Source: Isoetes taiwanensis
Taxonomy: Eukaryota; Streptophyta; Lycopodiopsida; Isoetales; Isoetaceae
Assembly (NCBI GenBank): GCA_021234155.1
Contig: JAJEKV010000011.1
Coordinates: 15,353,255 to 15,417,254, forward strand
Direction of reading: 5' to 3'
Length of the DNA stretch: 64,000 nt
The notes under the pieces were generated by a model. It was not told the DNA's origin. It saw only the letters and a list, made by a program, of their open reading frames with translations, and searched no databases. Below, piece by piece: positions 1-64,000 of the stretch. The stretch's first letter is position 1; each line of letters opens with the position of its first letter. Position numbers and translations under genes: made by a program.

Positions 1-1065
1 CCGGTAGATCATGTCACAGCTAGTGATCCCTTGCATGAATGTAGGTGTTGGAAAAATGGAATTCAAGGTGGTGCCGATGATGAATACATTTTGGCTATTG
101 GGAATCTTAACCTAAAAGACGGAGGTTTGTATTACGCAATTCGCTACATTGTAGCCTTGAAGAATGTCCGCTTACCATTACTTCCTTTGTCTCAAAGTTG
201 AGTTGTACTTTTTAACATTTCTAGTACAAATTTTATGACATACAATCCGCCACATATCGCTGCTCATTAAGCCAACAGATTCTCGGAGTGAAGTCGATGT
301 TTCCGTGTTGTTACAAAATATCTTGTTTTAACTACACCGATGTGAAATTGGTATGTTGTGCATGCCACGCTTATGAACTTTTGAACATCATGGGTATTTT
401 GTCTCTATATAGAGCACCTAATCTTGGGCAATCTTTTGCTCTTATGTGTCCTTCCTGGTCTTAGTGATAATTAATTACCATCAGCTTTATAGGTGCCTCA
501 GATGCTTAATTCTACCGTAATTCAAGTAACCGTGGATGATGGATTGCCTAATATATATACGCTAAGCTTTCATATGGACAAATGGTGGAGTACATATTGC
601 ATCATATTAGGTATTTGATGTGGTCGCTTCATCTTTTACGATATATAACATTGTCTTCTTCCGCGGTGGATGTTTTCCATCTTTTAGCCACTTCCCTCTC
701 TAGTTTCTCCCTAAAGGATGCTTAAATGTTGCTAGACCTCTCTAGCCAAAGACCAAGCTTTCATGTCACCTCAAGGTCATCTCAAGGAATATGTGCAAGC
801 GAGGTGAATCTTTCGCTTGAAATTCTTCCAAAAGGCTTTTTCTCGAAAGCATGAACAAGTCCACCTTATCTAAACGCAAAGTTTGCCTTTTAACAGTTTG
901 TATATTGTGGAAAATTGTCCCAATATGTCATATAGTCAGTATTTGTGGTGCTCAAATTTCCTCCTAAAATGGTGTTGTTGAAAATAACGCCAGGTTGATC
1001 CATACATGTGTTCTAGTTCTTAATATCTTTGTCGCCCATACCAGCTTCGGACTTAAGATGTAGTG
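1..1065 (+). mobile_element. Degenerate Ty1/copia retrotransposon fragment (protease and integrase pieces)
   Basis: Two short stretches read as copia polyprotein. Bases 1-201 are open in frame 1 and read DHVTASDPLH near the start, then ILAIGNLNLKDGG and IVALKNV, ending LLPLSQS and a stop. This follows the copia protease/pre-integrase order: D..DHVT, a G-rich strand, then a NVLYVP..NLLSVSQ-like end. At about 969-1058 another frame reads NGVVENNARLIHTCVLVLN, matching the integrase QNGVVER.NRHL.. motif. The sequence between them is full of stops and shifts. No LTR, primer site or RT motif was found, and the left end is cut by the window. This is an old, inactive relic; the family is known, the assignment is inferred from short motifs. 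Confidence 0.5.
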
Positions 1066-3504
1066 CATATTAGGCTCATTTCACATTAATCGAGCATGTA
1101 AACCTCATCTTAGAGGCCTCTGCCATAAGAAAAAGTTTCTCAAGTCTATATGGAAAATGTGTTTGAAAGGAGCTTATAGGATATTTGATTTTGCACTTTA
1201 CATAAGCATGTCCTTAAAAAGACTTCCTATTTTGGTTTTTAAAACCTTTGTGTTTGTTCCAAAAAATACTTTCTATTTTGGTTTTAAAACCTTTGTGCAC
1301 TATTGAACAAGATATGATTGAACACTATACTATGATAGTGGATATCATTGAACCTGTTGTCTTTGAGAATCTAGGACCATAAAACATCCAAATTATTTGA
1401 ACGCTTTGTGAAACAGACATTGTATGAGGTAATGGTGATAGATAATGTGTGCTCGATGGTGAAAGCATTTGGCTTTTTGATAATATGATTAAACACTTTC
1501 ACAACCGCTAGTTAAGTTCTATGCACTCAATGCTTGAAAAACATTGTAACATTTATGATTGAACTTATGCATTTTATAGACTTAGGCTTAGGCTTATAGT
1601 CCATATGCTTAATATTACCGAATCGGGTTTGCATTTGTCTTGCTTTTGCAAAGGCTCCTTAGAATTACCCTTGTAATGTCGCATGCATGTAAGAACCCTA
1701 GGGAAATGCGAGACCGAGATGCGAGAAATGTCAATTAAAAACATTTTGAAATTTTATTTATTCTCAGACATAGGGTAAGGTGCACAAGCACAAACTCAAG
1801 TACAAGATCGGTAGGGTATGTAAAAAATTAGGATAGTCCGAAAGTACATCTACGAAAAGGGCTTGAAACCGGCTTTTCCTATTTACGCATGTAGGGTTTT
1901 CCACCTCCAAAAGTCGTGATACTGTGGGTTTTCTCGACCCCTTGCACGCAGATGTGGTATCCCCATATGCCTAGGTGAAACCCCTGGGTTGCGTGACCGG
2001 TAGTCTGCGCACCCAAACCCAATCGAGGCAATGTTGGAATGGATTGGTACTATAAAGACTATCATGGAGGTTGATGTCGGTAGTGCATTCAAAACAATGT
2101 TGTTTGATGCCGAATGGTTTGATCTTGTGTGTACTGGTGCTCATGCCACGATACGCAAAGATCTGAGTGGCCTGTATTCACTAGATTCAACTCGTCGGTA
2201 TCGTGGTCAAGACACACCGAGGTGAGGGTTGAGCAATGTGAACAAGTATGTTTACTTGGATGCAATAAAATTTATATATGTCATTAACAAAGGAACTAAT
2301 GTAATAGAGGTTTTGTAGGTCACCTTCGCTCCATCCTTTGCAAGATCGGTGGTGGTTCAGAAGTTCCATGTAAGGCTCGCCCCGCCGATATTTGAAGGTG
2401 AAGAAGAGATGGGCGGCCTAATAGGGAGGTTGGGGGTTGGGGGCGACTATTGTCATGATAGAAGACTACCATCGATTGAACCTTCATTACTTTATTATGA
2501 TTATTATATTTTCTTCCCACATATGAATAAGAAAATACTTTGGCATGCTAATTTGTGTATACTACAAAACCATATTAGGCAACATTAGTATTGCAACTTC
2601 GGTTATCATAGACATTTATGCCAAGTTAATTGGCATCCTAGTATAGACCTATGGCTTGCAAGCCGATCGTGGCAGTTCTACATACTGCTGAGTACACGCT
2701 TTATGTTTAATTAATCATAAAATGTGAAGATTCCCTTCAAAATGCAAGATTCATATACAAAAATCATATATGTATTCCCTTCAAAATACAAAATTCATAT
2801 AAAAACCCATACACAATTCAAATACACAAAACAAAGTGGATGCCGCTGCACATCTAGTGGTATATATCAATCCATTGTGATCCACCAAGTAGGGCTCGGC
2901 GGTGCTTTCGACCGGTGATTTCCTCCACCCGTCCGAACAAGCCTCGGTTATTGGAATCCAAGCCCTCCGGCGGGTGTGTCCATTTCCCCAAGGAATTCAT
3001 GTACGAGCACTTCCCGCGATGCCCCGTTGGTCCGGTGCAACTTTTTGAAAGTAGGGCTTTGCACAAATGTTTCCCTTCCCAAAGGCGCCCATCCTCTAGC
3101 ATACGGGCCAAACTAAACGAGTTCACCATGCATTTCTTGAGGCACTGAGCCCCAGATTGAGGGGAAGGTTCCTGCCCCCGATAATACGAAGCGAGGTCTC
3201 TTGCCCCCTATCATGCAGCTTTGTCATGGCTTGCTTGAACTCCTATTGCTTTCTTGTTAGGTTCGTCTCTAGCCACCGAGGCGGAGGCGCTGATTCGGGG
3301 TGCTCAGCCGGCTGACGGGGTTCTACAGTAGGCATCAGCGGGCATGCATCGGAGAAGCGGCCATGGCGGATGTAGGTGAGGAGCTCCGTGAAGGAGGAGG
3401 AGGAGGAAGTCGGAGGGCGCGAGCAGAGGACTGAGGGCTACGGAGAAGCCGGAGGACTAATAGGGCAATATATATGGCATCTCAAAGATACCGAAAACAA
3501 AACA
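1066..3504. other. Unassigned intergenic DNA
   Basis: No gene recognised. Short open frames (60-90 codons) occur on both strands around 1883-2590 and 2854-3148, but none has a recognisable motif, and overlapping frames on the two strands are equally open. Composition shifts from AT-rich (1.1-2.8 kb) to GC-richer (2.85-3.45 kb). The latter part could be decayed transposon coding sequence. Confidence 0.4.
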
Positions 3505-3610
3505 AATTTCAGACGACGTCGTTATAGCCGTTAACGCCGTTATAGACGCCGTTGAACGACCTTTAAACGCCGTTAAACGACGCTTATATCGCCTTAAAAT
3601 CGACGCTCTG
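3505..3610. repeat. Cluster of CGTTAAACG / ACGACGTCGTT motifs
   Basis: Within about 100 bases there are repeated near-palindromic motifs of the form GACGTCGTTATAG, CGCCGTTAAACGACG and CGTTGAACGACC. The same motif family recurs at 16213-16331 and densely at 22040-22570, where it lies beside a CACTA-type terminus. It may be a subterminal region of a related or older transposon copy. No terminal CACTA was found here. Confidence 0.55.
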
Positions 3611-4689
3611 TTCTTTAAAAGTCATCGGCCGGCTTTCATTTTTCCCATTTCTTTTATGATTTGAGACATTGCGAACGATCCTGATCCTAGTTTTCATTGC
3701 GCTTATTGTGAGTTTTTTTCTTTATTGCTTTTGGGATACATGGCCATGGAAGGTATGCTTCGGCGCTTTGAACCGTATTCAGGAGGAGATGAGGATTCAA
3801 GAGCAGAGATATGGAACCCGCCTTCACAAGTAAGGCTACACTCAGTAGTTTATACACTTTATTGTATTTTATCTATTTTCTAATCTATAGCTTGGGTGTA
3901 GGAGCCACGAGGGCATGAGAAGGAAGGAATCCTCCGTGAACCCCTCCTCCACTTCAAGATGAGGACTATGAAACAACGATCCATCTGATGAAAGTGTTAA
4001 AGAAGTATGTGATTGGTGAGAAGGCATCACCAAATTGCTAGGAACCAAAGAGCTGCCTAGCATGATGAGGGTGCTTCTTGAAAAGATGGTCGGGGTTTGG
4101 AAGCACCACGAAAAAAACAAAGATTAACATGATACTAGCTGGCCGACATATGCATGGTCGACGCCGCATATACTTGACATGGAGCTATGGTTCAAAGGGG
4201 ATGGACAAGTGGAGGACTTCCACGATAGAAACCATAAGCCAAGCTTTCGGAGGAGTATGTCTTTGAATTGTTCAAGGATCTTTGTTCAATAAACCTATGT
4301 TTTGTACATTGTTATATTTTCTTTGGGTACAATCTAGCATTGATACATATGCATGAACATGATCTGAAGGATTCTTGAAGATATTTTGCATTCTTCTGTT
4401 GGATATCGCCTTCTTCAGCCTGATTTGCCATTTCGGAGCCCGAGGTTTCGCGACATTTCGACTTGACTGGTAGAACCAAAATTTCCAGATTATTTGTGGT
4501 TTGGACTCTCCCAGTAGCTCTTACAAATGGGACACTTCCATGTTCTAAATCTTTCAAATGCACATTCTTAGAAGTTTGTGATGGACAAATTTTTGGATTT
4601 TTCTCCAACCCCGATCGATAGAAGCAGCCACTAAATTTATGTTTCTTTGTGGCTTGAAGTCAACTGATCTTCCAAATCTTTTCCAAATC
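3611..4689. other. Unassigned DNA upstream of the satellite
   Basis: No gene recognised. A 98-codon minus frame at 4312-4608 and shorter frames around 3869-4266 have no known motif. Nothing else stands out before the first satellite unit. Confidence 0.35.
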
Positions 4690-7600
4690 AGCTCGGCTGC
4701 TCAACGGCTCCGCCTGCCCCGACGGTTCTAATGCTAACCCTTTGACCTAGACCTTCTCCAAAATTCAAAAATTGGGCCGTGGTGGAGATGAATTAGGGAT
4801 CCACCGGCAAAAATCAGAATTTATTTTCGTGCAATGCATTAATTATGAATTTAATCGTGTGTTGCCAAAAAAGCGCCCCCAGGCTTCTAATTGCCACATC
4901 GGGGGGAGGGACAGGTCCAAACTCCGTTAATTCGGTTCCCCTTGCTATGCGTTCTCCGCAGCTTTCTACCCGCCTTCCAACAAGAATGACTAGGACTGCC
5001 CCCAAAACGTAAACCCTTCTAGAGGCACGGCAACTCCACGGGGTTTGTGTTTGGGCTTTCTCCTCGTCCCGGATTCGTAGGGACCTAGCGGCGGTCTTGA
5101 AGTGGAGTTGGGGTGTTGGCCGCCGAGGCCTGGACCCTAAAATCCTGGGAGGCTGCTTTCCCCAAATTTCCTCTCCCTAAGGCCACGGGGAAGAACGGGC
5201 AACCTCCCTCTCAGGAACCCACGATTTGGCTTCTGCCAATGGACTCGAACGCTGACATTGCTCGAAACCAAGTTCCGTGGCCAAAGACCCGGGACTTCGC
5301 CCCAAAAATGTGTAAACCCTTCTAGAGCCCAGCAACCCCACCCGGGGTTCACGTTTGGAGGCCCTCTCCTTGTCGGTCGGTAGGACTTTCGCCATGTCTT
5401 GAAGTGGAGTTGGGGTGTTGGCCTTGAGGCCGGGACACTAAAATCCCTCCGGCCGCTTGCCCTTTCCCTCTCCAAGGCCCAGGGGAAGGACGGGCAACCT
5501 CCCCTCCAGCGGAACCGGGCGATTTGGCTCTTGCCAATGGACTCGAATGCCGACATTGCCACGGGGATCAAAGTTCTGTAGCGAGTAAGCCGGGGACTTC
5601 GGCCCCAAAACGTAAACCTTCTAGAGCACGGCAACCCACCGGGGTTTCACGTTTTGAGGCCTCTCCTTTGTCAGTTCGTAGGGACTTTCGCCATGTCTTG
5701 AAGTGGAGTTGGGGTGTTGATGCGGGCCGGACACTAAAATCCCTCCTAGTGCTTGCCCGAATTTCCTCCCAAGCCACAGGGAAGGGCGGGCAACCTCCCC
5801 TCACGGAACGCGATTTGGCTCCTGCCAATGGACTCGGAATGCCGACATTGCCACGGGGATCAAGTTAAAGGGCGAGAGACCGGGACTTCGGCCCCAAAAC
5901 GTAAACCCTTCTAGAGCCTGGCAACCCACCCGGGTTTCGTTTGAGGCCCTCTCCTTATCGAATTCAGCGGGACCTTGCGCCCGTGTCTTGAAGTGGGGTT
6001 GGGGTGTTGGCCTTGAGGCCTTGACCCTAAAATCCCCTCAGGGGCTGCTTGCCCAAATTTCCTCTCCCCAAGGCCACGAGGGGCCGGGCCAGGCGACCTC
6101 CGGCTCTCAGGAATCCTTGATCGACTCTGCCAATGGACTCGAGCGTCGACATTGCCACAGGGACCAAGTTCCGTGGCAGAAGACCACCCGAACTCCAAGC
6201 GCCAAAGTAGCTCACTTCCATCACACTTTCGTACAGTCAATTGGCCTAGGATGTGCATGCGGGATCTTGTCGTGTCGTGGCGTGAGTGTTTCCTTCTTTA
6301 GCAAAACCGTAGTGTAACTTTGCTCCCTAGGGTAATTTGCCATTCAGGGCGATTTGGCAAGGGTCTATTTGCCATTAAGGAGCATCCCGGTGCGGGAGCG
6401 ACAAAGCAGTCGCGGTTTACAAAGGTAGGCTTGTCGGGCGCCCAGGGGCCGTTTGACAAGTTCTCGGGCCGTCACGGAATCTTTTGGACCTTCCGAAGAG
6501 GGCCTGAGCGGAGGATCCACCCACGGGATAGGGGAACCGGCCCCGGAGGGTGGTCATTAGCGCTTGACCGGGAGCTGCCGAAAAGAAGGGGCTGCCTGGG
6601 GAACTTTTTGGATCCCTTTCTCCCGGGGTCAGGACTCTCCCCTCTTGTGAGGATCCCTTGCAAGGAATGGCCTGCTTGACTTGGGAAGGGTGCGGCTCGG
6701 TTGCCCCCGGGCCGCCCCACCGTTCTAATGCTAACCCTTTGACCTAGACCTTCTCCCAAAATTCCGAAAAGAATTGGGCGTGTCTTTGGAGATGAATTAG
6801 GGATCGGCCAAAAAGCGAATTTATTTTTCGCGGCAATGCATTAATTACGAATTCTGAATGTCTTGCCATCGCAAAAGCGCCCCCCGACTTCTACTTCTGC
6901 TACACGGGAGGAGGAAAGGCCCAAACTCCGCTCCTCCGGTTCCCTTTGCTCATACATTCTCCTTTCGCTTCTCGGCAGTCCCAAGTGCAATGAACCGGGA
7001 CTCGGCCCCCAAAGCGTAAACCCTTCTAGAGCACGCAACCCACTGGGGTTTACGTTGGGAAGCCTCTCCTTGTCAGATTCGGTGTGGGACCTTGCGCCGT
7101 GTCTTGAAGTGAGGTTGGGGTGTTGACGCCAGAGCAAGGACCCTAAAAATCCTCCGAAGCTGCTGCCCCAAATTTCCTACTCCCAAGGCCACAGGGACGG
7201 ACCGGCAACCTCATCTCTGGGAATCGCGATCCGACTCTGCCAATGGACTCAAACGTCGACGTTGCCCAGGGGACCAAGTTCCTCGCGGGCGAGACCACAA
7301 ACTCCAAGAAGCCCAAAGTAGCTCACTTCCATCACACTAAGTAGTCAATTGGCCTAGGATGTGCGTGCGGATATCTTTTTTGTCGTGGAGGGCGTGAGTG
7401 TTTCCCTTCTTCGCAAAACGGCGCAGTGTAACTTGCTCCCCTAGGGTAATTTTCGCCATTCCATGGGACGATTTGGCGGGTCTATTTGCCATTCCGGAGC
7501 ATCCCTGCGTCCGAACGACAAAACAGTGCGGGTTTCTACAAGGCCGACATCAGACGCTCGCACGGTTTGACAAGTTCTCCTGACCGATCTGAATCTTTTG

Positions 7601-10600
7601 GGACCTTCCCTTCGGAAGAGGGGCCCCAACGAGGATCCAAAACGGGTCGGATAGGGGAACCGGCTCCCGGAGGGGTGGTCATTAGCGTCAGGCCCCAGGG
7701 GAGCGCCCCTGGAAGGGTCGCCGGGAACTTTTTGGATCCCGGGCCTCCCGGGTCCTGACTTCCCCCTTGTGAGGGATCCCCGCCAAGGTCCTGGCCTCGC
7801 TTGACTTGGGGAAGGGTGCCAGCCTCGGTTGCCCTGCAACCCGCTGCCCGATCGCTCTAATGCTAACCCTTTGACCTAGACCTTCTCCTAAAATTCAAAA
7901 TTGGGCCCCGGTGGCTTTGAGATGAATTAGGGATCCTACTGGCAAAAATCGAATTTATTTTCGCGCAATGCATTAATTGCTTTAATTTACGAATGTCTTG
8001 CCATCGCAAAAGCCCGACTTCTACTTGCCACATATCGGGAGGAGGAAAGGCCCAAACTCCGCCCGTCCGCCGCCCCTTGCTCCGTATTCTCAGGCCTTTG
8101 CCCGCCAGTCCCGAAGTGCAATCGCACCAGGACTCGGCCCCCAAAACGTAAACCCTTCTAGAGCCCGGCAACCCACGGGGTTTACGGGGAGGCCCTCTCC
8201 TTTTGTCGATTCATTTGGGACCTTTGTCTTGGTCTTGGGGTTTGGGGTGTTGACGCCAGAGCGCGGACACTAAAATCCCTCCGGAAGCTGCTTGCCCCAA
8301 ATTTCCTCTCCCCCAAGGCCCTGGGACCGGGCGGGCGACCTCCCCCTCTCGGAATCGCGATCGACTCTCTGCCAATGGACTCAGAACGTCGACATTGCCC
8401 TGGGGACCAAGTTCGCGGGCCGCAAGACCACCCGAACTCCAAGAAGCCAAAGTAGCTCACTTCCATCACACTCGTAGTCAATTGGCCTAGGATGTGCATG
8501 ATCTTGTCGTGGGGGCGTGAGTGTTTCAGCTTTGCAAAAACCGACCCAGGTGTAACTTGCTCCCCTAGGGTAATTTCGCCATTCGGACGATTTGGCGAGT
8601 CTATTTGCCATTCCCAGCATCCCGGTGCGAACGACAAAACAGTCGCGGTTTCTACAAGGTCCGACATCGGGGCGCCCGTTTGACAAGTTCTCCTGACCGA
8701 TCCGGAATCTTTGGACCTTCCCCAAGAGGGGCCCCCGAACGGAGGATCCAACGGCCGGATAGGGGAACCGGCTCCGGAGGGTGGTCATTAGCGTGCAGCC
8801 GGGAGCTGCCGGAAGGGCTGCCTGGGGAACTTTTGGATCCAGCCTCCCTGGGTCCCAGGGACTCTCCCTCTTGTGAGGGATCCCCCAAGGTCCTGGCCTC
8901 GCTTTGACTTGGGAAGGGTGCCCGCTGGTTGTTCTCCGCAACCCGCTGCCCCACTGCCTAATGCTAACCCTTGACCTAGACCTTCTCCTAAAAATTCCAA
9001 AATTGGGCCGTGTCTTTGAGATGAATTAGGGATCCACTGCAAAAAAACGAATTTATTTTCGTGCAATGCATTAATTAGTGCGCATTCTGAATGTCTTGCC
9101 ACAAATTTCTACTTGCCACATCGGGAGGAGGAAAGGCCCAAACTCCGCTCCGTCGGTTCCCCTTGCTTTCAGTATTCTTCGGCCGGGCGCTACCGGCCCA
9201 GTCCCAAGTTACAGCACCGGGGACTCTACCAAAACGTAAACCCTTCTAGAGCCCGGCAACCCACGGGGTTTACGTTTGGGAGGCCCTCTCCTTGTCGTGA
9301 TTCGGCCGGGACCTTGCGCCGTGTCTTGAAGTGGGGTTGGGGTGTGTTGGCTGCCAGAAAGGTGACCCTAAAAATCCCTCCTGGGGGTCGCTTGCCCCAA
9401 ATTTCCTCTCCCCAAGGCCCTGGGACCGGGCGCAGGCTCCCTCTCCTCCCGAATCCGATCTGACTCGCCAATGGACTCGTGCGCCGACATTGCCCCAGGG
9501 ACCAAGTTCGCGTGGCCAGAAGACCACCCGAACTCCAAGAAGCGCCAAAGTAGCTCACTTCCATCACACTCGTAGTCAATTGGCCAGGATGTGCATCTCG
9601 GGGATAATCGCGTGGGAGGGCGGAGTGTTTCCTTCTTTCGCAAAACCGACCGTGTAACTTGCTCCCTAGGGTAATTTCACCATTCCTCGACGATTTGGCA
9701 AGGTCGATTTGCCATTCCGAGCATCCCCCGGTGTTCGAACGACAAAACAATGGCGGTTTCTACAAGGCCGACATCGACGCCCCCTGTTTGACAAGTTCTC
9801 CCTGACCGACGGAATCTTTGGACCTTCCCGGGAAGAGGGGCCCCCAAACGGAGGGATCCAACGGTCGGATAGGGGAACCGGGCCCGGAGGGTGGTCATGA
9901 GCGTAGCCCCCCCCGGGAGCGCGAAGAAGGGCTGCCTCGGAACGTTTTTGGATCCCCGCCTCCACGGGTCCTGACTCTCCCCTCTTGTGAGGGATCCCAA
10001 GGTCCCTCGGTCCTCGCTTGACTTGGGGGGGTGCCGTGCCACTCGGTTGCCCCCCGCAATCGGGCTGCCCCAACCGCTCTAATGCTAACCCTTGACCTAG
10101 ACCTTCTCCTAAAATTCCGAAAAATTGGGCCGTGCTGGAGATGAATTAGGATCCAGCTGGCAAAAAAATCGAATTTATTTTTAGTGCAATGCATTAATTA
10201 CGAATTTACGAATGTCTTGCCACTGCAAAGCCCCACTTCTACTTGCCACATCGGGAGGAGGAAAGGCCCAAACTCGTTCCGTCGGTTCCCCTTGTTCCGT
10301 ATTCTCGGTTGCCGCCGGCCAGGTCCCAAGTGCAAGACCAGGACTCGCCCCCCCAAACGTAAACCCTTCTAGAGCCGGCAACCCACGGGGGGTTTAGCTT
10401 TGAGGCCCTCTCCTTGTCAGATCAGCCTGGACCTTGCGCCGTGTCTTGAAGGGGTGGGGTGTTGATGCCGTGAGCCTTGGACCCTAAAATCCCTCCCTAA
10501 GGTCGCTGCCCCAAATTTCCCTCTCCCAAGGCCCTGGGACGGACCAGGCTTACCTCCGCTCTCCTGAATCGCTGATCCGACTCTGCCAATGGACTTCGAG

Positions 10601-13600
10601 ACGTCGACATTGCCACAGGGACCAAGTTCCGCGTGTGAAGACCACCCGAACTCCAAGAAGCCAAAGTAGCTCACTTCCATCACACTCGTAGTCAATTGGC
10701 CCTAGGATGTGCATGCGGGATCTATTTGTCGTGGAGTGGCGTGAGTGTTTCCTTCTTTGCAAAACCGGTAGTGTAACTTGCTCCCTAGGGTAATTTCGCC
10801 ATTCCCGACGATTTGGCGGGGTCTATTTGCCATTCCGAGCATCCCTGGTTCGAACGACAAAACAAGTCGGTTTCTACAAGGTCGACATCGGGGCCCCTTG
10901 GTTTGACAAGTTCTCCCGACCCGATTCGAATCTTTTGGACCTTCCCGAAGAGGGGCCCCCGAACGAGGATCCAACTGGCCGGATAGGGGAACCGGGCCCG
11001 GGAGGGTGGTCATTAGCGCGGCTCGGGAGCGCCGCCAGAAGGGTGCCTCGAACTTTTTGGATCCCGCCTCCGGGGTCCCACTCTCCCCTCTTGTGAGGGA
11101 TCCCCGCAGGTCCTGGCCTCGCTTTGACTTGGGGAAGGGTGCCAGCTCGGTTGCCACCCAACGGGCTGCCCCGACGTTCTCTAATGCTAACCCTTTGACC
11201 TAGACCTTCTCCTAAAATTCGGAAAATTGGGCCGTGTCTTTGGGAGATGAATTAGGGATCCAAATGGCAAAAACGGAATTTATTTTAGGTGCAATGCATT
11301 AATTCGCGATTCACTTAATGTCTTGCCATTTACCAAAGCCCCCCAGACTTCTACTTGCCACATCGGGAGGAGGAAAGGCCCAAACTCCGGCCCGCCGGTT
11401 CCCTTGCTCAGGTATTCTCTCAACGCTTCCGGCCAGGTCCCAAGTGCAACAGACCCGGGACTTCGGCCCCCAAAACGTAAACCCTTCTAGAGCCCGGCAA
11501 CCCACGGGGTTTACGTTCGAGGCCCCTCCTTGTCGATTCGCCCGACCTTGCTTTAGGTTCTTGAAGTGGGGTTGGGGTGTTGACGCCGTGAGCTGACCCT
11601 AAAATCCCTCGGAGGTCGCTTGCCCCAAATTTCCCTCTCCCCAAGGCCACCCGGGGACGGACGGGCGACCTCCCTCTCCTAATCGCGATCCGACTCTCGC
11701 CAATGGACTCGAACGCCGACATTGCCACTGGGGACCAAGTTCCGTGGCCGGGGACCACCCGAACTCCAAGAAGCCAAAGTAGCTCACTTCAATCACACTC
11801 AGTAGCCAATTGGCCTAGGATGTGCATGCGGGACCGCCGTCGGGAGGGCGGAGGTGTTTCCTTCTTTCGCAAAACCGGCCCGCGGTAACTTGCTCCCTAG
11901 GGTAATTTCGCCATTCCCGACGATTTGGCCGGGTCTATTTGCCATTCCTCGAGCATCCCTGGTGTCTGCCCGAACGACAAAACAAATGCGGTTTCTGGTC
12001 GACATCGGGGCGCCCGCGGTTTGACAAGTTCTCCCGGACCGATCTGGAATCTTTTGGACCTTCCCAAGAGGGGTCCCCCTCGAACGGAGGATCCAACGGT
12101 GGATAGGGGGAACTGGCCCAGGGAGGGTGGTCATTAGCGTCTGACCGGGGAGGCCACCGGAAGGGCTGCCTCGGGAACTTTTTTTGGATCCCGCCTCACG
12201 GGGTCCAGGACTCTCCCCTCTGTGAGGGATCCCCCGCAAGGTCCCGGCCTCGTTTGACTTGGGGAGGGTGCGGCTTCGGTTGCCACGCAGCGGGCTGCCC
12301 CGGCCGCTCTAATGCTAACCCTTTGACCTAGACCTTCTCCTAAAATTCCGAAAAATTGGGCCGTGGCTTTGAGATGAATTAGGGATCCAGCCGGCAAAAC
12401 CTAATTTATTTTCGGTGCAATGCATTAATTATGAATTCACGAATGTCTTGCCACCGCAAAGCCCCCGAGCTTCTACTTGCCACATCGGGAGGAGGGACAG
12501 GCCCAAACTCGCTCGTCGGTTCCCTTGCTCCGTGTTACCGGTGGCCAGCTTTTGGGCAGGTCCTGTGCAGCAGGGCCCGGGACTCGGCCCCAAAAGCGTA
12601 AACCCTTCTAGAGGCACGGCAACCCACAGGGGTTTACGTTTGAGGCCCTCTCCTTGTCAGATTCGGCCGGGACCTTACTTGGCCGTGTCTTGAAGGGGTT
12701 GGGGTGTTGGCCGCCCGAGGCCGGACCCTAAAATCCCTCCTAGGGCTGCTTGCCCCAAATTTCCTCTCCCCGAGGCCCTCGGGGGCCGGGCGACCTCCCC
12801 TCTCTCGGAATGCTGATCGCTCTACGCCAATGGACTCGGAACGTCGACATTGCCCTCGGGACCAAGTTCCGTGTGGCGACCACCGAACTCCAAGAAGCCA
12901 GTAGCTCACTTCCATCACACCTCGTAGTCACTGGCCAGGATGTGCATGCGGGATAACAAGTGGGAGGGCGAGTGTTTCCTTCTTCTTTATAAAACCGGCC
13001 GTGTAACTTGCTCCCTAGGGTAATTTCGCCATTCCGGAGACGATTTGGCGTGGTCTATTTGCCATTCCGGAGCATCCCGGTGCCCGAGCACGACAAAAAC
13101 AGTCGCGGTTTCTACAAGGCCGACATCGGGGGCCTTCCATGAGTTTGACAAGTTCTCCCCGGCCGATCTGGAATCTTTTGGACCTTCCTTCAAGAGGGGC
13201 CCCCGAGCCAGGATCCAACGGTCCGGATAGGGGAACCCGGGCTCCGGAGGTGGTCATTAAGCGTCACCGGCCGGGAGGGCCGCCAGAAGGGGGCCTGGGG
13301 GAACTTTTGGATCCCGCCTCCAGGGTCCCAGGACTCTCCCCTCTTGTGAGGGATCCCCGCAAGGTCCCAGCCTCGTTTGACTTGGGGAAGGGTGCCAGCT
13401 CGGTTGCCCCCCAACGGGCTGCCCCGACCGCTTCTAATGCTAACCCTTTGACCTAGACCTTCTCCTAAAATTCGAAAAATTTGGCCCCGTGTCTTTGGAG
13501 ATGAATTAGGGATCCCCACGGCAAAAAAACGAATTTATTTTAGGTGCAATGCATTAATTACGAATTCTGAATGTCTTGCCATTTGCAAAAGCCCCCCAGG

Positions 13601-15025
13601 CTTCTACTTGCCACATCGGGAGGAGGAAAGGCCCAAACTCCGGCTCCGTCCGGTTCCCCTTTGCTCCCGTATTCTCCGCCGCTTCGGCAGGTCCCAAGTG
13701 CAGTAGACCGGGGACTCGGCCCCAAAAGCGTAAACCCTTCTAGAGCTCGGCAACCCACGGGGTTTACGTTTGAGGCCCTCTCCTTGTCGGTCGATTCAGT
13801 AGGGACCTTGGCGTGTCTTGAAGTGGGGTTGGGGTGTTGGCGCTTGAGCGCGGACCCTAAAAATCCCTCAGGAGGCCGCTTGCCCCAAATTTCCTCTCCC
13901 CAAGGCCACGGGGGACCCACGAGGCGACCTCCCTCTCCCATCTAATCGCTGATCGACTCGCCAATGGACTCGGAGCGCGTCGACATTGCCCAGGGACCAA
14001 GTTCCGTGGCCAGAAGACCACCCGAACTCAAAGAAGCGCCAAAGTAGCTCACTTCAATCACACTCGTAGTCAATTGGCCTAGGATGTGCATGCGGGATCT
14101 TGTCGTGGAGGGCGTGAGTGTTTCCTTCTTCATAAAAACCGGCCGTGTAACTTGCTCCCTAGGGTAATTTCGCCATTCCGACCCCATTTGGCGGGGGTCT
14201 ATTTGCCATTCCTGAGCATCCCGGTGCGACGACAAAAAGTCTTGCGGTTTCTAAAAGTAGACATCGGGGCCGCCCGCTGTTTGACAAGTTCTCCCGGCCC
14301 GATCACGGAATCTTTTGGACCTTCGAAGAGGGGTCCCGAATCGAGGATCCAGCGGTCGGATAGGGGAACCGGGCTCCTGAGAGGTGGTCATTAAGCGTCT
14401 CGGCCCGGGGAGCGCCGGGAAAGAGCTGCCTGCCGGGAACTTTTTGATCCCGCCTCACGGGTCCTGACTCTCCCCTCTTGTGAGGGATCCACCGCAAGGT
14501 CACGGCCTCGTTTGACTTGGGGAAGGGTGCGGCTCGGTTGCCACAGCGGGCTGCCCCGCCAGTTCTAATCTTAACCCTTTGACCTAGACCTTCTCCAGAA
14601 AATTAGAAAAAATTGGGCCGTCTTTGGAGATGAATTAGGGATCCGTGGCAAAAGCGAATTTATTTTAGTGCAATGCATTAATTGCGAATTCTGAATGTCT
14701 TGCCACATTAAAAAGCCCCAGCTTCTACTTGCCACATCGGGAGGAGGAAAAGGCCCAAACTTCAGCTCGTCCGGTTCCCCTTGCTCCATTATTCTCGGCT
14801 GCAGCTTCGGCCCGTCCCAAATTGCAGCAGACCGGGACTACGGCCAAAGCGTAAACCCTTTCTAGAGCACGCAACCCACGGGGTTTCGTTTGGAGGCCCC
14901 TCTCCTTGTCGGTCGGTAGGGACCTTAACGCCGGTGTCTTGAAAGTGGAGTTAGGTGTTGGCCTTGAGCGGACCCCTAAAATCCCTCAGGGCTGCTTGCC
15001 CCAAATTTCCTCTCCCCAAGGCCAC
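4690..15025. repeat. GC-rich satellite array, ~1.12-kb unit, about 8 copies
   Basis: The landmark GACCTAGACCTTCTCC recurs at about 4744, 6741, 7873, 8973, 10094, 11197, 12325, 13450 and 14581, a spacing of 1.10-1.13 kb except for a 2.0-kb first interval. Other landmarks keep the same order in each unit: GAGATGAATTAGGGATCC, TGCAATGCATTAATT, TTGCCACATCGGGAGGAGG, CGTAAACCCTTCTAGAGC, GAAGTGGGGTTGGGGTGTTG, CAATTGGCCTAGGATGTGC, GTTTGACAAGTTCTCC. Array ends are sharp near 4690 and 15025. Many short frames occur on both strands, but they are disrupted differently in each unit, so I do not call genes. Unit-to-unit differences are mainly small indels and substitutions in C/G-rich CAG/CTG/CCG contexts. 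Function unknown; a heterochromatic satellite is likely. Confidence 0.95.
5008..5900. repeat. Expansion of a ~297-bp sub-repeat inside the first satellite unit
   Basis: The CGTAAACCCTTCTAGAG landmark appears at about 5008, 5308, 5609 and 5898, then not until about 7014. Each step repeats the block running through GAAGTGGAGTTGGGGTGTTG, CTAAAATCC, TTTCCTCTCC and CCAATGGACTCGAA. Other units carry this block once. The extra three copies explain why the first unit is about 2.0 kb instead of 1.12 kb. The left edge of the array therefore has a higher-order rearrangement. Confidence 0.85.
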
Positions 15026-15809
15026 GGGAACTTCGAAATTCAAGGTGAGGCGTCGTTGAACCACAAGTCAATCCAAAACCCTTAGCGATAATCTATGAAG
15101 AGGCTGCAACCATATATGAAGTTGTATGTGATCATGCGAGAGAATATGGCAAATCAAAGAAGCTTCTTGCAGCTTTGCATGGACTCCAGGCGGGCATGCC
15201 TTGTGTAGATTGTATCTTGAGAAGAGCAACCCTGGTGAGCCATATGTTTGCCTTTACTCTGATCATGATGAAGTGATTGGCAAGCTTGATTTAGTATGAA
15301 AGTATGCAAGTGAAGCTCAATGGTGCACAAGTCTGGTTTATTAAAGTGGATAGATAAACAAGGATGGAGAGAAATCTAAGTGGATAGATAAAGAAGGATA
15401 GATAAAATACATAAGTAATCATTGCCAACTAGTGCTCCATTATTATCACGCTCGGATGTGTGAGTTTCATTGGAAGCAATACCCCAAGAATCATTGGCAT
15501 CACGAAGTTGCCTCCTCCCCATCTGTCATTTCCATTTGATGCAATTCCCCAACTATCATTCTCACCTGATTCCTTGTTATCTGTATCATTGTTACCAATA
15601 GCATCATGTTGATTTCCTCCCCATCGATATTCACAGAGTTTCAATGATGTTCAATGCTTTAAAATCTCACTAAAAGAGCCACCGAGTTTATTCTATGCAT
15701 TCTACCTCGAAAGACCGATCTCTATGCCGTGTAATGGTTTGATTCCTTTTTATATGTAGTTTCTGAAGGAAGATGCAATGCATACTTATGCAGAGAGATG
15801 TTTTGCAGG
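15026..15809 (+). other. Unique DNA between satellite and AGO fragment; possible exon remnant
   Basis: The satellite stops at about 15025 and unrelated sequence begins. Around 15110-15233 a frame reads VCDHAREYGKSKKLL and then LQAGMPCVDCILRR, ending near a GGTGAGC donor-like site, so it may be an exon remnant. I cannot assign it confidently. It could be an upstream part of the same Argonaute-like gene or something unrelated. The rest (15300-15809) shows only short frames. Confidence 0.3.
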
Positions 15810-16134
15810 CCGTTTAACAAACTGCTTTTACGTCGGGACGTTGGAGTTGTTAATCGATGTATAGTTCCTCCCCGTAATATAAATGATCGGTACTTGGACG
15901 AATGTGGCTTTGAAAATTAATGCCAAGGTAACTCACTTGGTACCCCATAATGGCTCCCTGCTCATTGAACTCAAGACTTACTTCAAAGTGTAGTGTGGAG
16001 GATATAATCTGATGTTATCGATGGAATTTACGTCGTGGTCTTCCAAAGGTCTCCGAGAGGAGCCAACTATAATCTTTGGAATGGATGTGTCACATGGAGC
16101 CCCATTCTCGTCAAATTCACCATCAATTGCAATT
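15810..16134 (+). pseudogene. Argonaute (AGO4-like) MID/PIWI gene fragment
   Basis: Argonaute proteins bind small RNAs; the PIWI domain carries the slicer active site. Here one exon-like stretch reads GVVNRCIVPPRNINDRYLD (15843-15899), then after a one-base shift NVALKINAK (15901-15927). This aligns with the conserved G-VTQCI-P-R-NDQYL-NV-LKINAK block of plant AGO4-type proteins. It ends at a GTAACT donor. After a ~66-base intron-like gap ending in TAG, the next exon (15994-16134) reads CGGYNLML and then PTIIFGMDVSHGAP and SPSIAI, ending at GTAAGG. The D of GMDVSHG corresponds to the first catalytic aspartate of the PIWI triad. Both junctions are phase 0, so this derives from genomic DNA and not a processed transcript. 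Only this piece is present and it has a frameshift, so it is a dead or captured fragment. It lies immediately left of the CACTA-like subterminal repeats. Confidence 0.7.
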
Positions 16135-16212
16135 GTAAGGATTGAACGTGTGTGCACTTGACTTAATCATTATTATTATAATTATAATAATAACTTATAA
16201 TTATAACTTAAT

Positions 16213-16331
16213 AAAAAAAAGGGCACGCGTCGTTTAACACAAAGACGTCGCTTATAGACGTCGTTTAACGACTATTGCGCACGCCGTTAACGACCTCGCC
16301 GACGTCGTTCACGACGTCCTCATAACTTTTT
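16213..16331. repeat. Left subterminal CGTCGTTTAACG motif cluster
   Basis: Repeated motifs such as ACGCGTCGTTTAACAC, GACGTCGTTTAACGAC and GCCGTTAACGACC occur within 120 bases and belong to the same family as those at 3505-3610 and 22040-22570. In CACTA elements such subterminal repeats are binding sites for the small DNA-binding protein. That role here is inference. Confidence 0.6.
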
Positions 16332-16772
16332 ATCGAAAAGCAGCGGCTTTTCCGCCGCCCTAGTTTTTTGGTTCTAAAAATTTGGAGGAGGCGTTTTTAA
16401 GTGGCGATTTTTGGCGCGGATCATCCTTGCGGTCCTTTCCAAGCTTCAAGCAAGCATCCAAAGGTATTTCAATGGATCAATCAACTCTATTTTTGAATTA
16501 GGCTTGTTGTTTGATAGATTTAGGGCTTCTTGTTTTTTCTTATTTGTTTTCAATCCATCCCATTTCTATCCTCCTCTTCTTTTTCCATCCTTGTTTTTCT
16601 TCAATCCATTTTAGCCTCTTATTAGTATGAATCGAATCCTCCTCCTTCTTCTTCCAATGATCTTCCAATCATTGGTTTCTTCCTTCTAATCTTCCGTTCT
16701 TCCAATCTTCTATTCATTTTCTTCTTCTTCTTCTTCACCACTTTCTCATTCTATTCAATCTTTCTTTCCTAT
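16332..16772. other. Unassigned T/C-rich DNA leading into the microsatellite
   Basis: A 67-codon plus frame (16411-16614) has no recognisable motif. The strand becomes increasingly pyrimidine-rich (TCTTCC blocks) toward the (CTT)n run. No gene called. Confidence 0.4.
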
Positions 16773-17050
16773 CTCTTCTTCTTCTTCTTCTTCTTCTTCT
16801 TCTTCTTCTTCTTCTTCTTCTTCTTCTTCTTCTTCTTCTTCTTCTTCTTCTTCTTCTTCTTCTTCTTCTTCTTCTTCTTCTTCTTCTTCTTCTTCTTCTT
16901 CTTCTTCTTCTTCTTCTTCTTCTTCTTCTTCTTCTTCTTCTTCTTCTTCTTCTTCTTCTTCTTCTTCTTCTTCTTCTTCTTCTTCTTCTTCTTTTCTTCT
17001 TCTTCTTCTTCTTCTTCTTCTTCTTCTTCTCTTCTTCTTCTTCTTCCTCT
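16773..17050. repeat. (CTT)n microsatellite, about 275 bp
   Basis: An almost pure CTT repeat runs from about 16773 to 17050, with two single-base interruptions near its right end. The opposite strand reads as a poly-lysine open frame, which is an artefact of the repeat. Poly-T tracts follow at 17170-17195 and 17275-17295. Confidence 0.98.
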
Positions 17051-17479
17051 TCTATTTTTTTCCATGGAAGAAGGACGTCGTTGAAAGATCAGGCCCATTC
17101 TTCCTCTATTTTTTATTACAAGAAGGGGACGGCCGTTGAAAAGAGCGAGGCCCCTTCTTTTTATGTTCTTCTTTTTTTTTTTTTTTTTTTTTTTTTACAT
17201 GTCAATATATAGTTCTTTTTAATTAACAATGTAAATAGTTTTAATGTCAATGATCTTTTCAATGTGAATCGTCTTTTTTTTTTTTTTTTTTTTTTATTTC
17301 TTTATTTATGTAAGTTTTCTAATTATTGAATGCCTTTATTTTTTGCATGTACACTAATAACAAAATCGTTAAACTCTTGGAAATCGATTTTTAATGCACT
17401 TCGAAGACATTCTAGGTAAGAATTTGAGTTTGAGTAGGAGAATAAAATTTTCATGTTTTATTTAGGTTAAAAAAAAAAC

Positions 17480-17850
17480 TTGGGGAGACTTGGACAAGGG
17501 CATGGTCGGCTCAAGCCTTGAGTGGAGAGACTAGGTGTTCCGGTCCAAGCTCACCGCTTACTCTTTGTAATTTTATTGATTAATGTATTTAGTTTAGAAA
17601 AAATTGGGGAGACTTGGACAAGGGGCATGGTCGGCTCGCCTTTGAGTGGAGAAGACTAGGTGTTCCCGGGTCCAAGCTCACCGCTTACTCTTGAAATTTT
17701 ATTGATTAATGTATTTAGTTTAGAAAAAATTTGGGGAGACTTGGACAAGGGCATGGTCGGCTCCGCCTTGAGTGGAAGACTAGGTGTTCCGGGTCCAAGC
17801 TCACCGCTTACTTTTGTTTATTGTTTTTATTAATATATCAATAAATAGAA
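17480..17850. repeat. Three tandem copies of a ~125-bp unit
   Basis: The phrase TTGGGGAGACTTGGACAAGG begins at 17480, 17604 and 17731 and each copy continues through GGCATGGTCGGCTC, GACTAGGTGTTCC and CCAAGCTCACCGCTTACT to an AT-rich end (TTTATTGATTAATGTATTTAG). A partial fourth copy (GGATTGGACAAGGGG) starts near 17860. No coding or regulatory role is apparent. Confidence 0.9.
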
Positions 17851-18120
17851 ATCTTTACGGGATTGGACAAGGGGGGGGTTTTTGAAAAAATTGCATTATT
17901 GATTTTCGGGTTTCTAGTTAAGAATGTTGTTTTTAAAGATGTTAGGGATGTCAAAGAAACACCGATGTGGAGTGGTTAAGAGCAAGAAAAAATTTAAATA
18001 GTTGGTTTTAAAAAAAAAAATTAAAAAGGGAAACTAACTCTTAAGAAAGTAGGTAAAGATTCATAATGAAGGTTTGAAAAAAGTCACAAAAGCAAGATTA
18101 ATGAATCTAAATTGGTTTGT
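17851..18120. other. AT-rich unassigned DNA
   Basis: Poly-A/T-rich sequence with no open frame of interest and no repeat beyond the partial copy of the preceding tandem unit. Confidence 0.4.
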
Positions 18121-19700
18121 AGGTATGGCCCCGATTTGTGAAGACACTAATGATTAGTGAGATTAGATGCATGGTCATAAATGAGATATGTGCTAACGAA
18201 GTCCCCGACCGGGAGATGCAAAGCGGTCAACGCGTGTCACCATTTTGTCGGACATGTGAAAAGGAAGTGCCAATTTGAGTTAGCACAAAATGGCCGTGTC
18301 AAGAAGAAATGTTGACTTCTCTCCTTGACACACATGTAAAGCCAATGATTGGAAACCCCATGGATGAACTGAAGACATGTTTGAAGCATTCGGTCTCGAC
18401 TTAAAGTCCCAATGCCGGAGGCTCGTGTCAAGGAATGGGTAGCTTCATGGAATTCCTCAAAGAAGCGACGTTTGGATCACAAGAACATCATTGCGGATCT
18501 CAATGCACGTCAGTTGGAGGTAATTAAAAATGCTTTGCATCAGGGGGGAAGCTCTAGTGGAGCAGGGCCTAGCAAGCCCCACTTTTCTTTGGAGAATCAC
18601 ATGAACACATCAATCTTTGTTGATCCCATGCCCGTAGGCCCGTGGATGTGATACACCTTATTGAGGAGAAACCAACACATCGCATGCGTATCAAATCAAA
18701 ATCAACGGAACACAACACTTCCAAGATGATGAGCTATACAAATTGATGGGTTTTCAAGGGCAAAAGATAGGGCAGAGACGTATGAGATGGCTCAAAGATA
18801 CATACGCTTCAAGAGCCCGCATCCTGCTTTGGCTACATCCATTGGACTTGCATATGAAGTTGCTAGCTCTAGTGGGGATACCATAGGGCCAATGGTGATT
18901 CTACCTTTCATGAATGGAGAGACACTTGCACACTTGTTTGACTATTTACCTAATAACTTGTCACGTTTTTAGAAGATGGTCAAATGCAATTGCTAGAGCC
19001 AAGAAGAACTGACAAACACATAGCGCTGAACTTAGGAGCAAAATCACGAAGTTGTATATCAAGTATGTTCGGAGATAGCTCTTGCCCTAGCGTAAGGTGT
19101 CGTTGAGATCCACAAAGGCCACTTCACTCACACAAAGCTTAATTGCAAGAGAGTCAAATTACATTTTGATGATGAGTACCAAAATGTGTGGGTGGCCATT
19201 GGTGATTGGGACAATGCAATTCATTTTTACGCCAAAGAGCGTCGTCCCTTGTTGAAGTGTCGGTACTTACTTTCTGGATGGACAAGCAAAATATCCATGG
19301 TTAGAGGAAACGTGTTTGAGAAATCAAAGGATGATGATCGTGTATGGGGACCACGAAATTCATGATGTCTATGCATTGGGATATATTTATGAGATGCTTC
19401 CTTTTTTCGTGCAAGCTATGCGACATTAATGGAGTGGTTTAATAATAACAACAATGCCCAATGGATTAATCCAACCCATATGTACCAACGACGTCTTGAC
19501 AAGTTGGAGGAGCAAAAAACAAGAATGATGTGCCTACGTGAAGACGTATTCTCATCACGACCCAAAGCTTCTGAAGTTGTTGAAGCCTTACAAAGTGTTG
19601 GAATATCTTCTACCATGGTTGTGAGACAAAGACGACACATGAAGTGCATGGATGCCTTGGAGATGTCAAAATTGTTGTTGTCACAACTCAAATAATGAAT
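18121..19700 (+). pseudogene. Unassigned transposon-type coding remnants
   Basis: Several plus-strand pieces look like decayed exons of one protein. 18412-18651 reads ARVKEWVASWNSSKKRR and later NARQLEVIKNALHQGG. 18787-18972 reads AQRYIRFKSPHPALATS and then GPMVILPFMNGETLAHLFDY. About 19135-19365 reads HFDDEYQNVWVAIGDWDNA and CRYLLSGWTSK. 19429-19695 reads THMYQRRLDKLEEQKTRMM and then LRQ-type basic helices. They are broken by stops and shifts. I recognise no catalytic motif. Their place inside the CACTA-like boundaries suggests transposon genes, but that is inference. Confidence 0.35.
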
Positions 19701-20124
19701 ACAATATTGTATATCTTGCCATGTTTAAGAGTATTAAATTTTTTTAATTGTCTAATAACCAAATATATAAAGACACTTTTAATTATTCAAATCCCAATGT
19801 TTTGTAATGAACTTCCCATGTTGCTAACATTTGTTGCTTTCCTACTATGTTATTCATCGCACTCCATATAAATAACTTGCAAGTTTTTGCACATGTCCAG
19901 CAACCATGGGATGCGGCACGATGGCATATCTATTGTTCACAACTTTACTTCTCGCGTGGCTTGGTAGCCTTATTGACAGCCCTAAACCTGCAAAGGCCTT
20001 TAAGAGGCGAAGTTGGTCGTTCGGGTTTAGCTCGCCACCACCGCCACCTCCACCATTGTGTGGATTTGGTATGGATTTTTTTCTAGGATAAAATGTAAGT
20101 TAACCATTTATTTTTAACGTTCTA
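19701..20124 (+). other. AT-rich spacer with a short Pro-rich open frame
   Basis: A 61-codon frame at 19906-20091 starts MGCGTMAYLLFTTLLLAWLG, a hydrophobic stretch, and later has a run of prolines. It is short and has no support from context. I see no other feature in this stretch. Confidence 0.25.
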
Positions 20125-20196
20125 ATGTTTTTAAATGTAGCGTGTAAATGCGGTTGCGTCCTTCTTTTCCTATGCATAATGTTCGTCGTCGTGGTT

Positions 20197-20604
20197 ATGG
20201 GCGGATCTTCTTCTCATCACCACCGCCGAAGAGACGGAAAAGGACCTCGCATCCAGCAGGAAGACGAAGAGCAGGGAACTCCGAGATATCAACGAGGCGA
20301 TAACCCTGAAGATAGGTGGAATGCCTTGCAATTCGGGATGTCGCCCGCAGAAATGGAGATTGCGCGCCAGGCTGTTGAACAAAGTAGGCGGAGGTCTGGC
20401 CCCCATGACCCTCCACGTCATAGCTCATACACTCCTTCAGAATTCAATCTTGGGGCCGTTCCCGAGCACGAGGAGAATGAACCCCCACGAAGGAGCGCCG
20501 ACCGTCGTCCACGTCGGAGTGGACGCAATTCCTCTTCAAGCTCTGTTAAAGATCGTGCACCACCTGCACCACCTCCACGAAGGCATCTCTTTCAATATGA
20601 GTGA
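20197..20604 (+). CDS. Hypothetical Arg/Ser/Pro-rich protein (possible transposon ORF)
   Basis: An open frame runs from 20125 to 20604. I prefer the ATG at 20197 because the upstream residues are hydrophobic and look like translated AT-rich leader. The product (about 135 residues) is hydrophilic: a HHHRRRDGKG start, a middle segment DRWNALQFGMSPAEMEIARQ that could form a helix, then stretches rich in R, S and P, ending RRHLFQYE. No domain recognised. It lies inside the candidate CACTA element and just upstream of a two-exon remnant that may belong with it. It could also be a single exon of a larger gene. Confidence 0.4.
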   Translation: MGGSSSHHHRRRDGKGPRIQQEDEEQGTPRYQRGDNPEDRWNALQFGMSPAEMEIARQAVEQSRRRSGPHDPPRHSSYTPSEFNLGAVPEHEENEPPRRSADRRPRRSGRNSSSSSVKDRAPPAPPPRRHLFQYE

Positions 20605-20728
20605 GTTCATCTTGAATTATGCCCTTTTTTGTTCACTAACACATATTCATATGTTAGTCGTATGTTGAGTGTAGTAGCAAGAAGTTGCCGCCACGCGACC
20701 TTTACTCTGATGGCGACAATTTTGGAAG

Positions 20729-21082
20729 ATGGCTAATAATGTCACAAATAGCGTTTGCCATAACGTCCACAAGGGTGAATGGAACTCGGGAGCCTATGAT
20801 GAGGAAAAAGAGAGGATCAAGGAGATTTTAGAAGCAGAATATCCCGAGCTCAAGTCAGGAGAGATCTCATGGAGGGAGCTTTGTTCAAAGCGGGGGTAAA
20901 CATGTTAAATCCACTGTGTATTAGGCTCTTTTCGCTCTTCATTATAACCTCATTGTACTCATATTTTATTTATATTTTGCAGGGTAATCGGAAGAAGAAC
21001 CGGTGAAGATCTTGCCAAAGCTACAGGAGTCCCGATAGAGGAAGTGGCACAGCCTATCTGGTTGACTAATGAGGCATTTCAA
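20729..21082 (+). CDS. Two-exon unassigned ORF inside the CACTA-like element
   Basis: Exon 1 (ATG at 20729 to 20895) reads MANNVTNSVCHNVHKGEWNS, then EEKERIKEILEAEYPEL and SWRELCSKRG, and ends at a GTAAAC donor. Exon 2 (20983-21082) follows an intron ending TTTTGCAG and continues in frame with VIGRRTGEDLAKATGVPIEE and PIWLTNEAF, ending at a GTACAT site. The junction phase matches, which supports real splicing. No family recognised. Further fragments to about 21480 (LSKKGEARTKANT and others) may be later exons but carry stops. Probably a transposon-encoded accessory protein. Confidence 0.4.
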
Positions 21083-22039
21083 GTACATCATCTCTCCCAT
21101 GAGTCGTATAATTAGATGATGCCATGTGGACTAAGTCCTTGTATTGCATTGTAGTGTTTGAAGGCCAACATATTATCAAAGAAAGGGGAAGCTAGAACAA
21201 AGGCAAATACTTGACGGGCAGGTACGACGAAGCAAGTGGCGACCATAGTGCCAATAAGACCTGGTCTGCAGCGGTTATGGCTTTCCGGATAAGCTATTTG
21301 TAAGTATAAATTTGGTTTATAATGTAGGTTCTCGAGTTGAACACTAACATTAGTTTTGGTGCTCATTCTCACTAGGCGTCATTTCTTTGTCGGTCGCCCG
21401 GCCGCTAAAGATGAACGCGAAAAGGGCCTTCAAACAAGGCGGTCATGCGGCCATCGCGTGCGCCATCTGGCGTGAAAGGGGATGAAGTGTGTATCATTCA
21501 TTAGATAATTATTTGTGACTACAATGAACTAATTGTTATGATACAATATAATGCGTAAAAATGAAGACGAAGCCAATGAAGAAGAAGAAGAAGAGAGCAA
21601 CAACTAAAGACTTAATATATTTTGTAATGTGCAAATTACATTGTGAAATATATTAATTGAATTCAATTTAAATTTTTATGCTTTGTTCTTATTATTTGTG
21701 ATTTTTTGTTATGTTAATTTTATGCTCGATTCTATTTTTTTTATTCTTAGATTTATTAAACATTTAATTACATATTAAACAATAATGCTTATCTACCATT
21801 AATATAATTTAATCAATATTTGTTTCTATTTTTCGAATTTTTAAATTTTTAAATATTTATTCTCGATTTATTTTGTTCATATTTAATATTTATTAATACT
21901 ATTAATATTATTGATAATATTAATATTAATAAATATTACTAAATATTTATTTATATTAAATATTTGTTAATTTTGCATATGAATATTAACTGTCCGTTAA
22001 ATCATATTGAATAATATTAAATAAATATTTTTTTTTTAT
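21083..22039. other. Spacer, strongly AT-rich from 21.6 to 22.03 kb
   Basis: The first part may hold decayed exons of the preceding ORF. From about 21600 it is TAATATTAATA-type low-complexity DNA up to the right subterminal repeats. No gene seen. Confidence 0.4.
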
Positions 22040-22589
22040 CAAAATTCTTTAATCGCCGTTGAACGACGCGTTATGCTGCGGGCCGCCACGCCGCCAGCGT
22101 CGTTGAACGACGCCGTCAAATGGCGCCGGCCGCCAGCCGCCGATGACGTTTTCCACGCAGCGAGGCGGTGTGTCGACCACGCCCGAACGTCGTTGAACGG
22201 CGTTTCACACGCCTTGGCGACGCCAGGCCGCTTACGCTGAACCGGCAACGCCACTGGATCGGACATGATGACGTGTACTTTTCGGCCGTTGAACGGCGTT
22301 GCCCGAATCATCGCCACGCCAAATGCCGCTACTTGGTTTTGGTCACTCTGGCGGCGATGCCGCGTGGTCGACCCACGGTAATGCGCGACGTTGAACGGCG
22401 TCATGTCGTTAAACTTAAAGACGCCGCAGCTTGCGACGCAGCGATATAGCGACGCGATAAACGTCGATATATCGACGCCCGGACGTCGAAATAGACGTCG
22501 TTTATCGACGTTTCGGCGTCGATCATCGACGTGCAAACGACGTCTGGACGTCGTAATAGACGTCGTAACAGGGCTTTGGTTTTGTAGTG
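22040..22589. repeat. Right subterminal repeats and CACTA-type terminus
   Basis: About 530 bases, GC-rich against an AT-rich neighbour, are packed with CGTCGTTGAACGACG, GTTGAACGGCGT, GACGTCGTTTATCGACG and related near-palindromes in both orientations. They finish at TTTTGTAGTG (22580-22589), the complement of a CACTA terminus. An ACT follows directly and could be one copy of the 3-bp target duplication typical of this superfamily. The other copy cannot be verified because the left end is unclear. Confidence 0.75.
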
Positions 22590-22815
22590 ACTGACCATAA
22601 TGGTACGATAGTTGGCTGGGCTGTGGGGGTCCCCTGCTTTGTATATGGGCACAACTCTACTGGTAGTCCAGTGCGGGGGGAAGCCTTCTTGCAATGCCCT
22701 GTTGAAGAGTGCTGTGAGAACCGGCACCATTGGGGGCCCGGCCCACTTGAGAAGCTCTGCCTGCATACCATCCAAATCTGCTGCCTTCCCGTTAGCGAGG
22801 GAGATATTATCAGCA
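22590..22815 (-). mobile_element. LINE (non-LTR) reverse transcriptase fragment, antisense
   Basis: The minus strand reads ISLANGKAADLDGMQAELLK, then LTALFNRALQEGFPPHW and VVPIYKAGDPHSPANYRTI. This is the start of the RT domain in plant L1/RTE-type LINEs (GKA-G-DG...ELLK, ...P..W....v.pi.K.GD...p.NYR.I). It stops at the CACTA end at 22589, so the rest of the RT was displaced or lost. The DGMQAELLK stretch carries the usual helix. No catalytic YADD box is present. A short dead fragment. Confidence 0.8.
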
Positions 22816-22926
22816 TTTACTCGACGAACTGGGAAGAGCGGGTGGAAGGAATTAGCTCAACTCAATCCCCAGTTGAAGAATCCAGATCTTATATATCCAA
22901 GTGAGAGGCTGAAGCTATGTAATTAA
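22806..22926 (+). pseudogene. LysM-domain fragment (3' exon remnant)
   Basis: The plus strand reads LSAFTRRTGKSGWKELAQLN, then PQLKNPDLIYPSERLKL and a stop at 22924-22926. This fits LysM, a roughly 45-residue fold that binds N-acetylglucosamine polymers: (GDT)LSAIA..G.SW.ELA.LNP.L.NPDLIYPG..L.L. The canonical PG is PS here. Only one LysM is visible, and the upstream coding sequence is replaced by the antisense LINE fragment, so this is probably the last exon of a disrupted gene. Chitin or peptidoglycan binding is a family property, not shown here. Confidence 0.5.
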
Positions 22927-23129
22927 CATATCTTGAGCTGCATCAAAATGATTCTATGGAAAAGCTCAACATGTGTTTTCTGTAACACATGCTTGCAAGA
23001 ATATAGTATATATGTTTACATAATGAAGTAATCCAGTCATGCCAAAATATGACTTTGAACTATGATTTAAGCCACTTCACCCTCTGGCCATGGAGGGCAA
23101 CCCTCCGTGCGCAGCACCTTGTTTTTAAA
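22927..23129. other. AT-rich flank after the LysM fragment
   Basis: Could include a former 3' untranslated region of the LysM gene. Nothing diagnostic. Confidence 0.3.
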
Positions 23130-24060
23130 GGGCTAGATGTTTAGGTTAATATGTTAATGTTAAGTTAATATGTTAATGTTTAGTACAAGTTAATGTTAAT
23201 GTTGTATGTTATGTTGTAAGTTTATAAGTTAACTTAAATAAGTTAACTTACAACTTGTTAAGTTAACTTGTTAGTCCATGTGGTAGTCCATGTGGCAATC
23301 CAAGTGACAGTCCATGTCAGCAATCAATGAGCCAAGTCATCAAACACGTGTTATGCCATCCTAGTCATCATCACCACATATTGTCATCATGTGCCAGTCC
23401 AAGTGGCGGTCCATGTAAGTAGTCCATGTGGCATGCCATGTCAGTAGCCCATGTGGCAGTCCATGTAAGCAGTCCATGTGGAGTCCATGTGCATTTGGAA
23501 GTATATGTGGACAAGTAAAAGTTTTTTTTTTTGAGGGCTAGTTATTTAGGTTAATATGTTAATCTTAATATGTTAATGTTAAGTGTAAGTTAATGTTAAT
23601 GTTGTATATGTTATGTTGTAAGTTTATAAGTTAACTTACAACTTGTTAAGTTAACTTGTTAGTCCATGTGGTAGTCCATGTGGCAATCCAAGTGACAGTC
23701 CATGTCAGCATTCAATGAGCCAAGTCATCAAACACGTGTTATGCCATCCTAGTCATCAAACACGTGTTATGCCATCCTAGTCATCATCACCACATATTGT
23801 CATCATGTGCCAGTACAAGTGGCAGTCCATGTAAGTAGTCCATGTGGCATGCCATGTCAGTAGCCCATGTGAGTCCATGTGGAGTCCATGTGCATTTGGA
23901 AGTATATGTGGACAAGTAAAAGTTTTTTTTTTTTGAGGGCTAGTTATTAAGGTTAATATGTTAATCTTAAGTTAATATGTTAATGTTAAGTGTAAGTTAA
24001 TGTGGCACTCCATGTGCCAGTCCAACTGGCAGCCCATGTAAGCAGCCCATGTTAATTATA
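23130..24060. repeat. Tandem repeat, ~410-bp unit x2 plus partial, with internal AGTCCATGTGG motif
   Basis: Two long copies (about 23130-23530 and 23545-23935) and a short third (23940-24060) each start with TTAATATGTTAATGTTAAG. They then run through AGTTAACTTGTTAG, repeated AGTCCATGTGG/GTCCATGTAAG words, CAAACACGTGTTATGCCATC and TATATGTGGACAAGTAAAAG, ending in poly-T and GAGGGCTAGTTATT. The second copy has an internal duplication of the ACACGTGTTATGCCATCCTAG block. CACGTG (G-box-like) sequences recur in each copy. No coding potential. Confidence 0.9.
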
Positions 24061-24248
24061 AGTGCCCATCATTAAAACAACACGTGCCACATCATCATTA
24101 AACATTAAAAAATATTAAAAAAAAAACATAAAAAAAGATACCCATGTTTTCTTTTTCCTATTGAGCCTGTGGGATATATGAAACTAATATCTTCAGCCCT
24201 AAATTTCTTCAATCCGTCTGCTGATTTGACGGATCTGTGTGCCTAATT

Positions 24249-24356
24249 GTAGCTAGGCATCAGTGGGCATGCTAAAAAACAAAGAATGGTGTCGAATTGG
24301 TAGCTAGGCATCCGTGGGCATGCTAAAAAACAAAAGAATGGTGTCGAATTTGCCAA
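24249..24356. repeat. Two ~53-bp direct repeats
   Basis: GTAGCTAGGCATCAGTGGGC followed by ATGCTAAAAAACAAAGAATG and GTGTCGAATT is repeated immediately with two or three changes. A second short duplication lies at 24492-24620, where GGCAAGTCTAGTACAACC recurs about 83 bases apart with its flanking GATAATC-GACATAAC words. Confidence 0.85.
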
Positions 24357-24821
24357 GAATCAAGCAGAACAAGGGATTTTTAAAAGGGGGAAATTTGTGA
24401 CAGAGTATGTCGAATGTTTTTGTGATGGATATTTAATTCCTAATCTAAGTATACTGATTTCCTGATCTAACTCTAAGTCTGCTACAAGTCCTGGCAAGTC
24501 TAGTACAACCTCTGATAATCTGACATAACAGTTTATCTGAGTTTTGCGATCTCAAGCAAATCGGATGATCTTGGCAAGTCTAGTACAACCCGATAATCGA
24601 CATAACAAGTTTATACAAGGTTTACAGGTTTATCTGTTTTACTGATCTCAAGCCTAAACTCCTAAACAGAACCATGCATTTAAAATTCAAGTTTACTCTT
24701 CCAAAATAACATGCAATTGACAAAGACTTTATTGATAATCCGTACAATCTGATAAATCTGATAAATCAGAAATATGGTACAAAGCAAAAAAAAAAAAGAC
24801 AAATCTGATAGAGTCAGATAC
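24357..24821. other. 3' flank of the transposase-like relic
   Basis: AT-rich with the 83-bp duplication noted just upstream. No gene. It may contain the 3' untranslated region of the minus-strand relic that ends at 24822. Confidence 0.35.
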
Positions 24822-26135
24822 CTAGTCTTCATCATCAGCAAGAACATCGAGGAGATTGTCTAAAATCTTTTCACTATCAGCTTCACTAAGTGTGTATACA
24901 ACCTGGTTTCCCTTCAATCGATGTTTTGCCTGTGGCATGACCAATTTAATTGCACAAACTTGTCTTGTGTAGACTATGGCTTTTGGCTCGTCTGAACAAT
25001 AGATATAGCTTGTACGTGATCTTGGTGCCTTTTTATAATAAATACCTTCAAGAAGCTCCTTTCCTGCATAAAATATTTGCCCATTCACCTCAAAGTCTTC
25101 CTTAATAACATACGCTGTCTTTGTACAACACACCAACCAAAATAGTGCTCCCTCTTCATTATATTTTGGAGCAGCAACGGCAAAATTGTCGCCTACTCCT
25201 ATGCTATCTTTTAGAACAGTAGATAGCTCAGAGAATCTTGTTCTTTGAGATTTACGTTCCTCATATTCATCACGTAGAACATTGCTTGGTTGAATAATCA
25301 CAAGCTCCCAATCGTCTACATATTCTTTGTTCATGCATTTTTCCCATTCTGCATCAAAGCAGTTTGCACAAACGCAAGACAAACGTCTTACATGCAATTG
25401 CGTAGGGCATTCTAAATTGAATGCATGAACAGAATGAATGTTCCTTGTGTCCTCCACAGTATCTGCTGCCCAAAGGTTGTTCCTGTTCACCCCCACCACT
25501 TCCCAAAACCATCTTCTCACTGTTTTTTTTTTTTCAAACTAGAAGATGGAGCACTAAACGAAAAACCTTCCCTGGCTACTTTAACTATATCAGCTGCATT
25601 TTCAATTTTTATGGACTCTCTTCATCAATTCCCTTAGCCACCGTTTTAATTCTGCGGCTTTGCCATCATGCTCTCCCTTCCCATGGTTTGAGCCAAAATA
25701 ATTCCACATCATCTCAATTTGTGTGGCAATTGCATACCTTCCAACAAAGTAGAAGGGTCTTGCTGCTTTGAACTGTGATGCTGCTCCATCTGAAAAGACC
25801 CAGTGCTTATCTGGATCTATACCTTGTTATTTCATAAACTCATAATGCATCATAAATGCATGCTGAACAAACAGTGTATCGTGCTTTGTATCATCAGATA
25901 TATAATAATGAGTGTCTTTGATCACATCCCCTGACATAGGGTCTACAAAGTACGTAATATGGTAATCTGTATGCTAGTCCAATATGCAGATTGCACTTGG
26001 TTCTGCAGCTGGATAGAAAAATTTTCAGCAAAGTCCACTACTGATACAAGAATACCTGGAGGAAGATTTTTAAGGCCTCTTGCTCTGCTGTTCTCTTCTT
26101 TTTCCCCTTTGACTTGCTTGCATCCTCATCTCCCA
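24822..26135 (-). pseudogene. Relic of a transposase-like gene (DFAEN / SDGAASQFK / Cys-finger protein)
   Basis: The downstream part is an intact 232-codon frame (24822-25520). It carries a cysteine-rich block LSCVCANCFDAEWEKCMN (about 25340-25400), then DDWELVIIQPSNVLRDEYEE and a C-terminal acidic tail. Upstream on the same strand, with one stop and frame breaks, are VVDFAENFSIQLQNQ (about 26005-26040), SDGAASQFKAARPFYFVGRY (about 25735-25795) and NYFGSNHGKGEHDGKAAELK (about 25640-25715). The ordered D, D and HGKG..DG motifs look like an RNase-H-fold transposase core followed by a CXC..C finger. I recall similar DYAEN...SDGAASQYK...HGKG proteins from invertebrate and fish genomes but cannot name the superfamily. 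Possible start: MGDEDASKSKGKKKR near 26135. Decayed, though the 3' half is well preserved. Confidence 0.55.
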
Positions 26136-26425
26136 TGTTTAACTATGAAGATGAAGAGAAAGGATCGATGCTTACTGATATCTTTGGCCTTGTGGGATGG
26201 CTTCAACAAGGTGGTCTCAATCTGAAAAAAAGATGCTCTAATTTATCTAATAGATCCAACCTGGCAATAAGAAAGCGGCTTGAAATCTTCCGTTGCTCCA
26301 ATTCGTTAACAAGGGAGCTTCCATTTCATTGCTTTGCAAGAAATTTTGTAAAAGAATTTGAGAAGTTTTTCACTTACTTATTAGGTTCGCGATTTTGGCA
26401 TGGCCGCATCAGTAAGTCTTGATTC

Positions 26426-28310
26426 ATGGGATCATCCTCTGGTACAAGCTTCGACACCGACTCTGATAGCACCGAGCGGGATAGAATCTTTGGCCCGAGG
26501 TTCTTGCAGGTGAAATTTTCAAAATGTTCTACGTGGCAAAAGAAGTTAGTTGGGACGACCTACTTTTCGAACTATTTTGGGGGGACAGGGGGGACAAGCT
26601 AATTGAGACACTATTGCATGCTTTAACCCGAATATCCAAGTGAACGCTGCTACAGAGATTAATGCAAAACCTTATAATGATGACGGTTCATTAAGGTTGT
26701 ACAATGATGTTTTGCGTGATTTGACTATTGCAAAAGAGATGTCCTTGTTAGGTTCAAGGTCATCAAAGGTGCTATTTCCGCTTCTGTGACGCTCCCCGGC
26801 TCCCATCGTACAGATACGGGAAATCCCCTCTTCCATGGCGACTATACCACCATAGAAAGGCCCTCCGTCTGACTCGGCCCACTTGTGATGAGCAAGTGTC
26901 CGGGTGAAGGACACGGAGGTGTCATTCGTCCCACGCCTTCTATGGAAATCCTATATAGCGGAAGCATACATACATGTTAGCACCTGGCAACAATACAAAT
27001 AAATAATATACCACCACGAAGGGTGGCCCATCATTATCAATACGAATACGACAGAATACCAACATAGCAAAGGAAATGCACCATAAATAAGGCCTCTACC
27101 CCGACCTCAGACTCATGGGGGTCGACTGACAGTCAAGGCCTCCGGATAACAGCAGACAGATGTATAACATGGCGTTGGCTGGCATAGAACAATGGCTAGG
27201 GTAGTCCATTCCATCCGCTCCTCCTGTGCACACTTTGCAGATAGGCTGAAACATGTTATGGCATGGTTGTAGCCTTCCGGAGATGCAATCCCATAGAATC
27301 ACCCTATGGAACTACTTTGGGTTACATCTCCCTGGTCCGATGAGGCAAGTCAGAGAGGCGTCCCCTCCCCGAGTATGATGGGTCCCCATGTGTGCTAGAG
27401 AACCGGTGCCACATCAGTGACCCCCGCGTCCGTACCTGATTTATTCCCCTAAATCTAAAGGCCAATTCGTCATCATACTCGTTATTTGGTGCTGAATCAC
27501 ATCATAGCATCCACAGCCAGGTGGGTTCTTGTGCACAGGCTGCATCTAATGGGATTTAAGAGGTTCTAGCTAGGAGCATCACTAAATATAGATAGCCTTT
27601 AGGTCTCTACCCCCCGTAATCCAATACAACACATGAGGAACAGAAAGAGAAACAACAATCAGATACAAACATCCATCATCATCATAAGTAGATCATAGAA
27701 TAGAATCTAATCATCCATCTGCTCAAACAAGGGTCAGACGAATACAAGCTATGCTAAAACTAACCGGTATCATAGCTATCTCTCTGGTTCTCCATCCTCT
27801 TGGCTGGAACCAAGGTTGAATAGCAGCTCCTCCTCCACCAATTTCCCCCAATTTGATTTGGGGCAAATTGGGGTGGAAGCCCTAATTTGGGTGTCCCAAA
27901 TTGGCAGGTCTGCCTTGCCCAATCACCTAAATTCGAATTAGGGTTTAGGATTAGGTTTCCACCTTAATAATTAATGATTAACATAGCTACCCTTAGCTTA
28001 TGAATAATTAATGCACTATTAATTATTCATAGTGACGTGTCATGTATTTATACCCAAAAGGGCATATAAATACGTGGAACGTCACAGCTTCCAACTGTTA
28101 GCACAGGTTAGTGTCTGCTTTATTTGTTTATTAACTGTTTTATTGTTTGTCTTATTGGTTTTTTGTTTGTTTTAAGGTGTGAACAATGCTAGAAACTTAA
28201 GTTCAGACGTGGAAAAGATGGATATTTGTAATGTTTCTAGTGTTGAGAAGTGTTGGCACGGTTGCAGTTCCTTTTGTTGGAAATTCTGGTACTATTTCTG
28301 CTAGTGAACC
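26426..28310 (+). pseudogene. Unassigned multi-exon gene, split by the solo LTR
   Basis: Three exon-like pieces join in phase. Exon 1 (26426-26509) starts MGSSSGTSFDTDSDSTERDR and ends TTGCAG followed by GTGAAA. A second exon (about 26615-26784, resuming at 28092-28106) reads FNPNIQVNAATEINAKPYND, then LRLYNDVLRDLTIAKEMSLL and PLPTVST, ending at GGTTAG. The third begins after TTTTAAG at 28177 and continues VNNARNLSSDVEKMDICNVS, stopping near 28300. The LTR plus one target-duplication copy lies inside exon 2; removing it restores the PLPTVST reading. No domain recognised. It is divergent from the minus-strand transposase-like relic and may be its partner gene in the same element. Confidence 0.4.
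26785..28086. mobile_element. Solo LTR, 1302 bp, with 5-bp target-site duplication
   Basis: The segment begins TGTGACGCTCC and ends GGAACGTCACA, terminal inverted repeats matching at 10 of 11 positions with canonical TG...CA ends. It is flanked on both sides by GCTTC (26780-26784 and 28087-28091), a perfect 5-bp duplication. No internal gag-pol region is present, so this is the product of LTR-LTR recombination. An AATTAATG-type AT-rich inverted stretch lies near the right end (about 27960-28030). Family (gypsy or copia) cannot be told from the LTR alone. Confidence 0.85.
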
Positions 28311-28860
28311 GTGTGATGATTTTAGTAATGACATGCTCGAAGAAGGACAGAGGGTCGAGATTGTGCCATGTGCCGACCTCTCAATCCGTCGATGGGGTGT
28401 GGAAGTCTCGCTTACTCACGTACTCACTCACAGAGATATATTGACTATCTTTTGCATGTTTTAACATAACTAGCTCGCACATTAATACACCACTTTTTGT
28501 GAACAATCACATGGAATGCCCACCAAATACAAGAAATTGCCCACCTTCATTAAGCATCCATGTGGTTGTACACCAAGAGTGGAGTAAAGATTCGTTGTAT
28601 GCCATACAAGAAGGAAGAACTGAAGCAATACGTCTAGAATTATTATATATATATACAAGAAATTTAACGCCTCCTACGACACATTGTTCCAGTTTTAGCA
28701 TGTTCTTACGGTGCAAGGCCCTGTCATGCTCTAGATAATCAACGATTCTACTGACATTCTCTTGTGATTCCTCTATATTCTTCAACATTCTATGTACTAT
28801 ATTTAGCATTCATGAAGATTCCCCTAGATTCTCTTAGAATTTTCTATTTTGATTGAGGTG
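28311..28860. other. Unassigned DNA before the AGATTC repeat field
   Basis: A 100-codon minus frame (28507-28809) reads IVHRMLKNIEESQENVSRIV but matches nothing I know. ATACAAGAAATT words at about 28528 and 28654 resemble worn CACTA-type ends. No gene called. Confidence 0.3.
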
Positions 28861-29520
28861 CTTACCCATGAGCATTTAGAACCTTGCAAAATAATCTATT
28901 TTGGATCTGTGCAACATTTCTAAAACACTTTCTATTTTTAGACTGAGGCGCTTACCCTGAGCATCTAGAACATTTTTTTTTTCAAGATTTATGAGAACAT
29001 TCTATTGTGGCTCTTTGCAAAATCTTAAAAAAACTCTAAGATTTCATCAAGATTTTCTTAGATTCCCTTAGACATTATAGAGATTCCCTTAGATTCAACT
29101 AGATTTTAAGAGATTCCCTTAGACTTGTAAATATCTTCCTAGATTCTCTTACAATTTATGAGATTTCCTTAGATTCCCTTTAATTCTCCTGGATTCCCTT
29201 ATATTCTAGAAATTTCTAGAACATTCTAGAACTTTCTGGAACATTCTGAAACTTTCAAAACATCCTAGAACTTTCTGGAAGTATTTCCCTATTTCCTTAC
29301 ATTCCTCAACAGTCCCCTACATTCTAGAACTTATTAGAACAATTTGGGACTTTCTGGAAGGATTCTCTTAGATTCCCCCTAGATTATCTTATATTCCAAA
29401 ACATTTTAGAATTCCGAAACTTTCTAGAACATTCTAGAAGATTTTAGAACTTTCTAGAACCTCCAGAACATTCTAGAACTTTCTTGAACTATCTAGAATG
29501 TTATATTCCGTTTTATCTTA
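28861..29520. repeat. Degenerate AGATTCCCTTAGATT / TTCTAGAACATTC repeat field
   Basis: Short words GATTCCCTTAGATT (29040-29200) and ATTCTAGAAC/TTTCTGGAAC (29200-29510) repeat with little order. The same word family, on the opposite strand as GAATCTTNNNGAATCTAGG, fills 30460-31290 and 58600-61335, and on this strand 61370-62440. It behaves as a dispersed low-complexity satellite. No coding capacity. Confidence 0.85.
29204..29246. promoter_or_regulatory. Heat-shock-element-like array (alternating TTC/GAA, 5-bp spacing)
   Basis: TTC at 29204, GAA 29209, TTC 29214, GAA 29219, TTC 29224, GAA 29229, TTC 29234, GAA 29239 and TTC 29244 form nine contiguous perfect units of the nGAAn/nTTCn heat shock element. 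Three suffice for an HSF trimer. A further less regular run occurs at 29422-29510. It arises from the repeat field and no gene starts nearby, so function is uncertain, but the sequence itself is an ideal site. Confidence 0.45.
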
Positions 29521-29550
29521 ATTAGAACATTATGCTAAATATATTAGAAT

Positions 29551-29640
29551 TAATGCTTGGTCTAGTGGTTAGAATGGGGGGTTGGGGGGTTAATGACCAG
29601 GGTTCAAATCCCTTCAATAACATAAAAAAATTTAAAAGCC
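29551..29640 (+). mobile_element. tRNA-derived SINE-like head with A and B boxes
   Basis: TGGTCTAGTGGTTAGAA (from 29558) is a good internal RNA polymerase III A box and GGTTCAAATCC (29601-29611) a good B box, 43 bases apart, as in tRNA-derived SINEs. The predicted acceptor and anticodon arms do not fold as a functional tRNA (the middle is a G-rich GGGGGGTTGGGGGG). An A-rich stretch follows. No clear SINE body or target duplication was found. Confidence 0.45.
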
Positions 29641-29689
29641 TTTCCTTAAAATTTGTTGAAAATACCAAGGCCCGAGCATACAATGTGAG

Positions 29690-29910
29690 CCGTAGGATCT
29701 TGGACCAGGGACTATGATCAATCTGGACCGTAGGATCATGTAGGATATATCTAAAGCAACGTGAGCCGTAGGATCTCGGACCGGCGGTCAGGATCAGATC
29801 AACTTGGACCGTAGGATCGTGTCTATACGGATTCCCAAGCCATCTAGGTCGTAGGATACGTCCCAAAGCCGCGTGAGCCGTCGGATCTCGAACGAACGGT
29901 CGGATAAGCG
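29690..29910. repeat. Six spaced copies of GAGCCGTAGGATCT / GACCGTAGGATC
   Basis: The motif occurs at about 29688, 29727, 29762, 29808, 29848 and 29875, with GTGAGCCGTAGGATCTCGGA as the fullest form. Related CCGTTGGAT/CCGTTAGAT words appear in the 58-60 kb repeat (for example near 58220 and 58330). Such motifs are common in subterminal regions of plant DNA transposons. Assignment here is not certain. Confidence 0.6.
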
Positions 29911-30289
29911 CGACAAACATAAGAACATATAGAGAGAGTAGATAGATATAAAAAAAAAAACCCATAGTTATTTCCCATCCGCGACATGACGTAGAACACA
30001 AACACATCCTTGCACTTAAAACAACCCTTTTCAATTGTCCATATGATTCATTTAGATATAGTATATGTGCATTTGTTGTATATAGAATTGGCTTCAAGGA
30101 CTATTGCAAGCTGGTCTTCAAACATAGTATGCAGCTTATTCTATGCCCCACATTCTCTCTTTATTGGCTACGTGGGGACATATAACCAAGCTAATCCTTT
30201 TTTTTCCCTTTTGAATACGACCTTTTTTGAAGAAGCCTTTAATGTGACAATTAGTTATTTGACTTTTTAGAAGGCCCCCCATTTTCTAA
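29911..30289. other. Unassigned AT-rich DNA
   Basis: An 86-codon plus frame (30010-30270) is hydrophobic and lacks any motif. Nothing else seen. Confidence 0.3.
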
Positions 30290-31290
30290 ATCACCTTCAA
30301 ATGATCATAACTTGCATTAGAGAGGTTGTATCAAGGTCTCAATCTCTAAATCAAATTCAAATGATCGTAACCTGCATTAGAGGGGTTGGATCAAGATGCG
30401 GCCCATGCCTTTGGATTCCTCTCGTTGAGGACTTTCTAATGAGTGGGCAACTTGGCATCGTTTCATCGCGATAGAAGTCGATGTGCCAAATTTTAAGAAT
30501 CTTCATGGAATCTTTGAACCACGGGAATCTAGGGTAATTTAAGAGATTCCAGGGAAGTCTTCATAAGATCTTGCTAGGGGAATTTTTGTAGAATCTTAAA
30601 AAAATCTAGAGGAATCTTCATCAAATCTAGGAGAATGTTCACAAAATCTTAGGAAATCTAGCAGAATCTTAAGACAATCTAGGGCATCTTCTTAGAATCT
30701 TAGAGAATCTATGGGAATCTTTATAGCATGAATCCAAGGAAGTTTTCATAGAATATTATGGAATCTAGAGGAATCTTGAGAGGAACTAGGAAATCTTTAT
30801 AGAATAATCTATGTTAAAACTACGGGAATCTTTATAGAAACTTAGGGAATCCAGCAAGGCCTTAAAACAATCTAGGGGATCCTTAGGAATCTTAAGAGAG
30901 TTTTGGGAATCTTTAAAGAATCTTAAAGAATCTTGGAGAATGTAGAAGAATTTTATGAGAATCTTGAGGAACCTTTAAAGAACCTTAGGGAATCTTAAAA
31001 TATCTAAAGGAATCTTTATAGAATCTTGTAGAATCAAGGAGAATCTTCATAGGATCTTCAAGAATCTAGACAAATCTTAAAGGAATCTAAGGGCTTGTTC
31101 ATAGAATCTTAAAGAATCTAGGGAAACCTTTGTAGAACCTTGAAGAATACAAGGGAATCTTAAAGGAGTCTAAGTGCATCTTCCTAGAATCTTTAAGAAT
31201 CTAGAATCTTCATAGAATATTCAAGAATCTAGAGGAATCAAAAGAGTTCTTAGAGGAATCCTTGTAAAAAATATTGAAGAATCTTTCACA
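30290..31290 (+). repeat. Dispersed repeat copy A: unique head plus GAATCTT field
   Basis: The head (30290-30480) contains CTGCATTAGAGGGGTTGGAT, GGATTCCTCTCGTTGAGGAC and TTCTAATGAGTGGGCAACTT. It matches heads at about 58450-58600, 59260-59420 and 60430-60590. It leads into about 800 bases of GAATCTTNNAGAATCTAGGG words. Head plus field therefore form one repeat family, present four times in the window. Confidence 0.8.
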
Positions 31291-31551
31291 ATGGGTGTGT
31301 TTTGCAAGGCCGAGTTCACACAATCTTTCATAATACGATCTTTCTAAGGAAAACTAATGAGGCAAGGAGAGACTAAGATCCCGCAATTAACAAATAATCT
31401 ATTGCATTAATATTGACATGCAGGTACCATTGGAAGTGTCTTCCTGTAGGCCCTAAATAACAAGCGACTTGTTTATATAGTAGTACAAATAATCATACGA
31501 GGAAGGGGCATGTTATATGTGCCAATCCTCATGAGCTGCCATATAATTTAC

Positions 31552-31595
31552 TCAATACAAGAAATTTATCGCGGCGGCCAAGGCCACCGCGAATC
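31552..31595. repeat. CACTA-like end with short inverted repeat
   Basis: CAATACAAGAAATTTATCGC resembles the plant CACTACAAGAAATTT terminus. It is followed by CGCGGCGGCCAAGGCCACCG, whose two halves (CGCGGCGGCC / GGCCACCGCG) pair with one mismatch. It may be the end of a small non-autonomous DNA transposon. The partner end was not found. Confidence 0.35.
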
Positions 31596-33721
31596 AATCT
31601 TGTTAATTTGAAAATTTCAGGTTTGGTGAAAAATGTTTTTTGGTTTTTTTTTTTAAGAATGATTTCCTAAGATTGTTGATTTTTTTTTTTTTTTTTTTGG
31701 CCGAGAAATATTTCCGTGTTTCCAAAAATGAGAGACAACTTTTTTTTTTCGACCAGGGTTTCATGTGGGCAGTCTCTGGCCACTTCATCCTGACTTCCTC
31801 CACGATTGCAAATTGCAAGGTGTCGCACGATTCTTATTTGCCATGCGATTCCAAGCATCTGTCGGCGTAGATCGGCTTAGGACTCAAAGATGCTGGTAAG
31901 CCATTCTAAACCCTATATTTTGCATGTTTTCATTTTTGTATGCTTTACTCAGTTTTAACCTTCCAATTCATTTTCTTTCTTGCTAGGCCTTCAATTTGTG
32001 AGCTCGGGTTCATTCTATGGTCCGGTGCTTTTGATTTTTTGGTTTTTGATCTCTGCGAAATAGTTTTGTAGTAATGGTGGTCCATGGCTCATGTGCTATT
32101 AGCATGGTATCTTCAAGCAACTAGAGGTAAAATAAACGTCACATTTTCTTTTACTTTTTCTTCTCGCAGCCATATCTGAATTAAAAGGCACAAGTAGCAG
32201 ATTTGTATGATGCATTTCTCTACTACGTTTTTCTTCGTTATATTGTTAAATTGGTAAACAGAGATGGATATTGCCAACGATGAGCACACATGCATCTGCA
32301 CAGGCTCTTTAACACCATATTCTTGACACGAGCCCTTTGATCATAGTCTCAATAGAGGCCAGGTAACTACTTGATCCTTTAATAGATCTCTAGATGGGTG
32401 CATGAAAGTGTTATGAAATGGTAAATAATTCCATGTGTATAGCTTCAAGGAGTGAATCAGATGTTGTAGGTTTATTAGTTCTAAAGGCGAATTCATGGAG
32501 ATCTAATTGAAGAAACAAGACACATCAATATTCATTCTCAGCCCTGCTATTTTAAGATTTATCAATATCATTGCCCTCTTCGTCAGAATAACTCCATGCT
32601 TCAAAGCTCCATGTGACAAAAACTTGCAGTGACTTCTTAGGGTGGCTTAACCGGATTCTAAAAGTTAGGTTGCAAGGAGCTATGTTGAAGTTATTGCTTA
32701 TGTCCGATTTTCTTGCCTTCTACTTCCCTCCAAGTTTTGAATTTTCTAAAATGAATTTTCACAATTATATATGTCTAGAACAGAAATAAAAAATTAGACT
32801 CTCGATTATATATGTCTAGATTACTCATGAGATGCCATTAACAAATAATTTACTCCACTGGGACATGCATATACCACTGGGAGTATGGAACCACTCGCAT
32901 TATAGAAAGATGATTCCCTATGCATTGATGTGGCCACAATGTCTCCCTACATATGCAATTGGTTGTATGAGCGCACGAACCTTACTGCTTGAACCTTGGA
33001 GACTGTATGGTTAAAAGAATCTGAGGGGCAGCACGGTGGCCCTCATGCTCCGTTCCAACAGATAAAGTCCGTCCAAAAAGTATATAATTTCAAGTGTTAA
33101 CTGGTGAAAGCAGCGGTCAAATGAGTATTCCCATGAAAGAGAAAAAAAGACTGGAAGGGAGTGTCGAACATTGCATCAGTATACCTTTGCCTTCCTGCAA
33201 CAAAATATATAAAGACCTATATTTTTTTTGTCATGCCTGCATCTGTGAAAGGATCTCTAACCAAGAGTTGTTGCACAGCATTGTTAAGAATTGATGATGC
33301 TACTTAGTGCCTTCATTAAACTTGCTCCTCATGTATAAAAACTAATTGCATCGCACATCGAAATATCATGTGAACTAGAATCTCTCTTTTGTATTCCATA
33401 AACCATATTTGGACATTTTGTCCTTCCTCAGCCTTGTTAAATGACAAGTATAGCCATGGCAAATAGATGAAATCCCTCCATATGGCAAATATATGAAATG
33501 CCTCCATCAAATGCAAAAGACCCCAACAGCAATTGACGCTGAAGACTAAGCTGCTCTAGTTAAGGCTTAAAATGTTGTGATGCTGTGTTCTAATCAAAGG
33601 CAGGCATTTACACAAAATTCATGGATTCCACCTCTTAGATCCACCTCAAAATTAGCTTTACTGCCCATTTGATTTGCACCTAAATCTGTAACTCGAAAAT
33701 GGTTTTTCGTTGTAACCTGTT
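31596..33721. other. Unassigned intergenic DNA downstream of the F-box gene
   Basis: AT-rich, with poly-T tracts near 31640-31750. Frames of 60-76 codons on both strands lack motifs. It may contain the F-box gene's 3' untranslated region (the gene ends at 33722 on the minus strand). No repeat or RNA gene recognised. Confidence 0.4.
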
Positions 33722-34951
33722 CTAGTTTCCACATGACCTTCTACCATCTTTCTTACCAATAATTTGAAAATGGTCTCGCATTGCCCCTGAACTCATAATT
33801 TTAGCTTCAGCAACAAAATAATCCACACTGTAAACCTCGCGGCCACATGGTTTGGTATCCAAATAGCGCCATGTATCTATGGACGGACAGTAGACGAAGA
33901 CTAAGGTCTGCATTGTCCCATTGCCATCAATAAAGTAAGATTGCACGCACACAAGGTCATCACCAGCAGTGACTTTTCTCAATGTCAGGTCATCATATAT
34001 CTGCAAGGATGATAATGGCATAAAAAAATATGATTCTTCTTCTTCATTGCAGAGCCATGTGGATAGCAACTGTTGCTTTTCATTGATTCCAACCAACATA
34101 AGTTTGCCCCTCATTTGGATCAAAACCTCTAATCTCAACTCCGCAAAATGATCTTCAGGTAATAAAAACCTCTTGTAAGACCAAGAGTCTCCATCAATGG
34201 AGTAGCTCCATATACTATCTTTTCCTAAAAAATAAATTAAGTTTCCAACAATTGGATGCGGTTGTGTTGGTTCCCGCAAATCATAACTAGATCCAGGATA
34301 TTTATGCGAACTTCTACTCCAATTAGCAGTGCGAGATTGATAAACTAGAAGATGAAGTGTTGTAGTAACAAGGATAACAACATAGCTATCATCTAATAAA
34401 TCAACTCGAAAAGATAAATTACGCACATTTTGATCTGTGTCGTCTAGTGGAGGACCGCCCAAGGATCGAAGTGATGGAGATGTACATGGATCAAACAGAT
34501 ATAATGTATCAGACATAATATCATAAGCACATAAAAGACCATGGGAGCTATCCAGGTAACGAATGAGATGTTCATGCGGCCATGGCTGCTCTTTCCAAGA
34601 CTGCTCTGGACAAATACATGGCTCAAAATCCTGACCTGGAAGAAAACCTGAATTAAGGTACCCACAAGTAGATCGCATCTTATGCTTTTTAGAAATGCAG
34701 GATAATACTGTTGGGAAATCGCCAAAAATGGAATAAGAAGAGCAATCGCTCTCATTATAAACAATCATAGAGCCTATGGTAGATCGCCGCCTCCACAACT
34801 TCTTAGAATGGACAAAATTATACCAGTGTTTGGAGACCAGAGAGAAACGAGCCACATCTCCGACATCATGGAATCTTCTGAGAATTTTTTCAACCACTTC
34901 CTCCCGCAACATGCTAAACATTGCCCCATCGGATCTTCGGGCGCCCATCAT
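33722..34951 (-). CDS. F-box protein (F-box/kelch-like), single exon
   Basis: An intact 409-residue frame. Residues about 14-56 form an F-box: MLREEVVEKILRRFHDVGDV then FSLVSKHWYNFVHSKKLW, with the conserved LP/LR-E-..IL..., D-..R..LVSK.W pattern. F-box proteins bind SKP1 in SCF ubiquitin ligases and select substrates through the rest of the protein. The C-terminal ~330 residues look like an F-box-associated or kelch-type beta-propeller: repeated short strands with HGLLCAYD, LYLFDPCTSPSLRSLGGPPL, VGNLIYFLGKDSIWSYS, RGKLMLVGINEKQQ and VFVYCPSIDTWRYLDTKP, typical of plant F-box/FBA-kelch proteins. Length is normal for that class. MMG gives two adjacent ATGs; either could start. No intron and no damage. 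It is the only clearly intact host gene in the window. The substrate cannot be predicted. Confidence 0.9.
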   Translation of the reverse strand: MMGARRSDGAMFSMLREEVVEKILRRFHDVGDVARFSLVSKHWYNFVHSKKLWRRRSTIGSMIVYNESDCSSYSIFGDFPTVLSCISKKHKMRSTCGYLNSGFLPGQDFEPCICPEQSWKEQPWPHEHLIRYLDSSHGLLCAYDIMSDTLYLFDPCTSPSLRSLGGPPLDDTDQNVRNLSFRVDLLDDSYVVILVTTTLHLLVYQSRTANWSRSSHKYPGSSYDLREPTQPHPIVGNLIYFLGKDSIWSYSIDGDSWSYKRFLLPEDHFAELRLEVLIQMRGKLMLVGINEKQQLLSTWLCNEEEESYFFMPLSSLQIYDDLTLRKVTAGDDLVCVQSYFIDGNGTMQTLVFVYCPSIDTWRYLDTKPCGREVYSVDYFVAEAKIMSSGAMRDHFQIIGKKDGRRSCGN

Positions 34952-35208
34952 TCCGGAGCATCGGGTCTTCAGAGTTCTTCACAGCCTATATTTGCTTGTT
35001 TGACGTGGACGCCCCACGTTCTCATCCAATAACAATATCACAGTTGGGTCGCTGCTATTTCCGGTGGTGCATTCTCAGGCATCCACGTCGCCCCTGCCGA
35101 TTTCAAGGAATCCTATTTCCGTTCTTCATGCTTCAGCACCGGCTGCACAGGTAAGAAATGATGGCAAATTTTGATCATAGTAACCGGATCTTGCGCTCCC
35201 CAACTGTG
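34952..35208. other. Upstream region of the F-box gene
   Basis: About 250 bases between the F-box start and the first foldback. I see no confident TATA box or other promoter element. Frames here are short overlaps. Confidence 0.3.
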
Positions 35209-35319
35209 ATATTGTAAGGGTAGCACAATTGGTCCTGGATTCCCGGTTTGCAGCTCCCGGCTACGCCGGTCGCTGCCAAACCGGGAATCCAGTCCCAATT
35301 GTGCTACCCTTATACAATA
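35209..35319. repeat. ~110-bp foldback with ~50-bp arms
   Basis: The left arm begins ATATTGTAAGGGTAGCACAA and runs through GGATTCCCGGTTTG to CTCCCGGC. The right arm is its complement, from GCCGGTCGCTGCC through AAACCGGGAATCC to TTGTGCTACCCTTA and TACAATA. The arms pair over about 50 bases with a few mismatches and a loop of a few bases (around CTAC). This could be a small MITE or a microRNA-like precursor. It lies about 260 bp upstream of the F-box start. Nothing in the sequence alone separates these options. Confidence 0.75.
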
Positions 35320-35532
35320 GCCCATTTTGCCCTATGCATTTCAGTCAGAACATGCAAAACAAATTTATTACACGTCAAAGAAGTGGATTGACGCCCTCGA
35401 TTCCCTCCATTATTCTTATCCGGAATTGCAAGTGGGTCTGCGATGCTGCTTTCCTGCAGATTTCTTCTTGATCATCTTGTCCAGAATGGTAAAGAATTGA
35501 GTAAAGCTTACGTTGAGGTCGTGTTTTGTGAA

Positions 35533-35673
35533 GGGGATAAACACCCCTGCTTGCCCCTTATAGCAGACGGGCGACACCCCTCCGAGCCCCTTACAGCAGA
35601 TAAACGGGCGAGCCCAGAGGGGCAAGCCCGTTTATCTGGTGTAAGGGGCAAGCAGGGGTGTTTATCCCGTTTA
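35533..35673. repeat. Compound hairpin 1 (outer ~34-bp arms, inner 13-bp arms)
   Basis: Outer arms: GGGATAAACACCCCTGCTTG with CCCCTTA at the left, complement at the right ending AGCAGGGGTGTTTATCCC. Inner perfect arms: CAGATAAACGGGC and GCCCGTTTATCTG, around a short GAGCCCAGAGGGGCAA loop. The left side also carries a partial degenerate copy between outer and inner arms. Confidence 0.8.
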
Positions 35674-35951
35674 ACCGAAAGGCAAAGTTTCCTCACCCAT
35701 TCCTGCACCCACAGCTCGATTATCGTCACCCATAGCTTGATTATCAGCTCCCACAGCTAGATTATCACAGGTTTGGCATCTTCTAAAGCTGGATTATCAG
35801 CCCCGAGGCTGAATCCGATGCTAAAGCCGCCTGTTTCCACGTTTTCAGCTACCTCTTCATCCCTGTGGGGTGGGTTGGGTGCCTGTTACGCCCTACCACA
35901 AGGCTTAATCAACGGTGGACATCGCTTGGATTGGAAAGCCTGCTGGTTAAG

Positions 35952-36062
35952 AGGGGGTTAATCCCCCTTGAGAGCCTGTTATGGCTGATAAACAGGCGAG
36001 CCCAAGAGGGCGAGCCTGTTTATCTCAGCCTTAACAGGGGCGAGCAAGGGGGATTGACATCC
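35952..36062. repeat. Compound hairpin 2
   Basis: Same design as the first: outer AATCCCCCTTGAGAGCCTGTTA pairs, imperfectly, with TAACAGGGGCGAGCAAGGGG plus GATT. Inner GATAAACAGGC pairs with GCCTGTTTATC around GAGCCCAAGAGGGCGA. Arms differ in sequence from hairpin 1 but pairing is kept, suggesting compensatory change or repeated origin. Confidence 0.7.
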
Positions 36063-36372
36063 TTAACTGGCAGGCAAGCTGCCTCACCCAAACCTGCACC
36101 CACAGCTCTGATTATCACTCCCGCAACCCGGTTTTTCACAGGTCCGGCACTCTCCAGAGCACACAAAGATGAATTCAACATCTGAATTCAGTTTGTTTAT
36201 CACAGGTTCGGCATCCGAGGCTGAATTCTACCTGTTTATCACAAGTTCGGCTGAATTCGGAGGTGAGGCTGCCTGTTCCCCTGCTGTTAAGTGCTTGTTA
36301 TGCCCTATCACAGGGCTGCAATCAACGGTGGGCAATGATTAGATCCGAAAGCCTGCCGGTTAAGGGGCACGC

Positions 36373-38099
36373 TATCGCACGCCTCGCCTTCGTATTCCAA
36401 AAACTAGCGATTATTTTTTCAACTAACTTCCTCTTTGCTCTTTTGTGTTTCTTAGCAGGTTTGCCTAACCCCACGTACAACAATTCTTGGAATTCTAAGC
36501 TATCCACATGGCTTGATACGTCAGCCAAATTAATTAAGAATCATTGGATCTCCCCAATTTCACATCGACGACCAAAGAAATTACAAAAACTCCCAAAGTT
36601 TTCCTTCCCCATACCCGATGTGCTCTCATTGGACCATATTTTCAAAGGCTTCCAAGCTTCCTTACCTTTTGTCGTTTTTGCCTTGCTTATTTTGATTTGA
36701 AGGGTTCTTTTGTTTTGTGGCAAATGTTTTCCATCCCTATTGTCTTCAGGAAGCCTTTAACAGTGAGAAGCAGGTATGTTTGGCTTGCATTCAGAAGTTA
36801 TTTATTGAATTTTTAGGGCACTTGCTAGTCCCCGAGGGGCATTTTCTACAAAACAAGTAAGATCCTTACAGCTGGAGCCCATTAATTTGAAGAATCAAAA
36901 TCTTGGGTTATGGCAATATCAGATGTGTGCATGTAGACAACAAGCTTGTTGATTAAAAAATGATGACTTTGGGAGGTTAGACTCCTCTACAAAGGCGACT
37001 TAAAGGGTGAATGATTTCTGCTGAGAATAAAGGTGGTTTAAACATGCATCCTGTTGCTAGAAGCTATATTGTAACTAAATTGGATCGCAAGAATGTGGTG
37101 CAAGTGAAATTCTCGATAAAATTAAAGGCCTTCTCAGATAATGTTCGGTCAGGTGGTTAAAAAGTTTCTTTGCCTTGTATTTTCGGCATTTTCCTGATTG
37201 AATTGAATTCTATCGCTTACCCATGTACTATTGTGTCAACAGGTTGAGTAATCACGAAGTCCTTGCTTGATGTAGTTGTTATAGGCATTAGAGGCAGTTT
37301 CCTTGGTCTCTTTTTGTTCATATAGCTTTATAAATAGGTTGAAAAGTAGCACTAGTTATGGTTTTGTTTAAAGGTCTCTGCCTCGACTTTCTTGAAGAAG
37401 GCCACAACGCCAGGGTGCGGAATTCCAAAGATTGGGACTTATGTTTATGCCTTTAGTTGATGCTAGCATATTCCCTTGATTTTAATGAAGAAGACTATAA
37501 GGTGCAGAAATTTCACGAGTTGTTTCCAAGAAGTTGCAGTTTTTCAAGTGTTAATAGACACGAGCTTCTAATCATTCAGGCATTAGATTCTGAAAGAGCT
37601 TTTCACAGATATGACAAGAAAAGTTTACTATTATCAGTGATTGCCATTCTATGCACATGGAATGGTCCAACTAGCTCGTCAGTTGTACACATTATTCTAG
37701 CTAGTACGCAATGCTCTTCCTGATACTACACGATATGCCCTGGAGCACAAGGGATAAGCTGGTATTTCCGGGAGGTGGAATGCTGGCTTGAAGCTTCTCG
37801 TGCTAGCTAGGTAGACAATCACTTCCTGAGAGTGTTGCTGTAAGTTATTCAAAAGAGCGCACAATCAAAAAATTAGATGGTCATAAACTACTATTTTTCG
37901 TGGCAGTTTCAGCACAGGAGCATGTCAACTTTCATTCAAAAGTGGTTTACCTTGTCAGAAAAGTTCCTCTCCAAATGTTTGATTTGAAATAGGCTTGTAG
38001 ATGGTAGTCGAGTTTCTTCACTCCCAACTACACCTTCTTCATCTCTAGATTTTGATTATATTTTGTATTTCACATTTAGCATTTTACTACAACACGTTG
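36373..38099. other. Unassigned DNA left of the retroelement array
   Basis: A 145-codon plus frame (36263-36700) ends in a hydrophobic stretch (ASLPFVVFALLILI) but has no motif and starts inside the repeat, so I do not call it. Shorter frames (37457-37723) are also unassigned. The sequence just before the array reads TTTTACTACAACACGTTG. Confidence 0.35.
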
Positions 38100-40700
38100 C
38101 TTGGGTCAGTATAATCCCATCTCTGGATGGGTGAAATTGTTTTTTTAGGTTGCAGTATACTATAATGTGAAAGTGTTTTGATTTGCTTCTCAAAATTATT
38201 TGGCACTGTGGCACAGATGATATAGTACTGGAATGAAATTTATTCAGGGGAGTCCTGTATCAATACACTTTAGGTGACCTTGGTACTGGGATTTTGTTGG
38301 AATTGGCGTATGTTGTGGTAAATAAGATCAATTGATGGCTTATGGTATAGGCTTATGGGAAGTAATAGTATGGCAATTTTTTAATTTGGTCAACTCTAAT
38401 GATGCTTATACTCAAGATGGTCGATCTGCATGAAGATTATTGTAAGGCTTTATGAACTACAATTACAGACTGGATCAAATGTGGATGACCCTTTAATAAG
38501 GGAAATTCAATGGGTGGAGAACCATGCTTTACATAGTAAAGGTTGACTGATGGGAGACATAGTATATCCAATGACACATTTATGACTGGCATGATATGAA
38601 CTACATGTAATACTCTATTCCTACTGGGTATCAATAGGCAAATACTTTGGAGAATTGATGGTTTTTGTGATATGCTGAACATGAACTAGGTTGATGACTC
38701 TTTTGGCTCAGCCATGCAAAAGTGTAAAAAATGGGGGTCTAATGTGAGGAAAAAGGCCTACCTATGGACTCATGTCTGGATCTACTCAATAAAGAAAAAT
38801 GTGGTGTGGCAGTAAGATAACTCTTGAATAATATAATGGGAATGGAGTGTTGAGGAAGCATGGTATAGTTTGTATTTTATTTAATCCCCTCTAGGGAAAG
38901 GTTGTTTGATTTTGCCAAGATTGTATATGATGGGATGACTTTCATAGGATGGTGTGGCTTAGCTTGGACCACTATGATGGAGACCACAATATGTGGTTTT
39001 CAGTAAACTGGTAGACGGAAAAGGACTATAAAATTTTATAGAGGGGTATCCATCCTAGGCAAGGTTGGTGTTTTGGATTCATAAAGATTATAAAGAGGAT
39101 ATGGATAATACACTGACTTAGGAGTGATGACTTGGGCATGATTTGGTAATGGAACTAGGGAATTGGTCCCCTCAAGGGATTTTGGGTTTTAGCATAAAAA
39201 TTGGATAACGAACCTGGTATCGACCTGTAAAATGGACCTTTGTTGGAATAGTGAGTATGTATGTGTGTTCAAGTAAGCTGAAGCACACAAGGATTCATTG
39301 GCCATATAATATGATCAGCCAAATGATGCTGGGCAATTATTTTTTCTAAATGGGTGTGAGTAGCACCAAGTTTCTACAGAACCTTATGGTTTGGTTTTGT
39401 TGGTTTTTAACATGGTACATTGTTGATGGCTGTATATACAAAGCAAGCTAGGTACTAGTGCTTGTTTAAACTGTCACGTTCTTTCAAATAAGACTCAACA
39501 TAAGGGTTTGAAATGGCACGTATAAATACGGGATGTGACAGCATTGACTGTTGTGATGATGTAGTGGAAGCATGAAAGGTGTGTTGCGAAATAAGGGCTT
39601 AATTGGGAAAAATGTTCAAAGGTAATTGGGGTGCAAGTAAGACCCATGGTCTGAGGCATTTATGGCCGTATAGGATATGAATTTAGCGCAGACAATATGT
39701 GGTTGCACGATAAGTCAAAGTATGTAAGATGAGCCGCATTAAGCTACATATGTTGGACTTCCACATGTGACATACGCAATGGTTGTATAAATTAATTGTT
39801 GGCATAAGGCATTAAGTGTGAAATAGGTGTTTTGTTTACTTGACATAAGTCCTGAGTTGTGATTTTCAGCAGATAAAGTTGGGAATATGTTGGGAATAAG
39901 TGGTATCTATGTTGTGACTTCAACATAAAGCAACAATACTTATGAGGTATTTGGGTATGGCTAGATTTACAATTTGGTTGTATTTGGTGTTGATACCGAA
40001 TTTGTGTATGGGTGTGGCATGGCAATGATGAGACTAAATTAGCAACAGGAGCCTGGTTAGTTGTATAAAGTATTTCAGATTAAGCTTTTAACATTCGACT
40101 GGTCCTGGAATGTTTATGGCCTTAGTAGACTGGCCTAATGGCACAAAAATAAGGTAAGTATCTAACTTTTGGATACAATGGCAATGGCTTATGAAAACAT
40201 TATTTTGAGGCATATTATGGTATGGGTACGTTAGGCATAATTGGTTTAACTGGGCAAGCTGATAGAATGGATTATATTATTATACGTCCTTGTTTGGCCT
40301 ATCTTGAAAAAATATGAGTATTATTGAATATGGTATAATTTAAATAGGATCGCGGTGTTAAAATTATTGGCAATGGTCGATGTTGGGAATATACGGCATA
40401 TGGAAAATGGAAAACCCTAAAAGTGTTATATGCGGCAGAGCTATGGCGATCGTGCTAACCGGAGGCTGATAGTTGACGGATCCCTAACAGAACCTGATGA
40501 TCTAAGGGCGCAGATGATAAGGTATCAAATCAGTTACATGCAATGCCAGGTAGACCGCTGATATGAAGCATGCCTAAGCTGGAAAATGGTTCTTGTAATC
40601 CAAAAATAAGTGATCTCATTTTGTAATGCTGAAGATAATGGATCTGGATCTGACCATTGATGTTGGATTAAGGATGCTTGTTGCACTAAGCACGGTTCGT
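38100..40700 (+). other. Noncoding leader of element unit 1
   Basis: About 2.6 kb with no plus-strand open frame of note. The two minus-strand frames (38437-38682 and 39792-40025) recur in the other units, partly changed in unit 3, simply because the DNA is nearly identical. Possible roles are promoter or pseudo-LTR. The same segment is at about 46137-48740 and 54189-56790. Confidence 0.6.
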
Positions 40701-40710
40701 GGTATTTTCC

Positions 40711-40720
40711 CTATATATAG
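40711..40720 (+). promoter_or_regulatory. TATA-like box before the first coding exon
   Basis: CCCTATATATAGATGC lies about 45 bases before the ATG at 40761, identical in all units (about 48751 and 56800). A CTGCAG just before the ATG, after a T-rich tract, could alternatively be a splice acceptor, in which case transcription would start farther upstream. Confidence 0.45.
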
Positions 40721-40760
40721 ATGCTGGTTATGCGAGAGATATACCTTTTTTGTCTGCAGT

Positions 40761-41099
40761 ATGAGTAAAGCAGGGAGACCCTCCGGAGCGCCCAACTTAG
40801 GCCAAACAAGGTCTAAGCTCATTGAGATATTGAGAAAGGCTGGAATTGAGCTTAGTGGAGTACAGCCTACTAAGGCTCAATTACTGGAGTTGTGTAGGAG
40901 CAATGGGATTGATCCCAATGGAGAGAAGATGGGGAGCATTAAAAAATTCATTCCTATGCAGCCCTGTAGCAGCACTGCTAAAGCAGGTGGTATAGAGAAG
41001 TCTGGGAGTGGCACTGTGGCTGACACAGTCCCAGACAGCATTGAAATCTTAAACGATGAGGATGAGGATGGCTCTGAAAACGAGATTCAGCAAAATCAG
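40761..41099 (+). CDS. Element ORF1, first exon (unit 1): SAP-like N-terminus, acidic tail
   Basis: 113 codons from ATG (MSKAGRPSGAPNLGQTRSKL) to an acidic end (NDEDEDGSENEIQQNQ). The frame is open upstream to 40626, but the TATA-like box and conserved context favour 40761. Residues about 16-52 contain two short helices, RSKLIEILRKAGIELSG and KAQLLELCRSNGIDPNG, spaced like the helix-turn-helix of a SAP-type DNA-binding motif. That is a tentative reading. The exon ends CAG followed by GTTCAG, phase 0, and the acceptor at 42111 continues the same frame with EGAHDRAPPAVIQDIEQ. So this exon and the following coding region probably make one protein. Identical in unit 3; unit 2 is altered at CAG/CTG sites. 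Confidence 0.7.
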
Positions 41100-42111
41100 G
41101 TTCAGTATATTTTAAATTATCCAGTTCTATTTAAGCATATGACATTTGGTATGTTTGACTCTGTTTCTTGGGATGCAATGCACAATGTTATGCTGATTTG
41201 ATATTGCTATACTAATTGTGTGATGAAATTATATGTGGAAGTGATTATTGATACGTTGTGGGTAAAGGGCGATAAGCCAAGGGAAAACTCAGCTTACCTG
41301 CTAGCAAGTATGTGGTTACCCTTGTAAAAGGCTAATTCGTGTACTGTTTGCTGCAGGTAACCGTTTTCTCTTCTCCCATAAATTGTTATGGATGTTTTGT
41401 TGCTGTGGGAAAAGCTACTTCAGAAATCTGCTGTACAATTGTGTTTGAACATTTTTTGATTTTATGGAAATGCTTAATCTATTAAGTAAATCAGGTATAT
41501 TCTCTACTCTTTAGTCATTTGGCTGTAAAAAGGCAAGCAGACTTGGATCTCAGCTGTTATAACTTGTGATTCTGTAAAATATAACTTATTGGGATTAAAA
41601 ATACAAGCTACATTGGATCTGTTTTTCTAAGTCTTTATTAGTTTATGTTTGATTGTGCTACATATGCATATGGAATTTGCTATAATCATTATTGAATTTG
41701 CTATTTTAGTATCTGCTATTTGATTTTGGGCAAGACTATATTCTACTCTTGTTTTTGTTGTGTATATTGGTCTTACATGATAAAAGTGTCTAAGGCAGTT
41801 GGTTTTGTTGAAAATTATTTGGTATAAACAGTAAACTCTTTTTTCTAATGGTCTCTAAGGCCCCCCAATGTTTTGGGACTGATAAGTCCAGTAAACTTAG
41901 TTGTCTAAGTTTATTAGGATGCTTAGGCTTGTTTTAAGTTTAGGCTAGTCATATATTACACCATTTCAGGACACCAGTTTTACTGGTGTGGGCCTTAGGG
42001 ACCAATTTTTGATATCCATTTTTAGATGTCCAAGTTTTGAAGTCCTATTCTAGTGTTCTGTTTTAGCATGATTTCTATAGTACCAATTGGCTCTAAATCA
42101 TTATATTGCAG
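41100..42111 (+). other. Spliceosomal intron retained in the retroelement (unit 1)
   Basis: 1012 bases, GT...AG, donor AATCAG with GTTCAG and acceptor ATTATATTGCAG with GAAGG. It is T-rich with stops in every frame and joins two open frames in phase 0. The same intron is at 49150-50165 in unit 2. In unit 3 its first 851 bases are at 57189-58039, where the copy stops. Confidence 0.75.
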
Positions 42112-43674
42112 GAAGGTGCTCATGATAGAGCCCCCCCGGCAGTTATTCAAGATATTGAGCAGCCAGCTATGGATGGGAGGCCTGGTTGGTACCCAGAATT
42201 AGCTGCATTCGGTTATCGGTCAGGCATTCTTGCTCCAAATAAAGCCGTTTCAGCAAAGGTCTTGGCATGTATTCGGGAGGACAATCGCACAAATTATTCA
42301 TATGCAAGGAAACCGAATTGCGGGATGGGGATGTTTCACCATACTCTTTTCGGTATGAGCAATATGTTGGACTTGGTTGCCCAATTTTTTTAAGGCGGGT
42401 TATAATCCTGGCGCATGTGATCGACTCATTGAGTACACTTACGAATGTTGCTGCGGCACATGCTTTGGCTGATGACAAGGATGAGGTAGACATGCTTAAT
42501 TTCATTACTGGGCTTTCTGCTTTAGAGACTGCTAATGGGCTTAAGATTACTTATAAAGCCAGGGAGGATAGAGCAGTAAGATGATCTGTGCCCAGACCTG
42601 CCATTAATGGTAACTGCCTCTTCAGTGTTGGGCCTCCAAATGTTGAAAGAGTGAATGAGCAAAATTTTGTTGAAGAACCTGGGCAGAACGTTCGTAGTTC
42701 ACTTAGAAGGTATAATTTGGCTGAACTCAATCTGTTCAATTGTGGAATGTTTCCAATTATGTCTAGAAGAAATGTTGAAGTGCATGCTGAGCAGTTCCAC
42801 CAGGCCCTATGGGAAAGCAAAAATCTGGGAGTCATTGCACCTATCAGTCATGATGCTTGGGTTAAGTTAGCCAATATCAGCAATGAGGAACTCAAAAAAG
42901 CCAAATCGGATGCTATGAGCTTCACCAAGCATATTACAAAGATTGATGTCGAGTTACCCTTTGATCTGGATATTCTTAACAGGAAGTGCAGGGTTGGAAA
43001 TTGTCTCTATATAGGACAAAAAGGCCACATGGCCAAAATGGAGGAGAAAAGAAATGATTTTTATGTGAAAAGGATTTGGCGTACGTATTGCCCCTTCTTT
43101 AAATGTAATTGTGAACTGATTTCTGATGGCAGGGCCAAATGCAAGGACAACATTATCTGGTTCGACCATGTCATTTGGTTTATGATGAACAATTTGGAGC
43201 TGATATGGCCTAAGTGTAATATCCAAATGAGATTCCATCAATTCACTGTCTTTCTATCTTCTGATCCAGTGAAGGAGGCTGTTTTGGCTTACATGGGGTA
43301 TTTGTCCATAAGAGAGATGATGATTGGCATGACTAAAAGGATGGCTGAAAGTTCTAATGCTGACTTGAAAACTGAGTTTGGTGGCTCCAAGGCTGCGGAA
43401 CTACTGGAAAAGACACTGAAGCCTGTAAGTTTCCTTGCTAAGCACATGCATGACAATAGCAGCAGCAACTATGCAACAAAGAGAAGGAATTCCAACTTTG
43501 AGAATCCGTCCAGCAGCATACTCAGGCCTCCTAAGATCAGGAAGAAAGCACCATGTGCTGATTATGTTAATATTGACTCACAAGATGTTCTTTGGCGGCA
43601 CACCTACTGAGGAGTGGAGAAGGCGATGGAAGGAATCGATCTTTGGTGCACGCACCAATTTCAAGTTTACTTGA
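42112..43674 (+). pseudogene. Element ORF1, second exon (unit 1), apparently frameshifted
   Basis: Same protein as at 50166-51730. Unit 1 has shifts near 42216-42420, where the frame stops at 42393, then is open from about 42588 to 43610. The central part reads through continuously (VELPFDLDILNRKCRVGNCL), where unit 2 is broken. Near 43590-43660 it again differs from unit 2. Nearly every difference from unit 2 in the damaged parts is at a CAG or CTG site, so the breaks may be sequencing errors and not decay. No known domain. Confidence 0.6.
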
Positions 43675-43926
43675 TGGTAAACATACATACTACTATCTCT
43701 TTTTGATGATACAGTTTATATTTTCTCCTGTTATATGTTACTATCCTTTTTGAATCAGTTTATCTGATCTCCACTTATATGTTCTACATTTTCTTTCAAT
43801 GAAATATATCTGTGTTGCTGCTTATTGTATGAATGATTGACTTGAGCATAATATTGCATTCAAACTTTGGCCACAGTGCCTTTTTATATTTGTTGAGTTT
43901 ACTCAAAAACCCCCAATTATATACAG

Positions 43927-46041
43927 ATGAAAAGAAGAGAGCTCTACACAAGAATTGATGGAAAATGGAGACTTTTGACAATCAGAGAAAAGAAAAAAGA
44001 AAAGTATGTACACTTTAAATATTTTTCTAAATGTGTTGATAAAATTGACTTTGTGAGTACTTTCAAATCTGTGGTATGCAATGTTTTTGAAGATATAGGA
44101 GATGATCTGTGTAACAATACTAAGTTTAGCTGGAGGTATTCTAGCAACTTAAAGGATATCTTTTACAAACCAAAGGTAGTATTTGCTGAGGAAAAAATAC
44201 CGCCATGTCCATGCACTAATCCGAATCTTAGGAGGTTTATTGACCCACTAATCGGGCATATCAGAACCACGGACTTAAGAATTGTGCATAGTACACCTCT
44301 AAGACAATGGTTTAATAAGGGTTTAAATTTCATTCCTGATGGCCCATTCTCATTGGAAGAGTTTAAATCAGAAATGAGTGTTACCATTGACCAATTTTTT
44401 GAGGTACATAGATTTGAGTTCACTAAGGACGATGAGTACAGAATACAGAGATGTAAAAAAGATCTTAAGAAGGAGACTAAATGGCAGGCAAAGAGGTTTA
44501 TTGCTGATAATGCTACCACAGTTCAAAAATTTATGATTAAGGATGAGAAAGTCATTAAAAATATAGAATGGCTGAAACTTAATTTGTACATTGCTGGAGT
44601 TGATAAGGCAGCTAATAACCCTGCCTTCATTTGCCCTTGGCATATAAGAAATGAAGCGCTCAAAAGACTCAATAGTAATGATTTCTTGAGACATTACATT
44701 GATAAAACAGAATTGATTAAACAAATTGAGAATGACATTGTTGAACTGCTTGGGGAGAAGTTAATAGTATCCCAGGACTTGCCATATCTTTTGGGTATTT
44801 ATAAGGCACATAAACAGGAATACCGTTGGATTACAAATGCACATGATACTATATTCTCATTAGTAGCTTCCATTGTGGCAGGTGGCTTGAAATTAATACT
44901 GGATATCTGGCCTGATGTTTGTCATCGTAAATGTCAAGCAGCAAACTTATTTGCTAAGGACAAGATAAAGGCTGCCTGGGTGGTAAACTCAATATATGAT
45001 GTTGTATGTAACCTTCCAGCAAGAATCACTGATATTTTTGTGGCAGATATTACTAAGTGTTACGAGAATATTCCATTAGAGGGTAGTGATGGGATTTGTA
45101 ATATTATGGCAGACATCATTAATATGGTATGGAAACACCAAAGACAAAGTTTACCCAAAATTGACATGTGGTACCGTATTCTTGGAAACAATACTGTATG
45201 CATTGAATGGAAATATAGTGAACCTGCAGACAACAGGTGGAAAAGAATGAATAAGGATCTTTTTATATTGATCAACAGGTGGCTGCTATGTAATTGTTAC
45301 TTGGTTATGAGTAACAATGTTTGGAAGCAAGTTAAGGGCATTCCCATGGGTTTTGCGTCCAGCCCAAACTGGTGTAATTTATATCTGGCATATTTTGAGC
45401 TTAAGTTTATATGCAAATTGATTGATGATGGAAAAATGCAGGATGCTGCTTGTTTTAACCAGACTTCAAGATATATTGATGATCTCCTCAGTATAAACAA
45501 CCCTGTCATTAGAAAGTATTTGAAAGTACATGATGGTGCTGATTGTGATGTATCACTATACAATCTTGATGTTTTAGCCATTAAGGATGAAACCAAATAT
45601 TGGGAGAATGGACCTAGGAATATAGGAAGGAAGGCTGATTTCCTGAATATGAGTATTGAGGTAATTACACCAGTTTTACGGTATTTATGAGACTTACGAG
45701 GTTTGATAAAAGGTATAATTTGCCATTTGAAGCTTTCAAGTTTGTGCATGCAAGTAGGCTGCAGGGCCACCGTATTTGATGGCCTCGCAATGTTATTATT
45801 TCTCAAAATTCAGCCTTACACCATGTTTATTCAAATCCATCAAAGGCTGCTGTGGGTATACTTGGACTCTTGAACAAATTTATGGCAAATGGGTTTGCTG
45901 AAAAGGATGTATGGTACAAGGTTCTGAAGGTTTTAAATGAGGAGACATTTCCAGGGTTAAGATATGACGTCAAAGAGCTTATTTTTCAGCTTAGAAAGAT
46001 CAAATGTGATACAGTTGGCAGGAGGGTCCCTATGATAACAT
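43927..46041 (+). pseudogene. Reverse transcriptase gene, unit 1 (apparent frameshift near the 3' end)
   Basis: Identical to the unit 2 RT through motif C, with rare substitutions (R for I near residue 172). It stops at 45690 after 587 codons because CAGTTTCTGGTATT in unit 2 is CAGTTTTACGGTATT here. More small differences follow to about 45830 (CTGCAGACC-type sites), after which the frame of unit 2 resumes to the TAG at 46039-46041. All RT catalytic motifs precede the break. Because the changes sit on CTG/CAG sites I regard the break as doubtful. Confidence 0.7.
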
Positions 46042-46052
46042 AGGGGCCCTCC
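46021..46052 (+). other. 3' hairpin overlapping the RT stop codon (unit 1)
   Basis: GGAGGGTCCCTATG pairs with CATAGGGGCCCTCC over 14 bp (one G-U) around an ATAA loop. The TAG stop lies in the right arm. Identical to unit 2. See the unit 2 entry. Confidence 0.8.
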
Positions 46053-48801
46053 AGTCTCTATGTTATTAGTCAGGGATCAGCCTAGCCTTCCGGAAGGAGG
46101 TAGGATATATATATATATATGAGGTTTTTGGTAACTCTTGGGTCAGTATAATCCCATCTCTGGATGGGTGAAATTGTTTTTTTAGGTTGCAGTATACTAT
46201 AATGTGAAAGTGTTTTGATTTGCTTCTCAAAATTATTTGGCACTGTGGCACAGATGATATAGTACTGGAATGAAATTTATTCAGGGGAGTCCTGTATCAA
46301 TACACTTTAGGTGACCTTGGTACTGGGATTTTGTTGGAATTGGCGTATGTTGTGGTAAATAAGATCAATTGATGGCTTATGGTATAGGCTTATGGGAAGT
46401 AATAGTATGGCAATTTTTTAATTTGGTCAACTCTAATGATGCTTATACTCAAGATGGTCGATCTGCATGAAGATTATTGTAAGGCTTTATGAACTACAAT
46501 TACAGACTGGATCAAATGTGGATGACCCTTTAATAAGGGAAATTCAATGGGTGGAGAACCATGCTTTACATAGTAAAGGTTGACTGATGGGAGACATAGT
46601 ATATCCAATGACACATTTATGACTGGCATGATATGAACTACATGTAATACTCTATTCCTACTGGGTATCAATAGGCAAATACTTTGGAGAATTGATGGTT
46701 TTTGTGATATGCTGAACATGAACTAGGTTGATGACTCTTTTGGCTCAGCCATGCAAAAGTGTAAAAAATGGGGGTCTAATGTGAGGAAAAAGGCCTACCT
46801 ATGGACTCATGTCTGGATCTACTCAATAAAGAAAAATGTGGTGTGGCAGTAAGATAACTCTTGAATAATATAATGGGAATGGAGTGTTGAGGAAGCATGG
46901 TATAGTTTGTATTTTATTTAATCCCCTCTAGGGAAAGGTTGTTTGATTTTGCCAAGATTGTATATGATGGGATGACTTTCATAGGATGGTGTGGCTTAGC
47001 TTGGACCACTATGATGGAGACCACAATATGTGGTTTTCAGTAAACTGGTAGACGGAAAAGGACTATAAAATTTTATAGAGAGGGGTATCCATCCTAGGCA
47101 AGGTTGGTGTTTTGGATTCATAAAAATTATAAAGAGGATATGGATAATACACTGACTTAGGAGTGATGACTTGGGCATGATTTGGTAATGGAACTAGGGA
47201 ATTGGTCCCCTCAAGGGATTTTGGGTTTTAGCATGAAAATGGATAACGAACCTGGTATCGACCTGTAAAATGGACCTTTGTTGGAATAGTGAGTATGTAT
47301 GTGTGTTCAAGTAAGCTGAAGCACACAAGGATTCATTGGCCATATAATATGATCAGCCAAATGATGCTGGGCAATTATTTTTTTCTAAATGGGTGTGAGT
47401 AGCACCAAGTTTCTACAGAACCTTATGGTTTGGTTTTGTTGGTTTTTAACATGGTACATTGTTGATGGCTGTATATACAAAGCAAGCTAGGTACTAGTGC
47501 TTGTTTAAACTGTCACGTTCTTTCAAATAAGACTCAACATAAGGGTTTGAAATGGCACGTATAAATACGGGATGTGACAAAGATTGACTGTTGTGATGAT
47601 GTAGTGGAAGCATGAAAGGTGTGTTGCGAAATAAGGGCTTAATTGGGAAAAATGTTCAAAGGTAATTGGGGTGCAAGTAAGACCCATGGTCTGAGGCATT
47701 TATGGCCGTATAGGATATGAATTTAGCGCAGACAATATGTGGCTGCACGATAAGTCAAAGTATGTAAGATGAGCCGCATTAAGCTACATATGTTGGACTT
47801 CCACATGTGACATACGCAATGGTTGTATAAATTAATTGTTGGCATAAGGCATTAAGTGTGAAATAGGTGTTTTGTTTACTTGACATAAGTCCTGAGTTGT
47901 GATTTTCAGCAGATAAAGTTGGGAATATGTTGGGAATAAGTGGTATCTATGTTGTGACTTCAACATAAAGCAACAATACTTATGAGGTATTTGGGTATGG
48001 CTAGATTTACAATTTGGTTGTATTTGGTGTTGATACCGAATTTGTGTATGGGTGTGGCATGGCAATGATGAGACTAAATTAGCAACAGGAGTCTGGTTAG
48101 TTGTATAAAGTATTTCAGATTAAGCTTTTAACATTCGACTGGTCCTGGAATGTTTATGGCCTTAGTAGACTGGCCTAATGGCACAAAAATAAGGTAAGTA
48201 TCTAACTTTTGGATACAATGGCAATGGCTTATGAAAACATTATTTTGAGGCATATTATGGTATGGGTACGTTAGGCATAATTGGTTTAACTGGGCAAGCT
48301 GATAGAATGGATTATATTATTATACGTCCTTGTTTGGCCTATGCAGAAAAATATGAGCTGGTATTGAATATGGTATAATTTAAATAGGATGCGGTGTTAA
48401 AATTATTGGCAATGGTCGATGTTGGGAATATACGGCATATGGAAAATGGAAAACCCTAAAAGTGTTATATCTTGGCGAGCTATGGCGATCGTGCTAACCG
48501 GAGGTGATAGTTGACGGATCCCTAACGAACCCCGATGATCTAAGGGCCGCGTGATGATAAGGTATCAAATCGCCACATGCAATGCCGGAGTAGACCCGTG
48601 ATATGAAGCATGCCTAAGCTGGAAAATGGTTCTTGTAATCCAAAAATAAGTGATCTCATTTTGTAATGCTGAAGATAATGGATCTGGATCTGACCATTGA
48701 TGCTGGATTAAGGATGCTTGTTGCACTAAGCACGGTTCGTGGTATTTTCCCTATATATAGATGCTGGTTATGCGAGAGATATACCTTTTTTGCTCTGCAG
48801 T

Positions 48802-49149
48802 ATGAGTAAAGCAGGGAGACCCTCCGGAGCGCCCAACTTAGGCCAAACAAGGTCTAAGCTCATTGAGATATTGAGAAAGGCTGGAATTGAGCTTAGTGGA
48901 GTCCGGCCTACTAAGGCTCAATTACTGGAGTTGTGTAGGAGCAATGGGATTGATCCCAATGGAGAGAAGATGGGGAGCATTAAAAAATTCATTCCTATGC
49001 AGACCACAGAGCGAAAGACTCTTGCTAAAGCGGTGGTATAGAGAAGTGCGGGAATGGCACACTGTGGGTGACCACAGTCCCCGATAAAGATTGAAATCTT
49101 AAACGATGAGGATGAGGATGGCTCAGAAAACGAGATTCAAAGAAAATCG
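48802..49149 (+). pseudogene. Element ORF1, first exon (unit 2), altered at CAG/CTG sites
   Basis: Matches the unit 1 and unit 3 exon for about 70 codons, then diverges at a run of CAG/CTG positions between 49005 and 49150, shifting frame and giving a stop at about 49039-49041. Units 1 and 3 agree with each other there almost perfectly, so unit 2 is the outlier. The donor reads AATCG before GTTCAAG instead of AATCAG before GTTCAG. Confidence 0.6.
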
Positions 49150-50165
49150 GTTCAAGATATTTTTAAATTATCCAGTTCTATTTAAGCATATGACATTTGG
49201 TATGTTTGACTCTGTTTCTTGGGATGCAATGCACAATGTTATGCTGATTTGATATTGCTATACTAATTGTGTGATGAAATTATATGTGGAAGTGATTATT
49301 GATACGTTGTGGGTAAAGGGCGATAAGCCAAGGGAAAACTCAGCTTACCTGCTAGCAAGTATGTGGTTACCCTTGTAAAAGGCTAATTAAATTAATCTTG
49401 TTTGTTTGCAGTAACCGTTTTCTCTTCTCCATAAATTGTTATGGATGTTTTGTTGTTTGTGGGAAAAGCTACTTCGTAAATCTGGCATACAATTGTGTTT
49501 GAACATTTTTGATTTTATGGAAATGCTTAATCTATTAAGTAAATCGGTATATTCTCTACTCTTTAGTCATTTGGTCAGTAAAAGGCAAGCGGAGACTTGG
49601 ATCTCAAATGTTATAACTTGTGATTCTGTAAAATATAACTTATTGGGATTAAAAATACAAGCTACATTGGATCTGTTTTTCTAAGTCTTTATTAGTTTAT
49701 GTTTGATTGTGCTACATATGCATATGGAATTTGCAGTAATCATTATTGAATTTGCTATTTTAGTATCTGCTATTTGATTTTGGGCAAGACTATATTCTAC
49801 TCTTGTTTTTGTTGTGTATATTGGTCTTACATGATAAAAGTGTCTAAGGCAGTTGGTTTTGTTGAAAATTATTTGGTATAAACAGTAAACTCTTTTTTCT
49901 AATGGTCTCTAAGGCCCCCCAATGTTTTGGGACTGATAAGTCCAGTAAACTTAGTTGTCTAAGTTTATTAGGATGCTTAGGCTTGTTTTAAGTTTAGGCT
50001 AGTCATATATTACACCATTTCAGGACACCAGTTTTACTGGTGTGGGCCTTAGGGACCAATTTTTGATATCCATTTTTAGATGTCCAAGTTTTGAAGTCCT
50101 ATTCTAGTGTTCTGTTTTAGCATGATTTCTATAGTACCAATTGGCTCTAAATCATTATATTGCAG

Positions 50166-51730
50166 GAAGGTGCTCATGATAGAGCCCCCCCGGCAGTTAT
50201 TCAAGATATTGAGCAGCCAGCTATGGATGGGAGGCCTGGTTGGTACCCAGAATTAGCTGCATTCGGGTATCAGGCTGTGGGCATTACTGCTCCAAATAAA
50301 GCTGTTCAGGCAGTGCTGGCATGTATTCAGGATGACAATCTGCACAAATTATTCATATGCAAGGAAACTGAATTGCAGGATGGGGATGTTTCAGTCATAC
50401 TCTTTTCTGGTATGAGCAATATGTTGGACTTGGTTGCCCAATTTTTTAAGGCAGGTTATAATCCTGCTGCATGTGATCAGCTCATTGAGTACACTTACAG
50501 AATGTTGCCTGCAGCACATGCTTTGGCTGATGACAAGGATGAGGTAGACATGCTTAATTTCATTACTGGGCTTTCTGCTTTAGAGACTGCTAATGGGCTT
50601 AAGATTACTTATAAAGCCAGGGAGGATAGAGCAGTAAGAAGATCTGTGCCCAGACCTGCCATTAATGGTAACTGCCTCTTCAGTGTTGGGCCTCCAAATG
50701 TTGAAAGAGTGAATGAGCAAAATTTTGTTGAAGAACCTGGGCAGAACGTTCGTAGTTCACTTAGAAGGTATAATTTGGCTGAACTCAATCTGTTCAATTG
50801 TGGAATGTTTCCAATTATGTCTAGAAGAAATGTTGAAGTGCATGCTGAGCAGTTCCACCAGGCCCTATGGGAAAGCAAAAATCTGGGAGTCATTGCACCT
50901 ATCAGTCATGATGCTTGGGTTAAGTTAGCCAATATCAGCAATGAGGAACTCAAAAAAGCCAAATCGGATGCTATGAGCTTCACCAAGCATATTACAAAGA
51001 TTGATGTCGAAGTTACCCTTTGATCTGGATATTCTTAACAGGAAGTGCAGGGGTTGGAAATTGTCTCTATATAGGACAAAAAGGCCACATGGCCAAAATG
51101 GAGGAGAAAAGAAATGATTTTTATGTGAAAAGGATTTGGCGTACGTATTGCCCCTTCTTTAAATGTAATTGTGAACTGATTTCTGATGGCAGGGCCAAAT
51201 GCAAGGACAACATTATCTGGTTCGACCATGTCATTTGGTTTATGATGAACAATTTGGAGCTGATATGGCCTAAGTGTAATATCCAAATGAGATTCCATCA
51301 ATTCACTGTCTTTCTATCTTCTGATCCAGTGAAGGAGGCTGTTTTGGCTTACATGGGGTATTTGTCCATAAGAGAGATGATGATTGGCATGACTAAAAGG
51401 ATGGCTGAAAGTTCTAATGCTGACTTGAAAACTGAGTTTGGTGGCTCCAAGGCTGCGGAACTACTGGAAAAGACACTGAAGCCTGTAAGTTTCCTTGCTA
51501 AGCACATGCATGACAATAGCAGCAGCAACTATGCAACAAAGAGAAGGAATTCCAACTTTGAGAATCCGTCCAGCAGCATACTCAGGCCTCCTAAGATCAG
51601 GAAGAAAGCACCATGTGCTGATTATGTTAATATTGACTCACAAGATGTTGCTGAGGCAGCACCTACAGGAGTGGAGAAGCTGATGGAAGGAACTGATGCT
51701 GGTGCACGCACCAATTTCAAGTTTACTTGA
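50166..51730 (+). CDS. Element ORF1, second exon (unit 2): novel ~520-residue region
   Basis: Starts after ATTATATTGCAG and runs EGAHDRAPPAVIQDIEQPAM to a TGA at 51728-51730. Two single-base insertions relative to unit 1, GTCGAAGTT (about 51009) and CAGGGGTT (about 51051), shift the frame between 51010 and 51052, so two open blocks result (to 51023 and from 51020). The first block has helical stretches (NMLDLVAQFFKAGYNPA, ADDKDEVDMLNFITGLSALE). The second has KGHMAKMEEKRNDFYVKRIW, a Cys/His-bearing YCPFFKCNCEL and DHVIWFMMNNLELIWPKC, and a basic tail ending RPPKIRKKAPC. I recognise no family. It may be a nucleic-acid-binding or packaging protein; that is a guess. It is followed by a GTAAAC donor-like site and ~250 bp before the RT. 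Confidence 0.6.
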
Positions 51731-51732
51731 TG

Positions 51733-51982
51733 GTAAACATACATACTACTATCTCTTTTTGATGATACAGTTTATATTTTCTCCTGTTATATGTTACTAT
51801 CCTTTTTGAATCAGTTTATCTGATCTCCACTTATATGTTCTACATTTTCTTTCAATGAAATATATCTGTGTTGCTGCTTATTGTATGAATGATTGACTTG
51901 AGCATAATATTGCATTCAAACTTTGGCCACAGTGCCTTTTTATATTTGTTGAGTTTACTCAAAAACCCCCAATTATATACAG
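51733..51982 (+). other. Spacer or second intron between ORF1 and RT (unit 2)
   Basis: 250 bases starting GTAAACATAC and ending ATTATATACAG directly before the RT ATG, so it has the look of an intron. The ORF1 stop (TGA) is two bases before the donor, so splicing would not fuse the proteins. It could bring the RT ATG near the upstream stop. Unit 1 has the same at about 43677-43926. Confidence 0.45.
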
Positions 51983-54091
51983 ATGAAAAGAAGAGAGCTC
52001 TACACAAGAATTGATGGAAAATGGAGACTTTTGACAATCAGAGAAAAGAAAAAAGAAAAGTATGTACACTTTAAATATTTTTCTAAATGTGTTGATAAAA
52101 TTGACTTTGTGAGTACTTTCAAATCTGTGGTATGCAATGTTTTTGAAGATATAGGAGATGATCTGTGTAACAATACTAAGTTTAGCTGGAGGTATTCTAG
52201 CAACTTAAAGGATATCTTTTACAAACCAAAGGTAGTATTTGCTGAGGAAAAAATACCGCCATGTCCATGCACTAATCCGAATCTTAGGAGGTTTATTGAC
52301 CCACTAATCGGGCATATCAGAACCACGGACTTAAGAATTGTGCATAGTACACCTCTAAGACAATGGTTTAATAAGGGTTTAAATTTCATTCCTGATGGCC
52401 CATTCTCATTGGAAGAGTTTAAATCAGAAATGAGTGTTACCATTGACCAATTTTTTGAGGTACATAGATTTGAGTTCACTAAGGACGATGAGTACATAAT
52501 ACAGAGATGTAAAAAAGATCTTAAGAAGGAGACTAAATGGCAGGCAAAGAGGTTTATTGCTGATAATGCTACCACAGTTCAAAAATTTATGATTAAGGAT
52601 GAGAAAGTCATTAAAAATATAGAATGGCTGAAACTTAATTTGTACATTGCTGGAGTTGATAAGGCAGCTAATAACCCTGCCTTCATTTGCCCTTGGCATA
52701 TAAGAAATGAAGCGCTCAAAAGACTCAATAGTAATGATTTCTTGAGACATTACATTGATAAAACAGAATTGATTAAACAAATTGAGAATGACATTGTTGA
52801 ACTGCTTGGGGAGAAGTTAATAGTATCCCAGGACTTGCCATATCTTTTGGGTATTTATAAGGCACATAAACAGGAATACCGTTGGATTACAAATGCACAT
52901 GATACTATATTCTCGTTAGTAGCTTCCATTGTGGCAGGTGGCTTGAAATTAATACTGGATATCTGGCCTGATGTTTGTCATCGAAAATGTCAAGCAGCAA
53001 ACTTATTTGCTAAGGACAAGATAAAGGCTGCCTGGGTGGTAAACTCAATATATGATGTTGTATGTAACCTTCCAGCAAGAATCACTGATATTTTTGTGGC
53101 AGATATTACTAAGTGTTACGAGAATATTCCATTAGAGGGTAGTGATGGGATTTGTAATATTATGGCAGACATCATTAATATGGTATGGAAACACCAAAGA
53201 CAAAGTTTACCCAAAATTGACATGTGGTACCGTATTCTTGGAAACAATACTGTATGCATTGAATGGAAATATAGTGAACCCGCAGACAACAGGTGGAAAA
53301 GAATGAATAAGGATCTTTTTATATTGATCAACAGGTGGCTGCTATGTAATTGTTACTTGGTTATGAGTAACAATGTTTGGAAGCAAGTTAAGGGCATTCC
53401 CATGGGTTTTGCGTCCAGCCCAAACTGGTGTAATTTATATCTGGCATATTTTGAGCTTAAGTTTATATGCAAATTGATTGATGATGGAAAAATGCAGGAT
53501 GCTGCTTGTTTTAACCAGACTTCAAGATATATTGATGATCTCCTCAGTATAAACAACCCTGTCATTAGAAAGTATTTGAAAGTACATGATGGTGCTGATT
53601 GTGATGTATCACTATACAATCTTGATGTTTTAGCCATTAAGGATGAAACCAAATATTGGGAGAATGGACCTAGGAATATAGGAAGGAAGGCTGATTTCCT
53701 GAATATGAGTATTGAGGTAATTACACCAGTTTCTGGTATTTATGAGACTTACAGGTTTGATAAAAGGGATAATTTGCCATTTGAAGCTTTCAAGTTTGTG
53801 CATGCAAGTAGCTGCAGACCGTATTTGATGGCCTGCAATGTTATTATTTCTCAAATTCAGCCTTACCTGTATGTTTATTCAAATCCATCAAAGGCTGCTG
53901 TGGGTATACTTGGACTCTTGAACAAATTTATGGCAAATGGGTTTGCTGAAAAGGATGTATGGTACAAGGTTCTGAAGGTTTTAAATGAGGAGACATTTCC
54001 AGGGTTAAGATATGACGTCAAAGAGCTTATTTTTCAGCTTAGAAAGATCAAATGTGATACAGTTGGCAGGAGGGTCCCTATGATAACATAG
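51983..54091 (+). CDS. Reverse transcriptase, Penelope-like (702 aa, intact)
   Basis: The enzyme that copies element RNA into DNA. ATG directly follows ATTATATACAG. Residues 94-96 are CPC and 111-117 HIRTTDL, followed by a PLRQWFNKGLNFIP stretch; a C-x-C plus H(I/V).T.DL..(L/V)R..L.KG..F block precedes the RT core in some Penelope-like proteins I know. RT core about 290-600: motif A FVADITKCYENIPL (D374), motif B KGIPMGFASSPNWCNLYLAY (471-490), motif C RYIDDLLSINNP (YIDD 516-519), then DFLNMSIEV, a motif D/E-like region. The thumb-like tail ends KCDTVGRRVPMIT. No GIY-YIG endonuclease is visible at either end, unlike canonical Penelope and Naiad types. Telomerase, group II intron and LTR RTs fit less well. 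The gene is open throughout. Confidence 0.85.
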   Translation: MKRRELYTRIDGKWRLLTIREKKKEKYVHFKYFSKCVDKIDFVSTFKSVVCNVFEDIGDDLCNNTKFSWRYSSNLKDIFYKPKVVFAEEKIPPCPCTNPNLRRFIDPLIGHIRTTDLRIVHSTPLRQWFNKGLNFIPDGPFSLEEFKSEMSVTIDQFFEVHRFEFTKDDEYIIQRCKKDLKKETKWQAKRFIADNATTVQKFMIKDEKVIKNIEWLKLNLYIAGVDKAANNPAFICPWHIRNEALKRLNSNDFLRHYIDKTELIKQIENDIVELLGEKLIVSQDLPYLLGIYKAHKQEYRWITNAHDTIFSLVASIVAGGLKLILDIWPDVCHRKCQAANLFAKDKIKAAWVVNSIYDVVCNLPARITDIFVADITKCYENIPLEGSDGICNIMADIINMVWKHQRQSLPKIDMWYRILGNNTVCIEWKYSEPADNRWKRMNKDLFILINRWLLCNCYLVMSNNVWKQVKGIPMGFASSPNWCNLYLAYFELKFICKLIDDGKMQDAACFNQTSRYIDDLLSINNPVIRKYLKVHDGADCDVSLYNLDVLAIKDETKYWENGPRNIGRKADFLNMSIEVITPVSGIYETYRFDKRDNLPFEAFKFVHASSCRPYLMACNVIISQIQPYLYVYSNPSKAAVGILGLLNKFMANGFAEKDVWYKVLKVLNEETFPGLRYDVKELIFQLRKIKCDTVGRRVPMIT

Positions 54092-54100
54092 GGGCCCTCC
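54069..54100 (+). other. 3' hairpin overlapping the RT stop codon (unit 2)
   Basis: Left arm 54069-54082 and right arm 54087-54100 pair over 14 bp with one G-U, closing a 4-base ATAA loop. The RT stop TAG (54089-54091) is inside the right arm. 33 bases later is CCTTCCGGAAGG (54134-54145), then (AT)10. A stem-loop followed by a microsatellite tail is the design of template-recognition ends in several non-LTR elements. That role here is inference. Confidence 0.8.
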
Positions 54101-54172
54101 AGTCTCTATGTTATTAGTCAGGGATCAGCCTAGCCTTCCGGAAGGAGGTAGGATATATATATATATATATAT

Positions 54173-57100
54173 GAGGTTTTTGGTAACTCTTGGGTCAGTA
54201 TAATCCCATCTCTGGATGGGTGAAATTGTTTTTTTAGGTTGCAGTATACTATAATGTGAAAGTGTTTTGATTTGCTTCTCAAAATTATTTGGCACTGTGG
54301 CACAGATGATATAGTACTGGAATGAAATTTATTCAGGGGAGTCCTGTATCAATACACTTTAGGTGACCTTGGTACTGGGATTTTGTTGGAATTGGCGTAT
54401 GTTGTGGTAAATAAGATCAATTGATGGCTTATGGTATAGGCTTATGGGAAGTAATAGTATGGCAATTTTTTAATTTGGTCAACTCTAATGATGCTTATAC
54501 TCAAGATGGTCGATCTGCATGAAGATTATTGTAAGGCTTTATGAACTACAATTACAGACTGGATCAAATGTGGATGACCCTTTAATAAGGGAAATTCAAT
54601 GGGTGGAGAACCATGCTTTACATAGTAAAGGTTGACTGATGGGAGACATAGTATATCCAATGACACATTTATGACTGGCATGATATGAACTACATGTAAT
54701 ACTCTATTCCTACTGGGTATCAATAGGCAAATACTTTGGAGAATTGATGGTTTTGTGATATGCTGAACATGAACTAGGTTGATGACTCTTTTGGCTCAGC
54801 CATGCAAAAGTGTAAAAAAAATGGGGGTCTAATGTGAGGAAAAAGGCCTACCTATGGACTCATGTCTGGATCTACTCAATAAAGAAAAATGTGGTGTGGC
54901 AGTAAGATAACTCTTGAATAATATAATGGGAATGGAGTGTTGAGGAAGCATGGTATAGTTTGTATTTTATTTAATCCCCTCTAGGGAAAGGTTGTTTGAT
55001 TTTGCCAAGATTGTATATGATGGGATGACTTTCATAGGATGGTGTGGCTTAGCTTGGACCACTATGATGGAGACCACAATATGTGGTTTTCAGTAAACTG
55101 GTAGACGGAAAAGGACTATAAAATTTTATAGAGGGGTATCCATCCTAGGCAAGGTTGGTGTTTTGGATTCATAAAAATTATAAAGAGGATATGGATAATA
55201 CACTGACTTAGGAGTGATGACTTGGGCATGATTTGGTAATGGAACTAGGGAATTGGTCCCCTCAAGGGATTTTGGGTTTTAGCATGAAAATTGGATAACG
55301 AACCTGGTATCGACCTGTAAAATGGACCTTTGTTGGAATAGTGAGTATGTATGTGTGTTCAAGTAAGCTGAAGCACACAAGGATTCATTGGCCATATAAT
55401 ATGATCAGCCAAATGATGCTGGGCAATTATTTTTTCTAAATGGGTGTGAGTAGCACCAAGTTTCTACAGAACCTTATGGTTTGGTTTTGTTGGTTTTTAA
55501 CATGGTACATTGTTGATGGTTGTATATACAAAGCAAGCTAGGTACTAGTGCTTGTTTAAACTGTCACGTTCTTTCAAATAAGACTCAACATAAGGGTTTG
55601 AAATGGCACGTATAAATACGGGATGTGACAGCATTGACTGTTGTGATGATGTAGTGGAAGCATGAAAGGTGTGTTGCGAAATAAGGGCTTAATTGGGAAA
55701 AATGTTCAAAGGTAATTGGGGTGCAAGTAAGACCCATGGTCTGAGGCATTTATGGCCGTATAGGATATGAATTTAGCGCAGACAATATGTGGCTGCACGA
55801 TAAGTCAAAGTATGTAAGATGAGCCGCATTAAGCTACATATGTTGGACTTCCACATGTGACATACGCAATGGTTGTATAAATTAATTGTTGGCATAAGGC
55901 ATTAAGTGTGAAATAGGTGTTTTGTTTACTTGACATAAGTCCTGAGTTGTGATTTTCAGCAGATAAAGTTGGGAATATGTTGGGAATAAGTGGTATCTAT
56001 GTTGTGACTTCAACATAAAGCAACAATACTTATGAGGTATTTGGGTATGGCTAGATTTACAATTTGGTTGTATTTGGTGTTGATACCGAATTTGTGTATG
56101 GGTGTGGCATGGCAATGATGAGACTAAATTAGCAACAGGAGCCTGGTTAGTTGTATAAAGTATTTCAGATTAAGCTTTTAACATTCGACTGGTCCTGGAA
56201 TGTTTATGGCCTTAGTAGACTGGCCTAATGGCACAAAAATAAGGTAAGTATCTAACTTTTGGATACAATGGCAATGGCTTATGAAAACATTATTTTGAGG
56301 CATATTATGGTATGGGTACGTTAGGCATAATTGGTTTAACTGGGCAAGCTGATAGAATGGATTATATTATTATACGTCCTTGTTTGGCCTATGCAGAAAA
56401 ATATGAGCTGGTATTGAATATGGTATAATTTAAATAGGATGCGGTGTTAAAATTATTGGCAATGGTCGATGTTGGGAATATACGGCATATGGAAAATGGA
56501 AAACCCTAAAAGTGTTATATGCGGCAGAGCTATGGCGATCGTGCTAACCGGAGGCTGATAGTTGACGGATCCCTAACAGAACCTGATGATCTAAGGGCGC
56601 AGATGATAAGGTATCAAATCAGTTACATGCAATGCCAGGTAGACCGCTGATATGAAGCATGCCTAAGCTGGAAAATGGTTCTTGTAATCCAAAAATAAGT
56701 GATCTCATTTTGTAATGCTGAAGATAATGGATCTGGATCTGACCATTGATGCTGGATTAAGGATGCTTGTTGCACTAAGCACGGTTCGTGGTATTTTCCC
56801 TATATATAGATGCTGGTTATGCGAGAGATATACCTTTTTTCTCTGCAGTATGAGTAAAGCAGGGAGACCCTCCGGAGCGCCCAACTTAGGCCAAACAAGG
56901 TCTAAGCTCATTGAGATATTGAGAAAGGCTGGAATTGAGCTTAGTGGAGTACAGCCTACTAAGGCTCAATTACTGGAGTTGTGTAGGAGCAATGGGATTG
57001 ATCCCAATGGAGAGAAGATGGGGAGCATTAAAAAATTCATTCCTATGCAGCCCTGTAGCAGCACTGCTAAAGCAGGTGGTATAGAGAAGTCTGGGAATGG

Positions 57101-58039
57101 CACTGTGGCTGACACAGTCCCAGACAGCATTGAAATCTTAAACGATGAGGATGAGGATGGCTCTGAAAACGAGATTCAGCAAAATCAGGTTCAGTATATT
57201 TTAAATTATCCAGTTCTATTTAAGCATATGACATTTGGTATGTTTGACTCTGTTTCTTGGGATGCAATGCACAATGTTATGCTGATTTGATATTGCTATA
57301 CTAATTGTGTGATGAAATTATATGTGGAAGTGATTATTGATACGTTGTGGGTAAAGGGCGATAAGCCAAGGGAAAACTCAGCTTACCTGCTAGCAAGTAT
57401 GTGGTTACCCTTGTAAAAGGCTAATTCGTGTACTGTTTGCTGCAGGTAACCGTTTTCTCTTCTCCCATAAATTGTTATGGATGTTTTGTTGCTGTGGGAA
57501 AAGCTACTTAAATCATTGCATAATTGTGTTTGAACATTTTTGATTTTATGGAAATGCTTAATCTATTAAGTAAATCGGTATATTCTCTACTCTTTAGTCA
57601 TTTGGTCAGAAAAGGCAAGCGTGACTTGGATCTCAAATTTATAAACTTGTGATTCTGTAAAATATAACTTATTGGGATTAAAAATACAAGCTACATTGGA
57701 TCTGTTTTTCTAAGTCTTTATTAGTTTATGTTTGATTGTGCTACATATGCATATGGAATTTGCTATAATCATTATTGAATTTGCTATTTTAGTATCTGCT
57801 ATTTGATTTTGGGCAAGACTATATTCTACTCTTGTTTTTGTTGTGTATATTGGTCTTACATGATAAAAGTGTCTAAGGCAGTTGGTTTTGTTGAAAATTA
57901 TTTGGTATAAACAGTAAACTCTTTTTTCTAATGGTCTCTAAGGCCCCCCAATGTTTTGGGACTGATAAGTCCAGTAAACTTAGTTGTCTAAGTTTATTAG
58001 GATGCTTAGGCTTGTTTTAAGTTTAGGCTAGTCATATAT
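54173..58039 (+). mobile_element. Penelope-like retroelement, unit 3 (5' half only)
   Basis: Starts GAGGTTTTTGGTAACTCTTG like unit 2 and follows the consensus through the leader, TATA-like box (56800), first exon and 851 bases of the intron. It then stops inside the intron at CTAGTCATATAT, continuing as ATATATATATCACTAATATA, which belongs to the neighbouring repeat. The junction is in a TA-rich stretch. It lacks ORF1 exon 2 and the RT. Ordinary 5' truncation by reverse transcription would remove the other end. Confidence 0.85.
56850..57188 (+). CDS. Element ORF1, first exon (unit 3)
   Basis: 113 codons, as in unit 1 except one residue (G-N for G-S in the GSGTVAD segment). Ends at CAG before GTTCAG. 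The intron is cut at 58039 and no second exon follows, so this copy cannot make the spliced protein. The exon is otherwise undamaged. Confidence 0.65.
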
Positions 58040-61000
58040 ATATATATCACTAATATATATACACGTATTAGATGTGTGGTTTTGTCATCCCATGGGCATG
58101 TTCATAGAGATTCATCCCAGCCGTCCAATCACAAAATAGAAGGCAAGGATAATGCCACCTCACTAGGGTGCATGGATGGCCATGATGGGTATACATGCGC
58201 ATGCATGGGGGCATGCACCAAATATCCTGACCGTTGGATTGAAAGGGGAGGATAAATCTTAGCCCTTGATTTTTTATGACGAAGGTGCAAGGAAGATGCT
58301 AAAAGGTGAATTTGGTGTAGCAGATCTTAACCGTTAGATCAAAAGGTGAGGATAAATTTTTTAAAAGGAGGTGATGTGTCACCCTCATTAATAAAAAGGA
58401 AGTGAGGTGGCAAAGCATTTATGAGTAGACTTTCTAGGAAGCTTCCTTCTGTTTAATCGCCTTCAAAGGCACGTAGCTTGCAGTAGAGGGGTCGACTGAA
58501 GGTGGGACCCACGCCATTGGATTCCTCTCGTCGAGAGATTTCTAATGAGTAGTGCTTTGCCGGTATTTTGTCGCAGTTGGAGCCAACATGATCAATAAGA
58601 ATCTTCTTGGAATCTTCGAGTTTCAAGGAATCTATGGTAAGTTGAGGGAATCTATGAGAATCTTTATAGGATCTTAAAGAATCCAGAGGAGTATCATGAG
58701 AATCTTAGAGAATCTATGGGAATCTCAATAGAGCATCTTTAAGAATGTAACGGAATCTGGGGAATCTTGATAAACTTTTTAAGAACCTAGAGGAATCTTA
58801 ATATAATCTTCGGGATTCTAGGGGAATCTTCATAGAAACTATGGGAACTAAAGGAATCTCAAGAGAATCGATAGGAATCTCAAGCGATGTTCATAGAGAT
58901 TCATCCCAGCCATCCAATTACGAAATGAAAGGCCAGGATAATGCCACCTCATTGAGGTGCATGGATGGCCATGATGGGCATGCATGGGCATACATGGGGG
59001 CATGCACCACATCCCCGAACCGTTGGATCGAAAGGGGAGGATAAATCCTAGCCCTTGATTTTTGTGAAGAAGGTGGAAGGAAGATGCCTAAAAATTGAAT
59101 TTGGTGCAGCAGATCTCAACCGTTAGATTAAAAGGTGAGCATAAATCCTAGCCATTAACTTTTTAATATTATATTGGTTTTTTTCTTTTAAAGGAGGTGA
59201 GATGGCACCCTCATTAATAAAAAAGGTAGTGAGGTGGCAAAGTATTTATGAGAGGACTTTCTAGGAAGCTTCCTTCCGCTTTAATTGCCTTCGAGGACAC
59301 GTGAGCTTGCAAAGAGGGGGTCGATGAAGGTGGGGCCCACCGCTGGATTCCTCTCAAGAGACCTTTCCAATGAGTGGTGCTTTGGCACTATTTTGTCGCA
59401 GTTGGAGCCAACATGATCGAATACTAACAATATTCTTCGAATCTTCGAGTTTCAAGGAATCTATAGTATGTTGAGGGAATCTGGAGGAATCTTCATGGAA
59501 TCTTGAAGAATCTAGAAGAACCTTGGAGTATTCTTTTGGAATCTAGGGGGATCTTTAGAGAATCTTAGAGAGTCTCAAATAAATCTTTGGGAATCTAGAA
59601 CAATCTAGAGGAATCTTCATAAAATCCTTAAGATTCTATGGGAATCTAGATGGAATCTTGGAGAATCTTGGGGAATCTTAATAAAATCTAGGGGAATCTT
59701 TCTAGGATATCAGAATGTAGGGAAATCTTTGTAGAACTTTAAGGAATCTTTGCGAATCCAGAGGAATCTTCTTAAAATTTTTGAGAATCTAAGGAAATAT
59801 CGATGGAATCTTATAGAATATGAGAGAATCTTTATAGAATCTTGGGTAATCTAGGGGAATCTCCATAGAATCTTGGGGAACCTAGAGAAATTATGGAATA
59901 ATCTTTGGGAACCTAGGGGAATCTTCATAGGATCTTGGAGAATCTAGGAGAATCTTTATAGAATCTTAATAGACCCATTGATAGTACAAAGACTTGTATA
60001 TATCACTAATATATATACACGTATTAGATGTGTGGTTTTGTCATCCCATGGGCATGTTCATAGAGATTCATCCCAGCCGTCCAATCACAAAATAGAAGGC
60101 AAGGATAATGCCACCTCACTAGGGTGCATGGATGGCCATGATGGGTATACATGCGCATGCATGGGGGCATGCACCAAATATCCTGACCGTTGGATTGAAA
60201 GGGGAGGATAAATCTTAGCCCTTGATTTTTTATGACGAAGGTGCAAGGAAGATGCTAAAAGGTGAATTTGGTGTAGCAGATCTTAACCGTTAGATCAAAA
60301 GGTGAGGATAAATCCTAACCATTAACTTTTTAATATTAAATTGGATTTTTTTTTAAAAGGAGGTGATGTGTCACCCTCATTAATAAAAAGGAAGTGAGGT
60401 GGCAAAGCATTTATGAGTAGACTTTCTAGGAAGCTTCCTTCTGTTTAATCGCCTTCAAAGGCACGTAGCTTGCAGTAGAGGGGTCGACTGAAGGTGGGAC
60501 CCACGCCATTGGATTCCTCTCGTCGAGAGATTTCTAATGAGTAGTGCTTTGCCGGTATTTTGTCACAGTTGGAGCCAACATGATCAATAAGAATCTTCTT
60601 GGAATCTTCGAGTTTCAAGGAATCTATGGTAAGTTGAGGGAATCTATGAGAATCTTTATAGGATCTTAAAGAATCCAGAGGAGTATCATGAGAATCTTAG
60701 AGAATCTATGGGAATCTCAATAGAGCATCTTTAAGAATGTAACGGAATCTGGGGAATCTTGATAAACTTTTTAAGAACGTAGAGGAATCTTAATATAATC
60801 TTCGGGATTCTAGGGGAATCTTCATAGAAACTATGGGAACTAAAGGAATCTCAAGAGAATCGATAGGAATCTCAAGCGATTCTTTGGGAATATAGGGGAA
60901 TATTCCTAAAATCTTTGAGAATTTAGTAATCTTCATGGAATCTTGGAGAATCTAGGAGAATTTTAGAGAATCTAGAGGAATCTTGAGGTATTCTTTTGGA

Positions 61001-61335
61001 ATCTAGAGGAATCTTTAGAGAATCTTAGGGAGTCTCAAACAAACCTTTGGGAATATAGGAGAATCTAAAAGAATCTTCATGAAATCTTTAAGAATCTATA
61101 GGAATCTAGATGGAATCTTGGAGAATCTTGGGAAATCTTCATAGGATCTTAACAAATCTAGGGGAATCTTTGTAGAACTTTAAGGAATCTAAGAGAACCT
61201 TTGGGGATCTAGGATAATCTAAACGAATTTCAAGAGATTCTTTGGAATCTGCTTAAAATTTTTGAGAATCTAAAGGAATCTCGATGGAATCTTAGAGAAT
61301 TTAAGAGAATTTTCATAGAATCTTCATACAAGAAA
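58040..61335 (+). repeat. Tandem dispersed-repeat copies B, C and D with GAATCTT fields
   Basis: Three copies of one family. B: 58040-58884. C: 58885 to about 59985. D: about 59996-61335. Each has a head (GTTCATAGAGATTCATCCCAG, GGTGCATGGATGGCCATGATGG, GACCGTTGGATTGAAAGGGG, AAGTGAGGTGGCAAAG) followed by a GAATCTTNNNGAATCTAGG field. B and D are almost identical from CACTAATATATATACACG on, apart from a ~40-base deletion in B near 58350. B breaks off at CTCAAGCGAT and jumps straight into the head of C. C is more diverged. The open frames at 58841-59044 and 59978-60211 come from the repeated head and are not convincing genes. Confidence 0.85.
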
Positions 61336-62440
61336 TTGTTAAGTTTAGGGCTTGCAAAAGATCACGCAGTACAAAATTTTACTTGGATTTTTCCAAGATT
61401 TCCCTGATCCCTTGAGATATCATTAAAGCTGTCTTGAATTCCCTAAGATTCTATAAGATTCCATAAAATTATATGAAGATTTCCATAGATTCCCTAAGAT
61501 TTGATAAGGATTCTTAAGGGTTCCCCTAGATTTTTATAAGATTCTCCTAAATTTCTAAAGATTATCCCAATATTCCGCTAGATTTTGCAAGATTCTATGT
61601 GGGTTCTCCTATATTCTCTTAGATTCTATGAAGATTACCTTAGATTCTTAAGATTCTTTCAAGATTCCTTTAGATTCTAAGAGATTTTATGAAAATTCCC
61701 CTAGATTACTTTCGATTCTATGAAAGTTCCCCTAGACTCTCCAAGATTCCATGAAAAACACACCCAGCAAGAAAGATTCCCCTTCAAAACACACCCAGCA
61801 TGAAAGATTCCCCTAAATTCTTAAGATTCTACAAAGATTCCCCTAGATTTCTAAAGATTATCTCAAGGTTCCTTTAGATTCTACAATATTCTATGTAGAT
61901 TCTCTTTAATTCCCGTAGATTCTATGAAGATTCCCCTAAATTCTCTAAGATTCTATCAAGATTCCTCTCGACTCTCAAAGATTTTGTAGACATTTCCTTA
62001 GATTCCCCTGGATTTCCTAAGATTCTCTTGAGATTCCCCTAGATTTTCTAAGATTATCCCAAGATTCCTCTAAAGTTTTCATGTAGATTCTCTTAGGTTT
62101 TCCAAGATTCTATAAAGATTCCCCTAGAATCCCTAAGATTCTCTTGAGATTCCTCTAGATTCTCCAAGATCCTACGAAGATTCCCCTAGGTTCCCAAAGA
62201 TTATCCCATGATTCCTCTAGATTCCCCAAGATTCTATGAAAATTCTCTTAAATTCTCTAAGATTCCATCGAGATTCCTTTAGATTCTCAAAAATTTTAAG
62301 CAGATTCCAAAGAATCTCTTGAAATTCGTTTAGATTATCCTAGATCCCCAAAGATTCTCTTAGATTCCTTAAAGTTCTACAAAGATTCCCCTAGATTTGT
62401 TAAGATCCTATGAAGATTTCCCAAGATTCTCCAAGATTCC
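61336..62440 (-). repeat. GAATCTT field in reverse orientation
   Basis: From about 61370 the words change to AGATTCCCCTAGATTCT and CTAAGATTCTATGAAGATTC, the complement of the field to the left. A short unique spacer (61330-61370, TACAAGAAATTGTTAAG onward) separates them. The result is a degenerate inverted repeat with arms over 1 kb. A short direct duplication (AACACACCCAGCA, 61757 and 61788) lies inside. Confidence 0.85.
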
Positions 62441-63084
62441 ATCGGAGAAGAAGGTTGCAAAGGCAGAGGGGTGTGACCAGAGGGGATATGGATGTAGGTG
62501 CTTTCCGGAGTTTGGAAGTAATGAGGAGTGCCTGAACAGGTGTATGATGAGGCGACTGGGGTTGAGAGCAATGCTTACACACAGAGGGAGACCCTGGTCG
62601 AGAATGAACACGAGGAGTAGGCGACTGTGCTCTTGAGTGGACACGACCCCCTTCGATGTCATACTCAATATCATACATGTCTCGAACAGCTTCTCGACAC
62701 TGATGGCGCTCCAGGCGAGCCGCAGTTTAGCAAAGAAGTTCTTCAGGAGTGAAAGCACGAGCAGACATAGCGAAAAGAAGGAAGGAAGAAAGATCGCACC
62801 CGCAAATGGCATGCTGTTTAGGGTCCGGGTTCGAGATCTCCCCGCAAGACAGCCCTCCGTGGAGGACCTTTGATCCAACAGAGAATCCTCGGGCCGAAAG
62901 TGTCACGCAGATTTGCAAAAGAACTAAAAGAGAGAAACAAAAGAATAAACCAAGAACAATGAAGGTAATGACGCTTCCTTGATAAAAATGAGTGTACATG
63001 AGCTCTCTGAAAAAGAGAAAAAAACGAGACAAGGCCTAAACTCATCTAGAAAATCGAAGTTCTAACTCTACTCATATATATAGT
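62441..63084 (-). other. Possible retrotransposon gag-like remnant and flank
   Basis: On the minus strand a frame from an ATG near 62768 reads MSARAFTPEELLC and stops. A neighbouring frame downstream reads VRDMYDIEYDIEGGRVHSRA followed by P/S-rich residues with HCSQPQSPHHTP. It could be a broken gag-like or other repeat protein. I have no motif match. The plus and other minus frames over the same bases are equally long and unconvincing. The GGGTTCGAGATC at about 62826 resembles a B box, but no A box is placed correctly. Confidence 0.2.
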
Positions 63085-64000
63085 ATGAGAACTGGGATAC
63101 TGTCACAAGATCAAAGCTTAATGGTGGTTTAGATTGCAAGAACTTATATCTACAAGCTTGTGCCCTAGCTGGTAAATTTGTATGGAGATTGACTGGTAAT
63201 AACTCTATTGCTTCAATCTTTATTAGATATTGGCTTGACTGCTCTTTTGCTGAAGGTCATCCAAGTGTGAAGCACTGCTTGCCTGAGTCAGCCCTTAATT
63301 ATTTACATCCTGGCAGAAACACCAGCCCTCTGATGCAAAACATGATTAAATCTTGGAATATTGCTCAGGATTGTTTTGACATCCCTCAAATCCAAGAACT
63401 TCATTCAAATTCTTCCTTATTTTGGTCTCCCCAGTTTCAAGACAATAATGGTCATATCCCTGCTCTCAGACACCCGAAAATTTATGGGAAGTGGTTACAC
63501 TTTGGTTTCACTCATGTTAAGCATTTATACATTAATGATCAACTCATCTCATGGACTAATTTGAGGAGGCTTATTCATGGAACATCCAGTGACAAACGTA
63601 TCTTCACTCATTTCAAAAATATCTTGGCTCAATCTGCAAATCTGTTAGCCAATCAAATTGGTTTTCATTTAAAGGTAAATGGACATGCCAGATATAAAGT
63701 TAGTGCAGTTTATGCCTTTCTAAACCAAAAGGTTTCCTCAGCTAAAGCTCAACTTCAATGGTCTATCTCAGATAGAGAGTGCAAGAATCTTTATAAGAAC
63801 ATCTGGAACTCTTATTGTCCCCCCAAAGTTAATTTCTTCATATGGTTGATTGCTCATAAAAGTCTCCCTAATCTTGCTTCTCTATCTCGAAGGATTTCTA
63901 TTTCTCCCAAAATTGCACCTAAATTGCTCTCGGGATGAATCCATGGAACATATCTTCCATTGAGATTGCAAACTTCTGGTCATGGTTTTACAATAAATTC
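63085..64000 (+). mobile_element. LINE RT C-terminal region with zinc-binding (zf-RVT) domain
   Basis: Reads NGGLDCKNLYLQACALAGKF and VWRLTGNNS, the GGLG..dl...N.ALL.KW.WR block after the RT core of plant L1-type LINEs. Near the end come NLYKNIWNSYCPPKVNFFIW, LIAHKSLPNLASLSRRI, and, after a one-base shift at about 63925, NCSRDESMEHIFH with a stop, then DC. This is the zf-RVT pattern (W...PPKV.FF.WL...LPT...L..R....C..C....E...H.F..C). An open frame runs 63189-63938; the upstream 63085-63188 is also coding-like. Cut by the window end. The frameshift and in-frame stop show it is inactive. No RNase H domain seen. Confidence 0.8.

Follow-up and report, generated by a model that had tools for sequence, protein, structure and literature searches.

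A probable young array of an endonuclease-deficient Penelope-like retrotransposon at AT repeats in the quillwort Isoetes taiwanensis, with a candidate template RNA in its intron

Introduction

How does a retrotransposon with no recognisable endonuclease of its own choose its target, keep its introns and leave partial tandem copies behind? These three questions, familiar from Penelope-like elements (PLEs), all meet at one place in the genome of Isoetes taiwanensis. The window studied here is a stretch of 64,000 nucleotides, positions 15,353,255-15,417,254 of contig C919 (GenBank JAJEKV010000011.1), which lies 15.35-15.42 Mb into a 24.3-Mb contig and is not telomeric. A preliminary description, made from the letters alone, read it as a tandem head-to-tail array of a Penelope-like retroelement in a plant-type genome, and the plant host is supported. 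It also proposed a distinct plant lineage without the GIY-YIG endonuclease: the absence of that domain near the reverse transcriptase (RT) holds, but Table 1 of PMC9033089 already records endonuclease-deficient, or EN(-), PLEs in Selaginella, Pinus and Picea, so neither a plant PLE nor the lack of GIY-YIG is new. What that first reading missed – a conserved intronic RNA, a fixed end site and an (AT)n target – proved to be the most informative part of the locus.

In the literature that we searched, we found no account of an intronic template RNA or of an (AT)n target, though an earlier description may exist, and none, by title and abstract, of PLEs in Isoetes; the word 'Penelope' is absent from the main text of the I. 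sinensis genome paper. Here we follow the element through the 1,658,258,908 bases (1,110 contigs) of the I. taiwanensis assembly, and through 20 stretches of 10 kb, representing 19 loci picked among the best RT matches. We consider it likely that the locus is a young array of an endonuclease-deficient PLE that inserts at (AT)n, and that its reverse transcription starts internally, at an intronic UAUAUA, with (AT)n as the primer.

Results

As described, three copies follow one another head to tail on the forward strand of the assembly, starting at 38100, 46121 and 54173. Unit 1 (38100..46120) is a full copy, about 17 nt short at its 5' end and with its ORFs broken in noisy stretches; unit 2 (46121..54172) is a full copy; and unit 3 (54173..58039) is a partial one, or pseudo-LTR. 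The near-identity of the units stands as well, with aligned identities of 98.3% (units 1 and 2), 97.9% (2 and 3) and 98.9% (1 and 3). Short (AT)n tracts lie between units 1 and 2 (46105..46120) and between units 2 and 3 (54153..54172), and another (58034..58047) marks where the array meets flanking DNA on its 3' side. The third copy had been called a half unit; it is partial indeed, but its end is a defined internal site in intron 1 and no random truncation.

This arrangement is widespread: the element's own 5' start resumes after its 3' end in 12 of the 19 loci, as it does in the window. In the other seven the pseudo-LTR is absent or not assessable: L023 and L024 pass from the 3' (AT)n into other DNA, L018 and L022 give no second-copy match, their 5' starts lying perhaps outside the fetched stretch, and L019, L021 and L028 have no 3' structure within the 1.2-1.4 kb covered downstream. 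Wherever the end of a second copy can be read (L012, L020 and the window, 3 of 3; L014, whose second copy runs past the end of its stretch, was left out of this count), it stops at one and the same site in intron 1, where the sequence reads GGC-AG...ATATA and continues as (AT)n. In the window, this putative initiation and template site lies at 41943..41956 of the forward strand in unit 1, with equivalents at 49997-50010 and 58026-58039.

The site falls within a conserved, structured intronic RNA (forward strand, 41850..42003 in unit 1 and 49904..50057 in unit 2), of which only the upstream half (57933..58039), cut at the proposed initiation site, is present at the end of unit 3. This branched domain of 147-176 nt (typically ~155 nt) comprises three stems (closing, short hairpin and inner), two more arms, the single-stranded region with UAUAUA and, after it, a last hairpin; the end site lies in a single-stranded stretch of the predicted fold. 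Across 18 sequences, 95.3% of cells are paired, against 25-53% in slid controls; two-sided changes are found in 25 of 46 pairs, and the covariation score is 0.376 (0.056-0.180 in slid controls). None of 500 shuffles reached the paired percentage and 5 of 500 the number of further pair types, and the window's own domain folds with a z of -5.8. A model built on these sequences, R1, matches the full-length domain in 17 of the 19 loci and in both full window units, although by construction, since all of them except window unit 2 trained it; L019 and L022 give no match. Outside the training set, but close copies of trained sequences, are the half domains that R1 finds at three pseudo-LTR ends (L041, L043 and 57933 in the window). 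Weak matches on the opposite strand, of 17.6-25.5 bits in four trained loci and L041, indicate that the domain and its AT runs are strongly self-complementary. L022 and an element of a second RT clade on contig C1045 carry a different structured stretch in the same place, with the template TAGTATATATAC; this type 2 RNA folds strongly in L022 (z -4.8), weakly in the second-clade element (z -1.6).

The same fixed end would be predicted if the intronic RNA were a self-cleaving ribozyme or a 3'-processing signal that makes a 3' end at UAUAUA, with ordinary target-primed copying from there, and hammerheads are reported as frequent in PLEs (PMC6431247, PMC11167929). We regard this as unlikely. No Rfam family reaches its gathering score anywhere in the window, the end site itself draws only a chance CRISPR-repeat match (E 2.6), and between 45600 and 54700 a scan admitting E values up to 5 shows no hammerhead and nothing else but three chance matches of snoRNA type. 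Furthermore, pairing is no poorer 3' of the site, in the last hairpin and the closing strand, than elsewhere in the RNA, yet cleavage there would remove this part. We favour a start of synthesis inside the RNA.

A second structured RNA of about 90 nt, conserved in 16 aligned sequences, closes the full units (46014..46104 in unit 1, 54062..54152 in unit 2, forward strand). The hairpin and (AT)n tail of the preliminary description are both there; the hairpin does not stand by itself, however, but is part of this larger conserved RNA. Covariation is seen for each of two folds that exclude one another: a long hairpin, with two-sided change in 4 of 10 pairs, and an outer plus inner helix, with two-sided change in 7 of 18. 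It is possible that this RNA acts as a switch or as a second contact of the RT.

The gene plan around these RNAs is shared across families: a long 5' UTR, exon 1 (MSKAGRP...QNQ), intron 1, exon 2, an acceptor CAG and the RT exon. Exon 1 of unit 1 runs from its ATG to the GT donor at 40761..41099 of the forward strand, and the corresponding exons begin at 48802 and 56850. Intron 1 is about 1-2 kb long and has GT and AG ends; the one intron per unit of the preliminary description is borne out by both ends in the window, as a prediction from sequence. The donor follows the conserved exon 1 in the 12 matches listed (two being the window's), and the acceptor precedes exon 2 in 11 of the 15 copies examined and in the window. 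The introns are kept in the genomic copies, as is characteristic of PLEs, and their splicing is predicted. Exon 2 encodes a protein of about 520 aa and, in 10 of 15 copies examined, ends in a stop preceded by a conserved (K/R)F-x; in unit 2 it occupies 50166..51730 of the forward strand, the frame being broken between the ORFs 50223-51023 and 51089-51730. Exon 1 and the RT exon are both in phase 0 and might be joined; the latter has no conserved start codon. The RT ORF of unit 2 (51983..54091, forward strand) is intact at 702 aa, as previously read, and that of unit 1 (43927..45690, forward strand) loses its frame near the C terminus. A 3' intron in the RT gene was considered and dropped, the frame stopping before the 3' structure in L014 and others.

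The pairs compared show purifying selection on both proteins: dN/dS is 0.08-0.21 in 7 of 8 pairs for the RT (one pair is saturated) and 0.05-0.10 in 5 of 5 for exon 2. That exon 2 has no known relatives, as had been suggested, agrees with our searches, in which neither Pfam (window pieces and three relatives), NCBIfam (window pieces) nor the PDB (by profile) gave a match at threshold. Its alignment holds 13 sequences at a mean column identity of 62%. We do not believe the sub-threshold NCBIfam matches of the window's exon 2 to sec-translocase models (E 0.0011, with 19.3 of 96 bits, and E 0.034) and to a sigma-70 model (E 0.068), nor its weak PHROGs matches (E 0.12-0.13). For exon 1, a Pfam SAP domain appears in two of eight proteins, below the cut-off both times, and is not claimed.

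What kind of RT is this? The motifs first noted in the window, ADITKCYENIP, GIPMG and YIDD, are indeed present, and KAHK-RWITNAH, AD(I/V)TKCYE-IP, GIPMG and Y(I/M)DD are conserved across 26 aligned RTs, a set which we take to be PLE-like. Profiles respond faintly: Pfam RVT_1 stays below its cut-off for the window RT and is weak in 26 of 26 aligned RTs (best E 5.5e-5), and the single RT match in NCBIfam, to a group II RT at E 8.6e-4, falls far short of its cut-off. PDB searches with the RT, by sequence and by profile, found no RT, and the profile matches obtained with the RT and exon 2 (YaxB, E 0.066; 4s1a, E 0.63) are put down to chance. Predicted alone with AlphaFold, residues 190-692 of the window RT reach a mean pLDDT of 35.

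The absence of a GIY-YIG endonuclease, noted from the start, extends to the relatives: 0 of 184 scored RT matches lie within 10 kb of any of 140 GIY-YIG matches, the nearest being 37.5 kb away. In Pfam scans that covered four element frames of the window, the exon 1 and exon 2 frames of relatives and the 26 RTs, no integrase and no protease came up, and there are no true LTRs such as an LTR retrotransposon would have, the terminal repeats being partial tandem copies.

Some LINEs target microsatellites. With an RT too divergent for profile assignment, the element could accordingly belong to a different class, for instance a microsatellite-targeting LINE whose likeness to PLEs is convergent. We find this distinctly improbable: the same Pfam scans contained no LINE endonuclease domain, and the two features on which the Penelope-like architecture was first proposed – the tandem, pseudo-LTR form and the intron kept in genomic copies – are both confirmed and are described as PLE traits (PMC8969392, PMC3846280), the pseudo-LTR arrangement also in PMC11167929. 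We therefore class the element by its architecture as a PLE without GIY-YIG, and its RT, from motifs and architecture, as a putative PLE-type enzyme.

The flanks of the element point to a common target. In 16 of the 19 loci an (AT)n tract of at least five units lies no more than 8 nt past the 3' structure, which in L011 is itself truncated. On the 5' side, such a tract comes within 8 nt of the element's start in 12 loci of 19, of which 10 were checked via the element's own second copy and two via likeness to sister families. As background, such a tract is found no more than 10 nt away from 1.8% of positions. The 5' junction of window unit 1 is without an AT tract, and in L016 the AT is imperfect only. 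In four loci (L015, L020, L025 and L026) the 5' tract stands behind one common repeat, ATAGTACAAA-ACTTG, which suggests recurrent targeting of a single dispersed repeat whose AT tract varies. An association with telomeres was considered and dropped, there being no doubled TTTAGGG or TTAGGG in the 20 stretches or the window.

Could the partial second copies then come from events at the DNA level, a recombination or deletion that joined the intronic ATATAT to the flanking (AT)n, with no initiation by the RT? Both partners are AT repeats, and window unit 3 is joined at a shared ATATAT. Nevertheless, we judge this to be very unlikely. The end site sits in a covarying RNA, and the junctions are one-sided: the upstream half of the domain with 16 nt or more of TA repeat behind it gives 46 forward matches on the plus strand (reversed control 0/0), whereas the reciprocal junction, TA repeat and then the downstream half, gives 0 matches genome-wide, figures that are not totals, the patterns covering some families only and the upstream and reciprocal sets not being identical. 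The downstream letters of the reciprocal pattern, CGATTTC, are shared by 59 intact-core copies. On the minus strand, the upstream pattern has 590 overlapping placements; among the matches listed, its distinct places number three on the plus strand and nine on the minus strand. Upstream-half junctions without their reciprocals fit directional synthesis, as an internal start at UAUAUA would give, rather than exchange between AT repeats.

The element is abundant in the genome. With the window RT as query, tblastn yielded at least 63 scored matches among 4,692 first-look candidates (two being the window's own), of which 53 of 63 have no internal stop. A second RT clade is 37-40% identical to the window RT; used as a query, it gave at least 122 matches from 3,380 candidates and reached further groups at 46-52% identity to the query, both counts being lower bounds. 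For fifteen of the 184 scored RT matches another such match lies no more than 10 kb away, for 11 of these in the same orientation, on C919 (the window's own pair), C1045, C1033, C2 and C93, so that the head-to-tail arrangement recurs in the genome; opposite-orientation pairs occur on C1034 and C1089. The intact RNA core is present in 59 copies genome-wide (pattern search, control 0/0), 38 of them with a same-orientation neighbour within 12 kb. On C223 seven such copies are spaced 4.20-4.26 kb apart, and elsewhere pairs lie 4.5-4.7 kb apart; these look like shorter, non-autonomous derivatives. Outside the host, we found no relatives among viral contigs (searched with the window RT and the RT alignment) or prokaryotic genomes (RT alignment).

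The differences between the window's units are concentrated at unit positions 2000-3500 and 4000-4500 and sparse elsewhere, as patchy polishing would be expected to leave them, and such noise might raise the suspicion that the tandem junctions are assembly artefacts, a view that is hardly credible given the same-orientation neighbours elsewhere, among both RT matches (11 of 184, two being the window's) and RNA-core copies (38 of 59). The array is probably a young tandem copy of an abundant Penelope-type retrotransposon of the quillwort genome.

Discussion

Taken as a whole, the conserved folded RNA in the intron seems to serve as a docking site through which the element is copied at simple AT repeats, in the way that telomerase docks at chromosome ends. 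We picture one transcript with two uses: spliced, it would encode the joint product of exons 1 and 2 as well as the RT; unspliced, it would serve as the template. The RNA of intron 1 would fold into the multi-branched domain and leave UAUAUA single-stranded; the RT would grip this domain, and the (AT)n 3' end at a break would pair with UAUAUA. Synthesis would begin there, inside the RNA, and proceed towards the RNA 5' end. Where the template spans two units, such a reaction would make a full unit and then a second, partial one that stops at the site in the intron, fused to the target (AT)n. It follows too that, since the second copies read (L012, L020 and the window) carry the RNA's upstream half only, a complete new copy would require either the transcript of a tandem array or template jumping.

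Where would the primer come from in an element without GIY-YIG? In human cells, AT-rich structure-forming repeats break at fragile sites, according to PMC6289451, and breaks at AT-rich repeats may likewise be a source of primer ends here. Alternatively, perhaps an unrecognised nuclease resides in exon 2.

Parallels for the separate parts of this scheme can be found in known systems. In the telomerase RNP, a single-stranded template internal to a folded RNA pairs with the 3' end of a repeat. The proposed template of the Isoetes element is, by contrast, part of a mobile element's own RNA, and there is no evidence of common descent of the two RNAs. Among PLEs, the Coprina elements of fungi are endonuclease-deficient, and Naiad/Chlamys elements, of the green lineage like the element described here, have GIY-YIG domains. 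Dryad of conifers, a further green-lineage PLE, is also reported with GIY-YIG (PMC9033089), unlike the Isoetes element.

The Athena/Terminon elements of rotifers and the EN(-) PLEs of Selaginella, Pinus and Picea, as far as described in PMC6431247 and PMC9033089, share with the Isoetes element an RT without adjoining GIY-YIG, an additional ORF and head-to-tail arrays, the latter group also sharing a land-plant host (PMC9033089). In the endonuclease-deficient Terminons, a 3' RNA fold exposes the complement of the telomeric overhang (PMC6431247). The Isoetes element differs from these EN(-) PLEs in lying at interstitial (AT)n and not at telomeres, in having no hammerhead that we could find, and in the internal, intronic position of its proposed template domain, a comparison of arrangement and not directly of RTs. 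PAc, a Poseidon-type PLE of Anolis, resembles it in tandem or pseudo-LTR form and in AT-rich targets; reverse transcription of PAc initiates internally in vitro, in a structured region that lies 111-118 bp inside the ORF, which explains the tail of its genomic copies (PMC11167929). PAc has both GIY-YIG and a hammerhead, neither of which we found in the Isoetes element, and the PAc start is not homologous to the cut DNA (PMC11167929), whereas the site proposed here matches (AT)n. By analogy, the present element would unite a PAc-like internal start with a Terminon-like template that matches the target.

More tentatively, and as a conjecture that we hold slightly short of even odds, we posit that land plants harbour retrotransposons that home to simple repeats by means of a telomerase-like, internally templated RNP: an intron-borne RNA would present a template matching (AT)n, so that broken (AT)n could prime without an endonuclease of the element. 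The existence of two RNA types with one template (type 1, and type 2 in L022 and the second RT clade), together with the short 4.2-4.7-kb arrays of type 1 cores, suggests that this RNA may be a swappable cis module, usable also in trans.

The proposed start of copying thus lies in an intron, in a folded RNA and at a sequence that matches the target. If this is true, the Isoetes elements would represent a natural intermediate between the priming of retrotransposons and that of telomerase, with many variants in one genome.

Genomic context of the array

Immediately 3' of the array of the probable Penelope-like element lies a direct repeat with a spacing of ~1.99 kb (window 58041-60648); ACAAAGACTTGTATATAT stands in front of the second repeat copy and resembles the flank of other insertions. 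Elsewhere in the window, a GC-rich block reaching 59% (4000-14000) encloses a 296-bp tandem repeat (5000-6182), and there is a (TCT) repeat of 94 copies (16774-17053). Pfam matches identify a minus-strand gene for an F-box protein of 409 aa (33722-34951) and a LINE-type remnant with a zf-RVT domain (63333-63938). Across the whole assembly, GIY-YIG domains occur at 140 places inside short open frames, some with identical scores, and none of these lies within 10 kb of a scored RT hit; perhaps these frames belong to another mobile family.

Structured RNAs of the units and their relatives

At the unit end, the 3' RNA (window 46014-46104 and 54062-54152) can adopt two mutually exclusive folds, each with covariation, and could possibly act as an RNA switch. 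The intronic RNA core recurs seven times on contig C223 (283401-308927), once every 4.20-4.26 kb, and in pairs on C42, C93, C996, C1069 and C1100, with 4.5-4.7 kb between partners; these are probably non-autonomous tandem arrays with a common RNA module. Another kind of structured region in the intron, also with a putative UAUAUA template, accompanies a clade 1 RT, the group of the window RT, in the fetched stretch L022 (oriented, ~4380-4830), and a clade 2 element in L010 (minus strand, ~5730-5570). Its presence in both clades may reflect module swapping.
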